DNA from: a virus | Length of the DNA: 44,662 bases | Strand: one strand, 5' to 3' | IMG/VR virus record: IMGVR_UViG_3300046692_000223 | Location: 1 to 44,662 of that record | Part shown: positions 1 to 44,662 of the stretch, piece after piece | Position numbering within the stretch: the stretch's first letter is position 1 | How the letters are laid out: every line of letters begins with the position of its first letter | Notes under the pieces: generated by a model | The model's input: only the letters and a program-made list of their open reading frames with translations | Databases searched by the model: none | Told to the model about the DNA's origin: nothing | Program-made: the position numbers and the translations under genes

Positions 1-1
1 C

Positions 2-517
2 TTTGGCTTCGTGGCGCGGCGCGATCTCGGCGTCACCGGCACGCAGCTTGGCATCGGCGCCGATCGCTACTTCACGCGATACGAGATCACCAACCAGCGC
101 CGCATCGCCCATTTTCTGGCACAGGCTGCGCATGAGACGGGGGCATTCCACTATTTCACCGAGATATGGGGACCGACGCCCGCACAGCGCGGATACGAAG
201 GCCGGCGCGATCTCGGCAACGTCAACGCTGGCGACGGGGTACGCTTCAAGGGCCGGGGGATATTCCAACTCACGGGGCGGGCGAACTACCGCAAGGCCGG
301 GCAGCGCCTAAGCCTGCCGCTGGAAGCCGAGCCGGAACTTGCGGCCGAACCGGACAACGCAGTGATCATCGCCTGCGATTACTGGAACTCCCGCGACATC
401 AACCCGCTGGCGGATGCTGACGACGTGAACGCTGTCACGCGCAAGATTAATGGCGGTTTGAACGGACTCGATGATCGCAGGGCCTATCTCGCTCGGGCAA
501 AGGTGGTGCTGATATGA
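2..517 (+). CDS. Endolysin, GH19 chitinase-like domain (C-terminal part; gene crosses the window ends)
   Basis: This is the catalytic part of the phage endolysin, which cleaves peptidoglycan in the periplasm at lysis. The frame is open from base 2. It carries GH19 hallmarks: AHETG with the likely catalytic Glu (about 128-142), a GRGIFQLTGRANY-type substrate-cleft block (about 256-295) and a conserved INGGLNG near the end. The start is at 44564 at the other end of the window. If the terminal C is counted once, the joined protein is 204 aa, an N-terminal peptidoglycan-binding repeat plus GH19, which is the usual layout of alphaproteobacterial phage endolysins. There is no signal peptide or SAR helix, so export should need a holin. 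The stop overlaps the next start (ATGA). Confidence 0.9.
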   Translation, partial: FGFVARRDLGVTGTQLGIGADRYFTRYEITNQRRIAHFLAQAAHETGAFHYFTEIWGPTPAQRGYEGRRDLGNVNAGDGVRFKGRGIFQLTGRANYRKAGQRLSLPLEAEPELAAEPDNAVIIACDYWNSRDINPLADADDVNAVTRKINGGLNGLDDRRAYLARAKVVLI

Positions 518-846
518 AATTCGATTTCCTTGACGGCAAGACGAGCTTTGCCATCCTGATCGTGCTCGGCTTCGTGGTGCTGACCGGCATCGGCATGTTC
601 CACCAGATCCCGGAATCGAACGTCAAGACGATCGACGGCGCAATGGTCGCGCTCGGCACGGCGCTCGGTGCCGCGGTGATGGCGTTGCTGCGGAACAGCG
701 CAGTGGACGAGAAGCGCGTCGACAACACGGCCCGAGCCTTCGATGCGATCACCGCGACGGCGAACGCGACGACACCTCCGCCCGTCACTGTGGCGCCGGA
801 TGCAACGTCGGTGACGATCGGGACCGATCAGGAGAGCAAGCAATGA
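514..846 (+). CDS. Small membrane protein of the lysis cassette (holin candidate)
   Basis: This 110-aa protein has a hydrophobic helix at about residues 12-28 and a second Ala/Gly-rich one at about 43-61, then a polar, Thr/Pro-rich tail. It overlaps the endolysin by four bases (ATGA) and the spanin gene by four, so it is translationally coupled inside the lysis cassette. Position and topology fit a holin or a holin-associated protein, but no family signature is visible. The protein from 1346 is an equally good holin candidate. Confidence 0.75.
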   Translation: MKFDFLDGKTSFAILIVLGFVVLTGIGMFHQIPESNVKTIDGAMVALGTALGAAVMALLRNSAVDEKRVDNTARAFDAITATANATTPPPVTVAPDATSVTIGTDQESKQ

Positions 847-1349
847 TCGCCCTCCTGCCCATCCTAAAGCGATTTGCGCCCTATCTTGTCGTGATCGCCA
901 CGATGCTCGCCTTGGCCGCCTATGCGACCCACAAGGGCTATCAGGCGGGCATCCAGCACGAAGCACCGACGATAGCCGCGCTCAACGCCACGATCGCGGA
1001 TGTGAGGGCGAAGACCGCGCAGGCGAAGGTGGACAACCTTGCCCACGTCGTCGCGGTCGAACGCAAGAACGCCCAGGTTCAACAGGAGGCTCAGAATGCT
1101 ATCGAGGTACAGCGCACTGCCGCTCGCGCTCTTGCCGCTGATTACGCTCGGCGCATGCGCGACTCCGCCGAAGCCCATCCCGGTGCAGGTGGAACATCCG
1201 GTCTATCCCAAGCTGCCAACGCCGCCGGCAGTGCTGCTGGAGCCGGTGGAGCGGCCGAGCTGGATGAAGACCTGAGGATCTGCAGCGACAACACGGTGAA
1301 GGCAGCGGGCTGGCAGGACTGGTATGCCAAGGTCGGCAAACAGCCGTGA
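843..1349 (+). CDS. Rz: i-spanin (Rz-like)
   Basis: This 168-aa protein has one N-terminal membrane anchor (about residues 12-30) followed by a long polar, Ala/Gln/Glu-rich segment that looks like a periplasmic coiled coil, then a Gly/Ala linker and a charged tail. This is the architecture of inner-membrane spanins, which link to an outer-membrane lipoprotein and fuse the two membranes at the last step of lysis. The assignment is supported by the lipoprotein gene lying entirely inside it in the +1 frame (1096-1275). It overlaps the preceding gene (ATGA) and the following one (GTGA). Confidence 0.82.
   Translation: MIALLPILKRFAPYLVVIATMLALAAYATHKGYQAGIQHEAPTIAALNATIADVRAKTAQAKVDNLAHVVAVERKNAQVQQEAQNAIEVQRTAARALAADYARRMRDSAEAHPGAGGTSGLSQAANAAGSAAGAGGAAELDEDLRICSDNTVKAAGWQDWYAKVGKQP
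1085..1090 (+). promoter_or_regulatory. Ribosome binding site deciding the Rz1 start
   Basis: An AGGAGG motif lies inside the Rz gene, five bases before the ATG at 1096. It favours 1096 over the upstream in-frame ATG at 1039 as the start of the nested lipoprotein. Confidence 0.75.
1096..1275 (+). CDS. Rz1: o-spanin lipoprotein (Rz1-like), nested inside Rz
   Basis: This 59-aa protein is encoded wholly within the i-spanin gene in the +1 frame. It has a short basic N-terminus, a hydrophobic core and a lipobox (ITLGAC) with Cys about 20 residues in, then a mature part rich in proline (PPKPIP, PTPP). This is typical of outer-membrane spanin lipoproteins, which pair with Rz across the periplasm. 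A strong AGGAGG precedes this ATG, so I chose it over the upstream ATG that would add 19 residues. Confidence 0.85.
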   Translation: MLSRYSALPLALLPLITLGACATPPKPIPVQVEHPVYPKLPTPPAVLLEPVERPSWMKT

Positions 1350-1651
1350 CCGACTGGACGCCCTCCACCCTGAAAGAGCATCAGGACGCGATCAACCATG
1401 ACCGGGCGATGATCGGCATCGTCACGGTGTGCGGCTTGCTCGGCATAGGCGGTGCGATCATCTGGGGCATGATGAAGGCCACCAGCGTTGCGCTCGATGC
1501 TGCAAACGAGAAGGCCCTGACGCATAACGGGCTGCTTGGACAGATTCAGAGGATCCAGCAGACGTTCATCACCAAGGGCATGGTCGTGATGGCCTTTACC
1601 GCTGCTCTCGGCTGGGGCGGCTTGGCCTGGCAGATATTTAGGACGCGGTGA
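1346..1651 (+). CDS. Holin-like protein with two membrane segments
   Basis: This 101-aa protein starts at a GTG overlapping the Rz stop (GTGA). It has hydrophobic helices at about residues 22-42 and 77-96, separated by a polar, helical stretch. Size, topology and its place as the last gene of the lysis cassette suggest a class II-type holin, or an antiholin if the 514-846 protein is the holin. No specific family was recognised. Confidence 0.7.
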   Translation: MTDWTPSTLKEHQDAINHDRAMIGIVTVCGLLGIGGAIIWGMMKATSVALDAANEKALTHNGLLGQIQRIQQTFITKGMVVMAFTAALGWGGLAWQIFRTR

Positions 1652-1652
1652 G

Positions 1653-1689
1653 CCCCACCGAGCGCCCGACTATGTCGCGGTGGATGGGG
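1653..1689. terminator. Imperfect hairpin between convergent genes
   Basis: CCCCACCG (1653-1660) pairs with CGGTGG-AT-GGGG (1678-1689) with a two-base bulge. It lies exactly between the end of the rightward lysis genes and the end of a leftward gene. There is no U-tract, so termination here is only a possibility. Confidence 0.3.
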
Positions 1690-2043
1690 TTATGCCGGCG
1701 CGAATCCGTCGATGGCCATCAAGTCTCCAAAACCTAGTGATTTGTTGGCGATCCACGTATTGCCGTCGCGGCGGAAGTCTCCAGGGCGCGGATCATACAT
1801 TGGTGATTTGCTTCTGACATCGCTCGGGTCAAAGCTTGGCGACATGGTGCCGATCATGTGGCCGTGTTGCATGACCTTTACCCGATCTGTTGGCAGCAAA
1901 TCGCCCAAGCCCATCTCGCGCAGCAGGACCGCGGCGCCGTATCGTTTCACGGTTCTTTCATCGAAACGGAAGCGTCGCCCATCGCCGACTTCGTATGTGA
2001 CATAGCCATGAATCTGATCATCGATGCTATCAATCTTGCGCAT
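1690..2043 (-). CDS. Conserved phage protein of unknown function
   Basis: This 117-aa protein has a C-terminal half with a recognisable phage pattern: a GTMSPSFDPS-type stretch, then YDPRPGDF and a WIAN...GDL end. I have seen such patterns in alphaproteobacterial phage proteins without a known role. The frame is open further upstream, but the ATG at 2043 is preceded by an AGAGG ribosome site, so I start there. It is convergent with the lysis cassette. Its upstream region (2044-2337) holds a plus-strand terminator and a palindrome that may control it. Confidence 0.65.
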   Translation of the reverse strand: MRKIDSIDDQIHGYVTYEVGDGRRFRFDERTVKRYGAAVLLREMGLGDLLPTDRVKVMQHGHMIGTMSPSFDPSDVRSKSPMYDPRPGDFRRDGNTWIANKSLGFGDLMAIDGFAPA

Positions 2044-2146
2044 AGCCTCTTCTACCACGCCCACCTTGCGCGATCCATGGGAAAGGTGGCATAAGGGCGG
2101 AGCTGTAGCAAGCATCTGCGGTTCCGTCGCAGGTAACCAAACATTG

Positions 2147-2177
2147 ACCCGGGGTGCCGTCAACGCCCCGGGTTTTT
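2147..2177 (+). terminator. Strong rho-independent terminator
   Basis: ACCCGGGG (2147-2154) pairs with the CCCCGGG(T) arm starting at 2166, followed by TTTTT (2173-2177). This is a classic intrinsic terminator for plus-strand transcription. The nearest plus-strand genes upstream are the lysis genes ending at 1651, so late transcripts probably run antisense through the 1690-2043 gene before stopping here. Confidence 0.85.
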
Positions 2178-2189
2178 GCTACCAAGTTC

Positions 2190-2206
2190 TTTGCATTTTC
2201 TGCAAA
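2190..2206. promoter_or_regulatory. Palindrome TTTGCA-N5-TGCAAA, possible operator
   Basis: This is a perfect 6-5-6 inverted repeat upstream of the leftward gene at 2043. It resembles the phage operator GTTTGC-N5-GCAAAC, but the TTTGC/GCAAA cores are two bases further apart. A regulatory role for the 1690-2043 gene is inferred. The rest of 2044-2337 shows no convincing gene. Confidence 0.35.
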
Positions 2207-2337
2207 TAAGTCGTATGCAATGCGGGCTGCGACCATGCCGTCAGCGATCGTGGCAGATCAAGGCGGCTACTGCCACAGGCGGGGAATGAGCGTCCGAAGT
2301 CCGGGGCGCCGGCCACTGGCCCGTCTCAGGCTCGCAG

Positions 2338-2652
2338 CTACCGGCGCGATTTCCACGGCTGGAGCGCAGCAGCCCGTTCGACCGCTTCGATCTCCCGCTC
2401 GACCAATACGACGGCTTCGTCTCGCTCGTCACTGGCAAGGTCAACGAGGCGGCGCAGGACATCGAGCGGTATCGTGGCGGCGAGGATCGGCGGCTTGCGC
2501 ATAGACATGATGTCGATATCCTTGATCTGCAATCCGTTATCCCAAAATACGCGATAGGCGTATCCATTCGGGCCAATGGCCATCTCTGGCACATCCTTGG
2601 CGAGCATTTCCATAAGTCGATTAAGGCGCGCGCGTGTCTCTTCCATGCTCAT
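2338..2652 (-). CDS. Small protein of unknown function
   Basis: This 104-aa, charged and mostly helical protein starts at an ATG with an AGGA ribosome site about nine bases upstream. Its start overlaps the stop of the 24-residue ORF at 2649-2723. No family was recognised. The C-terminus has an acidic/basic helix (about residues 66-104) that could form a coiled coil. It lies near the downstream end of the leftward operon, past a possible terminator at 2964-2988. Confidence 0.6.
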   Translation of the reverse strand: MSMEETRARLNRLMEMLAKDVPEMAIGPNGYAYRVFWDNGLQIKDIDIMSMRKPPILAATIPLDVLRRLVDLASDERDEAVVLVEREIEAVERAAALQPWKSRR

Positions 2653-2723
2653 GCGACATCCTTGCTCGGCATCGTCAGCACGACCGTGAAGGCGAGGATG
2701 AGGGCGGGGCTGCGGTTGGTCAC
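2649..2723 (-). CDS. Putative 24-aa hydrophobic micro-protein
   Basis: This GTG-initiated ORF overlaps the preceding stop (GTGA) and the following start (ATGA-type), as most genes of this operon do. The product has a hydrophobic core (PALILAFTVVLTM), so it could sit in the membrane. It could also merely couple translation between its neighbours. Nothing beyond position and hydrophobicity supports it. Confidence 0.35.
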   Translation of the reverse strand: MTNRSPALILAFTVVLTMPSKDVA

Positions 2724-2887
2724 TCTATGCCTTCCCGCGTCTCTCTCAGGCCGCAGGCCTGGCAATGGCGCTCGCCGGTCACTCGGTATGCCTCAAGCTG
2801 CGGATTATTATCGAATCCGGGTCCATCTATCGGCGTGAAAACCGGGCTATAGAACCATCGCGAAAATACGTGCTGACATTCTACCAT
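2720..2887 (-). CDS. Small putative zinc-binding protein (55 aa)
   Basis: This short gene has a GAGGGAG ribosome site before its ATG. The product has an early C-x-H (residues 4-6) and a late H-C-Q-A-C (41-45), followed by a charged tail ending REGIE. The spacing suggests one zinc site made by the two ends of the chain. It overlaps the next ORF by four bases (GTGA). No function was recognised; similar tiny zinc-finger proteins occur at 3337 and 4257. Confidence 0.6.
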   Translation of the reverse strand: MVECQHVFSRWFYSPVFTPIDGPGFDNNPQLEAYRVTGERHCQACGLRETREGIE

Positions 2888-2958
2888 TGCTCAACACTCC
2901 CTCAGGTGGAAGAACGTCGCGACGCATTGGGTGGCTTCGTAGGTCATGCGGCGACGTG

Positions 2959-3102
2959 CTACGAAAAGGGGCCGCGTGATGCGACCCCTTCCCTTGTTCT
3001 TGGCAGCAGACCGCCGTGAACCTCGTCTCTCAGAAATTCGAGAATCGCACGGTCTGCCTTCAGGATCAATGGTGTTCTGTACGGGACGGTCGCGCTAGTC
3101 AT
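2959..3102 (-). CDS. 47-aa protein of unknown function
   Basis: This short ORF starts at an ATG that overlaps the stop of the upstream gene (ATGA) and has AGGAGG about ten bases upstream. It is amphipathic and helical in the middle (LKADRAILEFLRDEV), with a basic Gly-rich C-terminus. The last codons coincide with a hairpin and T-run (2964-2988). It is too short for a family assignment. Confidence 0.55.
   Translation of the reverse strand: MTSATVPYRTPLILKADRAILEFLRDEVHGGLLPRTREGVASRGPFS
2964..2988 (-). terminator. Intrinsic terminator-like hairpin on the leftward strand
   Basis: On the minus strand GGGGTCGC pairs with GCGGCCCC (one G-T pair, five-base loop) and is followed by TTTT at 2967-2964. 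It overlaps the stop codon of the 2959-3102 gene and could end or attenuate the leftward operon before the last few genes. Confidence 0.5.
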
Positions 3103-3296
3103 TGTGCCCGTGCCTCCTTATCCATTCCGCGTGCAAGCAGCCCCGTACAGCGATCGGCCTTGATCGGTTCCTTTGGGAACATGCGGTCGCAGCGCTGGTA
3201 GAACATGCCACCCATGGCCCAGATCGCCGCCGCCGGGCCGGTTGCGGCCAGCGCGATAGTAATCCCGACAATTAACCCGATGCGCCTGTTGCTCAT
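3099..3296 (-). CDS. Small single-span membrane protein
   Basis: This 65-aa protein has an N-terminal hydrophobic segment (about residues 7-30) and a short charged tail with two Cys. The ATG at 3296 has AGGAGG eight bases upstream, which is better than the TTG two codons earlier. The stop overlaps the next gene. The function is unknown; a superinfection or envelope role is possible but cannot be read from the sequence. Confidence 0.6.
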   Translation of the reverse strand: MSNRRIGLIVGITIALAATGPAAAIWAMGGMFYQRCDRMFPKEPIKADRCTGLLARGMDKEARAQ

Positions 3297-3336
3297 CTCC
3301 AATTCCTCCTCACGCTGCCCCTGGTGGGCGATTCGG

Positions 3337-3546
3337 TCAAGCGGGTGGCGTAAGGCCCTGCTCTTCCGGGCTGTCGATCGTCATCGTGGAACCGCAACAC
3401 TTCGGCCAGCCATGGCGAAGGGCACTTGCGCTGTCCACGCGCTGGATTACACCGCAACTACGGCACCGGACCATGCCTCGACGCAACGACGGGTGCGATG
3501 CTGCAATACGTTCGTGGATGGTTGACTTGCGGTCAAGGATACTCAT
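3337..3546 (-). CDS. Small zinc-ribbon protein
   Basis: This 69-aa protein contains CRSCG (residues 28-32) and, about 20 residues later, CCGSTM (50-55), a compact zinc-ribbon pattern common in small phage early proteins. A GAGGG/AGGAGG-type ribosome site precedes the ATG. It lies in the leftward operon between a membrane protein and a Cys-rich protein. Nucleic-acid or protein binding is likely for the fold, but the target is unknown. Confidence 0.65.
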   Translation of the reverse strand: MSILDRKSTIHERIAASHPSLRRGMVRCRSCGVIQRVDSASALRHGWPKCCGSTMTIDSPEEQGLTPPA

Positions 3547-3549
3547 CCC

Positions 3550-3939
3550 TCAACCCTCCTTCGGTGCGCGCGGGGAAATGCCTAGCGGCGTGACATTGCG
3601 CAGAACCTCATAGCCGCGTTCGCTGGCAAGATAGTCGTTCCACATGATCCAGTGATCCCGGCAATAGTGGGTGTCATTCGCCACGCCCTTGGAATGCTCG
3701 TCGCATAGCGCTCGATCGCACGTCTTGTCGTCGCCGACTGGGTAGTCGCACAGGTTCTCGCTGGGCGCGGCGCATTCGGTGCAGTGCGGGCCGAGATCGC
3801 CATGGATGAACATGCGCTCACCAGTCACCTTAGCGGCTTCAGCGGCATAGCGATCGTATGATCCTAGATAGCCCATCATTACCCAGGTTCGCCATTCCTC
3901 AACGCTCGGCGGCTTCAGCTTGACGACATAGGTTGCCAT
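3550..3939 (-). CDS. Cysteine-rich phage protein of unknown function
   Basis: This 129-aa protein has a central Cys/His-rich region: C-T-E-C at about 53-56, further Cys near 64, 74 and 79, His 82, and C-x-x-H at about 93-96. It probably binds one or two zinc ions. The N-terminus (about 1-45) is mixed alpha/beta with many aromatic residues. It is separated from its neighbours by only 3 and about 30 bases, so it is part of the leftward operon. No family name was recognised. Confidence 0.65.
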   Translation of the reverse strand: MATYVVKLKPPSVEEWRTWVMMGYLGSYDRYAAEAAKVTGERMFIHGDLGPHCTECAAPSENLCDYPVGDDKTCDRALCDEHSKGVANDTHYCRDHWIMWNDYLASERGYEVLRNVTPLGISPRAPKEG

Positions 3940-3972
3940 AGGGCTATCCCTCCTCCACTATTCCCGCGCGGG

Positions 3973-4260
3973 TCATGCCGGGTCGGCCGGGGTGGCGAGG
4001 GCTCGGCGGTCGTATTGCTCGTACTCGATCCGGCAGCGACGGGACTTGCGCAGGTTGTCCGCCATCTGTCCCCATGCGTCGGCGCGGATCATGCACTCGG
4101 CAGCCATCTGCGCGTTGGAGGCGCCGTACCGAGCAACACCGCGATCATGCCAGTCCTTGGCCGACTGCAGCATCGTCTCGACCATAAGGTCACAGAACTG
4201 TGCCTCGCTCTCTGCCCACCGCTCATGATCGGATGCAGGCTCGTCATTGCGCTCGCTCAT
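3973..4260 (-). CDS. Helical phage protein of unknown function
   Basis: This 95-aa, strongly helical, polar protein starts at the ATG at 4260, preceded by AGGAGG six bases upstream; the open frame upstream of it is ignored. A motif of the type ECMIRADAWGQMADNLRK suggests a helical bundle. The start overlaps the stop of the zinc-ribbon gene. No function was recognised. Confidence 0.6.
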   Translation of the reverse strand: MSERNDEPASDHERWAESEAQFCDLMVETMLQSAKDWHDRGVARYGASNAQMAAECMIRADAWGQMADNLRKSRRCRIEYEQYDRRALATPADPA

Positions 4261-4478
4261 CCCATGCCTCCTTTCGGGCAATCCCAATCGCACTCTTCGG
4301 TGCCCCAAAGCGGGCAGTAGAAGCCGGTGCCATCGTTGAAGCCGGCGCACTCGAACCCCGGCTCGACGTAATCATCCGTCTCATCCCGCTCGGCTATCTC
4401 ATCGGCAGAGCATCGATCGCACATCCAAGCGCCGGTTACCGGCTCATCGCAGCGCATGCAGTTTCGGGTGACGCTCAT
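4257..4478 (-). CDS. Zinc-ribbon protein
   Basis: This 73-aa protein has two knuckles, CMRC (7-10) and CDRC (20-23), which should form a zinc ribbon, and four further Cys in an acidic C-terminal half (about 44-68) that may hold a second site. The start at 4478 has GGAG eight bases upstream; an in-frame ATG at 4526 would add 16 residues and cannot be excluded. It is the first gene downstream of the integrase and the putative attP. Confidence 0.65.
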   Translation of the reverse strand: MSVTRNCMRCDEPVTGAWMCDRCSADEIAERDETDDYVEPGFECAGFNDGTGFYCPLWGTEECDWDCPKGGMG

Positions 4479-4526
4479 GCTGCGTCTCCATTCAGGCGGG
4501 AGGGGGAGACAAAATAGGTTAGCCAT

Positions 4527-4641
4527 CGCCTTCGCGACTCGTTGGCCCCCTTTGTGTCAACAGCGGCAGTTCGCCATGACCAACCTGTTGATTCAGCGCG
4601 CTTATGTGACCCCTCTTGGGTGCGCCACCACATGAAATTTA
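4527..4641. other. Non-coding region beside int, probable attP region
   Basis: This 115-base stretch without a gene lies between the integrase stop and the next leftward gene. It contains CAACAG/CTGTTG inverted half repeats (about 4559-4592) and a tRNA-3'-end-like sequence. Phage attachment sites normally sit beside int, so this is the best candidate region for attP. Confidence 0.5.
4612..4627 (+). other. attP: Candidate attP core resembling a tRNA 3' end
   Basis: CCTCTTGGGTGCGCCA looks like the last bases of a tRNA gene: the 3' strand of a T-stem, the acceptor strand TGGGTGC, a discriminator G and CCA. An acceptor pair GCACCCA/TGGGTGC fits an alphaproteobacterial tRNA-Arg type. The rest of a tRNA is absent, as expected if only the crossover core is carried by the phage. 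This rests on pattern recall, not on an alignment. Confidence 0.4.
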
Positions 4642-5739
4642 TCATGCTATATCAGCCTCTTGCTCGATGTTTTGGCGAACCCTATTTCTGAGGTTAGCCA
4701 TAAGCTTGTCGGCGGCGGCATCCGAAAGCATCTGCTGCGATGCGTCGGCGGTATAGCGCGCGACCTCGGAATCGGTCGTGTGGCCGGTCCACGCCTTTAT
4801 CTCCTGATTGCTGCATCCGGCTTCGGCGAACCTGCGCGCGGCGGCCTTCCTGAGGCCATGGGCGGAGCAATTTGGCAGGCCGGCTTCGTCGCACCATTGG
4901 CGCATCTTGTTTCCGAAACCCTTCCGGCTGAACGGCTTGTTGAAGTCGGTCAGCATGAAGGCCATGCCCTGCGTCGGCGTGGCAAGGATCGATGCGGCAA
5001 GCGGCGCCAGCACGGGCAAGGACACGGTAACGCCGGTCTTCTCCTGCGTGATCGTCAACCGCCGATTCCTGATATGGCCGGGTCCCATCACCCGGGCGTC
5101 TCCGCCGCGCTGGCCGGTCCACAGCATCAGATCCAGCGCAAGGCGCGCCTTGCTGCCGAGCGAGTGCCGCGCCTCGTATGCTGCGATATCCTGTTCGGTC
5201 CATGTGTGGAAACCGCCCCCGCTCACCTTGAACGGCTTCGTCGACACAACGGGATTGCCCGTCGCCATCTCCTGCCGGACAGCGAAGTCCATCAACGCGC
5301 GCAGGCGCTTGCGCAGCATGTTCGCCGCGGTTCGGTGGGGGAGCATATCGGCCATCATCAACTCGACGTGGCGCGCCGCCAGATCGCGAACGGCAAGACT
5401 TCCGTGTCGATCGCCCTTCTTCGTCTTCGCCTCACGCCAGCGCTCGATCACGCCGCGATAGACGACGCGAGTTCTCTCGCCCGGGTTCAGGAAATCAGCC
5501 GATCGGTAGTAGCGTGTGATCAGGTCGTCGAAGCTGCCCACCTGAACCCTGGACGCCCCGGGCACCGGATTGACCGGCTCCTGCCGCATGCAGATATCAT
5601 ATTCCTGCCGGAACGCCTCACTGCCCGGGCCGCCCTTGAAGGTATACGGCTTGTAGCCCGCGCGACGAAAGCGGTATCGCTTCTTGCCGTGGCGATCGGC
5701 ATACTCAGTGACCCAATCTGGCAGCCAGCGACGCTTCAT
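4642..5739 (-). CDS. int: Tyrosine-family integrase
   Basis: This 365-aa site-specific recombinase integrates the phage into, and helps excise it from, the host chromosome. It has an N-terminal arm-binding region (about 1-65), a core-binding SAM-like domain (about 68-165) and a catalytic domain. The active-site set is visible: Arg211 (TGQRGGDA), Lys234 (QEKTG), His294-x-x-Arg297 (SAHGLRKA), His320 (GHTTD) and Tyr329 (ARYT). It is complete. The start overlaps the 61-aa gene upstream by four bases, which fits a directionality factor coupled to int. The likely attP lies just downstream. Confidence 0.95.
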   Translation of the reverse strand: MKRRWLPDWVTEYADRHGKKRYRFRRAGYKPYTFKGGPGSEAFRQEYDICMRQEPVNPVPGASRVQVGSFDDLITRYYRSADFLNPGERTRVVYRGVIERWREAKTKKGDRHGSLAVRDLAARHVELMMADMLPHRTAANMLRKRLRALMDFAVRQEMATGNPVVSTKPFKVSGGGFHTWTEQDIAAYEARHSLGSKARLALDLMLWTGQRGGDARVMGPGHIRNRRLTITQEKTGVTVSLPVLAPLAASILATPTQGMAFMLTDFNKPFSRKGFGNKMRQWCDEAGLPNCSAHGLRKAAARRFAEAGCSNQEIKAWTGHTTDSEVARYTADASQQMLSDAAADKLMANLRNRVRQNIEQEADIA

Positions 5740-5921
5740 AGCCCGAACGCCTCATCGAAGGAGTTACGACCTTCCACCGGGCGCGACCCATCGGTCAAGA
5801 TGATCAGGCGTCCGTCCGTGCCTATCTCGACCCGGGGAGCTGGCACGCCAGCGGCTTTCGCCGCGCGGATCGCCCGGGTTATGTCGATCTGCCTGAAGCG
5901 CGCCGGCCTTCCCACCGTCAC
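5736..5921 (-). CDS. Small protein coupled to integrase, possible excisionase-like factor
   Basis: This 61-aa basic protein starts at a GTG overlapping the upstream stop. Its N-terminal helix (RQIDITRAIRAAKAAGV) is followed by a beta pair (RVEIGTDGRLIIL) and a short tail. Short proteins of this pattern commonly precede integrase genes in alphaproteobacterial prophages. The position suggests a recombination directionality factor, but no excisionase winged helix is evident, so this is inference. Confidence 0.65.
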   Translation of the reverse strand: MTVGRPARFRQIDITRAIRAAKAAGVPAPRVEIGTDGRLIILTDGSRPVEGRNSFDEAFGL

Positions 5922-6088
5922 CCCTCTTCCGAGATGGCGGGGGCCTGTGGCTTTGGCAGGCCCAGCGTTGCGCGCATGGCGTCCATCGCGATCGTCATGG
6001 CCTTGACCGGATCGTCGGCGATTTGCTGACCCGTCATCCTAACGGCAATTGCTGCCTCGCCGACCTTGATAAGGGCGCGCTTGTCCAT
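5918..6088 (-). CDS. 56-aa helical protein of unknown function
   Basis: This short gene starts at the ATG in TGATG at 6088, overlapping the stop of the Ea22-like gene. It has an amphipathic helical core (about 1-42) and a Pro-rich end. The upstream open frame is ignored because it runs antisense-like through the neighbouring gene. No function was recognised. Confidence 0.55.
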   Translation of the reverse strand: MDKRALIKVGEAAIAVRMTGQQIADDPVKAMTIAMDAMRATLGLPKPQAPAISEEG

Positions 6089-6480
6089 CACCCCTGCCCC
6101 TCGATCAGCGGCGGGAGGGAGTTGCGTGCGGCGCGCAGCTTGCCGAATGTGATCGTGATGGCGACCGTTTCGGAGTCGGGCAAATCCCAACTTTCCCCAC
6201 AAAGAGGTGTCGGCAACAGATCGGCCAACGCAGCCTCCACCGCTCGCAGGCGCGTGATCTCGGCTAGGAGATGGGGCAGCGCGTTGACGGCTGCGATGAT
6301 CAGGGCGGCGTCTTCGGCCTTCCGAATGTCGTCTGCCACGGGCTCCGCCCCCCGGTGAGGATGGATGGCGTCAGCACAAACATCTGAGAAAGGCCCCGAT
6401 GTTATCGGCACATGAAGCCACGGCCCCTTCGTCGCCTTCGCCAGCAACGCCTCCAGCCCCACGATATCCACGGCGGTCAC
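6088..6480 (-). CDS. Ea22-like phage early protein
   Basis: This 130-aa protein opens with a KATKGPW motif (16-22) and has the block AALIIAAVNALPHLLAEITRLR (about 58-79, quoted here in sense only), which is typical of ead/Ea22-like proteins of temperate phages. These are expressed early and are non-essential, with no firm biochemical role. It starts at a GTG overlapping the previous stop (GTGA). Confidence 0.7.
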   Translation of the reverse strand: MTAVDIVGLEALLAKATKGPWLHVPITSGPFSDVCADAIHPHRGAEPVADDIRKAEDAALIIAAVNALPHLLAEITRLRAVEAALADLLPTPLCGESWDLPDSETVAITITFGKLRAARNSLPPLIEGQG

Positions 6481-6959
6481 GATGCGGGGCTTTCTGGTGG
6501 GGAGGGCGCCTTAGGCAGCGGCATCCAGTGAGTGAACCGGTTTTTGTGGAAGTTCGCCCCCTCGCTGCCCCAAGGGAAAGTTGGGTCTGTAGGCTTATCG
6601 TCCCACCAGATCACTTCGTGGCAGCCGTCCGCGTGTGTTGCTGTGCACGCCAGAAAACTATCTCCATCCCGAGGCGCCGACGCGATGTCCTGCCACCCCT
6701 CCACCGCATCCATCCGGGCGCGCTCGGCGAGGAGCCTAGGGTAGTCTTCAAGTGGGCACCAATCTGGAATGGGCGCGTCCTTCGAATGACCTTCAGGAAG
6801 AAGCCTTTCCGATCCCCGCGTGCCGTTGAACATGCCGTAACATTCGTATCGGCCGGCGCTGTAATATTGCCGATGCGGGCACCCACGACAGGACGTGACG
6901 ACCCTAACGACCTTCATCGTTTTAGGCGCCTCTGCCTCTACGGCCTGCGGTTCAGTCAT
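6477..6959 (-). CDS. Zinc-finger protein with DUF551-like C-terminus
   Basis: This 160-aa protein has two parts. The N-terminal half holds CRGCPH (24-29), a second Cys (CYG, about 40) and a further Cys near 68, which could form a zinc site. The C-terminal half (about 88-152) begins WQDIASAPRDG and ends FTHWMPLPKAP, the signature of the DUF551 family seen in many phages. Function is unknown. It is coupled to both neighbours by four-base overlaps. Two other proteins here carry the same domain type (10426-11367 and 12140-12418). Confidence 0.7.
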   Translation of the reverse strand: MTEPQAVEAEAPKTMKVVRVVTSCRGCPHRQYYSAGRYECYGMFNGTRGSERLLPEGHSKDAPIPDWCPLEDYPRLLAERARMDAVEGWQDIASAPRDGDSFLACTATHADGCHEVIWWDDKPTDPTFPWGSEGANFHKNRFTHWMPLPKAPSPPESPAS

Positions 6960-7263
6960 GGGAGGAGTCCTTGGGTTGGGAGACGATCGCGAGCTGCGGC
7001 TTTGCCTTGTCGGTGCCGACCCAGGAAAATCGAAGCGCGGTCCATTCAGGGTAATCGGTCGGGCGAACTTCGATCGTATACCCGCGAGCGCGCGCCATCC
7101 TGCGCATCACCTCGACGTTTTCGGTGTGCACCGGAAAGCCGCCGACGAAGCCGCAATCGATTTCCAGTGCGCCTTCGCCGTCCATCTGCTGCCAGATAGC
7201 GCCGGCCTCGAAGCCGTTTACGAACGATGCCGAGCCGTCTGGAAATGCAAAGACCAGATCCAT
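6952..7263 (-). CDS. Conserved phage protein of unknown function
   Basis: This 103-aa alpha/beta protein has the blocks FPDGSASFVNGFEAG (near the start), PVHTENVEVMRRMA (about 45-58) and YPEWTALRF (about 71-79). I recognise this pattern as a recurrent small protein of alphaproteobacterial phages, with no known role. The ATG at 7263 has GGAGG five bases upstream; a GTG one codon earlier is the alternative. The start overlaps the previous stop (TGATG). Confidence 0.68.
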   Translation of the reverse strand: MDLVFAFPDGSASFVNGFEAGAIWQQMDGEGALEIDCGFVGGFPVHTENVEVMRRMARARGYTIEVRPTDYPEWTALRFSWVGTDKAKPQLAIVSQPKDSSHD

Positions 7264-7730
7264 CACGACCTCCGATCATCCGATAGCGCGGCGCGGAGGC
7301 GGCCCATGGCGGGGTCCACATGGCCATAAAAATCGCGCGACAGGGCATCCATGTCGACGAACTCTAACTGCTCCAGCCGATTGAGCAAAAAAGTAGCCGC
7401 CTCCCGCAGCGCCACGTCGCCCCGGCTATCGGGGGATTGGAGGATTAGGGTTGCGAGCCTGTCTGGAAGGTCGCTGCCCACAATCGAGTGCCCGTCGTCA
7501 GGACTATAACGCAGCCACGGAATGGACAGCACTTGTTGTGCGAGACTTGCAATCTCACCAATCTCCCCACCCGCGTCGGTGCGGGAAAGGGCGGCGAGGA
7601 TTGCACCTGCCAGCAAGTCGCCGCGGTTAGCGAGGAATTGCACCGCCGGTAGCGCCCGCTCTTCGTCGGAAGCCTCAGCCATGAACTCGGCGATGGCGCG
7701 CTCGATAGCCACCTTAACGATATCGGTCAT
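7263..7730 (-). CDS. Acidic helical protein of unknown function
   Basis: This 155-aa protein is helical and acidic throughout. Its first 50 residues read like a short helical bundle (VKVAIERAIAEFMAEA and so on), followed by an aromatic middle and a final helical segment. I use the ATG at 7730, which has GGAG nine bases upstream and overlaps the previous stop. No family was recognised. Confidence 0.6.
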   Translation of the reverse strand: MTDIVKVAIERAIAEFMAEASDEERALPAVQFLANRGDLLAGAILAALSRTDAGGEIGEIASLAQQVLSIPWLRYSPDDGHSIVGSDLPDRLATLILQSPDSRGDVALREAATFLLNRLEQLEFVDMDALSRDFYGHVDPAMGRLRAALSDDRRS

Positions 7731-7987
7731 CGATTGGTCTCCAGGTATTGGCGGACTTGGGCGCCGAGTTCGGTGAGGTGGTATCGGTAGCAACCGGCTC
7801 GGTAGACGCGGCCGATAAGAAGTGCGTCATGATTGACCATTCTCATCTGGACGGTACTGTTGCTGGTGATCCAGCCAAGTTCGCCGGCTCTACGCTCCGT
7901 ATCGCATGCAAGAACAACGCGCCGAGCTACCGGTCCAAGGCGGCCAGCGATCCGCGCCATGTCGGCGATCCTGCTATCGGTGGTCAT
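7727..7987 (-). CDS. Small winged-helix-like protein
   Basis: This 86-aa basic protein has an N-terminal helix, a possible HTH (about 18-50) and a C-terminal block RVYRAGCYRYHLTELGAQVRQYL that reads like the wing and last helix of a winged-helix domain. It may bind DNA and regulate within the early operon, but this rests on fold impression only. It overlaps both neighbours by four bases. Confidence 0.6.
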   Translation of the reverse strand: MTTDSRIADMARIAGRLGPVARRVVLACDTERRAGELGWITSNSTVQMRMVNHDALLIGRVYRAGCYRYHLTELGAQVRQYLETNR

Positions 7988-8478
7988 TGGGACGCGTCCT
8001 TGTGTGATAAGTCTGCATGATTGATGCAGGGAAAATTCAGCCTGGCGAACTCTCTAAATGCAGCCCACGCAGATCGGTCATAGTCGTAGGCCGCGAATAT
8101 CGGGTTCGACCACGTCCGCCCCTTCTTTTCGATGCCGTCCACGCTATTGTGCGCACGATATTTTACGCCGCACTTGTAAACGCCACGAAGCCCAGTCCCG
8201 CTTCTGTGCGGTCTGTTCGCAAGGTTCTGGCTGTTCGTGGCTAGACGAATATTGCTGCGGACATTATTCAGTCCGTCACCGTCGACGTGGTCGACAACCA
8301 TCTTTCCTTTCGGGTTTAGCAGGAAGCGATGAAGATAAACGCCTTTGGTATTTCGCGCATACCACCCGCTTGCACTGGTTGCCGGGACGGCGTGCCACCG
8401 CAACGCCAGCACGCGTTCGGCGTCCTCATCTGAAACGATGGCACGTTGTCCACGCGACAATGGAACCACGGTAGGCAT
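7984..8478 (-). CDS. Free-standing HNH endonuclease with AP2-like domain
   Basis: This 164-aa protein has an HNH (HNH_3) core at about residues 47-85, including LHRFLL, DHVDGDGLNN and the NLRLATN-like NIRLATNSQN. A C-terminal AP2-type DNA-binding stretch begins GLRGVYK (about 93). Such proteins are homing-type nickases or endonucleases that spread between phages. The ATG at 8478 is preceded by GGAG. It sits in the early operon without disturbing neighbouring frames and has a slightly lower GC content, consistent with later insertion. Confidence 0.85.
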   Translation of the reverse strand: MPTVVPLSRGQRAIVSDEDAERVLALRWHAVPATSASGWYARNTKGVYLHRFLLNPKGKMVVDHVDGDGLNNVRSNIRLATNSQNLANRPHRSGTGLRGVYKCGVKYRAHNSVDGIEKKGRTWSNPIFAAYDYDRSAWAAFREFARLNFPCINHADLSHKDASQ

Positions 8479-8486
8479 AACGTCTC

Positions 8487-8699
8487 CTATTTGATCTTGA
8501 GCGGCCGATGCGGGCGCCATTCCAGCGCAAGCACGAACAATCCAAAGCCTGCGAATATTGCCAGCGAGGGCAGGGACGCGCTCTCAGCGATCCACAGCCA
8601 CGCCATGGAGACGATGACCGCAGTCAGTCCGATCATCGCCAGAACGACGCGCAGGGGCCGCAGCGCAGGGAACGGGGACACATCGACAGGCGTCAACAT
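8487..8699 (-). CDS. Two-span membrane protein
   Basis: This 70-aa protein has hydrophobic helices at about residues 15-37 and 43-60 and a short basic C-terminus. It overlaps the preceding gene (ATGTTGA). The function is unknown; early phage membrane proteins of this size can act in superinfection exclusion, which is speculation here. Confidence 0.6.
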   Translation of the reverse strand: MLTPVDVSPFPALRPLRVVLAMIGLTAVIVSMAWLWIAESASLPSLAIFAGFGLFVLALEWRPHRPLKIK

Positions 8700-8863
8700 C
8701 TGCCCAACTCCGCCTTGATCGCCTCGATGCGCAGCGGAACGCGATAGCCGCGCTCGTAGCTGTACGCCTTGCGGGCGTCGTCCAGTGCGCTGCGTGCCGC
8801 TTCATGCTCGGCGCGAAGGCTCGCTTCCCGGTCAAGCAGCGGGGTGAAGTCGAAGAGGGTCAT
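8693..8863 (-). CDS. 56-aa coiled-coil-like protein
   Basis: This short helical protein, with Leu/Ala/Glu/Arg repeats from about residue 8 to 50, probably forms a coiled coil. It starts at the ATG at 8863, overlapping the stop of the membrane protein upstream. No function was recognised. Confidence 0.55.
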   Translation of the reverse strand: MTLFDFTPLLDREASLRAEHEAARSALDDARKAYSYERGYRVPLRIEAIKAELGRC

Positions 8864-9024
8864 GCCCGGTCTCCGAATATCGCAACGGCCGTGATGGCGA
8901 CGACGATGGCGTGCCAACCGAGCGTCAGGATAAAAAGAATCTGGTCTGCTCTTGGCGTGCCGGTCACTACTCCGATGGCGCCCCCGATCAGAAAGCCGAT
9001 GCAGAAGATGCGAGAATTGCTCAT
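8860..9024 (-). CDS. 54-aa two-span membrane protein
   Basis: This short gene encodes an N-terminal membrane helix (about residues 6-21), a short polar loop (TGTPRADQ) and a second helix (about 29-50). Its start lies within the end of the 9021-9338 gene (ATGA) and its stop overlaps the next start, so it fits the operon's coupling pattern. The function is unknown. Confidence 0.6.
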   Translation of the reverse strand: MSNSRIFCIGFLIGGAIGVVTGTPRADQILFILTLGWHAIVVAITAVAIFGDRA

Positions 9025-9338
9025 TTGCCCTGCTCCCGTGCGAGGCGGGCGGCTTCGCGGAGTTTGGTGACGACTTCGGTTTGCCGGCGGCCACTCAAAT
9101 CATTCCAAGTCCAGACCTTGCGGCGCAGGAACTTGTTCATGAAGTTGCGAGCATCATCCGCCGCGACCTCGCTGCCGATCGCCTTGGACATAGCGCCAGA
9201 TGCGCACCAGCTACACGCAGCAGGATGGATCGGCGGAACATCATTTCCAACCGTGTTGCGTGCCGAGCGGCCCTGTATCCAAGCCCCTTCCGGCTCGATA
9301 AGCGCAGCCGCTTTCTCCAGCACCTCACTCACCAGCAT
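9021..9338 (-). CDS. DUF6197-like phage protein
   Basis: This 105-aa protein has an opening of the type KAAALIEPEGAWIQG and a central CSWCASGAM block, ending with WND..GRRQTEVVTKLREAA. This resembles the DUF6197-type proteins found in actinobacterial and proteobacterial genomes and phages, with no known role. Four extra N-terminal codons (ATG at 9350) are possible, but the ATG at 9338 has GGAG six bases upstream and overlaps the upstream gene less. Confidence 0.65.
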   Translation of the reverse strand: MLVSEVLEKAAALIEPEGAWIQGRSARNTVGNDVPPIHPAACSWCASGAMSKAIGSEVAADDARNFMNKFLRRKVWTWNDLSGRRQTEVVTKLREAARLAREQGK

Positions 9339-9504
9339 CATCATCTCCATAGACTGCCCACGCCAGCGCTTCGAACTCGTCGGCGCTGAACAAGTCGGGA
9401 TTGCGGTAAGCCACCATCAGGGCGGCGCTCGGCTCGACTGCCCGCACATGCACCAGCGGGACCATGCAAGGCTCCGGCGAGGCGGGGTTTGTGGGGGTGT
9501 TCAT
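9325..9504 (-). CDS. 59-aa protein of unknown function
   Basis: This short ORF overlaps the RNA ligase stop (ATGA) at its start and runs into the 9021-9338 gene at its end. It is acidic, with a Pro-rich N-terminus and a helical C-terminal half (SADEFEALAWAVYGDDD). Tight coupling on both sides supports it as a real gene; the function is unknown. Confidence 0.6.
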   Translation of the reverse strand: MNTPTNPASPEPCMVPLVHVRAVEPSAALMVAYRNPDLFSADEFEALAWAVYGDDDAGE

Positions 9505-10031
9505 GGGCGCTGGCCTTTCGGCATCTCGTCGCGCTCGATCGTCTTCTTGAAGCCGACGTTGCCGGCAACGTGGAATACAACGACGCCTTCCGGGCGCATG
9601 AAGCCGGGAGCGGCTTGTGAGCCTTCATCGCGCAAGTCTGCAAGACAGATATCGACCTCTGCGATATCAAACACTCCGCGAAACAGCACCGGCACGACGT
9701 GGCAGCAGGCCGGTCGAACATCGCTCCAGCGGCCGACGTTAAAGAGCGAGAAGCGCTTTTCGCTCAGCCCGTACCGACGCTGAATGCCGGAGCCCCACCA
9801 TTCGCCGAAATGACGACCGGGGCCAAGCTCGCGCAGCTCGTCGGCATGTTCGGCGACCCAGCGCGCGAAGCCATGATTGTCGTCTTCGGGCGTGATCCAG
9901 CGGGACCGCGAACCGGCGTAGATCGTGCCGTCATCGGCGATACCGATCTGCGCGTTCGTACCGTCGATTTTCTCTGTCACGATGATCTCGCGCGACAGGC
10001 GCGGCATCTTGGGAAATTCTAGAAATTCCAT
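9501..10031 (-). CDS. RNA ligase-like nucleotidyltransferase domain protein
   Basis: This 176-aa protein has the motifs of the Rnl2-type RNA ligase superfamily: motif I KIDGTN with the adenylated Lys at residue 21, motif Ia-like GSRSRWI, motif III-like HFGEWWG, motif IV EGVVVFH and motif V KKTI. It covers only the adenylyltransferase domain and is much shorter than T4 Rnl2 (334 aa). It could seal broken RNA, for example tRNAs cut by host defence nucleases; that role is inferred. The ATG at 10031 is used because upstream residues look like antisense noise. Confidence 0.85.
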   Translation of the reverse strand: MEFLEFPKMPRLSREIIVTEKIDGTNAQIGIADDGTIYAGSRSRWITPEDDNHGFARWVAEHADELRELGPGRHFGEWWGSGIQRRYGLSEKRFSLFNVGRWSDVRPACCHVVPVLFRGVFDIAEVDICLADLRDEGSQAAPGFMRPEGVVVFHVAGNVGFKKTIERDEMPKGQRP

Positions 10032-10429
10032 CACGCAGCCTTTCCTTGATCGAAGAAATGAGTGGCCACCCGGCTCCCCCGCGACCCGAGGGCAAGAAGC
10101 GCGGGGCCGCGCAGGTCGCGCTTGACCGCCAGCAATGCGAACAGCGCTGCCTTGTGGGCGCGCTCCAGTTCGGGAATGCCGGCCTTGCGGGCGTTCACGA
10201 TGCGCTCGACGCGATCGAGAATATGCCGCTGCAATAATGGGACGGCAGAATTGGCGCTCGCGGCCACGCTGGCGCACGTGCCTACCTCAGGCATCTGCCG
10301 TCCCTCCCAATCTAACTTTGAGGTTCCAGTGGCGCGCCCCGCGCTGCGATCTACATCGTAAGCTCCTATGTTGCCGACCGTGGCCGGGTCGGTGGGGAAA
10401 ACTGCTGCGAAAGATGTCCCCGCCGTCAT
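10031..10429 (-). CDS. Small protein of unknown function, uncertain start
   Basis: The frame gives 132 aa from an ATG that overlaps the NADAR gene stop (ATGA). An internal ATG at 10294 has a much better ribosome site (GGAGGGA, eight bases) and would give 87 aa. The C-terminal part is helical and basic (QRHILDRVERIVNARKAG, then ELERAHKAALFALLAVKRDL). If the short form is right, 10295-10425 holds no gene. No family was recognised. Confidence 0.55.
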   Translation of the reverse strand: MTAGTSFAAVFPTDPATVGNIGAYDVDRSAGRATGTSKLDWEGRQMPEVGTCASVAASANSAVPLLQRHILDRVERIVNARKAGIPELERAHKAALFALLAVKRDLRGPALLALGSRGSRVATHFFDQGKAA

Positions 10430-11367
10430 GGCTTGGGCGCCTGGGGGAGGGTGCGCAGCTCGGCCCGCACTTCCATCCACAGCTTGCCGAGCATGTTCTG
10501 GCCGTCCCGGTTCGGACCCCAGCCCCAGAAGTCGTCTCGCCAGCTATTTTCGACGAGTTCGCGGTCGCCGGTAGCCAGGAGTTTGCGCATTACATATTCG
10601 TGCTGGACGGCCTTCTCGCGAAGAATTCGACGCATGAAGTCGAGCTTCACGTCGTCCCAGTCGGAGCGGCGTTGATCCTTGTTCGCCTGCGCAATCTTGA
10701 ACGCTTCGTGCGCAGACGGCGCGTTGAGGATTTCCCGCGCGATCAGCGGTGCCAGCCCAAGCCCCACGCCGTTCTTAGTGGTCGCAAACTTGAGCCAATG
10801 GTACAGCGCTTCGGAGGTGTCGAAGCGCAAGCCTTCCCACACGACCGTAAAGCTACTGAAATTCGACAGGACATAGAAATCCTGTTCGTAGAAGCAGACG
10901 CGCTCCGGCGTATCCAGACCGTGACACTCGATCCCTTCTTCCCCGGCAAGGGCGGAGGAGGAGAGGGAAAGGGCGGCGCGGGTGGAGGCGAGTGCTTCCA
11001 CCATTTTGCCAATCGCATCGCGAGACGGGTTGTTATCGCGAATGTAACCTTTGTCGGGCAGTTCGCCGACGCGCCACAGCAGCACCGACTGTACGGCATC
11101 CACCAAAGCGTGCGCCTTAGCCCTCAACGCGTTGTCGGCGGCGGGCGGTGGGGAAGCGGCGGGTGCGGGCTGGACGACGCGGTAGGCGATGATGTCGGCG
11201 CCACACTGGTCTTCGTGCAACCAGTTGCTCGCAGCCCCGCCGGGCTCGGTCCAATACCGCGCAGGTAGCGCAGAATGCTCTTTGCCGTGCCGCACTCGGA
11301 CTTGCACCAACGTCTCCGGCGCAACCGGACACTCGCCGCCATTCCAAGGGATCCAGTCCTCTTCCAT
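10426..11367 (-). CDS. DUF551-like domain fused to NADAR domain
   Basis: This 313-aa protein starts at an ATG with GAGAGAG upstream; a GTG at 11427 would add 20 residues. Residues about 5-65 (WIPWNGGECPV, then WTE, SNWLH, AYRVV) resemble the phage DUF551-type domain. Residues about 155-313 form a NADAR (YbiA/RibX-like) domain: FYVLSNFSSF, then EALYHWLKF, RREI-like, WDDVKLDFMRRIL and a GWGPNRDGQNMLGKLWMEVR end. NADAR proteins are linked to ADP-ribose chemistry and some remove ADP-ribose from guanine in DNA, reversing DarT toxins. An anti-defence role is therefore plausible but inferred. Confidence 0.85.
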   Translation of the reverse strand: MEEDWIPWNGGECPVAPETLVQVRVRHGKEHSALPARYWTEPGGAASNWLHEDQCGADIIAYRVVQPAPAASPPPAADNALRAKAHALVDAVQSVLLWRVGELPDKGYIRDNNPSRDAIGKMVEALASTRAALSLSSSALAGEEGIECHGLDTPERVCFYEQDFYVLSNFSSFTVVWEGLRFDTSEALYHWLKFATTKNGVGLGLAPLIAREILNAPSAHEAFKIAQANKDQRRSDWDDVKLDFMRRILREKAVQHEYVMRKLLATGDRELVENSWRDDFWGWGPNRDGQNMLGKLWMEVRAELRTLPQAPKP

Positions 11368-11423
11368 CTCTCTCAATCCTGTTTGGGGGTCGGGGTGGGT
11401 TGGGTTGGTGCGGGCGGCAAGCA

Positions 11424-11654
11424 TCACTGCGCGCCCATAATGGCGTCGATGACCGACTTCCTTACACGAGGCGGCATCGACAGCAGTTCATCCTGCGTCA
11501 GGTCTCCGATCTGTATGCGCTGTATAACGCTCTTCGCGTTGCCCATGACTACATCGAGCGGATCATCCCAATTGTCGCCTACCGACGATTTCCATTCGCC
11601 GTGGACGCGGACAACCTCCAAAAGCGCAACGAATATTTCAGAAAAGGCGCTCAT
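11424..11654 (-). CDS. 76-aa protein of unknown function
   Basis: This mostly helical protein starts at the ATG at 11654 behind a GGAG/GAGAG stretch. A possible C-terminal helical motif (TQDELLSMPPRVRKSVIDAI) resembles short regulatory tails, but no family was recognised. The stop touches the GTG/ATG region at the front of the NADAR gene. Confidence 0.55.
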   Translation of the reverse strand: MSAFSEIFVALLEVVRVHGEWKSSVGDNWDDPLDVVMGNAKSVIQRIQIGDLTQDELLSMPPRVRKSVIDAIMGAQ

Positions 11655-11692
11655 GCTCTCTATTCTCCATGACAGGCACGGGGGTGGGGGTG

Positions 11693-11953
11693 TTAAGCAG
11701 CCGGCTGGTTTGCGGCCCACCATTGTGCGCATGTGCTGCAGGTGTCGGTTGCCGTCGTCTTGACGCCGCATGCCGAACACCAGCTCGGCGCAGCAGCCAC
11801 GATGAACGCCTTGGCGCGCTCCATCGCCTCGTCGCGGTTCCCGGCCGTCGCGTAGATCAGCGCCAACGGTCGGCCCCGTGCGGTTGTCACCAGCACGTCG
11901 CCATTGCCCGGCTCGTCATCGAAGCGCGCCACCCAGGAACCGCCGATGCCCAT
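11693..11953 (-). CDS. Zinc-ribbon protein
   Basis: This 86-aa protein starts at the ATG in TGATG at 11953. The first 55 residues look like a small alpha/beta unit (ARFDDEPGNGDVLVTT, then ALIYATAGNRDEAMERAK). The C-terminus holds CSAC (about 63-66) and CSTC (about 76-79), a treble-clef or zinc-ribbon site. It is coupled to the 44-aa gene upstream. The function is unknown. Confidence 0.62.
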   Translation of the reverse strand: MGIGGSWVARFDDEPGNGDVLVTTARGRPLALIYATAGNRDEAMERAKAFIVAAAPSWCSACGVKTTATDTCSTCAQWWAANQPAA

Positions 11954-12087
11954 CAGCCGAAAATCACTTCGGCACGCGCGATCGGGAAATATCGACCCTG
12001 GCCGTTGCACCAGCGAAAGAAGCGGTTGCCCGTCTGCTTTACCGGAACCCTGCGGCCGTTCGGTCTGATCGAATAAAGCTCCACCAC
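11953..12087 (-). CDS. 44-aa basic protein
   Basis: This short ORF starts at a GTG behind GGAGGA (spacing 4-5). It reads as a compact beta-rich, basic peptide (VPVKQTGNRFFRWCNGQGRYF, quoted in parts) and ends FG. Its stop overlaps the next start (TGATG). The coherent composition and coupling support it; no function is known. Confidence 0.55.
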   Translation of the reverse strand: MVELYSIRPNGRRVPVKQTGNRFFRWCNGQGRYFPIARAEVIFG

Positions 12088-12106
12088 TCTTCCTCCATCC
12101 GGCTAG

Positions 12107-12124
12107 CGGGGAGGCGTCTCCCCG
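12107..12124. terminator. Perfect GC hairpin between early genes
   Basis: CGGGGAG-GCGT-CTCCCCG forms a seven-base-pair stem with a four-base loop in the 52-base gap between two leftward genes. It has no T-run on the minus strand, so it may be a processing or attenuation signal rather than a full terminator. Confidence 0.4.
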
Positions 12125-12139
12125 GTTGTGTTGTTTGGG

Positions 12140-12418
12140 TTAGGCTGCTGGAGGGGCGGGAAGCCGCATCCAGTGCGTTGGATGACTGGACTCCCACGCG
12201 TCGCCGAAATAGGCGCCGTTCGCTTCGAGTTCGGGTTCGTTGCTATCCCAGCCGTGTTTCGCAGATATGCGAGTAGCGCGCCCGACGAGCGGCAGTCCGG
12301 CAATCTGATCGGTCAGATTATCGTCCGCATCGAGCAGAAGCGCCGGCCAACAAAGCAGGGCTTCCCGAACATCGTCGGGGACCGACGCGATCGGTTGCCA
12401 TTCGCCGCACATGGTCAC
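12140..12418 (-). CDS. DUF551-like protein
   Basis: This 92-aa protein contains WQPIASVPDD at its start, an HGWDSNEPE block in the middle and HPTHWMRLPAPP at its end, matching the DUF551 pattern also seen in the 6477-6959 protein. It starts at a GTG overlapping the upstream stop (GTGA); an ATG two codons later is the alternative. The function is unknown. Confidence 0.7.
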   Translation of the reverse strand: MTMCGEWQPIASVPDDVREALLCWPALLLDADDNLTDQIAGLPLVGRATRISAKHGWDSNEPELEANGAYFGDAWESSHPTHWMRLPAPPAA

Positions 12419-12651
12419 GCCACCTTCCGATAGCTGGACCCGGGAATGGTGCGAAACTCCTCAAGAGCCTGCCACATTTCCGCGTCGGTCACGTCGATGA
12501 CCGCGCCGACATTCATCTGAGGGCACCATTTGCGGCATTCGTGCATATCTTCGACGGACTGCACATGCTCGAAGCTGACAGCCTTGGCGCGCGACCAGTA
12601 GCCGACCCACTCCAACGCAAGCTTTACGTTCGAACTGATCTCACTCGCCAC
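12415..12651 (-). CDS. First gene of the leftward early operon, unknown function
   Basis: This 78-aa protein starts at a GTG with GGGAG nine bases upstream. It lies about 40 bases downstream of the operator at 12691-12707, so it is the first gene read from the putative leftward early promoter. It is mainly helical with two Cys near the middle (ECRKWC). In lambda this place is held by N; nothing here shows an Arg-rich antiterminator, so no such function is assigned. Confidence 0.6.
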   Translation of the reverse strand: MASEISSNVKLALEWVGYWSRAKAVSFEHVQSVEDMHECRKWCPQMNVGAVIDVTDAEMWQALEEFRTIPGSSYRKVA

Positions 12652-12690
12652 CGTCTGTCTCCCGCAGCGGGGTGCTGCCTATGGGAGATA

Positions 12691-12707
12691 GTTTGCACAA
12701 CGCAAAC
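12691..12707. promoter_or_regulatory. Operator copy 1, GTTTGC-N5-GCAAAC
   Basis: Perfect 6-5-6 inverted repeat with spacer ACAAC. It is the copy nearest the leftward early operon and probably overlaps its promoter. Confidence 0.8.
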
Positions 12708-12723
12708 ATGATTGCAAGCGCTA

Positions 12724-12740
12724 GTTTGCGGAAAGCAAAC
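12724..12740. promoter_or_regulatory. Operator copy 2, GTTTGC-N5-GCAAAC
   Basis: Perfect repeat with spacer GGAAA, 33 bases from copy 1. It lies on the same helix face and suits cooperative repressor binding. Confidence 0.8.
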
Positions 12741-12807
12741 ATTGTTGGCGCGGCAATGTGGCCAATCTGGAAATCAGCGAATCAGGTCATACGGGAAACC
12801 GCTTTAT

Positions 12808-13227
12808 TCAGCGGCAGGTAGCATCCACCTGTTGGGCGAGATCGAAGTCGCCGCTCTCCAGTGCAGCGCGGCGAGCGTCGGCGCATTGACCGTTGGCGAC
12901 GTAGCGACCGACTCGCCTTCGTGTCTCGCGCTGCTCTCTGGCGCGGAGGGCGGCCCCAAGCGCACCATAGTCGGTTTGGGCAGCGGGCGCGTTCAGCCGG
13001 CTATAATCAGGCGGCGGCGGAACGGAAAGCGTGCTGCCCTGCGATACGGTGTTGCACTGGACCTGATTGCCGACACGGTAGCAGTTCGTTGTCGAGTTCT
13101 GCGATTGGGCGCTGGCCGAGCTGGATCCGAATATGGCCAACCCCGCCACAAAGGCGATGCCGATCGCGAGCATGCCGCAGCCTGGTGACGGTGTACCGTC
13201 GGCGCCTTGCGGATCGACCGCGGACAT
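12808..13227 (-). CDS. Secreted or membrane-anchored protein co-transcribed with the repressor
   Basis: This 139-aa protein overlaps the repressor stop (TGATG), so it is probably expressed in the lysogen. A hydrophobic segment at about residues 19-36, followed by SSSASA-QS, looks like a signal peptide or anchor. The mature part has paired Cys (NCYRVGNQVQC), a Pro-rich linker (VPPPPDY), an Arg-rich helix and a C-terminal helical hairpin with two Cys (GQCADARRAALESGDFDLA). It occupies the place of rexA/rexB in lambda. A lysogenic-conversion or exclusion role is inferred. I know similar sequences only as hypothetical proteins. Confidence 0.75.
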   Translation of the reverse strand: MSAVDPQGADGTPSPGCGMLAIGIAFVAGLAIFGSSSASAQSQNSTTNCYRVGNQVQCNTVSQGSTLSVPPPPDYSRLNAPAAQTDYGALGAALRAREQRETRRRVGRYVANGQCADARRAALESGDFDLAQQVDATCR

Positions 13228-13577
13228 CAGGCGCCGGACCTTCCATCAGCAAGCGCTTCCAGAACCCGGATCGCCTGTTGCTGCATGTCGGGCTCCATGC
13301 GCTCGAGGATGCGGCTCACTCTCGCCGCCACGGGCTCAGCCGTTCCGCCGGGCGGAGGCGGACGCTCGAATAGCCGCGCCGGCTCCGTGCCGACGGCCTT
13401 GGCGATTTCCGCCAGCCTGCTTTGCGATGGCGTGCGCTCGCCGGTCTCATAGGAATGGATCGTTCCGCCGCTCACCTTGTCGCTGATCTTCTCACCAAGC
13501 GCACGAAGGGTAAGGCCAGCCGCCTTCCGCCATTCCTTTATGTACAGCGTCGGCGCGGATTTGCTCATTGCATACAT
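13227..13577 (-). CDS. XRE-family phage repressor (CI-like)
   Basis: This 116-aa protein has a classic HTH_3 domain (about residues 13-70): KEWRKAAGLTLRALGEKI, then TIHSYETGERTPSQ as the recognition region, and LAEIAKAVGTEPARLF. The C-terminal tail is short and helical, with no RecA-dependent LexA-like peptidase, so SOS cleavage is not expected. Start candidates are the ATG at 13577 and one three codons later. It is divergent from cro, and GTTTGC-N5-GCAAAC operators flank the transcription unit at both ends, as expected for the immunity repressor. Confidence 0.85.
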   Translation of the reverse strand: MYAMSKSAPTLYIKEWRKAAGLTLRALGEKISDKVSGGTIHSYETGERTPSQSRLAEIAKAVGTEPARLFERPPPPGGTAEPVAARVSRILERMEPDMQQQAIRVLEALADGRSGA

Positions 13578-13613
13578 ATGCCTGATCGCACGATTTGATG
13601 CGTCAGGCGGGGA

Positions 13614-13654
13614 GCAAACATTAGCTGTTGCAGAAATGTTTGCGCTATGCAAAC
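13614..13654 (+). promoter_or_regulatory. Rightward promoter/operator (PR-like) with divergent repressor promoter
   Basis: TTGCAG (13628-13633) lies four bases before operator copy 3, the same spacing as TTGCAA to operator copy 1 on the other side. A half-site GCAAAC sits at 13614-13619, towards the repressor gene. The -10 element is not clear. Confidence 0.6.
13638..13654. promoter_or_regulatory. Operator copy 3, GTTTGC-N5-GCAAAC
   Basis: Perfect 17-bp repeat with spacer GCTAT, ending eight bases before the cro start codon. Bound protein should block rightward transcription. Confidence 0.8.
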
Positions 13655-13662
13655 ATGCTGGC

Positions 13663-13872
13663 ATGCAGACGCTCCCCGAAAAGCCCACCGCGCTCGCCGA
13701 CATGCTGTCGATCAGCATCCCGTATGCGAGCCAGTTGCTCGGCAACAAGCGCCCATGGACGCTACCGCTGGCGATTGCCGTCTTTCGCAAGACCGGCACG
13801 AAGCTTGGGCCGATCGTCGATGCAACCGAGGATGAGATCGCCGTTCTGGCGCGCTTCGAGAAGGCCGCCTGA
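13663..13872 (+). CDS. cro: Cro-like HTH protein
   Basis: This 69-aa protein is divergent from the repressor, with one compact HTH: TALADMLSISIPYASQLLGN as helices 2-3 and a following helical segment (LPLAIAVFRKTG). Length and place match Cro-type antirepressors, which bind the same operators and commit to lytic growth. The ATG at 13663 lacks a ribosome site and lies only eight bases after the operator, so the message may be leaderless; an in-frame ATG at 13636 is inside the operator. Confidence 0.8.
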   Translation: MQTLPEKPTALADMLSISIPYASQLLGNKRPWTLPLAIAVFRKTGTKLGPIVDATEDEIAVLARFEKAA

Positions 13873-13874
13873 TG

Positions 13875-14084
13875 TCAGCCCTGCTTCTTGCGCTTTCGCC
13901 CCTTGGGGAACGGCAGAACCACATGCTCTTCATGCTGCCAGCGGTGGAGTTCGCGCTGCAGCATCTCGGCCATCTGCAGGATGACCGGGACCGGGATGTA
14001 GAACATGTGCTTCCCGATGCGGGCATGCGCCAACCCGTGATCGATGTGAAATGGAACCGCTTTGCGGACGAAGTGCGTGACCAT
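13875..14084 (-). CDS. Leftward 69-aa protein convergent with cro
   Basis: This minus-strand ORF starts at an ATG with a strong AGGAGG nine bases upstream and stops two bases from the cro stop. It begins MVTHFVRKAVPFHID, contains IGKHMFYIPVPVILQMAEML and ends with a very basic tail (PKGRKRKKQG), suggesting nucleic-acid binding. A plus-strand ORF (13872-14270) coupled to cro covers the same bases; I prefer this one for its ribosome site and protein-like sequence. The function is unknown. Confidence 0.55.
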   Translation of the reverse strand: MVTHFVRKAVPFHIDHGLAHARIGKHMFYIPVPVILQMAEMLQRELHRWQHEEHVVLPFPKGRKRKKQG

Positions 14085-14266
14085 GCAGTGGCCCCTCCTG
14101 GGGAATCCCCGAGGCTTCCCCGCCGCTTGATTAACGGCTGGCGAGTCGGGAACTGCGGAATAGGAACCTCTGCGGTTCGCGTGGCAATCCCTGAATTGAG
14201 CCACAATGTCCGTTTTGGACCGAAACCCATCGGGATTCCCTCCCCTGTCAACGGAGGGCCTGAACG

Positions 14267-14764
14267 GTGAGCCAAGCGCGCCACATGCAGGAACCGGAAG
14301 CGAGCGGCATGCTCAAGCTTGCCCAGATGTACGGCCCCGCGCGCCCGCTCTCGGATCGCGAGGCGTGGTATATCGATTCCGCGCTGACCGCCTATGGCAC
14401 GATCAAAGGCCCCGGCAAGGAAATCATCGGCGATTGGCTGGTCGCGAAAGCTAAGACCTTCAAAGGCTGGCCCAGCGCGTATAGCTTCTTCAATCGCACC
14501 AGCAAGCAACGCTGCTGGAATATCGCCGCGTATCATCATCCTGCCAGCCTGTGCTGGTCGTGGATGATGTCGGTCAGCATCGGTCGCGCCGTTCTCGGTA
14601 GCTGGCGCCATCCGTTTTATCGCTTTGGCGGCCAGGTCGCGATCTGCATCCCGCACGTGATCGAGTTCCGCTTTCACCGCCAGCGCTCCGATTGGATGGT
14701 GAGCCTCGCGGCAGAACAAATGCTGAGTTTCCTGTGCATGCATAATCGCGAGACCCGGCCATGA
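14267..14764 (+). CDS. Early protein of unknown function
   Basis: This 165-aa protein starts at a GTG behind GGAGGGC (spacing 7). Its first half is helical (REAWYIDSALTAYGTIKGPG) and its second half is aromatic and rich in Trp, Cys and His. It could be a DNA-binding early regulator from its place after cro, but no motif proves this. The stop overlaps the next start (ATGA). The 182 bases before it (14085-14266) hold no convincing gene. Confidence 0.6.
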   Translation: MSQARHMQEPEASGMLKLAQMYGPARPLSDREAWYIDSALTAYGTIKGPGKEIIGDWLVAKAKTFKGWPSAYSFFNRTSKQRCWNIAAYHHPASLCWSWMMSVSIGRAVLGSWRHPFYRFGGQVAICIPHVIEFRFHRQRSDWMVSLAAEQMLSFLCMHNRETRP

Positions 14765-15303
14765 CCCCCACCGTCATCCCTGAGAGGCCCTACCGCGCAA
14801 CGCGCTCCGATGCGCTCACCGACCGCAATCAGGATATCATTCAGCGCTCGCGTGCTGGCGAGAACGTGTGGAAGATTGCCCGGCGCTATAGCATCTCTCG
14901 CGCTCGCGTGTACCAGATTTGCGGCCCTGATCGCCCCCGCTTCATCAATCGCCGCGTAGACAACAAAGTTGTTCTTGGCTTGGTGGGCAAACCCGTTGGG
15001 GTCTGCGGCGCCATAACGATGAGCTACCCGCAATCTCTGCGCTGCATGCTGAGCGTCGGTGGTGTCGAATATTACCTTCCGCCGACTGAGCATCGGATCC
15101 TTGAAACGCTGCTGCTCAACCGTGGGCGCGTCGTAGAGCGCGACGATATCATCGAATATGTTTGGCCGAACCCCGATGCCGCACCGCAATACGAGCGCGA
15201 AAATCTCCGCGTCCATCTCGCGCGGATGAACAAGCGGCTGCCCGGCCTGATCCGCAATGAATGGGGCCGTGGCTGGTGCATCCCGATCGAAGGGAGAGCC
15301 TAA
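14761..15303 (+). CDS. Regulator with N-terminal HTH and OmpR/PhoB-type winged helix
   Basis: This 180-aa protein has two DNA-binding units. Residues about 20-54 form a resolvase-like HTH (DIIQRSRAGENVWKIARRYS, then ISRARVYQICG). Residues about 95-178 match the C-terminal effector domain of response regulators: LPPTEHRILETLLLNRGRVV, then RDDIIEYVW, ENLRVHLARMNKRL and GRGWCI. There is no receiver domain. It sits early in the rightward operon, so it is a candidate activator or repressor of later genes. It overlaps the preceding gene by four bases. Confidence 0.78.
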   Translation: MTPTVIPERPYRATRSDALTDRNQDIIQRSRAGENVWKIARRYSISRARVYQICGPDRPRFINRRVDNKVVLGLVGKPVGVCGAITMSYPQSLRCMLSVGGVEYYLPPTEHRILETLLLNRGRVVERDDIIEYVWPNPDAAPQYERENLRVHLARMNKRLPGLIRNEWGRGWCIPIEGRA

Positions 15304-15459
15304 ATGCCCCTCATCTTCACCCTCACAGCAATCGCCGGGCACGTCCTCGCGCTCGCCTACCTGTACCTCCAGACGCCCCACGATCTCGGCCACCAGAGAC
15401 CCGATGTGAACTGGCGTGTTGGCGCGGCTGTTTCTGTCCATAACGGAGCGAATAAATGA
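15304..15459 (+). CDS. 51-aa membrane peptide
   Basis: This short ORF begins one base after the previous stop and overlaps the next start by four bases (ATGA). It has one hydrophobic segment (about residues 3-23) and a polar C-terminus. The function is unknown. Confidence 0.55.
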   Translation: MPLIFTLTAIAGHVLALAYLYLQTPHDLGHQRPDVNWRVGAAVSVHNGANK

Positions 15460-15941
15460 CCGCCCCCCTGTGTTCAGCGAACAAAGTTCCGCTCGTTTCC
15501 CGCAGCGCAGCATTTATCGAATTTGCCGCCGCGCTCGATCTCTATGTCGGTCGGGGGAAGCGCTATTCGGTCAAGCAGCTATCCAATGCGACCGGCGTTC
15601 CCGATCGCCGCATCGAGTGCGCGCGCTACGATCCCGAGCATGAAGAGTTTCGCCCGCTCGACCTGGGCCATGTGCTTTCGATCAGCCGCTTCCTCGGTCC
15701 CGAGTTCACCACCGAATGGCTGAAGCTCGCCGATCAGGGCGCGTTCTGGCTGCCGGATGTCGAGGACACGCCGCCGGGTGCGATTGCCGCGGACAATAGC
15801 GACGACAATGCCGTGATCGTTCGAGCCGCGCTCGATGGCGAGTTCGATAGCGACGAGAAGAAGGTTCTGCGCCCGGTCGGCCTGCGCATGGTCGCGCGTG
15901 GTCAGCAGCTCGTGGCGATCAGCAGAGCAGCAGCCGCCTAA
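15456..15941 (+). CDS. Putative phage regulator (CII-like position)
   Basis: This 161-aa protein has a region KQLSNATGVPDRRIECARYD (about 40-59), followed by FRPLDLGHVLSISRFLGPEF, which together read like an HTH regulator of the CP76/CII or XRE type. The C-terminus is acidic, then Ala/Arg-rich. It lies before the recombination genes in the rightward early operon. The CII-like role is inferred from position and fold impression only. Confidence 0.6.
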   Translation: MTAPLCSANKVPLVSRSAAFIEFAAALDLYVGRGKRYSVKQLSNATGVPDRRIECARYDPEHEEFRPLDLGHVLSISRFLGPEFTTEWLKLADQGAFWLPDVEDTPPGAIAADNSDDNAVIVRAALDGEFDSDEKKVLRPVGLRMVARGQQLVAISRAAAA

Positions 15942-15950
15942 CCCCAAAAC

Positions 15951-15986
15951 GAAGGCCCGGGCCGCTTCGATACCGCCCGGACCTTC
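15951..15986 (+). terminator. Strong hairpin before the recombination genes
   Basis: GAAGGCCCGGGC pairs with GCCCGGACCTTC with a single mismatch and a 12-base loop. It sits in the only sizeable gap of the rightward early operon, 20 bases before the exonuclease start. No T-run follows, so it may be an attenuator, processing site or antitermination-dependent pause. Confidence 0.45.
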
Positions 15987-16006
15987 TCCAACAAAGGAGA
16001 CGCAAA

Positions 16007-16948
16007 GTGACACAGGAAGCACCACCAGACAAGATGCCGCCGATAATCACCGAACCCGGCGCATATCACGACGTAAGCGCGGAAGAATATCACCGCGCGC
16101 CGAACCTGTTGCCGGGGCCGTCGATCAGCTCGTCGGGACTGAAGACGATGCTCGGCAAGTCGCCGGCTCATTATTGGTGGGACAGCCCGCTCAACCCGAA
16201 CCGCCCGCCGGAAAAGGAAAAGCCGCATTTCAGCGTCGGCAAGGCCGCGCACGATATGCTGCTGCTCACCGATCGCTGGCCCGAAGCCTATTATGTGCTG
16301 GCGGAGGATTTCAGCGCTCAGTCGACGAAGAAGCAGAAAGACCAGCACGCCGCACGCGATGAAGCGCGCGACGCAGGCAAGGTTATCCTGACCTGGGATC
16401 AAGCCGAGACCGTGCGCGCCATGGCCGCCGGCCTGCAATCCAATCCCGCCGCGGTCGCCGCGCTCACCAACGGCGAGCCCGAAGTGACGCTGGCGTGGCA
16501 AGACCCGGAAACCGAAGTGTGGCTGCGTTGCCGGCCCGACTTCCTGCCGCACAAGCGCCGGATCGTTCCCGACCTGAAGACGGCGGCCGATGCGTCTCCG
16601 GCGGCGTTTCAGCGCGCGATCAGCAACTTCGGATATCACCAGTCCGCCGCACTCTACATGGACGGCATCAAGGCTATATTCGGCGCGCATCCCGAGCACT
16701 GGATCCACATCGTTCTCGAGAAGGAGCAGCCTTATCGGCCCGCGCTCTATCCGCTGCCGGCGGAGGATATCGAGCGCGGTCGCTGGCTCAACCGCAAGGC
16801 GATCCGTCTCTTCGCGCGGTGCCTGAACGAAGACCATTGGCCCGGATACGCCGATGATCCCGTCGAGCTCGGCCTGCCCGGCTGGTCCCGCAAGCAGATC
16901 GACGACGGGATTACGCCGGAAGGCTCGGCGTGGGCGGAGGCGGCATGA
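16007..16948 (+). CDS. RecE-like exonuclease (PD-(D/E)XK)
   Basis: This 313-aa protein is of the RecE/exonuclease VIII type (DUF3799-like). It degrades one strand of double-stranded DNA ends to give ssDNA for the annealing protein. Visible blocks are YHRAPNLLPGPSISSSGLK near the start, a His-containing GKAAHDMLL (about 77-85), and the nuclease core CRPDFLPHKRRIVPDLKTA (about 175-193) with Asp and Lys of the D-(x)n-(D/E)xK site, then Gln/Tyr in YHQSAALYMDG. The GTG start has GGAG seven bases upstream. It pairs with RecT two genes on. Confidence 0.88.
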   Translation: MTQEAPPDKMPPIITEPGAYHDVSAEEYHRAPNLLPGPSISSSGLKTMLGKSPAHYWWDSPLNPNRPPEKEKPHFSVGKAAHDMLLLTDRWPEAYYVLAEDFSAQSTKKQKDQHAARDEARDAGKVILTWDQAETVRAMAAGLQSNPAAVAALTNGEPEVTLAWQDPETEVWLRCRPDFLPHKRRIVPDLKTAADASPAAFQRAISNFGYHQSAALYMDGIKAIFGAHPEHWIHIVLEKEQPYRPALYPLPAEDIERGRWLNRKAIRLFARCLNEDHWPGYADDPVELGLPGWSRKQIDDGITPEGSAWAEAA

Positions 16949-17154
16949 CGCGGCCCACCGAAGCACAGGACCGTGCCCGCATGCGCAATTGGGGCATCCG
17001 CAACCTGCGCGCGCTCTACGCCCTGTCCTACAGTCTCACGGGCGAGCGCCGCACTGCCGCGCATGACGCGATCGATGCCGAATTGGCGTTGCGCGGCGCC
17101 GAACCGGAAGGTGCCCGAAAGGCGCAATTTCTCAAAGAACTGGAGCAAATCTAA
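16945..17154 (+). CDS. Small protein between the RecE-like and RecT genes
   Basis: This 69-aa helical, Arg-rich protein starts in ATGA with the exonuclease gene and overlaps the recT start by one base. The C-terminal helix reads like a coiled coil (AQFLKELEQI). It could be a partner of the recombinases, but no family is recognised. Confidence 0.6.
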   Translation: MTRPTEAQDRARMRNWGIRNLRALYALSYSLTGERRTAAHDAIDAELALRGAEPEGARKAQFLKELEQI

Positions 17155-18026
17155 TGGCTACCGCAATCACCACCGCTTCCGACGCCACACCGGCGCCCGT
17201 GCAATATCAATCCGCCGAAGCCGCCAAGTTCGCGCTTATGCAGCGCCAGGCACAGCTTTTCGCGTTCTCCCCGCTGGTACCCGACGCGCTGCGCAAGGGC
17301 ACGCCGCAACAGGCGATGGCGAACTGCTATATCGCGATGACGATCGCCGACCGGATGGGCGAGGACCGCATGACGGTCATGCAGAACATCCACATCATCC
17401 ACGGCACCGCCGGCTTCAAGACGAAGTATATGATCGCCCGCGCGAACGCCTCCGGCAAGTTCCGCGATGACATCGACTGGGAGATCAGCGGGAAGGACGG
17501 TGGCTTGTCCGCGACCGCATTTGCCACGCTCGCCAAATCCGGCAAGCGCGTCGCGATCACCGTAGATATGGCGATGGCCAAGGCGGAGGGCTGGACCAGC
17601 AACAAGAAGTACCAGACGATGCCGGAAGTCATGCTGCGCTATCGCAGCGCGTCGTTCCTGATCAACCTCTACGCACCCGAAGTCATGCTCGGCTACCAGA
17701 CGGCGGAGGAGGTCGAGGATATCTCCTATGCGATGTCGCCGGAGACCGCGCCCGTCACCTCCGCCATGCTGCTGGAGCAGGCGCGGCCCGACCCGGAGCC
17801 CGAAACCGAAGAGCAGGGCCGCTCCGACGCCGACATGGGCGAAGCCTTCACCACCACCGACGCCGAAGCCGACATCCTGGCTCATCTCGCCCGCAAGACG
17901 ACGGTGATCGACATCAATTCGCTGGTGTCGTCGCGCCGCGGGGAGTTGGACGAGGATGGGCAGGCGAGGGTGCAGGAAGCGGCTGTGGCGCGGATCGCTG
18001 AGTTGAAGGGACGGATCGATGGCTAA
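17154..18026 (+). CDS. recT: RecT single-strand annealing protein
   Basis: This 290-aa protein anneals complementary ssDNA in phage recombination together with the exonuclease upstream. The RecT core is clear: PLVPDALRKGTPQQAMANCY, MTIADRMGEDRMTVMQNI, then HGTAGFKTKYMIARANASG and a C-terminal KYQTMPEVMLRYRSASFLI. After about residue 200 the chain is acidic and variable, as usual for host-partner interaction tails. It overlaps the next gene by eight bases. Confidence 0.9.
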   Translation: MATAITTASDATPAPVQYQSAEAAKFALMQRQAQLFAFSPLVPDALRKGTPQQAMANCYIAMTIADRMGEDRMTVMQNIHIIHGTAGFKTKYMIARANASGKFRDDIDWEISGKDGGLSATAFATLAKSGKRVAITVDMAMAKAEGWTSNKKYQTMPEVMLRYRSASFLINLYAPEVMLGYQTAEEVEDISYAMSPETAPVTSAMLLEQARPDPEPETEEQGRSDADMGEAFTTTDAEADILAHLARKTTVIDINSLVSSRRGELDEDGQARVQEAAVARIAELKGRIDG

Positions 18027-18567
18027 GGCTGAGCCCCTTACGCAGCGGCGCTGGCTGGGCGCTGAGAAACTGGCGCGGATAAAGCGGCTGCACGAAGGCG
18101 GCTATAGCTATCCCGAGATAGCCATCCGCATTGGTGTCGATCGCAAGGTCGTGCGCAAGGCGATCCTGCGTGGGTGCAAGCAACGTTCCGTGGATCTGCC
18201 GCCGACGCCGTGGGATTTGGTCCGATACGCGCCCGTCGAGACCATCCAGCAACTGCAGCGCCGATATTCCCGCGGTGCAGAGACGATCCGAAGGTGGATT
18301 GCCGAAAAGAACATCCAGCGGCCTAACATGCACCACATCCATTGCTCGCGGCCATGTCCGCCGGACTTTGCCGCGCGGGCCGGGTCCATGACGATTCCTC
18401 AGCAGGAAAAGGCATGGAACGTCAGTCGGCCAGTGATCACGCGGTGGCGGAAGGAATGCGGGCTGCCAACGCCGCGTGCCGATTACATCGCACGCAAGAA
18501 GGCGGAACAGGCGCCGAAGCCCAAGGTCTATTGGGTGGATGAAATCGCGATGCGGAATGCCGCATGA
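18019..18567 (+). CDS. Protein with repeated HTH segments
   Basis: This 182-aa basic protein has three HTH-like segments: [20 protein letters not shown] (about 21-40) with a recognition helix [10 protein letters not shown], a second near [20 protein letters not shown] and a third near [19 protein letters not shown]. Three similar short DNA-binding units in a row suggest a binder of repeated sites. It could act in replication or regulation, but no family name was recognised. Confidence 0.65.
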
Positions 18568-19046
18568 CCGCCGGCTCCGTCAACCTGCGCACCTACCGTA
18601 TCGCGCGGCGCGACGGAGCCGATCGCGAAAGCGCGGCCATGCTCGCTGACATCACCAGCGCCGAAGCCAAGCTGATCGACCGCGACGACGAGCGCGATCC
18701 GCCGGGGCTGGAGTGCTTCGAACCTATCCGGGCCGTCATCGGCCACAACTCGCAGGAGAAGACCATGGTGGACAATGTTGCGGCCGATCAACTCCGGCTC
18801 TTTATCGAGCGCATCGAGCGCCTGGAGGAAGAGAAGCGCGGAATCTCCGACGACATCAAGGATATCTATCTGGAGGCAAAATCGCAGGGTTATGACCCGA
18901 AGATCATGCGCATCATCGTCCGCGACAGGCGCATGGACAAGCAGATGCGCGATGAGCGGGACGCCATTCTCGAGACTTATCGCGCCGCGCTGGGGATGCT
19001 CTCCGACACGCCCCTTGGGGCATATGCACTGTCGCGCGCCGCATGA
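18564..19046 (+). CDS. GapR (DUF2312) domain protein with N-terminal extension and internal start
   Basis: The C-terminal 93 residues (from Met68) are a GapR/DUF2312 domain: [20 protein letters not shown], then [20 protein letters not shown] and a conserved [19 protein letters not shown]. Host GapR encircles overtwisted, AT-rich DNA and supports replication in Alphaproteobacteria. The frame is open for 67 residues upstream, to an ATG coupled to the previous gene, but an AGGAG six bases before 18765 marks a strong internal start. A long and a short form, or only the short one, may be made. The extension has no recognised domain. Confidence 0.82.
18755..18767 (+). promoter_or_regulatory. Internal ribosome site and start of the GapR domain
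   Basis: AGGAG followed six bases later by ATG at 18765, in frame with the longer ORF. It marks the start of a GapR of normal family length (93 aa). Confidence 0.65.
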
Positions 19047-19396
19047 CGATCATCGTTCTGCCTTGGCCCCCCAAGCCGCTGACGCCGAACCATCGGTCCC
19101 GGTCTCATTGGCCGCGCACCAATGCGCTCAAGAAGGCTCGCGAGGATGGCTACTATGCCACGAAGGCGGCCAAGGTCGGGATATGCGCCGGAGACGTGCC
19201 GATCATCCTGCGCGCGACGTTCAACCCGCCTGGTCGCTATCACTACGACCGCGACGGCCTGCTCTCTTCGATGAAGGGCTATTTCGACGGCATCGCCGAC
19301 GCGCTTGGCGTGGATGATTTCTGGTTTCGCCCAGAGCCCCCGATCGTAGGTGAGCCGATCAAGGGCGGCCGAGTCACTGTGGAGGTGATCGCCTGA
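19043..19396 (+). CDS. rusA: RusA-family Holliday junction resolvase
   Basis: This 117-aa endonuclease resolves four-way junctions and branched DNA before packaging. The RusA pattern is clear: [17 protein letters not shown] near the start and [20 protein letters not shown], then ALGVDD, giving the metal-binding acidic set Asp69, Asp71 and Asp91/92. The length fits the family. It overlaps the preceding and following genes by four and one bases. The context with RecE/RecT and replication genes agrees. Confidence 0.9.
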
Positions 19397-20028
19397 TGGC
19401 AATGACCACATCCGAGTTGATGCAAGCAATGTCGGATGCCGGCGCTCCGCTGGAAGCGATCATCATTGCCGTGCGCGCTCTTGACGAAAGGGATGCGGAA
19501 ATCCGCGCGCGTGATGCAGAGGTCAGCAATCGCCGCCATCGCGATGCCGCAAGAAAGCGCGAAGAACGGGCCGCCGCCGCTTTGTCCACGGACAGTCCAC
19601 GGACAGTCCACGGATGCGGCGAGGACAACCCTTCCCTTGATAAAGAAAGTTTCCCCCAGACCCCCTTCAAAGAAATTAAACCTATCCCGGATGTGTGTAC
19701 CGCGCCCGCGCGTAAGGGAAACCCATTTCCGAAACCAGATTTCGCCGACGCACAGGTTTGGCTGGATTTTTTGGCGAACCGCAAATCCAAGCACCTCTCG
19801 AACACCCCTACTGCCTACACCAAGTTTCTGAGGGACATCGAGAAATTCACTGACGAGGATTGGCCGCCCGGCCGGATTCTCGAACACGCCGTCGCCGCCG
19901 GATGGGGCGGAATTTACGACCCGAAACCGCAGGAACACAGAAATGGGCACCAGCATCATCACAACGGAAACCGCCCCAGCACAGCGGACGCCGTTCTTGC
20001 CGCGCGAACTCGTCTTGGAATTGACTGA
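19396..20028 (+). CDS. Replication initiator-like protein (O-like) carrying ori iterons
   Basis: This 210-aa protein has an acidic/basic helical N-terminus with an Arg-rich stretch (NRRHRDAARKREER, 45-58), a low-complexity linker where the DNA repeats lie, and a C-terminal domain (about 115-178: WLDFLANRKSKHLSNTPTAY, then WPPGRILEHAVAAGWGGIYD). That last domain is common in phage replication proteins of the replisome-organiser type. Iterons within an initiator gene are the arrangement of lambda O. Its end overlaps the next gene by 86 bases. Confidence 0.68.
   Translation: MAMTTSELMQAMSDAGAPLEAIIIAVRALDERDAEIRARDAEVSNRRHRDAARKREERAAAALSTDSPRTVHGCGEDNPSLDKESFPQTPFKEIKPIPDVCTAPARKGNPFPKPDFADAQVWLDFLANRKSKHLSNTPTAYTKFLRDIEKFTDEDWPPGRILEHAVAAGWGGIYDPKPQEHRNGHQHHHNGNRPSTADAVLAARTRLGID
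19584..19616 (+). repeat. ori: Three tandem 11-bp iterons, candidate replication origin
   Basis: GTCCACGGACA, GTCCACGGACA and GTCCACGGATG follow each other without a gap, one helical turn each. The first is preceded by TTT, giving TTGTCCACG, close to a DnaA box (two mismatches). A locally A-rich stretch follows at about 19636-19690 (AAAGAAAG, AAAGAAATTAAA) and could be the unwinding element. Confidence 0.6.
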
Positions 20029-20665
20029 TAGCGCGTATCGGCTCGATGGCTGGGATGCATCGGAAGCTCTCCGCCGGCTGCGCCGAAACGGACTGGCGAA
20101 CCGATTGAGCGATCTCGTCGAGCGCAATGCCTTCGCGCTCCAGCCCTGTGACGGAAGCTGGCTGGTCGATCGCCTGTCTGCCCTGATGATGGCAATGGGC
20201 AATGAGCGCGACGAGAAGCGGATCGCGGCATGGCTGGCGGAGACTACACGGCTGTTGCGCGACATCCCGCAGGACATCCTTGCCGATGCGATCGACGAAG
20301 CGGTGAAGCGCTCCGATCGCGGCTTCCTGCCGGCCGTGGGCCAGGTTCGCGCCATCGCCGATCCGGCATTGGAGCATCGCAAGCTGATCTTCGGACGCCT
20401 GGAACGGTTGCGCAACGCCCATATCATGACACCGCTCGGTGAGCCGCCCCAGGCCGACACGGCTGGGCAATGCACGCCGGAGCAGGCAGCCGCGATCCTC
20501 GCCGAATACGGCTTCAAGGGCCTCGCACCACAGAAGGGACCGAAGCCGCTGCCGACCATCGACGATTACATTGCGATCGGGCTGAGCTGGGAAGAGGCCG
20601 AGCGCACGCTGGCGGCGCAGATCAGCCGGCTGCCGGGCAAGGCTGTTGGCGAGGTACGGGCATGA
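19943..20665 (+). CDS. Putative replication protein (helicase-loader position)
   Basis: This 240-aa helical protein overlaps the initiator gene by 86 bases in another frame. The middle (about 70-150) has an ERDEKRIAAWLAETTRLLRD-type helix and GFLPAVGQVRAIA, a pattern often found next to replication initiators in phages of Alphaproteobacteria. No Walker A motif is present, so it is not a DnaC-type ATPase; a lambda P-like loader role is possible from position. The start was chosen as the first ATG consistent with this overlap. Confidence 0.6.
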   Translation: MGTSIITTETAPAQRTPFLPRELVLELTDSAYRLDGWDASEALRRLRRNGLANRLSDLVERNAFALQPCDGSWLVDRLSALMMAMGNERDEKRIAAWLAETTRLLRDIPQDILADAIDEAVKRSDRGFLPAVGQVRAIADPALEHRKLIFGRLERLRNAHIMTPLGEPPQADTAGQCTPEQAAAILAEYGFKGLAPQKGPKPLPTIDDYIAIGLSWEEAERTLAAQISRLPGKAVGEVRA

Positions 20666-20727
20666 GCCGACGCTTCGAACACGAGCCCACCCTCGATAGC
20701 TTTCGTGCGGGGAGGGTGGGGGCATGA
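20662..20727 (+). CDS. Putative 21-aa micro-protein
   Basis: This tiny ORF overlaps both the previous stop and the next start by four bases (ATGA at each end). It may be a real basic peptide or simply a translational relay between its neighbours. Confidence 0.3.
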   Translation: MSRRFEHEPTLDSFRAGRVGA

Positions 20728-20993
20728 GCGAGGACTTCGCAAGCTACCCGACCAGCATCGGCGAGGCGAAGGCAAATCGTGCCGGTGCTACGGCCGACGA
20801 CTGGTCACCGCGAGACGCGCTCATCGCGACACTCCGCAGCATCGACAGCGGAGAGTTCGCGCCGACATCGATCGCGATCGTCATGGCCATCGAGGAGCCT
20901 TCAGGTGTCAGCATGGAATACGCGCATTGCTGCCCAAGCACGCTCCACCTGATCGGCATGTACGCCAGGGCCATGAGAGAACTCGATCACTAA
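20724..20993 (+). CDS. Small conserved phage protein
   Basis: This 89-aa protein contains WSPRDALIATLRSIDSGEF (about 27-45) and a closing GMYARAMREL helix. The WxPRDAL...LR...GE pattern recurs in small phage early proteins of unknown function. It is the last gene before the packaging module. Confidence 0.6.
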   Translation: MSEDFASYPTSIGEAKANRAGATADDWSPRDALIATLRSIDSGEFAPTSIAIVMAIEEPSGVSMEYAHCCPSTLHLIGMYARAMRELDH

Positions 20994-21017
20994 AACCAGT
21001 AGCGAAAGGAAACTAAC

Positions 21018-21128
21018 ATGCTCACATGGATGAAAGACCGCATCGCCGAAGCGCAGAGGACGGATCAGGCGTGGATGCTCGATCCGCTGGCGGTGGAGAG
21101 GGCTTGGGAGGGGAAAGACGATGCCTAG
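21018..21128 (+). CDS. 36-aa small protein before terminase
   Basis: This short ORF has a good ribosome site (AAAGGA, spacing about 7). It is acidic and helical with four Trp. Its end overlaps the terminase small subunit start by eight bases, so it may be coupled to it. The function is unknown. Confidence 0.5.
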   Translation: MLTWMKDRIAEAQRTDQAWMLDPLAVERAWEGKDDA

Positions 21129-21540
21129 GGTGTCGAAGAAAACGGCAACACTCGTCGCTGACGTGCTTCGGCGCTTGTCCGCCGGTGAGCCCTTGGCTGC
21201 GATATGCCGCGATGAGGGCATGCCCACTCCCAACGCGTGGCGAGATTGGTGCGACGCAGACGAAAGTTTGGCCATCGCATACGCCCGCGCGCGAGAGGAG
21301 GGTTTCGATACCATCGCCGCGGATTGCCTGCACATCGCCGACAACACCGCGCAGGACACGATCAGCAGCGAACGTGGGGACGTAGCCAACAGCGAGTGGA
21401 TCGCGCGCAGCCGGCTGCGTGTGGATACCCGCCTCAAGCTGTTGGCGAAGTGGGATCCGAAGCGGTACGGCGACCTGCTCAAGCTCGACGCGACGATCGG
21501 GTTGGATGAGGAATCGGCTAAGTGGCTGGGCAGTCGTTAA
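21121..21540 (+). CDS. terS: Terminase small subunit
   Basis: This 139-aa protein recognises the packaging site and regulates the large subunit. The N-terminal HTH is visible (VADVLRRLSAGEPLAAICRD, then EGMPTPNAWRDWC), with a helical middle (IAYARAREEGFDTIAADCLH) and the end RSRLRVDTRLKLLAKWDPKRYG typical of this family. It corresponds to P22 gp3 by position. The ORF ends inside the start of the large subunit gene. Confidence 0.88.
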   Translation: MPRVSKKTATLVADVLRRLSAGEPLAAICRDEGMPTPNAWRDWCDADESLAIAYARAREEGFDTIAADCLHIADNTAQDTISSERGDVANSEWIARSRLRVDTRLKLLAKWDPKRYGDLLKLDATIGLDEESAKWLGSR

Positions 21541-23045
21541 GCGCGCCCGAGGCTCGGTTCATTCGGGCACTGGTGGAGAAATACCCCGACAAGCTCGCAC
21601 GCCTGCGCGGCGGGTTCTACGACATCAAGAACAAGCAGGGGGTCAAGGAGCCGTTCCGCATGAACGCCGATCAGGAGGATTTCATCCTCAATCGGTGGAT
21701 TCTGGACGTGATCCTCAAGGCCCGCCAGCGCGGTTTCACCACCGTGATCCAGCTCGACATGCTGGACGACTGCCTGTTCATCCCGAACCTGAGCGCGGGC
21801 GTGATCGCGCACAACCTCGTCGATGCGAAGGCATTCTTCCGCGACAAGATCAAGTTCGCCTATGACAACCTGCCGACGCCCTTCAAGCGCATCAGGGCGG
21901 CTGAGAACGACAGCGCGGAGAGCCTTCGGTTCAATAATGGGTCATCGATCCGTGTAGGTGTCTCGTTGCGCTCAGGGACTCTCCAGCGCCTGCATGTGTC
22001 CGAATATGGCAAGCTGTGCGCGAAATATCCCGATCGCGCGGAGGAGGTGAAGACCGGCGCATTCAACACCGTGGCCGTGGGTCAGGTCATCACCGTGGAA
22101 TCGACCGCGGAGGGCAGGGCAGGCGAGTTTCACGACATGGTGAAGAAGGCCCGCCAGATGCAGGACGCCGGCAAGCAACTGACCGCGCTCGATTTCAAGT
22201 TTCACTTCTACCCATGGTGGCGAGACGAGGGGTACGTTCTCGACGCGGACGTGATCGAAACAACCGAGATGGTGGAGTATTTCAGCAAGCTGGAGGCGAA
22301 GGGCATCCGGCTGTCGCGAGAGCAGCGCGCCTGGTACGTGAAGAAGGCCGAGCAACAGGGCGACAAGATGAAGCAGGAATATCCGTCCACCCCTGACGAG
22401 GCATTTGAGGCGAGCGTCGAGGGTGCGTATTTCGGGCCGCAGATGCTGCGCGTCCGCACCGAGGGCAGGATCTGCCGCATCCCCGTGCTGGACATCCCGG
22501 TCTACACGACGTGGGATCTGGGCGTCGGCGATGCGATGACGATCTGCTTCTGGCAGGACGTGGGCATGGAGCGGCGGCTGATCGACTATTATGAGAACAG
22601 CGGCGAGGGCTTCGGCCACTACGCCAAGCACCTGCGCGAGAAGCCCTATAATTATTCCGAGCACTTCATGCCGCATGACGCATCGCATCGCAGGTTGGGA
22701 CAGGACGCCAAGAGCGCGAAGGAGCATGCGGAGGAGGCTGGTATCAAGCCTGTGCGCGTCGTGCCTCGCATCGCCAGCGAGCAAGACGGCATAGAGGCAT
22801 CGCGGACCTATCTGCCCACCGTGTGGATTGACGAGCAGCGCTGCGCACGTCTGATCGACTGCCTCGACAGCTACCGCAAGGAATGGGATGATCGGCTGGG
22901 TGTCTGGAAGGACAAGCCGCTGCATGATCAGTTCAGCCATGGCTACAAGGCATTCGAGACGGCTGCGGTTCGTAAGCCGCCGGCGCCTAAGGTCGCGGCA
23001 CCCGCTCCCATCCCCTCCATGTCGACAGGATTCAACAGGCGATGA
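21522..23045 (+). CDS. terL: Terminase large subunit
   Basis: This 507-aa packaging motor (P22 gp2 is 499 aa) starts at a GTG inside terS. The ATPase part shows a non-classical Walker A, KARQRGFTT (66-74), Walker B ending with Glu161 (LHVSEYG) and the coupling motif VESTAEG (192-198). YPSTPDEAF (287-295) separates the domains, and the nuclease part has TTWDLGVGD with Asp332, MPHDAS and a late LIDCLDSYRKEWDD. Headful packaging is likely by analogy with P22 and fits a circularly permuted genome. Confidence 0.95.
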   Translation: MAGQSLSAPEARFIRALVEKYPDKLARLRGGFYDIKNKQGVKEPFRMNADQEDFILNRWILDVILKARQRGFTTVIQLDMLDDCLFIPNLSAGVIAHNLVDAKAFFRDKIKFAYDNLPTPFKRIRAAENDSAESLRFNNGSSIRVGVSLRSGTLQRLHVSEYGKLCAKYPDRAEEVKTGAFNTVAVGQVITVESTAEGRAGEFHDMVKKARQMQDAGKQLTALDFKFHFYPWWRDEGYVLDADVIETTEMVEYFSKLEAKGIRLSREQRAWYVKKAEQQGDKMKQEYPSTPDEAFEASVEGAYFGPQMLRVRTEGRICRIPVLDIPVYTTWDLGVGDAMTICFWQDVGMERRLIDYYENSGEGFGHYAKHLREKPYNYSEHFMPHDASHRRLGQDAKSAKEHAEEAGIKPVRVVPRIASEQDGIEASRTYLPTVWIDEQRCARLIDCLDSYRKEWDDRLGVWKDKPLHDQFSHGYKAFETAAVRKPPAPKVAAPAPIPSMSTGFNRR

Positions 23046-23239
23046 TCTACTATGACACCAAGCCCGTGTTCGCCCGCGATCGGGGCGACGATATCGAGAT
23101 CGGCGTGCATGAGAAGGTCGGCTCCGTCTCAGTCATCGCGCGTGTTGGCGACTACGGCGTCGCGCTCGATCGGCTGATCCTGGCCAAGCTGGCCTTGGAG
23201 GCGAAGATCAGGGAGGCGGTTGCGGCATGCCCGATATGA
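23042..23239 (+). CDS. 65-aa protein of unknown function
   Basis: This short beta-rich N-terminal protein (IEIGVHEKVGSVSVIARVGD) ends with a C-terminal helix. It is coupled to terL (ATGA) and overlaps the next ORF. No family was recognised; such small genes often lie between terminase and portal. Confidence 0.6.
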   Translation: MIYYDTKPVFARDRGDDIEIGVHEKVGSVSVIARVGDYGVALDRLILAKLALEAKIREAVAACPI

Positions 23240-23388
23240 AATTCCGCTGGGACATCGAATGGGCACCGATATGGCCAGTGCAGCCGAGATACCGCAAGGA
23301 CGGCAGGCTCGACATGCGTTTCAAGGAAAGCCAGATGTTCGCGCGTGGCGAGATGATGCACGGGATCATCTATCTGCCCACGGATTAG
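23227..23388 (+). CDS. 53-aa protein of unknown function
   Basis: This short ORF overlaps the end of the preceding gene by 13 bases. It is basic and aromatic (FRWDIEWAPIWPVQPRYRKD). Its stop codon TAG lies inside the palindrome that starts at 23385, so coding and regulatory sequence overlap. The function is unknown. Confidence 0.55.
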   Translation: MPDMKFRWDIEWAPIWPVQPRYRKDGRLDMRFKESQMFARGEMMHGIIYLPTD

Positions 23389-23410
23389 GCAATTGCCTAA
23401 AAAATAGGCA
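23385..23410. repeat. Late palindrome copy 1 (TGCCTA-N5-TAGGCA plus an extra half-site)
   Basis: TGCCTA-AAAAA-TAGGCA occupies 23394-23410, and its left arm is also part of a perfect 16-bp palindrome TTAGGCAATTGCCTAA (23385-23400), so three half-sites lie in a row. GCTATTT follows three bases after. It is 33 bases before the portal start and is the only sizeable gap between the terminase genes and the portal. Confidence 0.75.
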
Positions 23411-23443
23411 GATGCTATTTCATCCTCGAACAGCGGGGATCGA

Positions 23444-25648
23444 ATGGAGACACAGCCGGATGATGACACGGACAACGAGGCGGAGGAGTCCGACGCCACG
23501 CATTTGTCCGAGGTCCATGCCCGCGCGATGGAGCGCTTCTCCGATTTCAAATGTCAGGTCGAGATCCGTGCGGAGTCGCTGCAGGCCCGTCGCTTCGTGT
23601 CGATCCCAGGCGCTCAATGGGAAGGCGAATGGGGCCTTCAGTTCGAGAACGGCATCCGTGTTGAGGTCAACAAGACGGCGCGCGGGCTGGAGAAGATCGA
23701 GACGGACTATCGCGCCAACCGGCTGACCGTCGACTATCGCGCCGTGTCCAACGATGCGAACGACCACACGGCATCCACGCTCGATGGTGTGCATCGCGCC
23801 GATGCCTACCACTTCAAATCGCAACAGGCACGGGACAATGCGTTTCAGGAGGCTGTCTCGGGTGGCTTCGGTGCCTATCGCCTGACCACGGACTATGCCG
23901 ACCCTTACGACAAGGACAGCGACGAGCAGCGGGTGAACCCCGGCATGGTCATCGTGGATGCCGACCAATCGGTGTTCATGGACCTGAACAGCAAGCTCTA
24001 CGACAAGTCCGATGCGAAGTTCGGCTATGTGCTGACGGCGATGACCCGGCAGGCATTCACGGCCGAGTATGGCGCTCATCGCGCAGCCGATTGGCCGTCG
24101 AACCTGATCAAGCCATGGTACGACTGGTACACGCCCGACATCGTTCGCATCGCCGAATATTACGAGGTCGAGGACACCGACGAGAAGCTGTGGATCTTCA
24201 CCAATCCGGTAAGCGACGCTTCGCAGCGCTGGTTCGACAGCGAGATCGAGGCGCAGGCGCGTACCGATCTCGTCACCCAGGGATGGAAGCAGTCAAGCCG
24301 TAAGGTCAAGCGCCGCCGCGTCCACAAATATGTGATGTCCGGCGCCGAGATATTGGAGGATAACGGCTATATTGCCGGCTCCTGCCTCCCGATCGTCTGC
24401 GTCTATGGCAAGCGCTGGTTCATCGACAATATGGAGCGGTGGCGCGGCCATGTGCAGCTCGCGATGGATTCTCAGCGCATCTACAACGCTGAGGTCTCCA
24501 AGCTCGTCGAGACGAGTTCTCTGGCACCCCGCGAAGTCCCGATCGTCACGCCCGGCCAGATTGCCGGCCATGAAAGCGCATGGGCCGACCAGAACCGTAA
24601 TCGCTCGCCCTATTTGCTGCTGAATCCCACGGTCGACGCGAACGGCAATGAGATTCCCACGCCGCCCATCGGTTCGATCAAGCCGCCAGACGTCCCCCAG
24701 GTTACCGCGGCGCTTCTCCAGATCGCCAGCAATGACCTGACCGAGGTCACGAACAGCGAGGATGGCGCCGACGAGGTTGTTTCGAACACCTCACATGCTG
24801 CGATGGACCTTGCCGCGACGCGCACCGATGCGAAGTCGGGCATCTACATGGACAATATGCGCCAGTCCGTGCAGCGCGAGGGCGAAATCTATCTAGACAT
24901 GGCCAAGGAGGTCTATTTCGAGCCGGGCCGCAAGGTGGAGACGCTGGGCGAGGACGGTGAGGAGGGCACCGAAGTCCTGCATGAGGGATTCACCGACGAA
25001 ACCGGCCTGTACATGATTCGCAACGATCTCCAGCGCGGCAAGTACAAGGTCATCTCGGACGTGACCGAGGCGACCAGCACGCGCCGCGACAAGACCGTGA
25101 ACCAGATGCTGAACGTCGCACAGGTGGCGACCGCCGGGCAGGACATGGAGCTAGCCTCTGCCGCCCTGTCCGTGGCCGTGCAGCAGATGGACGGCGAGGG
25201 GCTGGACGAGCTTCAAGCGTGGAACCGTCAACGGATGCTCAAGATCGGGCTCGCGAAGCCGACGCCGGAAGAACAGGCACAGATGGAGCAGGCGCAGAAC
25301 GCCGATCAGCAGCCCGACCCCGCGCAGACCGCGCTACTGGCACAGGCGGCCGAACTGGCGGCATCGGCGGACCTGAAGAAGGCGCAGGCGGCCAAAGCTG
25401 AAGCCGATACGCAGCAGTCGAAGGCCAAGACCGTGCTGACCCTGGCGCAGGCAACGGCAGTCGGCGGGCCGGAGAGTGCTCCTTCGGGAATGCGCCCCGC
25501 CGAATCGCCACTCGATCAGGCGAAGAAGATTGCCGAGATCCATCACGTCGCGCGCAAGACGACCGCGATCGACGATGCACACAGGATTGCCGCCCACGAC
25601 GCACAGACGCGCCGTATCGCGGCGGAAAGGCCGGCTGGTACGGCCTGA
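23444..25648 (+). CDS. Portal protein, P22 gp1-like
   Basis: This 734-aa protein (P22 portal 725 aa) forms the dodecameric ring through which DNA enters and leaves the head. Typical P22-portal blocks are the early IEIRAESLQARRF-like region, VEVNKTARGLEKIETDYRAN, a PIVCVYGKRWFIDNMERWRG-type core and STRRDKTVNQMLNVAQVAT. The C-terminus (about 615-730) is Ala/Gln-rich and helical, like the barrel of P22 that reaches into the head. The start follows a GGGGAT stretch. Confidence 0.92.
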   Translation: METQPDDDTDNEAEESDATHLSEVHARAMERFSDFKCQVEIRAESLQARRFVSIPGAQWEGEWGLQFENGIRVEVNKTARGLEKIETDYRANRLTVDYRAVSNDANDHTASTLDGVHRADAYHFKSQQARDNAFQEAVSGGFGAYRLTTDYADPYDKDSDEQRVNPGMVIVDADQSVFMDLNSKLYDKSDAKFGYVLTAMTRQAFTAEYGAHRAADWPSNLIKPWYDWYTPDIVRIAEYYEVEDTDEKLWIFTNPVSDASQRWFDSEIEAQARTDLVTQGWKQSSRKVKRRRVHKYVMSGAEILEDNGYIAGSCLPIVCVYGKRWFIDNMERWRGHVQLAMDSQRIYNAEVSKLVETSSLAPREVPIVTPGQIAGHESAWADQNRNRSPYLLLNPTVDANGNEIPTPPIGSIKPPDVPQVTAALLQIASNDLTEVTNSEDGADEVVSNTSHAAMDLAATRTDAKSGIYMDNMRQSVQREGEIYLDMAKEVYFEPGRKVETLGEDGEEGTEVLHEGFTDETGLYMIRNDLQRGKYKVISDVTEATSTRRDKTVNQMLNVAQVATAGQDMELASAALSVAVQQMDGEGLDELQAWNRQRMLKIGLAKPTPEEQAQMEQAQNADQQPDPAQTALLAQAAELAASADLKKAQAAKAEADTQQSKAKTVLTLAQATAVGGPESAPSGMRPAESPLDQAKKIAEIHHVARKTTAIDDAHRIAAHDAQTRRIAAERPAGTA

Positions 25649-25683
25649 CGGCAACCGTTGCGCCGTAAGCAGCGAGTGAAGGA

Positions 25684-26523
25684 ATGAACATGGCGACCGA
25701 TCCAAGCACGATTATCGAAGACGAGCCGCTTGAGCTTGATGTGAACGATATCATCCAGCCCGAAGAGGGCGCGCCCACCCCCGAAACTGAGGAAGATGCC
25801 GAAGAGACGATCGTCGGCTTCGGCGAGGATGGTGACGGCGATGATGACCAAGGTGGCACCGATCTCGTTCGCCACATGCGCAGCGAGTTCAAGCGCGTTC
25901 AGGCCGAGAATCGCGAACTGCGCGCCCGCCTGCCCGTCGACAAGCCGATCGATGCGGGGCCGAAGCCCACGCTCGAAAGCCTCGAATGGGACGAGGAGAA
26001 ATTCGAGGCCGCCTTGCTCGCCTGGAATGACCGCACGCGACAGGCCAAGGACAGCCAGACCGAAGCGCAGCGTCAGCAGGAAGCCATTCAGGAGCAGTGG
26101 CAGGCCGAACTGGCGAGCTACAACGAGAAGAAGGTCGCGCTGAAGCTGCCCGACTTCGACGATGCCGAGACGACGGTGAAAGCCTCACTCGATGCCATGC
26201 AGCAGACCGTGTTGATCAAGGCATGCGCCAATCCGGCTGCCGTTGTCGCAGCGCTCGGCAAATCCCCGGGCCGCCTGACGGACATCGCGAAGATCAAGGA
26301 TCCGATCAAGCTGGCGGTCGCGCTCAATAATCTGGAAAGGGACGTGAAGGTGACCACCCGCAAGAAGCCGCCGGCTCCGGAATCGCATGTGCGTGGCGCC
26401 GCGCCACTGTCCACCGGCAATAGCGACAAGCGCCTTGCCGAACTGGAGAAGGAGGCGGATCGCACGGGGGATCGGTCCAAGGTTATCCAATATCGGCGCG
26501 AGCAGCGTGCATCGGCGTCCTGA
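25684..26523 (+). CDS. Scaffolding protein, P22 gp8-like
   Basis: This 279-aa protein guides coat assembly and leaves the procapsid. The N-terminus is very acidic (EDGDGDDDQG near 50), the middle is helical, PAAVVAALGKSPGRLTDIAK (about 178-197) is a recurrent scaffold block, and the C-terminus is a short basic helical hairpin (about 247-279), the type that binds coat in P22. It lies between portal and coat as in P22. Confidence 0.85.
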   Translation: MNMATDPSTIIEDEPLELDVNDIIQPEEGAPTPETEEDAEETIVGFGEDGDGDDDQGGTDLVRHMRSEFKRVQAENRELRARLPVDKPIDAGPKPTLESLEWDEEKFEAALLAWNDRTRQAKDSQTEAQRQQEAIQEQWQAELASYNEKKVALKLPDFDDAETTVKASLDAMQQTVLIKACANPAAVVAALGKSPGRLTDIAKIKDPIKLAVALNNLERDVKVTTRKKPPAPESHVRGAAPLSTGNSDKRLAELEKEADRTGDRSKVIQYRREQRASAS

Positions 26524-26538
26524 ACAAGTCGCTTGCTC

Positions 26539-26555
26539 TGCCTAAAAAATAGGCA
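26539..26555. repeat. Late palindrome copy 2 (TGCCTA-N5-TAGGCA)
   Basis: Exact repeat of the 17-bp unit before the portal, here in the 130-base gap between the scaffold stop and the coat start. GCTACGA follows four bases after it. Confidence 0.8.
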
Positions 26556-26582
26556 TATTGCTACGACCACGCCACCCAGCGC

Positions 26583-26646
26583 CCCCTGCTGTGAAGGGGA
26601 GATCGGCGATCCCGGCAAGACCGGGCTGATCTCAACACAGCAGGGG
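26583..26646 (+). promoter_or_regulatory. Nested hairpin sequestering the coat ribosome site
   Basis: An 11-bp perfect outer stem (26583-26593 with 26636-26646) encloses GAGATC/GATCTC (26599-26604 with 26628-26633) and an inner CCCGG/CCGGG hairpin (26611-26625). The 3' strand of the outer stem ends AGGGG, seven bases before the coat ATG, so the Shine-Dalgarno is paired. This suggests control of coat translation, or protection of the message. Confidence 0.7.
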
Positions 26647-26653
26647 CATTCCC

Positions 26654-27913
26654 ATGGCAAACAGCTTTTCCAAGCAAGAGACGGTCGCGTTCGAGAAGGT
26701 CTTCGAGAAGTTCGAAGACGCGCTGGTGATCTCGAACCTGTTCAGCAAATATATCATCCCGAATGTGCTGGCAGAGCGCTCCGGCAACACTGTCTGGCGC
26801 CCGATGCCCTACATCGCGCAGTCGTTCACCGGCATCGACCAGAGCGCCAACTTCGCGCGCAACTACACGCAGCTTTCGGTGCCGACCACGCTCGGCTATT
26901 CGCACTCGGTGCCGCTGACCCTGTCCGCGACCGAGCTTCGCGACATGCTGCAGGAAGAGCGCCTGGGTGAAGCCGCGCTGCAGCGTCTCGCGAGCGACAT
27001 CAACGTCGATTGCTCGAATCTCGCTGCCCTGACCGGCACCATCTTCGTGAAGCGCGCCGCGGCCGCGAGCGGCTTCGATGACGTAGCCGCGATCGACACC
27101 AAGCTCAACAATCTGGGCGTCCCGATGAGCGAGCGCAGGCTCGTCCTGTCGTCGGCCGACTATAACGGCATGGCATCCAACCTGGCCGCCCGCACGCTCG
27201 GGCAGAGCGCCAAGTCGCTCAACGCCTATGAGATGGCCAAGGTCGGCATGGTCGCGAGCTTCGACACCTACAAGCTCGACTATGCCTATCGCCTCACCGC
27301 TGCGGCGGGTTCGGGCATCACGCTCAACGCCGCCAACCAATATTACACGCCGAAGGCGACTTCGACGGCGGCGACCGGCGAGACGAGCAACGTCGACAAC
27401 CGCTATCAGTCGATCACGGTCAACTCGACCACGAGCGTCAAGGCGGGCGATGCGTTCACCATCCTGGGCGTGAACGAGGTCCATCACATCACGAAGCTGG
27501 ACACCGGCTCGCTCAAGACGTTCCGCGTCATCTCGGTGACCAATTCCACCACGATGGTCATCTCGCCGCCTATCATCTCGGCAGGCGGCGGCACCGATCC
27601 CGAGCTGCAGTACAAGAACGTTACCGCGACGCCGACCAGCACGGCGGCGATCACCTTCCTCAACACGGTATCCGGACCGGTCAATCCGTTCTGGCAGGCC
27701 GACGCATTCGAGATCGTGCCGGGGCAGTACATGCCGCCGCCCGATGTCGGCATGGCCACGATGAAGGCGACCACGACCAACGGCGTCACCGTGCTGATGA
27801 CCCGGCAGGGCGCGATCGGGGATCTCAGCACCAAGTACCGCTGGGACGTGTTCTTCGGCCTTGTGAACAAGCAGCCGGAGATGACCGGCGCCGAGATGTT
27901 CTCGCAGACCTGA
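26654..27913 (+). CDS. Major coat protein, P22 gp5-like
   Basis: This 419-aa protein (P22 coat 430 aa) has the HK97-type fold with a P22-like insertion domain. Recognisable parts are FEKFEDALVISNLFSKY near the start, GNTVWRPMPYIAQSF, DMLQEERLGEAALQRLASDI (spine helix region), then a beta-rich insertion (about 230-320) and a closing TRQGAIGDLSTKYRWDVFFG. It is preceded by a strong RNA hairpin covering its ribosome site. Confidence 0.92.
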   Translation: MANSFSKQETVAFEKVFEKFEDALVISNLFSKYIIPNVLAERSGNTVWRPMPYIAQSFTGIDQSANFARNYTQLSVPTTLGYSHSVPLTLSATELRDMLQEERLGEAALQRLASDINVDCSNLAALTGTIFVKRAAAASGFDDVAAIDTKLNNLGVPMSERRLVLSSADYNGMASNLAARTLGQSAKSLNAYEMAKVGMVASFDTYKLDYAYRLTAAAGSGITLNAANQYYTPKATSTAATGETSNVDNRYQSITVNSTTSVKAGDAFTILGVNEVHHITKLDTGSLKTFRVISVTNSTTMVISPPIISAGGGTDPELQYKNVTATPTSTAAITFLNTVSGPVNPFWQADAFEIVPGQYMPPPDVGMATMKATTTNGVTVLMTRQGAIGDLSTKYRWDVFFGLVNKQPEMTGAEMFSQT

Positions 27914-27930
27914 ATCCAGGAGGCAGTCCG

Positions 27931-28104
27931 ATGGAATTCCCCGCAACGCTCTACAAGGTCGGCACCGCCTTCGAATGGGATGGCGCGACGTTCGACTTCC
28001 TCGTCGTCAATGACAGCGAGGAGGCGGACGCCGCCGCCAAGGATGGCTGGTCGATCGGCAAGCCCGTGCCGAAGTCCGCATCGGCGAAGAAGGAACCCTC
28101 GTAA
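27931..28104 (+). CDS. 57-aa protein after coat
   Basis: This short gene has a perfect AGGAGG before its ATG, so strong translation is expected. It is a small beta-rich unit (TLYKVGTAFEWDGATFDFLV) with an acidic middle and a Lys/Ser-rich tail. Its stop overlaps the next start (TAATG). A minor head component is possible but not shown. Confidence 0.65.
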   Translation: MEFPATLYKVGTAFEWDGATFDFLVVNDSEEADAAAKDGWSIGKPVPKSASAKKEPS

Positions 28105-28694
28105 TGGCATCGTCGACCGCAAAATCCTTCCGCGTCACTACGCTCACGGTCCCTGCCGGGTCCAAGCTGGCGACCTATAGCGGCCTGAGCTACAGCGTCG
28201 ACTATGTAGCCGCCTTCTCGAACGAGCCGCCGGCTACGCTGAATTCGTTCAGCGGCTCCGGCGCGAACACCACCGCTGCGTTCTCCAACGACACGGTGGT
28301 GACGATCACGGCAGGCGATGCGGCGGTAATGTACGCCGTGGGCGTCGCCCCGGTGGTCTATGACCGGGTGGGTTACCAGCCGACCCCCGGCACGCTGAAC
28401 GCGACCGGCACGCTGACTGCGGCGCTGATCACGGGCGGCATTGTCACGTCGACGACGGCAGCGGCCGTGGCTGCGACGCTTGAAACCGGGGCCACTCTCG
28501 ATGCGGCGACCGCCATGTCGATCGGCGACAGTTTCGATTGGAGCGCGATCAACACGGGCGGCAACACCTTCACGGTGACGGCTTCGACCGGCCACACGAT
28601 CGTCGGCGTCGCTGCGGTAGTGACCGTCACGTCGGGGCAGTTCCGCACCCTGAAGACCGCTGCGGCGACGTTCGTCACCTATCGCATATCGTAA
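28104..28694 (+). CDS. Putative head decoration protein
   Basis: This 196-aa protein is rich in Thr, Ala, Gly and Val, with almost no charged residues and alternating hydrophobic patterns that predict beta structure throughout. Place right after coat and composition fit a decoration or head-fibre protein. No family was recognised. Confidence 0.62.
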   Translation: MASSTAKSFRVTTLTVPAGSKLATYSGLSYSVDYVAAFSNEPPATLNSFSGSGANTTAAFSNDTVVTITAGDAAVMYAVGVAPVVYDRVGYQPTPGTLNATGTLTAALITGGIVTSTTAAAVAATLETGATLDAATAMSIGDSFDWSAINTGGNTFTVTASTGHTIVGVAAVVTVTSGQFRTLKTAAATFVTYRIS

Positions 28695-28703
28695 GGTCGG
28701 GGC

Positions 28704-28723
28704 CGCGAGCGCCGTTCCTCGCG
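28704..28723 (+). other. Short hairpin before the 28738 gene
   Basis: CGCGAG-N8-CTCGCG just upstream of the ribosome site (AGGAGG at about 28727). It may be a processing or spacing element; no T-run follows. Confidence 0.35.
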
Positions 28724-28737
28724 AGCAGGAGGATTGA

Positions 28738-29367
28738 ATGGCTCTCGGTTACTATACAGGCAAGCGCGGCTTTTTCGGGTTTCTGACAAGCGCCGTCGGA
28801 GAAGATGGGCAGACCAGCAAGGGTGTGCTTGATGCTGTTGCTCTCGTCGATTCGGCGGGAAATCCGATTGGCGCTGGGGATGGCACGCTTTCCGTTGCCG
28901 CCACAGGCATCACCGCATCCGCCAGCTTCACCCCAGCCGCTGCGGCTTATGGCGCGGGCGACATCATGTCGGTGGCGCAGCCCTTCGCCTTCACCTACGC
29001 GAACGGTAGCGCGATCCCGGCCGGGTCGCTGATCCGCATCCTGACGGCGATCGTGAAGATCGACCAGACCGCGCTGCAGGCGAGCGAGGCGGCTTACACG
29101 CTGCAATGCTATTCGGTGACGCCACCGAGCGCGCAGGCTGACAATGCGGCGTGGACGCTGGCCTCGGCCGATCTGCCTTCCTATCGCGGGGCAATTGGCT
29201 TGGGGACACCGGTAGATCTCGGCGCCGCCTGCTACATCAAGACACCCAACGTCGATCTCGATATCAAACTGAGCACGGCGAGCCTGTTCGCTGAACTCCA
29301 GACCGTTGCCGGGTTCACCGCAACGGCGGTAGCGCGACAGGTCCTGCTTTATGGAATCGTGCTGTAA
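28738..29367 (+). CDS. Putative virion structural protein
   Basis: This 209-aa protein is beta-rich, with Ala/Gly/Thr-dominated composition and a short N-terminal KRGFFGFLTSAVG segment. A strong AGGAGG precedes its ATG. It abuts the SGNH protein by one base. It is probably part of the head surface with its neighbours, by position only. Confidence 0.6.
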   Translation: MALGYYTGKRGFFGFLTSAVGEDGQTSKGVLDAVALVDSAGNPIGAGDGTLSVAATGITASASFTPAAAAYGAGDIMSVAQPFAFTYANGSAIPAGSLIRILTAIVKIDQTALQASEAAYTLQCYSVTPPSAQADNAAWTLASADLPSYRGAIGLGTPVDLGAACYIKTPNVDLDIKLSTASLFAELQTVAGFTATAVARQVLLYGIVL

Positions 29368-31502
29368 TGATCCCCGGCTCGCGCCGCGTAATCCTGATGA
29401 CACGCCGTGTCGCTTCATATCCGGCCGCAGTCTATGACAGTTTCGCCGCGCCTACAGGCTCGATCAACGGGCGCGCCACCGAAACTGGCGGCCTGACCTG
29501 GGCGATATCCGCCTATCTGGGATCGAACACGACGGCCCTGTCCGTCCTCGTCGCCGGGAAACTCTCCGGCACACAGGGCACGGCTCCGCAACAGAGTTTC
29601 GGCTACGTCACGACGGCGGTGACGGACAACCAGTGGATCACCCGCCAGATGGCGCTGATCACCGGCATGACCACGTCGCTTCTTGTTGGTGATCATATCA
29701 CGAGCAGTGGCGGCGCCTTCAGTTCGCTCGCATTGGCGTCGTCGACGGCGACAGGCGTAGCCGGTGCGTTGACTTGGCGGCCAACCGTCGCGGGCGTAAC
29801 AGGCACCACTGCTACCATAGGGCTCAACATTACCCCCGTCGACGGCGACAGCTTCCAGGCGCGCTATTCCAAGCCCGCTTCGAACGTCCTCGTCGATCTC
29901 TACATGAACGGGCGCAAGATCGGCGCGCAGTACGATCTGACGGCCGGCGCCCCAACGCTGCCGCTGACCTACTCCCATGGCTTCCGCGGCACGCTGCCTA
30001 ATACGGGCCCGGTGGATTCGATCGAGATCGGCGATCCGACAGTCGCGGGCATGGTTACGGCATTCCTGCCCAATCGCATTATCCAGATGGATGGTGCGGG
30101 TGGCGGACCCTTCCCCTTGAATGGCGAATATACGCGAGGTGCGCTGCCGTCGCTCGAATACGAGATCCGCGATACGGCCGATGCGAGCCTTGTCGACTGG
30201 ACATCGGTAGCCAGCTTTACCGCCGCCTCGCAGGCATACACGGGCATGTCGCAGACGGTCGTTTCACCTCCATCGGCCGGGATCAAGGCGCGCGTCCGCC
30301 GTGGCGCTCTAGGCGGTGGATACGCCTATTCGGCCTATGGCCCGGCTCAGAAGTTCGGCCATGTCGTCCTGTTCACTGGCCAATCACTGACGACCAACAT
30401 GTGGGCCGGAACCACGGGCGTTACACTGACCGCAGGCGCCAATCTGTGGAGTGTTGGCGGCTCGCTCGGGCAGGGCGGAACGGTGACGTGGCCCAACGAT
30501 GCCGATCGCAGGCAATTGAAGATCGTCGACAACAGCCCGATGGCGATGTTCGGCAACACGATCCAGAGTGTGGACACGGCGCGCCCTGTCTCCACGATCT
30601 TCGGCGGTCGCGGCGGCACATATACCTGGGAGCGCCTGCCGGGGACGGCAAACAACGATGCGCAGCGCGATGGCATCCGACATGCCGGGCTCAACTTCGC
30701 GACCGCAATCATCAACAGCGGGCAGTTTGAGTGCGTCACCGACACGACCAAGATCGCAACCTATGCCGCCGATACAGCATCGATCGTCGCCGATAACGAG
30801 GCGCTGATCGGCCGCGCTGCGAAGTGGATCATGACGCCGCTCACGTCGGTTTGGGGCGCCACGGACGCCAACAGCGAGACGTTGCGGCGCATCCAGTGGG
30901 CGATGTGCCAGGCGGACCCGACGCGGTATTTCTGGGGGCCGCAGCTATGCGATATCCAGCACGCGACGAGCGACGTGTACCACTTCGTGGCTGCTGGCTA
31001 TGTCGAGGAAGCGCGGCGCTACGCATGGTCGTGGCTCAAGATGATGGGCTTCTCGACCTATGATCGCAGCGGGCCTATCCTGCTTTCGGCGGTCAAGGAT
31101 AGCTCCAGCCAGTTGACCGTGACGTTCGATCTGAACGGCGCATCGGGGCTCGAGATCGCCAACTCGGGCTTTCTCGGCGACTATCGGGGTGGCTTGCGTT
31201 TCGCCGCGGCATCTTCGTTCGCCTCGCCGCTTTCGCCTCTGCTCGCGACCATCAACGCGGTTGTCGGCACGACGCAGAGCATCACCTATACATTCACAGG
31301 CACGCCGTTCCTGAGCGGTCCCGGCTACGTCTCCAGCCTGTACGGAACCGAGCCGTTCAACCCGAGCGGCGATGCGACGATCCGCGCGAACTACGCCACG
31401 CAGGCTTCGATGCTGCGCGGGCTGTGGAGCGGGACCAATGAGCAGAACATCCCCATCCAGCCCTATTACTCAGCGGGGGGTGATTATGTCACGGCGAGTT
31501 GA
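29367..31502 (+). CDS. Large virion protein with SGNH/sialate-O-acetylesterase-like domain
   Basis: In this 711-aa protein residues about 330-555 resemble an SGNH hydrolase: block I VVLFTGQSL with Ser340, a middle FGGRGGTYTWERLPG, and block V SDVYHFVAAGY with Asp536 and His539. Flanking parts (about 1-320 and 560-700) are beta-rich, Gly/Ser/Thr-dominated and look like carbohydrate-binding or fibre modules. It sits between coat and gp4, where P22 has no such gene, so it may be a head-attached esterase acting on surface glycans. Substrate and activity are unknown. Confidence 0.75.
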   Translation: MIPGSRRVILMTRRVASYPAAVYDSFAAPTGSINGRATETGGLTWAISAYLGSNTTALSVLVAGKLSGTQGTAPQQSFGYVTTAVTDNQWITRQMALITGMTTSLLVGDHITSSGGAFSSLALASSTATGVAGALTWRPTVAGVTGTTATIGLNITPVDGDSFQARYSKPASNVLVDLYMNGRKIGAQYDLTAGAPTLPLTYSHGFRGTLPNTGPVDSIEIGDPTVAGMVTAFLPNRIIQMDGAGGGPFPLNGEYTRGALPSLEYEIRDTADASLVDWTSVASFTAASQAYTGMSQTVVSPPSAGIKARVRRGALGGGYAYSAYGPAQKFGHVVLFTGQSLTTNMWAGTTGVTLTAGANLWSVGGSLGQGGTVTWPNDADRRQLKIVDNSPMAMFGNTIQSVDTARPVSTIFGGRGGTYTWERLPGTANNDAQRDGIRHAGLNFATAIINSGQFECVTDTTKIATYAADTASIVADNEALIGRAAKWIMTPLTSVWGATDANSETLRRIQWAMCQADPTRYFWGPQLCDIQHATSDVYHFVAAGYVEEARRYAWSWLKMMGFSTYDRSGPILLSAVKDSSSQLTVTFDLNGASGLEIANSGFLGDYRGGLRFAAASSFASPLSPLLATINAVVGTTQSITYTFTGTPFLSGPGYVSSLYGTEPFNPSGDATIRANYATQASMLRGLWSGTNEQNIPIQPYYSAGGDYVTAS

Positions 31503-31521
31503 TGGCGGGAGGAATGGTTAG

Positions 31522-32262
31522 ATGGCCGTCACCTGGGCAGCCAAATCACCTAATGAGATCCGCACCTACGGCCTGAACTGGATAGGCAGGCTTCAGGGCG
31601 ACACCATCGCGTCCTCAACGCTGGTGGTGACCGATGGCACGGTCACGCTCTCGGATGTCGCGAACACGGTCAACGCGATCACCGCGAAGGTGTCGGGCGG
31701 CGCGGCTTGCGAATCAGCGGTGCTGACGAACACCATCGTCACGGCGAATGGCAGCACCTTCGAGGAAACCATCACGCTGAGCATCGTCGCCGATGGATCG
31801 CTCAATGCGATGCCGTCGACAGCGATCAAGCGCATCATCGTCGACATGGCGTTCGAGGAGGCGGCTCTCGCGGGCTATGAGTTCGACCTGACCGCGGACG
31901 AACTGCAGACCGCCCTGCGCCGGCTCGATGGCCTGATGGCGGAATGGCAGGGCCAAGGCATCAATCTCAATTATAACCAGCCGGCGACGTTCGGGCAGGG
32001 CGATCTGGACGACCAAAGCGGCATCCCCGATGCGACATTGAACGGGGCGGCGCTCTATCTCGCGATGCGCATCTTCCCGCGCTTCAACAAGGTGATGAAG
32101 GCGGGAACCCGCATTGCCCTGGCGAACGCGATGATGACGATTCGCGCGCTCGGCTCAAAAACGCCGCTCGTGCAATATCGCTGGGGAACGCCGCGCGGGG
32201 CTGGCAATCGACGGTTTGGCTCTCTCAGCCCCTTCATCTATTGGACCGATTGTTCCTGCTGA
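31522..32262 (+). CDS. Head-completion protein, P22 gp4-like, with extra N-terminal domain
   Basis: In this 246-aa protein residues about 100-240 match the P22 gp4 tail-accessory family (DMAFEEAALAGYEFDLTADE, then LQTALRRLDGLMAEW and a NYNQP loop), which plugs the portal after packaging. Residues about 1-88 form an added Ig-like beta domain starting WAAKSPNEIRTYGLNWIGRL, of a type seen in phage surface and fibre proteins. P22 gp4 (166 aa) lacks it. The stop overlaps the gp10-like start (TGATG). Confidence 0.8.
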   Translation: MAVTWAAKSPNEIRTYGLNWIGRLQGDTIASSTLVVTDGTVTLSDVANTVNAITAKVSGGAACESAVLTNTIVTANGSTFEETITLSIVADGSLNAMPSTAIKRIIVDMAFEEAALAGYEFDLTADELQTALRRLDGLMAEWQGQGINLNYNQPATFGQGDLDDQSGIPDATLNGAALYLAMRIFPRFNKVMKAGTRIALANAMMTIRALGSKTPLVQYRWGTPRGAGNRRFGSLSPFIYWTDCSC

Positions 32263-33671
32263 TGGTTCAGGCCCCGATCCCGATCCTCGAAGGCATCTAC
32301 GCCGACAGCCAGAGCGGCTTCGTCAGTTCGCTGCCGATCAACCGCGAGCCGTTCGTGCAGGATACCGGCATATCGAAAGGCTATCTGCGCTGCGCCCCAG
32401 GTGTCGATCTCTTCGCCACGGGACCGGGCGCCGACCGCGGGGGCATCAACTGGAATGAGACCTGCTATCGCGTGATGGGCACGGCGCTGGTGTCGATCGC
32501 GGCGGACGGAACAATGACCACCATAGGCGATGTCGGAGCAGGCGGCCCGGCCAAGTTCGACTATTCGTTCGACCGGCTCGGCATCAACAGCGGCACCGAT
32601 CTTTGGTATTGGGATGGCACAGCACTCGCGCGCGTGACCGACATCGATCTCGGCACGGTCATAGACTTCATCTGGGTCGACGGCTATTTCATGACGACCG
32701 ATGGCGAATTCATCGTCGTGACCGATCTCAACGACCCGTTTTCGGTGGATCCACTCAAATATGGGTCATCGGAAGCGGACCCCGACCCGATCACCGGCCT
32801 GATCAAGATACGGGACGAGGTCTATGCGCTCAATCGCAACTCGATCCAGGGCTTTACCAATGTCGGCGGCTCCGGCTTCCCCTTCTCGGTCAATCCCGGC
32901 GCGATCATCGACAAGGGCTGTGTCGGGCCGCGGGCCAAGGCGATATTCATGCAGAGCTTCGCGTTCGTGGGATCGGCGCGCAACGAGGCGCTGGCGGTCT
33001 ATATGGCGGGAGCAGGCCAGGCCGAGAAGATATCCGGGCAGGAACTGGATGACGCCCTCGCGCTGCTGACGGATGAACAGGCGCGCGCGATCGAGCTTGA
33101 GACGCGCATCGAGAAGGACGAGCAGCGGCTGATCGTGCATCTGCCCGACCAGAGTTTCGTATTTTACGCGTCGGCCTCGCAGACCTTCGGGAAAAAGGTG
33201 TGGACGATCCTGAAGGACGGCATCCTGATGGACCAGCCCTATGCGTCGCGGCATCTGGTGCGCTGCTATGCGAAATGGATCGTGGGCGACGATCAGGGCC
33301 GCGTCGGTGTTCTGAATCAGGGGGCGGAAACGCGTTTCGGATCGGTGGCAGGCTGGCAGTTCGACACGCCTCTCGTCTTCAATGGCGGCTCGCGCGGCAT
33401 CATCAATGCACTGGAGCTTGTGGGCCTGCCCGGCAATGCTCCGTTCGGCACAGATCCGCGGATATTCCTGTCGATCACGACGGACGGGCGGACATGGGGA
33501 CAGGAACGCTCCGTGTCGCCCGGAGCCGCTGGAGAGAGGCGCAAGCGCACGCAGTGGCGGCCGGGGCGTCGCTTCGATCTGTGGTGCGGTCTGCGCTTTC
33601 GCGGTGCGGACGCAGGTACGGCGCCATGGTCTATGCTCAACGCCGATATCGAGGGGCTGGGCGATGCCTGA
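32262..33671 (+). CDS. Tail hub/packaged-DNA stabilisation protein, P22 gp10-like
   Basis: This 469-aa protein (P22 gp10 472 aa) forms the hexameric tail hub below gp4 and carries the tailspikes. It is beta-propeller-like, with repeated short strands and blocks such as YFMTTDGEFIVVTDLNDPFS, then YGSSEADPDPITGLIKIRDE and RIEKDEQRLIVHLPDQSFVF. I use the ATG at 32262 in TGATG rather than an upstream TTG. It overlaps the next gene by eight bases. Confidence 0.88.
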   Translation: MVQAPIPILEGIYADSQSGFVSSLPINREPFVQDTGISKGYLRCAPGVDLFATGPGADRGGINWNETCYRVMGTALVSIAADGTMTTIGDVGAGGPAKFDYSFDRLGINSGTDLWYWDGTALARVTDIDLGTVIDFIWVDGYFMTTDGEFIVVTDLNDPFSVDPLKYGSSEADPDPITGLIKIRDEVYALNRNSIQGFTNVGGSGFPFSVNPGAIIDKGCVGPRAKAIFMQSFAFVGSARNEALAVYMAGAGQAEKISGQELDDALALLTDEQARAIELETRIEKDEQRLIVHLPDQSFVFYASASQTFGKKVWTILKDGILMDQPYASRHLVRCYAKWIVGDDQGRVGVLNQGAETRFGSVAGWQFDTPLVFNGGSRGIINALELVGLPGNAPFGTDPRIFLSITTDGRTWGQERSVSPGAAGERRKRTQWRPGRRFDLWCGLRFRGADAGTAPWSMLNADIEGLGDA

Positions 33672-34266
33672 TCCGATCGAGGTCATGACCAAGGCCGTTC
33701 TGGCGCGGCCGAAGATCTACGAGTTCATGGGCAATCCGACACCCCAGGCCGTGAAGGCGTTCGAGGATCTGCAGCGCGACGCACTTGGTGGCGGCGAGTT
33801 CACGACCGGCGTTCAGAATGCCTCGCTGCTGGTGCTGGCGGCGTCCGATGTGCTGATAGGCGAGCGCGTGCTGACCGAGTCAGCCGCTATTTCCCTTACG
33901 GACGGCGGCGCTGGCGGGGCGCTGACGATCGATCTGGCCGACACGGCCGTCACGCCAAACACCTACGGCTCGGCGAGCGCGACGGTATCGTTCACGGTTG
34001 ACCAGAAGGGCAGGATCACCAGCGCGAACGCATTTAGCCTCAATACCGACAACATCACTGAAGGGGCGAAACTCTTCTATACGGACACACGGGCGCGAGC
34101 CTCGCTCGCCGCCGGCACGGGCCTCACCTATAGCGCGGTGACGGGGGAATTCACCGTCAACGCAGCGCTGGCGGCCCTCGCGGCCGTCTCCGGCCCGGTT
34201 AGCGGGACGTTCGCTTCGCCGACATCCATCACGGTGCAGAACGGCCTAATCGTCGCCATATCCTGA
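33664..34266 (+). CDS. Tail needle or tail-fibre-like protein (gp26 position)
   Basis: In this 200-aa protein the N-terminal half is helical, then a repeated beta-type segment contains NITEGAKLFYTDTRARASLA, a stretch typical of trimeric phage fibres. The last 50 residues are beta-rich and end VQNGLIVAIS. In P22 the needle gp26 (233 aa) lies exactly here, between gp10 and the ejection proteins, so a needle-like plug role is inferred from synteny. Confidence 0.68.
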   Translation: MPDPIEVMTKAVLARPKIYEFMGNPTPQAVKAFEDLQRDALGGGEFTTGVQNASLLVLAASDVLIGERVLTESAAISLTDGGAGGALTIDLADTAVTPNTYGSASATVSFTVDQKGRITSANAFSLNTDNITEGAKLFYTDTRARASLAAGTGLTYSAVTGEFTVNAALAALAAVSGPVSGTFASPTSITVQNGLIVAIS

Positions 34267-34286
34267 TTGCCTATTAAATAGGCAAT
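34266..34286. repeat. Late palindrome copy 3 (ATTGCCTA-N5-TAGGCAAT)
   Basis: Eight-base arms with spacer TTAAA, the longest copy of the family. It begins at the last base of the needle-position gene. GCTAG follows five bases after the right arm's GGCA. Confidence 0.75.
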
Positions 34287-34299
34287 TCCGCTAGCAATC

Positions 34300-34316
34300 T
34301 GCCTAAAAAACAGGCA
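34300..34316. repeat. Late palindrome copy 4 (TGCCT-N7-AGGCA, degenerate)
   Basis: The inner base pair of the consensus is changed (TGCCTAAAAAACAGGCA). It lies 32 bases from copy 3 and 25 bases before the start of the ejection genes. Confidence 0.65.
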
Positions 34317-34341
34317 CAGTCCCCGCGCGAAAGGGGCGCTG

Positions 34342-34968
34342 ATGGGCCTATTCAGTTTTGTCGGCAGCATTCTTGGCGGGAAGTCTTCGAAGAAGGCGGC
34401 CACGAAGGCGGCTGACGCGCAGGTTCAGGCCGCGCAGCTCGGCATCGACGAAACCCGGCGCGAGTTCGATCAGTCCCGCACCGATCAGCTTCCCTGGCTC
34501 AATGCCGGTAAATCCGCGCTCGGCGCGCAGGGCGATCTCCTCGGGTTGAACGGTGGCACCAGCCAGCAGGCATCGATCGATGCACTGCTGAAGTCTCCGC
34601 TCTATCAATCGCTTTTCCAGAATGGAGAGAACACGCTGTTGGCCAATGCGTCGGCATCGGGCGGTCTGCGCGGCGGTAATTTTCAAGCCGCGTCGATGAA
34701 TTTCGGCCGGGATACGCTCTCCCAGGTCATTCAGAGCCAGCTTGCCAATCTTGGCGGCATCTCCTCTCAGGGTGGTGCCACGGGTGCGGGGCTTGGCCAG
34801 CTTGGCGCGCAGGCGGCGCAGTCGATCTCCGGCCTGTACGGCCAGCAGGGCGCGGCTAATGCGGGGAAATATCTCGCGAAGGGTGCGATCAACGCGCAGA
34901 ACTGGAACAACGCTGGCAGCTATCTCGACAATGTCGTGCAGCAGTTCGCCGGGATGGGCGGCTTCTGA
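34342..34968 (+). CDS. DNA ejection/transfer protein (gp7/gp14-like)
   Basis: This 208-aa protein has a short hydrophobic N-terminus (MGLFSFVGSILGGKSSKK), then Gln/Ala/Gly-rich helices (AADAQVQAAQLGIDETRREF, and later QLGAQAAQSISGLYGQQG). This start and composition are typical of P22-like internal virion proteins that leave the capsid with the DNA and help form a channel through the cell envelope. It overlaps the next gene by one base. Confidence 0.78.
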   Translation: MGLFSFVGSILGGKSSKKAATKAADAQVQAAQLGIDETRREFDQSRTDQLPWLNAGKSALGAQGDLLGLNGGTSQQASIDALLKSPLYQSLFQNGENTLLANASASGGLRGGNFQAASMNFGRDTLSQVIQSQLANLGGISSQGGATGAGLGQLGAQAAQSISGLYGQQGAANAGKYLAKGAINAQNWNNAGSYLDNVVQQFAGMGGF

Positions 34969-36911
34969 TGGCGACCAACCCGATCGATTATCTCCGGGCG
35001 ATGGGTGGGATCGATAATCTCGTACCGAGCTACAATCAGCAGCAGGCGCAGCAGCAGCAGTTGCAGGCGAACCAGATGCAGATCGATGCCGCCAAGCAAA
35101 AGCAGGAGCAGGAAGCAGCCCAAAAGGCGGCCTATGCGTCCGATGTGTCGGCCTATCTCGCCAAGCCCACGGTCGAAGGCGCCGCGCGTCTCACCACACT
35201 CTATCCGGACCATGCAGCGGCCATAAAGCAGTCCTGGGACATGCAGGACAGCAACCGCCAGCAGGTTGACCTGCAGCAGATGGCGGACCTGTACGGCGCG
35301 CTGCAGTCGGGCAACCCGGATCTGGCGAAGAAGTCGCTTGAGGCCCGCATCGCCGCGGACAAGAAGGCGGGTGAGGACACGTCCGACGACGAGCAGATCA
35401 TCGAGATGATCAACCGCGATCCGGCCAAGGCGGCGGGGTTCATCGGGCTGCACCTGTCGGCGATCATGGGCGCGGACAAGTTCTCAAGTGTTCTCGGCGC
35501 GCTTGGGAAGAGCAATGACACGCACGTCATCAATCAGGGCGGCGCGCTCGTCGATGACCGCGGCAATGTGCTTTATCAGGCCGATAATCCCTCGAAATAC
35601 ATGACCGTCAAGAACGCGGACGGAACCGAATCGATCGTTCAGGTGGGAGGAGGTGATCAATCCAGCGGCGGCGGGTCGGCGGGTGGCGGCAGCGGCGACA
35701 CGCGCGGCAACCGCAACAACAATCCCGGCAACCTGAAGGACGGCCCATTCGCGAAGGCGCAGCCCGGCTATCAGGGATCGGCAGATGGCTTTGCCGTGTT
35801 CGACAGCCCGCAATCAGGCACTGCCGCGCAGGAAACTCTGCTGACCAAAAGCTATGTCGGCAAGGGCGTCAACACGATCGCCGGGATCATCAACAAATAT
35901 TCCCCTCCGAACGCGCCGGGAAACACGCCCGAATCGACGGCGAACTATATCAAATACGTCGCGAGCAAGACCGGCATTCCTCCGCTCAAGCTGATCACGG
36001 CAGCGGATATCCCGGCAATCGCGGCGGCACAGCGCGAGTTCGAAAACGGCGGCCAGAGCCCGTCTCAGGGGCCGGCAGCATCGGGTGGGGCGAAGACGGT
36101 CTACACGTCTCAGGGCGGCAATGCCGGCACGATCCCCGGCGACCCAACCAAAACGGGCGAAGAATATCTCAAGACGTTGCCGCCGCAGATTGCGTCCCAG
36201 GTCAAGGCCCTATCGGATGGGCGGCTTCCGCTCCCGTCGTCGTTCGCGCTCACAAAGCCCTATTGGCAGAATATGCTGCAGGCGACCGCGCAGTATGACC
36301 CGACATTTGATGCGGCCAATGCGAAGACCCGAGCCGCGACTCGGAAGGAGTTCACCAGCGGCAAGGCGGCCGCGAACATCACGTCGTTCAACACCGTGCT
36401 GGGCCATCTCGACACGCTGAACCATGCCGCGGAGGATCTGCATAATCGCAGCATGCCGATATGGAATAGCCTGGGTAACGCCACACTCTCGGCGACCGGC
36501 GATTCGCGCGTGGTCAAGTTCAACACCGCAAAGCAGGCCGTCGTCAGCGAGCTGGAGCGCGCCTTTCGCGGGTCGGCAGGATCGCTTGCTGGTATCCGGG
36601 ACTGGGAAAAGTCGCTCAATTCCTCGCAATCGCCGGAACAGCTTCGTGCTGCCATCACGCAGATGGTCGATCTTCTCGGGTCGCGCATCAACGCGCTGGG
36701 CGAGCAATATACAGCCGGTATGGGCCGCTCGATCGACGGTATCAATCTGCTCGATAGCCACGCACGCGCAGCTTTCAAGCGGCTGAGCGGCGAGGCTGGT
36801 GGCGCTTCATCGGATCAGCCGGTCAAAGTCAGTGGCGATGCCGACTATGCCAAGCTTGCTTCGGGCACGCGGTTCATAGGCCCGGATGGTAAGCTCAGGA
36901 CCAAGCCATGA
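34968..36911 (+). CDS. Internal virion protein with peptidoglycan-hydrolase-like domain (gp20 position)
   Basis: This 647-aa protein starts with a Gln-rich helical segment (about 25-50). About residues 244-365 hold RGNRNNNPGNLK, then FAVFDSPQSGTAAQ and TIAGIINKYSPPN, a domain type found in virion-associated muralytic proteins, which would open the cell wall during DNA entry. The C-terminal third is helical and polar. By position it corresponds to P22 gp20 (471 aa), with the wall-degrading domain as an addition. Confidence 0.8.
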   Translation: MATNPIDYLRAMGGIDNLVPSYNQQQAQQQQLQANQMQIDAAKQKQEQEAAQKAAYASDVSAYLAKPTVEGAARLTTLYPDHAAAIKQSWDMQDSNRQQVDLQQMADLYGALQSGNPDLAKKSLEARIAADKKAGEDTSDDEQIIEMINRDPAKAAGFIGLHLSAIMGADKFSSVLGALGKSNDTHVINQGGALVDDRGNVLYQADNPSKYMTVKNADGTESIVQVGGGDQSSGGGSAGGGSGDTRGNRNNNPGNLKDGPFAKAQPGYQGSADGFAVFDSPQSGTAAQETLLTKSYVGKGVNTIAGIINKYSPPNAPGNTPESTANYIKYVASKTGIPPLKLITAADIPAIAAAQREFENGGQSPSQGPAASGGAKTVYTSQGGNAGTIPGDPTKTGEEYLKTLPPQIASQVKALSDGRLPLPSSFALTKPYWQNMLQATAQYDPTFDAANAKTRAATRKEFTSGKAAANITSFNTVLGHLDTLNHAAEDLHNRSMPIWNSLGNATLSATGDSRVVKFNTAKQAVVSELERAFRGSAGSLAGIRDWEKSLNSSQSPEQLRAAITQMVDLLGSRINALGEQYTAGMGRSIDGINLLDSHARAAFKRLSGEAGGASSDQPVKVSGDADYAKLASGTRFIGPDGKLRTKP

Positions 36912-39154
36912 GCGGTTGGCAGAGTGCGCCGCTTGTCGATGCGACTGTCTCGGCCGACCCGCCAGCATCGATCAATGCGAGCGGCGGCGTTCAGGTCGAT
37001 ATCGGTCAGGATCCGCGCAACAAGGACCCGGTATTCGCCGCGGGGCTCAACAAGCTTCTCGACGATCCGAGCGTCACCAAGGAGCAGATCCTAGAATATT
37101 GGAACAGCTATGTTCCCCCGGCTGCAGCCGGGGCATCCCCGGCCGTAAGTCCTACGCCGGCACCCGCTACGCCGACACCGCAGGCGGGCGCCGAAGCGCA
37201 ACCTGCATGGATGCAGGCGCCCGAAATCCACGACCCGAGCATTCTGCGCGAGCTGGGCATTATGGGAAGGGGTGCCGTTCAGGGAATAGCCGATTTCAGT
37301 GGAGTCGTTAGCGGCCTCACGATGCCCGGATTGACGCAGATCGAAAGCGCGGCGGGCGTTCCATCCGCGTCGGAGCAGGCGGCGGACATGGCAAATAAAG
37401 TCGGCCTGCCCACGCCTGAGAGCTTCGGCGAGCGACTTCTGGAGAAAGGGACGGGTGGCGCCATTGTCGGAGCCGCCACAATGGGCGCTGGCACGGGCGC
37501 CAGCTTGGCCACTTCGCTCGCATCCGGGGCCGGCGGCGCCTTGGCTGGAGAGGCCACAAAAGAGGCCGGCGGCGGCCCGGTAGCCCAGATTGCGGCCTCC
37601 ATCCTGGGAGGAGGCATCGCAGGCGCTGCATCTTCGGGCGCCGCCACGGCCACGCGCCGGGTCGCGTCCAGTACCGAGCCGAGCGATCTCCTCGCCGCAT
37701 TCCAGCGCCAGCAGGTTCCCCCGATGGCGGATGCGGTGGGCGGCACGGCCTCACGCGTTGTCAGCGCGGGCGCCAAGGCGACCTTGGGCGGTATCCCGCT
37801 TGCCAAGGCGGCGGAGAAGGCGATCCTTGCTCTTCGTGACGCGCGCGATCGGATTGCGCAGCGCATGGGCATCGTGGCCGATGATACCGGAACCGGGCAG
37901 GCCATTCAGCGCGGTGCGAATGCCTTCATGAATGGCGCTTCGGAGAAGGCGACCAAGCTTTACGATGCAATCCCGATCGCTGCCGAGAAGGCGGCGACCC
38001 TGTCGAATACCAAGCAGGCGCTGGCAGAGATCAATGAGGGGCTGAAGAGCAACGAGGAGCTGTCCAAGTTACTCGCCGACCCGCGCTTGAAAGCATATGA
38101 ATCTGCCATCGCAGGCCGCACCGAAGACGTTCCGACCGGATTGCTGGATGCGAACGGAAAGGCGATGACCCGCACCGTACAGCGTGGCGGTGCGCTGTCC
38201 TGGGCCGATCTGAAGCGCTTCCGCACGTTCATAGGCGAGAAGGCCGGCGCTCCTGCCATGCAGGCCGATATCTCCAAGAAGGCGTTGAAGCGGCTCTACG
38301 CAGCGCTTAGCGAGGACATGCGGGCGACCGCGACGGCAGAGAGTCCGAAGGCGCTCCATGCTTTCCAGCGCGCCAATCGCTACTATGCCGCGAAAGAGGC
38401 GCGGATCGATCGCGTCCTGACGGCGATCTTCGGCAAGAGCCTCGATAAATCGCCAGAGGCGGCATTCCAGCAGGTGCTACGTTGGTCTCGCGAAGGCGGT
38501 GACGCTGCGCGCATTGCACAGATGATGCGGTCGCTACCGCCCGAAGAGGCATCGATCGTCCGCGCGTCGATATTCTCGAAGATGGGCATGGCCAAACCCG
38601 GCAATCAGGACATTTCGGGGGAGGTATTTTCCCCGGCCGAATTCGCTACCCAATGGGCGAAGCTCGATCATCGCGCCAAGTCCGTCCTCTTCCCAGGCGC
38701 CGACTACCGGCAGGATCTGGATGACATCGCGCGCATCGCGGATTCGATGAAGCGGTCGCATGAGTTCGCGAACACGTCGCGTACCGCGCTTGCTAGCAGG
38801 GTCAGTGGCAATCTGGTGGGTGTCGCCGCTCTTGGCTGGCTGACACACCCGACAGTCGGCCCGGTTGGGGAAATCGGCGCATATGGCATAGGCCACCTTC
38901 TCGCGTCACCCCGCTTTGCGCGCTGGCTGGCGTCGGCTCCCAAGAAGCCTGTCGGCGCTGCGACCCTGTCGCACATCAACCGGCTGTCCACGATCGCCGC
39001 GGCCGAGCCCGCAATCGCTGGGTCGGTGATGGATCTGCAGCATCGGCTTACCGAAGCGTTCCTGCGCTCACCACCCGACCGGATCGCTGCCCACGAGGAC
39101 GATCAGAATGTTCGGAATAAACCAATAGGTCAGAAAAAGGCCAATCCAAAATGA
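36908..39154 (+). CDS. DNA ejection protein (gp16-like)
   Basis: This 748-aa protein (P22 gp16 609 aa) has a polar N-terminus with a Pro/Ala linker (about 75-98), a long Gly/Ala-rich amphipathic region (about 105-265: GAATMGAGTGASLATSLASG and similar) that could insert in membranes, and a helical C-terminal half with many Lys/Arg. This composition and place, last of the ejection set, fit the gp16 class, which moves DNA across the inner membrane. It is coupled to both neighbours (ATGA). Confidence 0.78.
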   Translation: MSGWQSAPLVDATVSADPPASINASGGVQVDIGQDPRNKDPVFAAGLNKLLDDPSVTKEQILEYWNSYVPPAAAGASPAVSPTPAPATPTPQAGAEAQPAWMQAPEIHDPSILRELGIMGRGAVQGIADFSGVVSGLTMPGLTQIESAAGVPSASEQAADMANKVGLPTPESFGERLLEKGTGGAIVGAATMGAGTGASLATSLASGAGGALAGEATKEAGGGPVAQIAASILGGGIAGAASSGAATATRRVASSTEPSDLLAAFQRQQVPPMADAVGGTASRVVSAGAKATLGGIPLAKAAEKAILALRDARDRIAQRMGIVADDTGTGQAIQRGANAFMNGASEKATKLYDAIPIAAEKAATLSNTKQALAEINEGLKSNEELSKLLADPRLKAYESAIAGRTEDVPTGLLDANGKAMTRTVQRGGALSWADLKRFRTFIGEKAGAPAMQADISKKALKRLYAALSEDMRATATAESPKALHAFQRANRYYAAKEARIDRVLTAIFGKSLDKSPEAAFQQVLRWSREGGDAARIAQMMRSLPPEEASIVRASIFSKMGMAKPGNQDISGEVFSPAEFATQWAKLDHRAKSVLFPGADYRQDLDDIARIADSMKRSHEFANTSRTALASRVSGNLVGVAALGWLTHPTVGPVGEIGAYGIGHLLASPRFARWLASAPKKPVGAATLSHINRLSTIAAAEPAIAGSVMDLQHRLTEAFLRSPPDRIAAHEDDQNVRNKPIGQKKANPK

Positions 39155-39204
39155 GCGTCTTCGCAGCACCCCTCCCCGTAGCAGACCGCGAGAGCGAGAA
39201 ATAG
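39151..39204 (+). CDS. Putative 17-aa micro-ORF before the tailspike
   Basis: This ORF begins in ATGA with the stop of the preceding gene and ends TAG directly against the tailspike ATG (TAGATG). It may work only as a translational coupler. Confidence 0.25.
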   Translation: MSVFAAPLPVADRESEK

Positions 39205-42200
39205 ATGCAGACCGCCTTCAATCCCGTCGCGCTTTTCACCGACAAGAATGGCGACGCCCTCGATGGGGGGTCGGTCTATTTCGGCATGCCCGGCACCGAC
39301 CCGACCGTTTTGGCCAATCGCATCCCGGTTTATTGGGATGCGGCCGGCATGGTCGCCGCCTTTCAGCCGCTGCGTACGGTTGCGGGTTATGTCGCGAACG
39401 ACGGCACGCCTGCGCAGGTATTCGTGAATGGTGACTATTCGATCATCGTCCTCGACAAGCAGGGCGGCCAGATCATTTATGAACAGAACGTCATCGCAAC
39501 CGTCACTGCGGAAATCACTGCGGCGGTGGCGGTCGAAGCGGCGATACGGCAGGCTGCCGACGATGCACTTGGCTTGCGCGTAACGACCGTTGAAGGCGAT
39601 GTAGAGGATCTGCAGAACATCGCTGCGAGCGGCGGAACGCTGCCATATGAGACATGGGCTGCGGCTGTTGCGGCCTTCTCGCCCTACAATGCCGGTACTG
39701 CCTACACCAAGTCTCAGACGATGGTCGATCAAGGCGCAGCCTGGGTCAATATCCTCGCGTCGACTGGCGTGGCACCTCCCACGCTGCCGACGACATCGAA
39801 CGCGAACTGGCAGATTTTTCGCAACCCGCTTGTCGGACAGGCGATCGTTATCCCGATCACGGATGCGGGCACGCATACCGACCCGGTCGTCGGGGGGACC
39901 GTCAACAATACCGGGATTTTCAGATGGGCTACGGGCACCAGCGGGACCGGCTTCAAATATCTGTTCGGGACAGAGGCGGCGCTTGCTCAGCCCTATGTCG
40001 CAGCAGCGGCTGCGCAGGTTGTCCTCGCGACGGCACAGGTAGCGCTCGCGAACACCGCAGCAGCAGCAGCTCAGGCCGCAGTCGCCTCGCTCGTCGTCGG
40101 CGGCGGCTCTATCCAGTTCCCCCGGTTCGGCAACCTTGAGGATTGGCCGCCGCCTTCGAACGATGCGAGCTACACCCTGCCGGGCAGTCCGACGCAAGCG
40201 CAGATCGACGCCTATAATGCACTGATCGCGCTGCCCCGTGCCGGCTATCGCGGCTTGGCGATCCTGCCGGACACGCCGCGGCTCGGCTTCAACGCGCAGA
40301 TGCGCTGCTTCATCCCCATGGAAATCCCGTGGGAGGCGATGACGAACCGCAACAAATCCTATCGCGTGATGGGGCATGATTTCGCGGGAAACTATAATTG
40401 GGCGCTCAAATTCTTCAGCCCGCGTCATTCCGTCAATGGATGGCGCCAGAACCGCCGCAGGTTCTTCCTGTACATGGGCTTCCTGGGGGCGAGCCGTACC
40501 TGCGCCTCTCAGCAGATTCCGGAGACGTGGAGCAAGGTCTCGGTTGAGCCCGTTCGCAATGCGGCGGGCCGCATCGGGCTCGATATCCGCAACCTCGAAA
40601 CAGGCGCCGTCCTTTCCGGATTTGGTGCCGATCCGGGAGGCGGCTATGCCGTTTCCACCTCGGACATCCGCCCCGCCGGAGCAGAACTCTCGATCGACGG
40701 AACCGGCCTCAACCTGATCGGCTCTGGGGGCACCTGGACGACCTTCATCGCGGCGAACACCAAGATGCAGTTCGGCGGCTATTTCGGCGCTGATGCGAAC
40801 GAGAATCAGTGGGGTATCTCCGAGGCGCTGAACGGCGGCTACTTCCCCGGATCCATTGGAGCGATCCGCTATATCGAAGGCAGTTTCGACGATCCCACCA
40901 CCTTTGCGCCGATCGCCAATGGCGCAACCGCCTATTCGGTTGCGGCGGCTCCGGCCAATGTGAAGCTCGATCTCACCCTGACGCTCGATCCATCGGATGC
41001 CCAGGCCACGGTGGGAGGAGTCGCGCAGGCGGGGCTCGTCTACACCAGCGGTAACGTCCTGCCGGGCTCAGACCTCACGCCGCGCAGCACGACGACCTAT
41101 ACGAAGGTGATCACGTCCCGCCGCGGCGCCTATACCTTCGGCATCCCGACCGTTCGCGATAGCTCCGGCGCGCTGTGGACCATCCAGCGCGCGCGGCGCT
41201 GCACCTATAATGTCGAGGTTCACCAGCCCGACGACGGCACGTTCAACGGCGGCAATTTCGTCGAATGTCGCGTGCTGTCCAAAGACGGCGCGATTCTCGT
41301 TCCCATCCACGAGGCAGCTTATTTCAAGTTCGCGGACTCCTCGCTGACCCCAGGCGTCACAGTCCAGATCCATCCGGTCATCCCGCTGACCAAAGGCGGG
41401 TTCATCCTGCAGACGCGCGTGAAGGGCATGACACGCTGGTGGAACCATACCGGCGATCGGGTCGGCGCCAAGCTCGTCATCCTCGGGCAGAGCCAGGAGA
41501 ATAACAACACGGTCGCGGCGAATGAGCGCCGGCTCTTGCGCCAATCGGCCGCGGACGTATTTTTCTGCCAGAACGACACTGCCGATGCGAACATTCAGGA
41601 CATCGGCCTCGCGGTCAGCGCGCAGACGATCCGCGACTATCTGGCGAATCCGGCAGCGGTCGGGCTGGAATTCGATAAGCTGCGTCTCGCCATTTCCGAC
41701 ACACAGGCGGCGGGGACGGCAACCAACAGCAGCAGCCGCGCCAGCCTTCGCCGGCCCACGCTCTACAATCTCAAGGACACGAAAAACCTTGAGCATATGC
41801 AGGACTATGCCGAAGAGATACTGCGGCACTTCGACTTCGACATGGAGATCGGCCTTCAGGCGAACACCAACCAGGGCGCCGTGTCGGTCATCGCGGACTG
41901 GTATCTCAATGACCCGCTCACCGGCAATTTTGATGTAGGGCCGGGGCAGTGGGAGCAGACCAAGGCGCTCGCGGCGTTCATGGGTCCGGACATCACGGCC
42001 GTCGATCTCGACTGGTGGACCGATCAGATCGGCTATGAGATGAGGGCCGATACCAAATTCATGGACGGACTCCTCTTCGGCCGGGGGCAGTTTGTCTACC
42101 GCGTCAACAGCGTTCCGGCGTTCATTGCCAACGACTACTTCAGCCCTGGCTATGGCCCCACGGGCGGCAGCGCATGGAATAACTACTGGATACCGGTCCT

Positions 42201-43062
42201 CGCCGACCCCGGCTACACGCCGAACCAGACCTATAACAACTATTGGTCCGCGACCGGCGAGCAGCGCTATTTCATGCAGTTGTTCGATCCCGGCACACCC
42301 GTGTTCATCCAGCCGTTCACGCGGCACAATGTGTCGGGCACCTGGGACACCTATGACAATGGCTGGCGCGTCGGCGTCACGCGCGACAGTGTCGAGGCAT
42401 GGCGGGCACGGTGGGGCTTCCCTCGTGGTCCCGAGCCGGGTGACGTGAAGCTGCTCGATCAGTTTCACCCAGAGGACGATCATGAGCAGCTTGGGCGGAC
42501 CAAGTTCGCGCGCTACCGGGCGCACAATTTCCTGTGGTGCGCGAACATCATCGGACACCCGCCAACGTTCATCCGGCCCGACCCGGCGTCGTTCGTGCGG
42601 GTCGATCCTGCCGGCGGGACGAACTACACCTGCTTCGAATTCGACTTCGACGTGCCGCCCGGCTGGGTCGGATGCGATGGCAACGATCGCGATTTCACGA
42701 GCGTGGACGGCGGCGGCAACCCGCTGTCCGACATTACCGCGGCGATCCAGATTGCATCGGCGCCTGTCACTGGCGCCAACCCGAATGCCCTCTATACCCG
42801 CAAGGGCTTCACGGCGTTTTGGGTCGGGCCGGCGCGCGTGAGGGTCAAGCTGACGACCGGCGCATTCTCGGCGACCGCCGTCGCGCAGGTTCTGCCCGGT
42901 GGTCCGATGGCGTGGGGCATGTCGACAGGTTCGGCCTCCGCCCTCGCACAGGAAGCTCGATCGGCCGCCATGCTCCAGTGGCCCAAATTCCGATGGAACG
43001 GCATCCGCAACAATAACGGCATCTGCGCGAACGCGGCGCAGACTGCTTATTCGATCGTGTAG
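39205..43062 (+). CDS. Tailspike with P22-type head-binding domain and SGNH esterase-like domain
   Basis: This 1285-aa receptor-binding protein has residues about 1-110 that resemble the P22 gp9 head-binding domain: FNPVALFTDKNGDALDGGSV, then GTDPTVLANRIPVYWDAAG and FVNGDYSIIVLDKQGG. A helical, Ala-rich connector follows (about 110-305). Residues about 750-1110 look like an SGNH/acetylesterase: LVILGQSQE with Ser763, and LLDQFHPEDDHEQLG with Asp1085 and His1088. The C-terminal beta domain (about 1130-1285) is of unknown type. Deacetylation of a capsule or exopolysaccharide is the likely activity; the substrate is unknown. Confidence 0.85.
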   Translation: MQTAFNPVALFTDKNGDALDGGSVYFGMPGTDPTVLANRIPVYWDAAGMVAAFQPLRTVAGYVANDGTPAQVFVNGDYSIIVLDKQGGQIIYEQNVIATVTAEITAAVAVEAAIRQAADDALGLRVTTVEGDVEDLQNIAASGGTLPYETWAAAVAAFSPYNAGTAYTKSQTMVDQGAAWVNILASTGVAPPTLPTTSNANWQIFRNPLVGQAIVIPITDAGTHTDPVVGGTVNNTGIFRWATGTSGTGFKYLFGTEAALAQPYVAAAAAQVVLATAQVALANTAAAAAQAAVASLVVGGGSIQFPRFGNLEDWPPPSNDASYTLPGSPTQAQIDAYNALIALPRAGYRGLAILPDTPRLGFNAQMRCFIPMEIPWEAMTNRNKSYRVMGHDFAGNYNWALKFFSPRHSVNGWRQNRRRFFLYMGFLGASRTCASQQIPETWSKVSVEPVRNAAGRIGLDIRNLETGAVLSGFGADPGGGYAVSTSDIRPAGAELSIDGTGLNLIGSGGTWTTFIAANTKMQFGGYFGADANENQWGISEALNGGYFPGSIGAIRYIEGSFDDPTTFAPIANGATAYSVAAAPANVKLDLTLTLDPSDAQATVGGVAQAGLVYTSGNVLPGSDLTPRSTTTYTKVITSRRGAYTFGIPTVRDSSGALWTIQRARRCTYNVEVHQPDDGTFNGGNFVECRVLSKDGAILVPIHEAAYFKFADSSLTPGVTVQIHPVIPLTKGGFILQTRVKGMTRWWNHTGDRVGAKLVILGQSQENNNTVAANERRLLRQSAADVFFCQNDTADANIQDIGLAVSAQTIRDYLANPAAVGLEFDKLRLAISDTQAAGTATNSSSRASLRRPTLYNLKDTKNLEHMQDYAEEILRHFDFDMEIGLQANTNQGAVSVIADWYLNDPLTGNFDVGPGQWEQTKALAAFMGPDITAVDLDWWTDQIGYEMRADTKFMDGLLFGRGQFVYRVNSVPAFIANDYFSPGYGPTGGSAWNNYWIPVLADPGYTPNQTYNNYWSATGEQRYFMQLFDPGTPVFIQPFTRHNVSGTWDTYDNGWRVGVTRDSVEAWRARWGFPRGPEPGDVKLLDQFHPEDDHEQLGRTKFARYRAHNFLWCANIIGHPPTFIRPDPASFVRVDPAGGTNYTCFEFDFDVPPGWVGCDGNDRDFTSVDGGGNPLSDITAAIQIASAPVTGANPNALYTRKGFTAFWVGPARVRVKLTTGAFSATAVAQVLPGGPMAWGMSTGSASALAQEARSAAMLQWPKFRWNGIRNNNGICANAAQTAYSIV

Positions 43063-43072
43063 GAGAAACCCC

Positions 43073-43150
43073 ATGGCAGACGGAACCCCGAAACCGAAGA
43101 AGCCGCCGCAGCCTGCGGTGACCAAGCCCAAGCCGCGGCCGAGCAAATGA
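43073..43150 (+). CDS. 25-aa Pro/Lys-rich micro-protein
   Basis: This tiny ORF with AGGAG upstream encodes an almost purely Pro/Lys/Ala peptide. It overlaps the next gene (ATGA). Similar Pro/Lys-rich micro-proteins follow structural genes in other phages, but no role is known. Confidence 0.5.
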   Translation: MADGTPKPKKPPQPAVTKPKPRPSK

Positions 43151-43611
43151 CGCTCGAATCCGGCGCCTATCTCGCTGCACTGGTCGCGACAGCCTGCATC
43201 GCGCTGCTGCAGAAGAGCGAGCCGATGCGGCGAACGATCATCGCCCTTGCCGGCGCGTGGATCCTGAATTGGGGCTTCTGCACCCTGTTCGATGTCACCA
43301 GCCCATGGCTGTGGTTTATCGCCGTCGACACGCTGGCGGCTACGGTGATCCTGTGGCATCCGGCGGCGAAGGCGCAGGCGGTGATAGGAACCTGCTTTCT
43401 CGTCCAGATCGCGACGAACATCGGCTACGGCGCAAACCTCCTGTGGAACGGCTATAATTACGATGCCGAACTGCTGCGGTGGACGATCGACTATCGGATA
43501 GGTTTCGCCAAGCTGGCGCTGGTCGGTGCATGGGGGCTCTGGAATGCAAGGTCTCTGTACCGTGATCGTCGGCGCCGTCGTGCTGCGATTCCTCGCCAGA
43601 CGGATCGGTAG
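43147..43611 (+). CDS. Multi-span membrane protein
   Basis: This 154-aa protein has about four hydrophobic helices (near residues 7-22, 30-49, 54-72, 78-100) and a further one at about 118-134, ending in an Arg-rich tail. It precedes the lysis genes and is coupled to the micro-protein before it. It could be a holin or a superinfection-exclusion factor; nothing decides. Confidence 0.65.
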   Translation: MTLESGAYLAALVATACIALLQKSEPMRRTIIALAGAWILNWGFCTLFDVTSPWLWFIAVDTLAATVILWHPAAKAQAVIGTCFLVQIATNIGYGANLLWNGYNYDAELLRWTIDYRIGFAKLALVGAWGLWNARSLYRDRRRRRAAIPRQTDR

Positions 43612-43619
43612 GGCCTGGC

Positions 43620-43859
43620 ATGGAAGGGCGAAACAAATGGACCGATCCGAGTAGCATCCTGGGTGTTCTCGGGATGGCCGGGCTCATCTTCACGTCTTAC
43701 TCGGCATTCAAGGACGGCACCTCTGGCCAGTTGAGCGCCTTGGCCGCCCGCGTCGCCGTGGTCGAATCCTACACCAAGGCGATCGACACGCATGTGACCT
43801 ACACCGATGGCCGGCTCGATCGTCTTGAGGACAAGGTGGATCGGGCAGGGCGGCGATGA
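43620..43859 (+). CDS. Membrane-anchored coiled-coil protein
   Basis: This 79-aa protein has one membrane helix (about residues 12-28) and a heptad-like helix after it (LSALAARVAVVESY, then DGRLDRLEDKVDRAG). Layout and neighbours suggest a small lysis-accessory or holin-like protein. The stop is directly against the next start. Confidence 0.62.
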   Translation: MEGRNKWTDPSSILGVLGMAGLIFTSYSAFKDGTSGQLSALAARVAVVESYTKAIDTHVTYTDGRLDRLEDKVDRAGRR

Positions 43860-44117
43860 ATGGACATCGACTGGAAGCTGATTCTGGCAACCGCGTTGGC
43901 TTTCGGAACGGCTCTCGCGGCCTTCTTCAAGGGCCTGTTCGACATCAAACCCCTGAAGAAGCGGGTGGCGGAATGCGAGGCGGACAGGGCGCGGCTGCAC
44001 GGCAAGATTGGCGACATGCGGATCGAGATCGGTCTTCTCAGGCAGGAACTGAGAGCGGCGCAGGGCTCGGTCGATACGCTGACGACGCTGTTGAAGAGGG
44101 AGATCCATCTTGAGTGA
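43860..44117 (+). CDS. Membrane-anchored coiled-coil protein
   Basis: This 85-aa protein has an N-terminal membrane helix (about residues 6-24), a Lys-rich junction and a long coiled coil (about 34-84: VAECEADRARLHGKIGDMRI). It has the same plan as the 43620-43859 protein, so the two may be a pair or assemble together. Spanin-like topology is possible, but Rz/Rz1 are already identified at 843-1349. Confidence 0.65.
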   Translation: MDIDWKLILATALAFGTALAAFFKGLFDIKPLKKRVAECEADRARLHGKIGDMRIEIGLLRQELRAAQGSVDTLTTLLKREIHLE

Positions 44118-44490
44118 GAGGATTACCGAATGGCTTGAGCTGGGACCGCATCGCTTTCTCGAGGATGCGCCGATCGGGGTCCTCGTCGTGCGCGATAGCG
44201 GTCTGATCGTATGGGGCAACCGCCAGATCGTATCGATGTTCGGCTATTCCCGGGACGAATTGACCGGGCAGCCAATCGAGATGCTGGTGCCCGACGATAT
44301 CCGCCCGATGCACGCCGCGAACTTCGCCCGCTGGATTCAGCACCCGAGAGCCCGGGAGATGGGAACCGGGCTCAATATCCGTGGCCGCAACAAGAACGGC
44401 GCGGAGATGCCGTTGGATATCCAGCTCAGCCCGATCGAGACGCCACAGGGCATCATGCCGATGGCATGGATCAGGGAGAGAGCCGCATGA
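44110..44490 (+). CDS. Stand-alone PAS domain protein
   Basis: This 126-aa protein is a single PAS domain: LEDAPIGVLVVRDSGLIVWG, then NRQIVSMFGYSRDELTGQPI, EMLVPDDIRPMH, and RNKNGAEMPLDIQLSPIE at the end. There is no kinase, GGDEF or HTH output domain. It starts at a TTG with GAGGGAG about seven bases upstream and overlaps the previous gene. PAS folds bind small ligands or haem, or mediate dimerisation. Its place next to endolysin is unusual and may mean control of lysis timing; that is inference. Confidence 0.8.
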   Translation: MSERITEWLELGPHRFLEDAPIGVLVVRDSGLIVWGNRQIVSMFGYSRDELTGQPIEMLVPDDIRPMHAANFARWIQHPRAREMGTGLNIRGRNKNGAEMPLDIQLSPIETPQGIMPMAWIRERAA

Positions 44491-44564
44491 CCCAGCGCAA
44501 ATCCGACGAGAAGCGCATCGCCGCCGGGAAGCCGCCGCGGAACATATGGAGGGAGGTGGTCTAG
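44487..44564 (+). CDS. 25-aa basic micro-protein before endolysin
   Basis: This tiny Lys/Arg-rich ORF overlaps the PAS gene stop (ATGA) and its TAG overlaps the endolysin GTG (TAGTG). The tight coupling suggests it is translated; the role is unknown. Confidence 0.4.
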   Translation: MTQRKSDEKRIAAGKPPRNIWREVV

Positions 44565-44662
44565 TGATCGACGTGCGCATGGTGCAGCACCGCCTGAAGG
44601 ACGCGGGCTATGATCCGGGATCGGTCGATGGCGACCTTGGGCCGAAGTCGTTCGCCGCTCTC
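44564..44662 (+). CDS. Endolysin N-terminus (peptidoglycan-binding repeat), continued at base 2
   Basis: The first 33 codons of the endolysin start at a GTG with GGAGG six or seven bases upstream. The sequence VQHRLKDAGYDPGSVDGDLG is a classic peptidoglycan-binding (PG_binding_1) repeat. The ORF runs off the window end after KSFAAL and continues in frame at base 2 (FGFVARRDLG) if the last C and first C are one base, giving the usual AALFxxVAxR junction into GH19. Nothing is read past 44662. Confidence 0.9.
   Translation, partial: MIDVRMVQHRLKDAGYDPGSVDGDLGPKSFAAL

Follow-up and report, generated by a model that had tools for sequence, protein, structure and literature searches.

The phage genome and its late operon

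The window, that is, the whole stretch of 44,662 nucleotides that was analysed, is indicated to be a P22-like temperate podovirus. Its identified late genes include those for terminase, portal, scaffold, coat, Ad3- and Hc3-type connectors and ejection proteins, and no Rfam family was found anywhere in it. A temperate lifestyle is deduced from an integrase homologue (4642–5739, minus strand) together with a repressor/cro-like region that has a different operator. The integrase shares 69% identity with one from a Sphingomonadales genome, and the terminase is 80% identical to that of a Sphingopyxis phage, which points to a sphingomonad as the probable host.

The late operon (21121–43062; 21,942 bases) is tightly packed, with only 424 non-coding bases by our own gene set. 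These gaps contain, in their entirety, all four copies of a palindrome, TGCCTA-N5-TAGGCA, for which the chance expectation is about 1.3% per site. Three copies are exact, and one (34300–34316) has a single mismatch. The features around them are as follows, with scores in bits from the host-derived matrix described below:

23375–23391, no strand assigned: weak second box adjoining box 1, TGCCCACGGATTAGGCA; 11.3 bits, not significant alone
23394–23410, no strand assigned: putative NtrC-type box 1, TGCCTAAAAAATAGGCA; 26.3 bits; portal start codon 50 bp on
23444–25648, plus strand: portal protein gene (phrog_156, E 6e-114)
26533–26538, plus strand: candidate -35 element TTGCTC, directly abutting box 2, where the relatives have TTGACC or TTGACG
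26539–26555, no strand assigned: putative NtrC-type box 2, TGCCTAAAAAATAGGCA; 26.3 bits; coat start codon 115 bp on
26556–26561, plus strand: candidate -10 element TATTGC, 17 bp past the candidate -35
26577–26605, plus strand: conserved coat-leader hairpin element, CAGCG, stem, loop UGCUGUGAA, GGGGAGA
26654–27913, plus strand: P22-type coat protein gene (phrog_283, E 5.9e-73)
34268–34284, no strand assigned: putative NtrC-type box 3, TGCCTATTAAATAGGCA; 23.9 bits
34300–34316, no strand assigned: putative NtrC-type box 4, TGCCTAAAAAACAGGCA; 23.9 bits; ejection gene 42 bp on
34342–34968, plus strand: DNA ejection protein gene (phrog_598, E 1e-27)

Box 3 extends to a perfect 10-1-10 palindrome (34266–34286) and lies 32 bp from box 4. 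These positions, the spacing and the location in gaps, all noted in a preliminary description of the sequence, are borne out, and the family is far above chance: with up to three mismatches there are 23 matches in the window against 9.4 expected, a number reached in 0 of 100 shuffles. The operators form a real family, and they are sited before virion genes only, in the portal, coat and ejection gaps. Other details from the same description survive in part. The GCTA that follows copies 1, 2 and 3 at 3, 4 and 5 bp is present in the window but is not conserved in relatives, and the "third half-site" of copy 1 exists, but as the right half of the weak box at 23375–23391, which overlaps the 3' end of a small ORF (23227–23388).

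Only one other pair of 6-bp arms recurs three times at 5-bp spacing in the window, the immunity-type operator GTTTGC-N5-GCAAAC, which, as previously pointed out, has the same 6-5-6 design and a different sequence. Its copies (12691–12707, 12724–12740 and 13638–13654) surround an HTH-type repressor ORF on the minus strand and a cro-like ORF on the plus strand, the first two lying about 900 bp from the third. Further along, the phage encodes a GapR-like DNA-binding protein (18564–19046; PF10073, E 1.4e-32) and a 180-aa protein (14761–15303) in which an N-terminal HTH like those of the Mor/late-activator families is joined, in an unusual pairing, to a C-terminal OmpR-type winged helix (Trans_reg_C).

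The palindrome matches the predicted operator of host NtrC

Across 120 Sphingomonadaceae genomes there are 51 exact copies of the palindrome, spread over 44 genomes, compared with 14 for a reversed-pattern control. Among 30 of these loci that were read, 19 lie 129–283 bp before glnB and 8 lie 8–79 bp before dusB, making 27 of 30 together; in four genomes (G035, G067, G049 and G059) ntrC follows about 2.1 kb beyond the dusB site. Both glnB and NtrC's own operon are textbook NtrC targets. Once glnB and dusB-ntrBC had turned up as neighbours, readings of the palindrome as a MerR-type, Fis-only or LexA site were dropped.

To avoid circularity, the upstream regions of glnB were also searched without using the phage sequence, by the published NtrC operator rule TGC-N11-GCA (PMC10746234) with an A/T-rich centre. 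Such a site was found in 17 of 30 regions (0.4 expected in shuffles), and the positions left free by the rule gave the consensus TGCCTA-AAATT-TAGGCA. All four phage boxes fit the same rule, A/T-rich centre included. A weight matrix built from 20 host glnB-upstream sites only and applied blind to the window returned the four palindromes as its top four hits (26.3, 26.3, 23.9 and 23.9 bits), the next being at 11.3 bits, while the best score in simulated windows (n = 300) was 19.5 bits. This ranking was unchanged when the single host site with the same sequence as the phage box was dropped. The phage box matches the expected NtrC site almost letter for letter, and the motif, for which the preliminary description knew of no described phage system, is one already used in the likely host group. 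Judged by its letters, the palindrome is very probably an NtrC-type operator.

Conservation in related phages

Searching with the coat protein yielded 53 viral loci, while the bacterial genome collection contained no coat relative. Recurrence of the palindrome at the same gaps in relatives, which had been proposed as a check, is seen in two diverged phages at two of the three positions, but not in most relatives. In L032 (G001; coat 66% identical) an exact copy lies 116 bp upstream of the coat gene, compared with 115 bp in the window, and in L045 (G002; coat 62% identical) it lies 119 bp upstream. Both have a second copy, differing at a single position, in the gap region that separates the head-closure (Hc3) gene from the ejection genes, where G002 carries 17 bases identical to box 4, and the boxes of the two score 23.9–26.3 bits with the host matrix. 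L051 (G003) has a weaker box (19.2 bits) in its Hc3–ejection gap region. The portal box is not shared by G001 or G002. The box is absent from most of the approximately 50 coat relatives, Sphingopyxis phage VSN-002 included, and the module can therefore do without it; none of the three annotated isolate relatives has one either. In the coat gap of G003 (L051:6436–6452), a few bases past a TTGACC, there is another 6-5-6 palindrome, CCCTAT-TGAGA-ATAGGG, possibly the box of another host regulator in the same slot.

The leader of the coat gene has a conserved element of its own. Its consensus, CAGCGACC-[stem]-GGCUGNGACR-[stem]-GAGA, with a nearly constant loop, is found just upstream of the coat gene and recurs in L004, L005, L010–L013, L021, L026, L031, L032, L041, L045 and L051. 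In the alignment, in which one row was padded with an A outside the stem, pairing of the 4-bp stem is kept in 100% of cells, two of the pairs covary, and none of 500 shuffles had as high a covariation score. The element has no Rfam match and may serve to control translation of the coat gene.

How would NtrC act on the virion genes?

In the relatives, a TTGACC or TTGACG ends 0 or 2 bp upstream of the box in five of five boxes, so that the box would fill the spacer of a putative sigma-70-type promoter. The clearest case is G002, TTGACC-TGCCTAAAAAATAGGCA-TATCAC. In the window itself, the corresponding elements are weak (TTGCTC/TATTGC at the coat gene), and there is no TTGAC at the remaining boxes.

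Could the boxes instead be enhancers for sigma-54 promoters? At glnB, -24/-12 elements with 9–11 of 11 matches are found downstream of the boxes in 28 of 30 regions. Near the phage boxes, on the other hand, no such element (TGGCAC-N5-TTGCW) is present, the best candidate matching 8 of 11 positions, and the sigma-54 enhancer reading was not supported. The boxes before host dusB-ntrBC also have low sigma-54 scores (6–8 of 11), and they overlap the apparent promoter/start region. In Sinorhizobium meliloti, PdusB is bound by NtrC, which represses both this operon and PnfeR1 (PMC10746234), and Caulobacter NtrC is likewise a repressor of its own operon (PMC10274813).

Taken together, the promoter layout, the likeness to dusB-ntrBC and this known autorepression make repression of internal late promoters the simplest reading. 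Operators of host NtrC (NR-I) would have been taken into the virion operon of the phage, each in or beside a sigma-70-type promoter core ahead of the modules for portal, coat and ejection. With an NtrC dimer bound to the box, RNA polymerase would be kept out, as happens at the dusB-ntrBC promoter under autorepression. Nitrogen starvation raises the level and activity of NtrC, and the internal late promoters would thus be open when the cell has enough nitrogen and damped when it starves. NtrC binding, promoter activity and repression as the effect are all predictions of this scheme. If the palindrome is an NtrC-type operator, repression of sigma-70 late promoters would be its probable role. Overall, we consider it fairly likely that host NtrC represses sigma-70 promoters within the virion operon and thereby couples the production of particles to nitrogen status; apparently, the virus has linked the making of its particles to the nitrogen state of the infected cell.

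The opposite effect is the most serious competitor: host NtrC may bind but activate the late promoters through sigma-70 polymerase, such that the nitrogen drain caused by infection or starvation boosts the virion genes. Rhodobacter and Caulobacter NtrC do work on sigma-70 promoters (PMC10274813), but these activators lack the GAFTGA motif of the sigma-54 loop, whereas it is present (as GAFTGA or GSFTGA) in all 30 sphingomonad NtrC proteins read, and the glnB targets of sphingomonad NtrC have sigma-54 promoters. Boxes 3 and 4 stand in tandem 32 bp apart, like activating tandems, the box lies upstream of a TTGACA/TATAAT promoter in marine viral contigs, and a parallel exists in what has been proposed for NtcA boxes in cyanophages; in the relatives, however, the apparent position between -35 and -10 would be a blocking one. 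Activation is possible but unlikely.

It is less likely still that the boxes serve another Fis-type protein of the host, such as NtrX, or, jointly with GapR, play an architectural part. In Caulobacter, 37 of 51 NtrC sites overlap a site for GapR (PMC10274813), and the phage has a GapR-like gene itself, but the host copies sit before glnB and NtrC's own operon, the textbook targets of NtrC. A second regulator encoded by the phage and dedicated to virion genes, as the preliminary description suggested, is more improbable yet. Candidates are encoded, namely the 14761–15303 product (HTH + Trans_reg_C) and the HTH_23-like product of 18019–18567, but neither has a match in G001 or G002, and a homologue of the 15456–15941 product is found in G002 only, although both relatives carry boxes. 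Moreover, the sequence and spacer preference are exactly those of the host glnB and dusB-ntrBC operators, as both the host loci and the host-only matrix attest, and an HMM of the NtrC C-terminal DNA-binding domain found nothing significant (best E 0.77) in all six-frame ORFs of the phage and three relatives. A sigma-54 promoter and a phage NtrC-type (NtrC/Fis-type) domain are both absent. Finally, each copy could form a 6–7 bp stem with a 5-nt loop, but it is highly improbable that they act as RNA hairpins, whether as terminators or as processing sites, since none is followed by the T run of an intrinsic terminator, the A tract can face either way with respect to downstream uvrC, dusB or glnB, and the box precedes rather than follows the well-conserved coat leader element.

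The motif in other viruses and bacteria

The 17-mer TGCCTAAAAAATAGGCA was found in at least 120 viral stretches, compared with 6 in a complete scan for a reversed control of the same composition that is also a palindrome, an enrichment of about 20-fold or more in public viral contigs. Approximately 14 of the viral matches were discounted since they lie within terminase coding sequence (..PAYFLGK..); the remaining contexts, among the matches listed, are varied and mostly non-coding. Six contigs among the matches listed (L060, L081, L150, L208, L210 and L216) have the 17-mer upstream of a terminase large-subunit gene. A corresponding scan for TTGCCTANNNNNTAGGCAA was uninformative, as 14 fixed bases are often expected by chance.

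Two arrangements recur. In L060, L081, L097, L099, L109 and L173, the terminase gene is preceded by two NtrC-type boxes that adjoin a parS-like site of chromosomal type (TGTTTCACGTGAAACA). In marine viral contigs (L184, L188, L197, L199, L201, L211, L220, L230, L238 and others), a second NtrC-type palindrome, TGCACA-N5-TGTGCA or close to it, precedes TGCCTA-N5-TAGGCA by about 20 bp, and the pair lies upstream of a TTGACA/TATAAT promoter and an ORF of 73–95 aa of unknown function. It is quite possible, though we would put this forward only tentatively, that NtrC operators have been acquired independently at the promoters of late genes (terminase, portal, coat, ejection) by many unrelated phages infecting alpha- and betaproteobacteria, where they would form a shared nitrogen checkpoint for particle production that is operated entirely by host NtrBC.

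In bacterial genomes, the matches listed for the 19-mer TTGCCTAAAAAATAGGCAA are mainly from alpha- and betaproteobacteria, and their neighbours cluster into uvrC, dusB (with divergent ispDF) and glnB. The 19-mer lies about 75–230 bp before uvrC in at least about 47 alphaproteobacterial loci (L272–L385, e.g. L295, L302, L304 and L340), which suggests that the NtrC regulon includes nucleotide excision repair or else some unannotated gene or RNA within the uvrC gap. The neighbour of approximately 620 aa was at first read as part of a macromolecular-synthesis (dnaG) operon, a reading that was dropped because its sequence is that of UvrC.

Comparison with known systems

Why would a phage attend to nitrogen? 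Virus particles are nitrogen-rich, and if host NtrC gates the virion genes, burst size would follow the nitrogen status of the cell. The outcome of the lysis–lysogeny decision would then perhaps be nitrogen-dependent too, and neither effect would require a sensor encoded by the phage. The motif also offers a handle for spotting nitrogen-responsive phages in metagenomes. In the openly licensed literature, no proteobacterial phage was found to have been reported with an NtrC box, and a search of paper text for the letters of the motif gave chance matches only.

The closest counterparts of the phage boxes are the sphingomonad dusB-ntrBC operators, which have the same 17-bp TGCCTA-N5-TAGGCA with an A/T-rich centre, likewise lack a sigma-54 element and overlap an apparent sigma-70-type core promoter/start region, as the phage boxes may do too. 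However, the dusB-ntrBC box drives host nitrogen regulation genes and follows the apparent -10, whereas the phage box precedes virion genes and, in the relatives, follows the -35. The NtrC enhancers of glnB share the box consensus and are sometimes in tandem, but have a -24/-12 sigma-54 promoter downstream that is missing from the phage gaps. In the Escherichia coli glnA enhancer, two NtrC sites are spaced 32 bp apart, the same distance as boxes 3 and 4, a spacing that would favour cooperative binding. The immunity operators of the phage are also 6-5-6 palindromes in promoter gaps of the same genome, but they differ in sequence, belong to the repressor region (12691–13656) and are presumably read by the phage repressor rather than by NtrC.

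Boxes for host nutrient regulators, NtcA and Pho, have been described in cyanophages. Promoters of marine T4-like cyanophages, including those of T4-core functions, carry NtcA boxes (PMC3037559), so that in both systems the operator of a global nitrogen regulator of the host is found in phage promoters. NtcA, however, is a CRP-family activator of cyanobacteria, whereas here the putative regulator is NtrC, the viruses are P22-like podoviruses of proteobacteria, the effect is probably repression, and the boxes precede virion genes only.

What the first reader, a model, noticed from the sequence alone, without database searches (positions are those of the whole stretch)
26583..26653. Long nested hairpin that buries the coat gene's ribosome binding site
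An 11-bp perfect outer stem, a 6-bp middle stem and a 5-bp inner stem fold one 64-base unit. The 3' strand of the outer stem is the AGGGG Shine-Dalgarno of the major coat gene, which is the most highly made virion protein and should not normally be repressed. Feedback by scaffold or coat, a switch by a late factor, or a processing/stability role could explain it.
Basis: partly seen in the sequence, partly recalled or inferred. Interest (0 to 1): 0.72.

Follow-up and report, generated by a model that had tools for sequence, protein, structure and literature searches.

The report
Paired pseudoknots controlling phage head genes
In this P22-like phage and many relatives, a small knotted RNA fold sits just before the start of the scaffold gene, and in a subset (this phage included) also before the coat gene, where the same letters can instead form the long hairpin that hides the coat ribosome site, so the pair looks like an unrecognised RNA switch that balances the two proteins that build the virus head.

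Summary
The hairpin is real: 11-bp stem 26583-26593/26636-26646, with the coat Shine-Dalgarno (SD) in its 3' arm. Its length alone is unremarkable (about 1.35 such repeats expected in the window). What is conserved is something else that uses the same 5' arm: an H-type pseudoknot (26577-26599) with extensive compensatory changes. 59 of 206 coat leaders carry a strict pseudoknot, against 0-2 in shuffles. In 22 aligned cores every pair holds, with 21 double-sided changes and no single-sided ones. The outer hairpin also co-varies, in about a third of lineages. So there are two mutually exclusive folds: pseudoknot (SD freer) and hairpin (SD buried, thermodynamically favoured). The same motif lies 11-25 nt before the scaffold start codon in 86 of 146 scaffold leaders, the window included (25649-25674), with stronger covariation and no competing hairpin. 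A strict scan of the whole window finds these two sites and no others. Rfam has no match. Best reading: a leader-pseudoknot translational control system shared by scaffold and coat genes, probably read by a trans-acting factor (unassembled scaffold protein is the first candidate). Structure is shown; two-state control is supported; factor and sign are inferred.

The parts
25649..25674 (+). Pseudoknot before the scaffold gene: P1 CGGC 25649-25652 / GCCG 25662-25665; P2 CGTTGC 25656-25661 / GCAGCG 25669-25674 (one G-U); followed by AGT
25679..25683 (+). Scaffold Shine-Dalgarno AAGGA, just 3' of the pseudoknot
   Evidence: sequence
25690..26523 (+). Scaffold gene (PHROG 648); ATG 25690 fits the SD better than the listed ATG 25684
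26577..26599 (+). Pseudoknot before the coat gene: P1 CAGC 26577-26580 / GCTG 26588-26591; P2 CCCCT 26583-26587 / AGGGG 26595-26599; L1 GC 26581-26582; L3 TGA 26592-26594
   Evidence: (model built without the window finds it as top hit, E 2e-4); covariation of the motif
26600..26632 (+). P3/P4 hairpin between pseudoknot and SD: 26600-26607/26625-26632 and 26612-26615/26621-26624; compatible with both folds
   Evidence: P3 swap test z -6.4
26583..26646 (+).
26642..26646 (+). Coat Shine-Dalgarno AGGGG
   Evidence: sequence
26654..27913 (+). Major coat gene (P22 coat family, PHROG 283)

Best explanation
The coat leader is a two-state translational control element. SHOWN by covariation: (a) a compact H-type pseudoknot (P1 + P2) at 26577-26599; (b) in this and about a third of lineages, a competing long hairpin that uses the 3' strand of P1 and the 5' strand of P2 to bury the SD; (c) the same pseudoknot motif directly before the scaffold gene, without a competing hairpin. 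INFERRED: the pseudoknot is a recognition site for a trans-acting factor, most likely a head-assembly protein (unassembled scaffold protein first, coat second). In the scaffold leader the pseudoknot ends 15 nt before the start codon, so a bound factor would block ribosome entry. In the coat leader the hairpin (OFF) is the more stable fold by about 10 kcal/mol in the window by a crude estimate, so binding to, or early co-transcriptional formation of, the pseudoknot would release the SD (ON). One factor could thus lower scaffold synthesis and raise coat synthesis and so tune their ratio.
For: Pseudoknot: 59/206 coat leaders against 0-2 in dinucleotide shuffles and 1 on the reverse complement; 22 gapless cores 100% paired, 21 double-sided and 0 single-sided changes, covariation score 0.404 vs 0.108 shuffled. 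Unbiased check: 22/22 distinct hits of a pattern that left the inner P2 free have fully Watson-Crick P2, against 40% if strands are reassorted. A model built without the window puts 26577-26605 first in it. Competing hairpin: swap test z -6.5, upstream controls null, 15/43 better than shuffled arms at p<0.05. SD opening costs 8.25 kcal/mol without and 4.84 with the pseudoknot, against 3.1 in leaders lacking it; shuffling the pseudoknot region lowers it to 4.98, Wilcoxon p 5e-7. Scaffold copy: 86/146 leaders; 29/69 anchored sites pair with their own partner against 1.7 when swapped, 21 distinct P2 duplexes. Position is tied to the downstream AUG (11-25 nt, mode 17), not to the upstream stop (-53 to +237 nt). 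Strict scan of 44,662 bases: two sites, scaffold and coat leaders, none on the minus strand. Nested (OFF) fold favoured or tied in 41/43 coat leaders, pseudoknot favoured in 60/86 scaffold leaders by a crude energy model.
Against: No factor, binding, expression or probing data. The outer hairpin is absent in many leaders that keep the pseudoknot, and shows no co-variation in one class (class D, z +1.0), so two-state switching is not universal. In scaffold leaders the pseudoknot does not change SD accessibility (3.4 vs 3.2 kcal/mol, p 0.24). 'Pseudoknot = ON' for coat and 'bound pseudoknot = OFF' for scaffold is a guess at sign. Phage P22, where scaffold self-control was described, shows no convincing copy.
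Confidence: 0.55

Rival explanations
1. Constitutive ribosome-recruiting or standby element: the pseudoknot next to the RBS attracts the 30S subunit (for example through ribosomal protein S1) or keeps the RBS upstream edge tidy, with no regulation; the coat copy counteracts an accidental hairpin.
For: Fixed distance to the AUG (mode 17 nt), presence at the genes for the most abundant head proteins, no change of SD accessibility in scaffold leaders.
Against: The hairpin that buries the coat SD co-varies and so seems to be kept, not accidental; loop and 3' flank positions are conserved beyond stem pairing (L1 ending in C, AGA/AGU after P2).
Confidence: 0.2
2. mRNA processing or stability element: the pseudoknot plus hairpin blocks a 5'-3' exonuclease (RNase J in alphaproteobacteria) or offers an RNase III site, so that scaffold and coat messages are made separately and last longer.
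For: Compact pseudoknot followed by a helix; long leader insert (median gap 151 nt with the coat pseudoknot, 21 without).
Against: Does not explain the tight distance to the start codon in scaffold leaders or the co-varying SD pairing in coat leaders.
Confidence: 0.12
3. Plain SD-sequestering hairpin as first read, with the pseudoknot unimportant.
For: It is the MFE fold in the window.
Against: The pseudoknot co-varies more strongly and more widely than the hairpin (P2 z -12, P1 z -12.3, outer stem z -6.5) and occurs alone at scaffold genes.
Confidence: 0.05
4. Small-molecule riboswitch with a pseudoknot aptamer.
For: Pseudoknot with some conserved loop positions and a translational expression platform.
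Against: Core of 23-26 nt with variable stems and few invariant loop bases; found at scaffold and coat genes; no Rfam match.
Confidence: 0.04
5. Frameshift or readthrough stimulator acting on the gene upstream.
For: H-type pseudoknots can stimulate recoding (general knowledge), and in the window the portal stop codon abuts the scaffold pseudoknot.
Against: Distance from the upstream stop codon to the pseudoknot varies from -53 to +237 nt.
Confidence: 0.01

Closest known systems
T4/T2/RB69 gene 32 autoregulatory pseudoknot (PMC3014915)
   Same: H-type pseudoknot in the mRNA leader of a dsDNA phage gene for an abundant protein; autogenous translational control there, proposed here. The review says it may be the only viral pseudoknot used this way.
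   Different: The T4 pseudoknot lies 67 nt upstream and nucleates cooperative binding over an unstructured A+U-rich RBS; here it abuts the scaffold RBS, or is joined to the coat RBS by a hairpin with a competing fold, recurs at two genes, and no binding protein is known.
P22 scaffolding protein autoregulation (Casjens, King, Wyckoff and co-workers, 1978-1985; from memory, not held in the library)
   Same: Same gene order and protein families; scaffold synthesis reported to be turned down post-transcriptionally by unassembled scaffold.
   Different: P22's own scaffold leader shows no convincing pseudoknot of this kind, and the P22 coat start overlaps the scaffold stop.
Phage lambda cIII mRNA (RNase III binding relieves a translation-inhibitory structure, PMC2777011)
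   Same: Phage leader with alternative folds, one blocking translation.
   Different: No pseudoknot that I know of, different gene, switched by RNase III.
H-type pseudoknot riboswitches (preQ1-I, SAM-II; general knowledge)
   Same: Compact H-type pseudoknot linked to SD accessibility.
   Different: There the ligand-bound pseudoknot usually hides the SD; here the pseudoknot frees it in the coat leader, and the stems vary too much for an obvious shared small-molecule pocket.
Ribosomal protein operators with pseudoknots (S15 rpsO is mentioned in PMC3014915)
   Same: Autogenous translational operator with a pseudoknot.
   Different: Different sequence and genes; host, not phage.

Membership tests
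Any described RNA family (Rfam 15) | Covariance-model match | tested here: not met
   No match at E<=5 to the leaders in window 25500-28500 other than a chance snoRNA hit inside the scaffold gene; none at gathering score in 15 related loci
H-type pseudoknot | Two interleaved helices P1 and P2 with compensatory changes in both | tested here: met
Gene-32-type autogenous pseudoknot operator | Pseudoknot upstream of the RBS of the regulated gene | tested here: met
Gene-32-type autogenous pseudoknot operator | Bound by the protein it encodes, which represses its own translation | not testable with these tools
   needs binding and reporter experiments
Gene-32-type autogenous pseudoknot operator | Unstructured A+U-rich repeats between pseudoknot and start | tested here: not met
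   window 26600-26653 is mainly a G+C-rich hairpin
Bistable mRNA switch (lambda cIII type) | Two mutually exclusive folds, both conserved | tested here: met
   pseudoknot and outer stem each co-vary and share 26583-26593; the second holds in a subset of lineages only
Bistable mRNA switch (lambda cIII type) | Change of fold alters translation | not testable with these tools
   only computed SD accessibility is at hand
Recoding pseudoknot | Fixed short distance from a slippery site or stop codon | tested here: not met

The most novel reading that the evidence does not exclude
One phage protein, most likely free scaffold, reads the same pseudoknot at two genes with opposite outcome: it blocks scaffold translation where the pseudoknot abuts the RBS and opens coat translation where the pseudoknot displaces an SD-burying hairpin, giving an RNA-based ratio control for capsid assembly.
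Probability: 0.2. Interest if true: 0.92.

Novelty: new variant of a known kind. Interest (0 to 1): 0.8.

Why it matters
Scaffold and coat must be made in a set ratio for phage heads to assemble, and post-transcriptional self-control of P22 scaffold synthesis was described decades ago (from memory) without an RNA element known to me. A widespread covarying pseudoknot before the scaffold genes of P22-like phages, copied to the coat gene in some, gives a concrete and testable RNA site for that control. It is also present in cultured phages of E. coli (CUS-3, Skarpretter, C130_2), Kosakonia, Pseudomonas and Sphingopyxis, so it can be tested at the bench. If confirmed it would be a rare case of a phage pseudoknot operator after T4 gene 32, and the first that I know of in capsid assembly.

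Tried and rejected
A pairing of the start codon with CGCCA upstream of the pseudoknot looked conserved by eye but failed the swap test (z -0.5). A first DNA pattern was mis-spaced and found nothing; the corrected one found 26 contigs, with a coat ORF found just downstream in the newly fetched ones that were long enough to check. A pseudoknot in P22 itself: candidate CGGC-GUGU-GCCG-ACAC has too short loops and is not kept in the related phage APC_JM3.2. Frameshift or readthrough role rejected by variable spacing. Known riboswitch and ribozyme families: no Rfam match. The weaker model hits in the window (38321, 27369, 28459) were not supported by the strict consensus scan. Literature searches found no report of this element; the library holds open-access papers only.

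Full report
WHAT IS THERE. The window is a 44,662-base virus record with a P22-type head module: large terminase, portal 23444-25648, scaffold to 26523, coat 26654-27913. Between scaffold stop and coat start lie 130 bases. The local fold is more stable than all 200 shuffles (z -3.6), but a perfect 11-bp repeat of that spacing is expected about 1.35 times in the window by chance, so the hairpin cannot be judged from one sequence.

RELATIVES SHOW A PSEUDOKNOT. Coat homologues were fetched from IMG/VR, from one genome per species of bacteria and archaea, and from annotated phages. Many of their leaders share a compact H-type pseudoknot: P1 (CAGC/GCUG in the window), a loop L1 of 2-4 bases, P2, at most one base, the 3' strand of P1, a loop L3 of 3-7 bases, the 3' strand of P2, then AGA or GAG. 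Under strict rules 59 of 206 distinct leaders have it, against 0-2 after dinucleotide shuffling and 1 on the reverse complement. Among 47 representatives under 80% identical, P1 takes 13 forms and P2 27 forms. In 22 gapless cores that exclude the window, all 176 cells pair, with 21 double-sided and no single-sided changes. Because that set was picked partly by pairing, I also used a pattern that left the inner P2 positions free: all 22 distinct hits pair fully, against 40% if strands are reassorted. A covariance model built without the window has 26577-26605 as its best hit in the window (20.2 bits, E 2e-4). In 396 genomes of the host order of a Novosphingobium prophage, the exact pattern occurs once, 36 nt before a coat gene, and the reversed control pattern never.

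THE HAIRPIN IS THE COMPETING FOLD. I tested whether that arm matches its own SD region better than the SD regions of other leaders: z -6.5 over 43 representatives, 0 of 5000 permutations; segments upstream of the pseudoknot give z +0.7 and -1.1. The effect is carried by about a third of lineages (15 of 43 at p<0.05 against shuffled arms), including distant ones (window, L010, L057, L157, L246, L252); it is absent from one class with purine-rich P2 (class D, z +1.0). In some leaders without this stem the SD is paired by another local partner (for example L002, L009, L176). Opening the SD costs on average 8.25 kcal/mol without the pseudoknot and 4.84 with its nucleotides withheld; leaders of coat relatives without a pseudoknot cost 3.1. 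In the window the figures are 15.8 and 5.9. Shuffling only the pseudoknot region drops the cost to 4.98 (p 5e-7). With a crude energy for the pseudoknot, the nested fold is favoured or tied in 41 of 43 coat leaders (median 8.7, window 10.4 kcal/mol). The pseudoknot should form first during transcription because all its parts are upstream (inference).

THE SAME MOTIF STANDS BEFORE THE SCAFFOLD GENE. A model search of whole phage records found second copies about 1 kb upstream. A systematic look found a pseudoknot before the scaffold start in 72 of 144 leaders (shuffles 1-3, reverse complement 10), and in 86 of 146 with somewhat wider rules. With only GGC-N9-GCC as anchor and P2 free, 29 of 69 sites pair with their own downstream strand against 1.7 on average after swapping, in 21 distinct duplexes; the P2 swap test gives z -22. 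The 3' end of P2 lies 11-25 nt (mode 17) before the AUG and is mostly followed by AGU, AGA or AGG; the distance to the upstream portal stop ranges from -53 to +237 nt. So the element belongs to scaffold initiation and is not a recoding signal. In these leaders the SD is not sequestered, the arm does not co-vary with it (z +1.1), and the pseudoknot is usually the favoured fold (60 of 86). In the window this copy is 25649-25674, CGGC aac CGTTGC GCCG taa GCAGCG. A strict consensus scan of both strands of the whole window returns just two sites, the scaffold and the coat leader. Cultured phages with a scaffold copy include CUS-3, Skarpretter, C130_2, Kosakonia Kc259, Pseudomonas PfAn1 and Sphingopyxis VSN-002; VSN-002 also has the coat copy.

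HISTORY. Where the coat pseudoknot is present the scaffold-coat gap has a median of 151 nt; without it, 21 nt. In P22 the genes overlap by one base. The simplest history is an ancestral scaffold pseudoknot and a later copy, with an added P3 hairpin, before coat; this was not tested with a tree.

HOW IT MOST LIKELY WORKS. Two genes for partners in one assembly reaction carry the same knotted element close to the ribosome site. I take it as the target of a trans-acting factor. Free scaffold is the first candidate because P22 scaffold is known (from memory) to turn down its own synthesis after transcription. Next to the scaffold RBS a bound knot would block initiation, comparable with gp32 of T4 (PMC3014915). 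In the coat leader, holding the knot would keep the SD out of the hairpin, so the same factor would favour coat. The opposite sign, or a role in ribosome recruitment, cannot be excluded.

LIMITS. Swap tests and shuffles do not model the tree of the sequences beyond clustering at 80% (coat) or removal of near-duplicates (scaffold); energies ignore tertiary contacts; some scaffold starts in fragments were mis-set, so frequencies are rough; no expression data; the papers searched are open access only.

Noticed in passing
window 26540-26554: A small hairpin GCCTA-AAAAA-TAGGC lies between scaffold stop and pseudoknot; near-identical hairpins occur at that place in L029 and L042, and different hairpins (GGTAT..ATACC, CCCTA..TAGGG) in others. 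Function unknown.
   Followed up: no
L011, L015, L020, L100, L131, L157, L162, L169 coat leaders: A class of leaders has an extra conserved 5' hairpin of the form TTCGCC...GGCAGT about 30-50 nt before the pseudoknot.
   Followed up: partly
L031, L032, L034, L035, L051 coat leaders: A further leader class with a long conserved structure ending on the SD but without a clear pseudoknot of this geometry.
   Followed up: no
L006, L013, L026, L030 around the coat start: The coat reading frame seems to run on upstream into an N-terminal extension with a hydrophobic stretch (for example in L013 a frame reading MKKKPVLLRIAAGIMAASYMAGLAVRDAMFAHLHKNGMILGANSF), instead of starting at the usual position.
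   Followed up: no
L057 (minus strand, 5852-5879): A pseudoknot-like site stands before a 68-aa ORF between portal and scaffold, so a third gene may carry the motif in that phage.
   Followed up: partly
window 10239 and 10294: The only other perfect inverted repeat of 11 bp or more with a short spacer in the window.
   Followed up: no
window 25684 and 25690: Two in-frame ATGs start the scaffold gene; the second fits the SD and the pseudoknot spacing better.
   Followed up: partly
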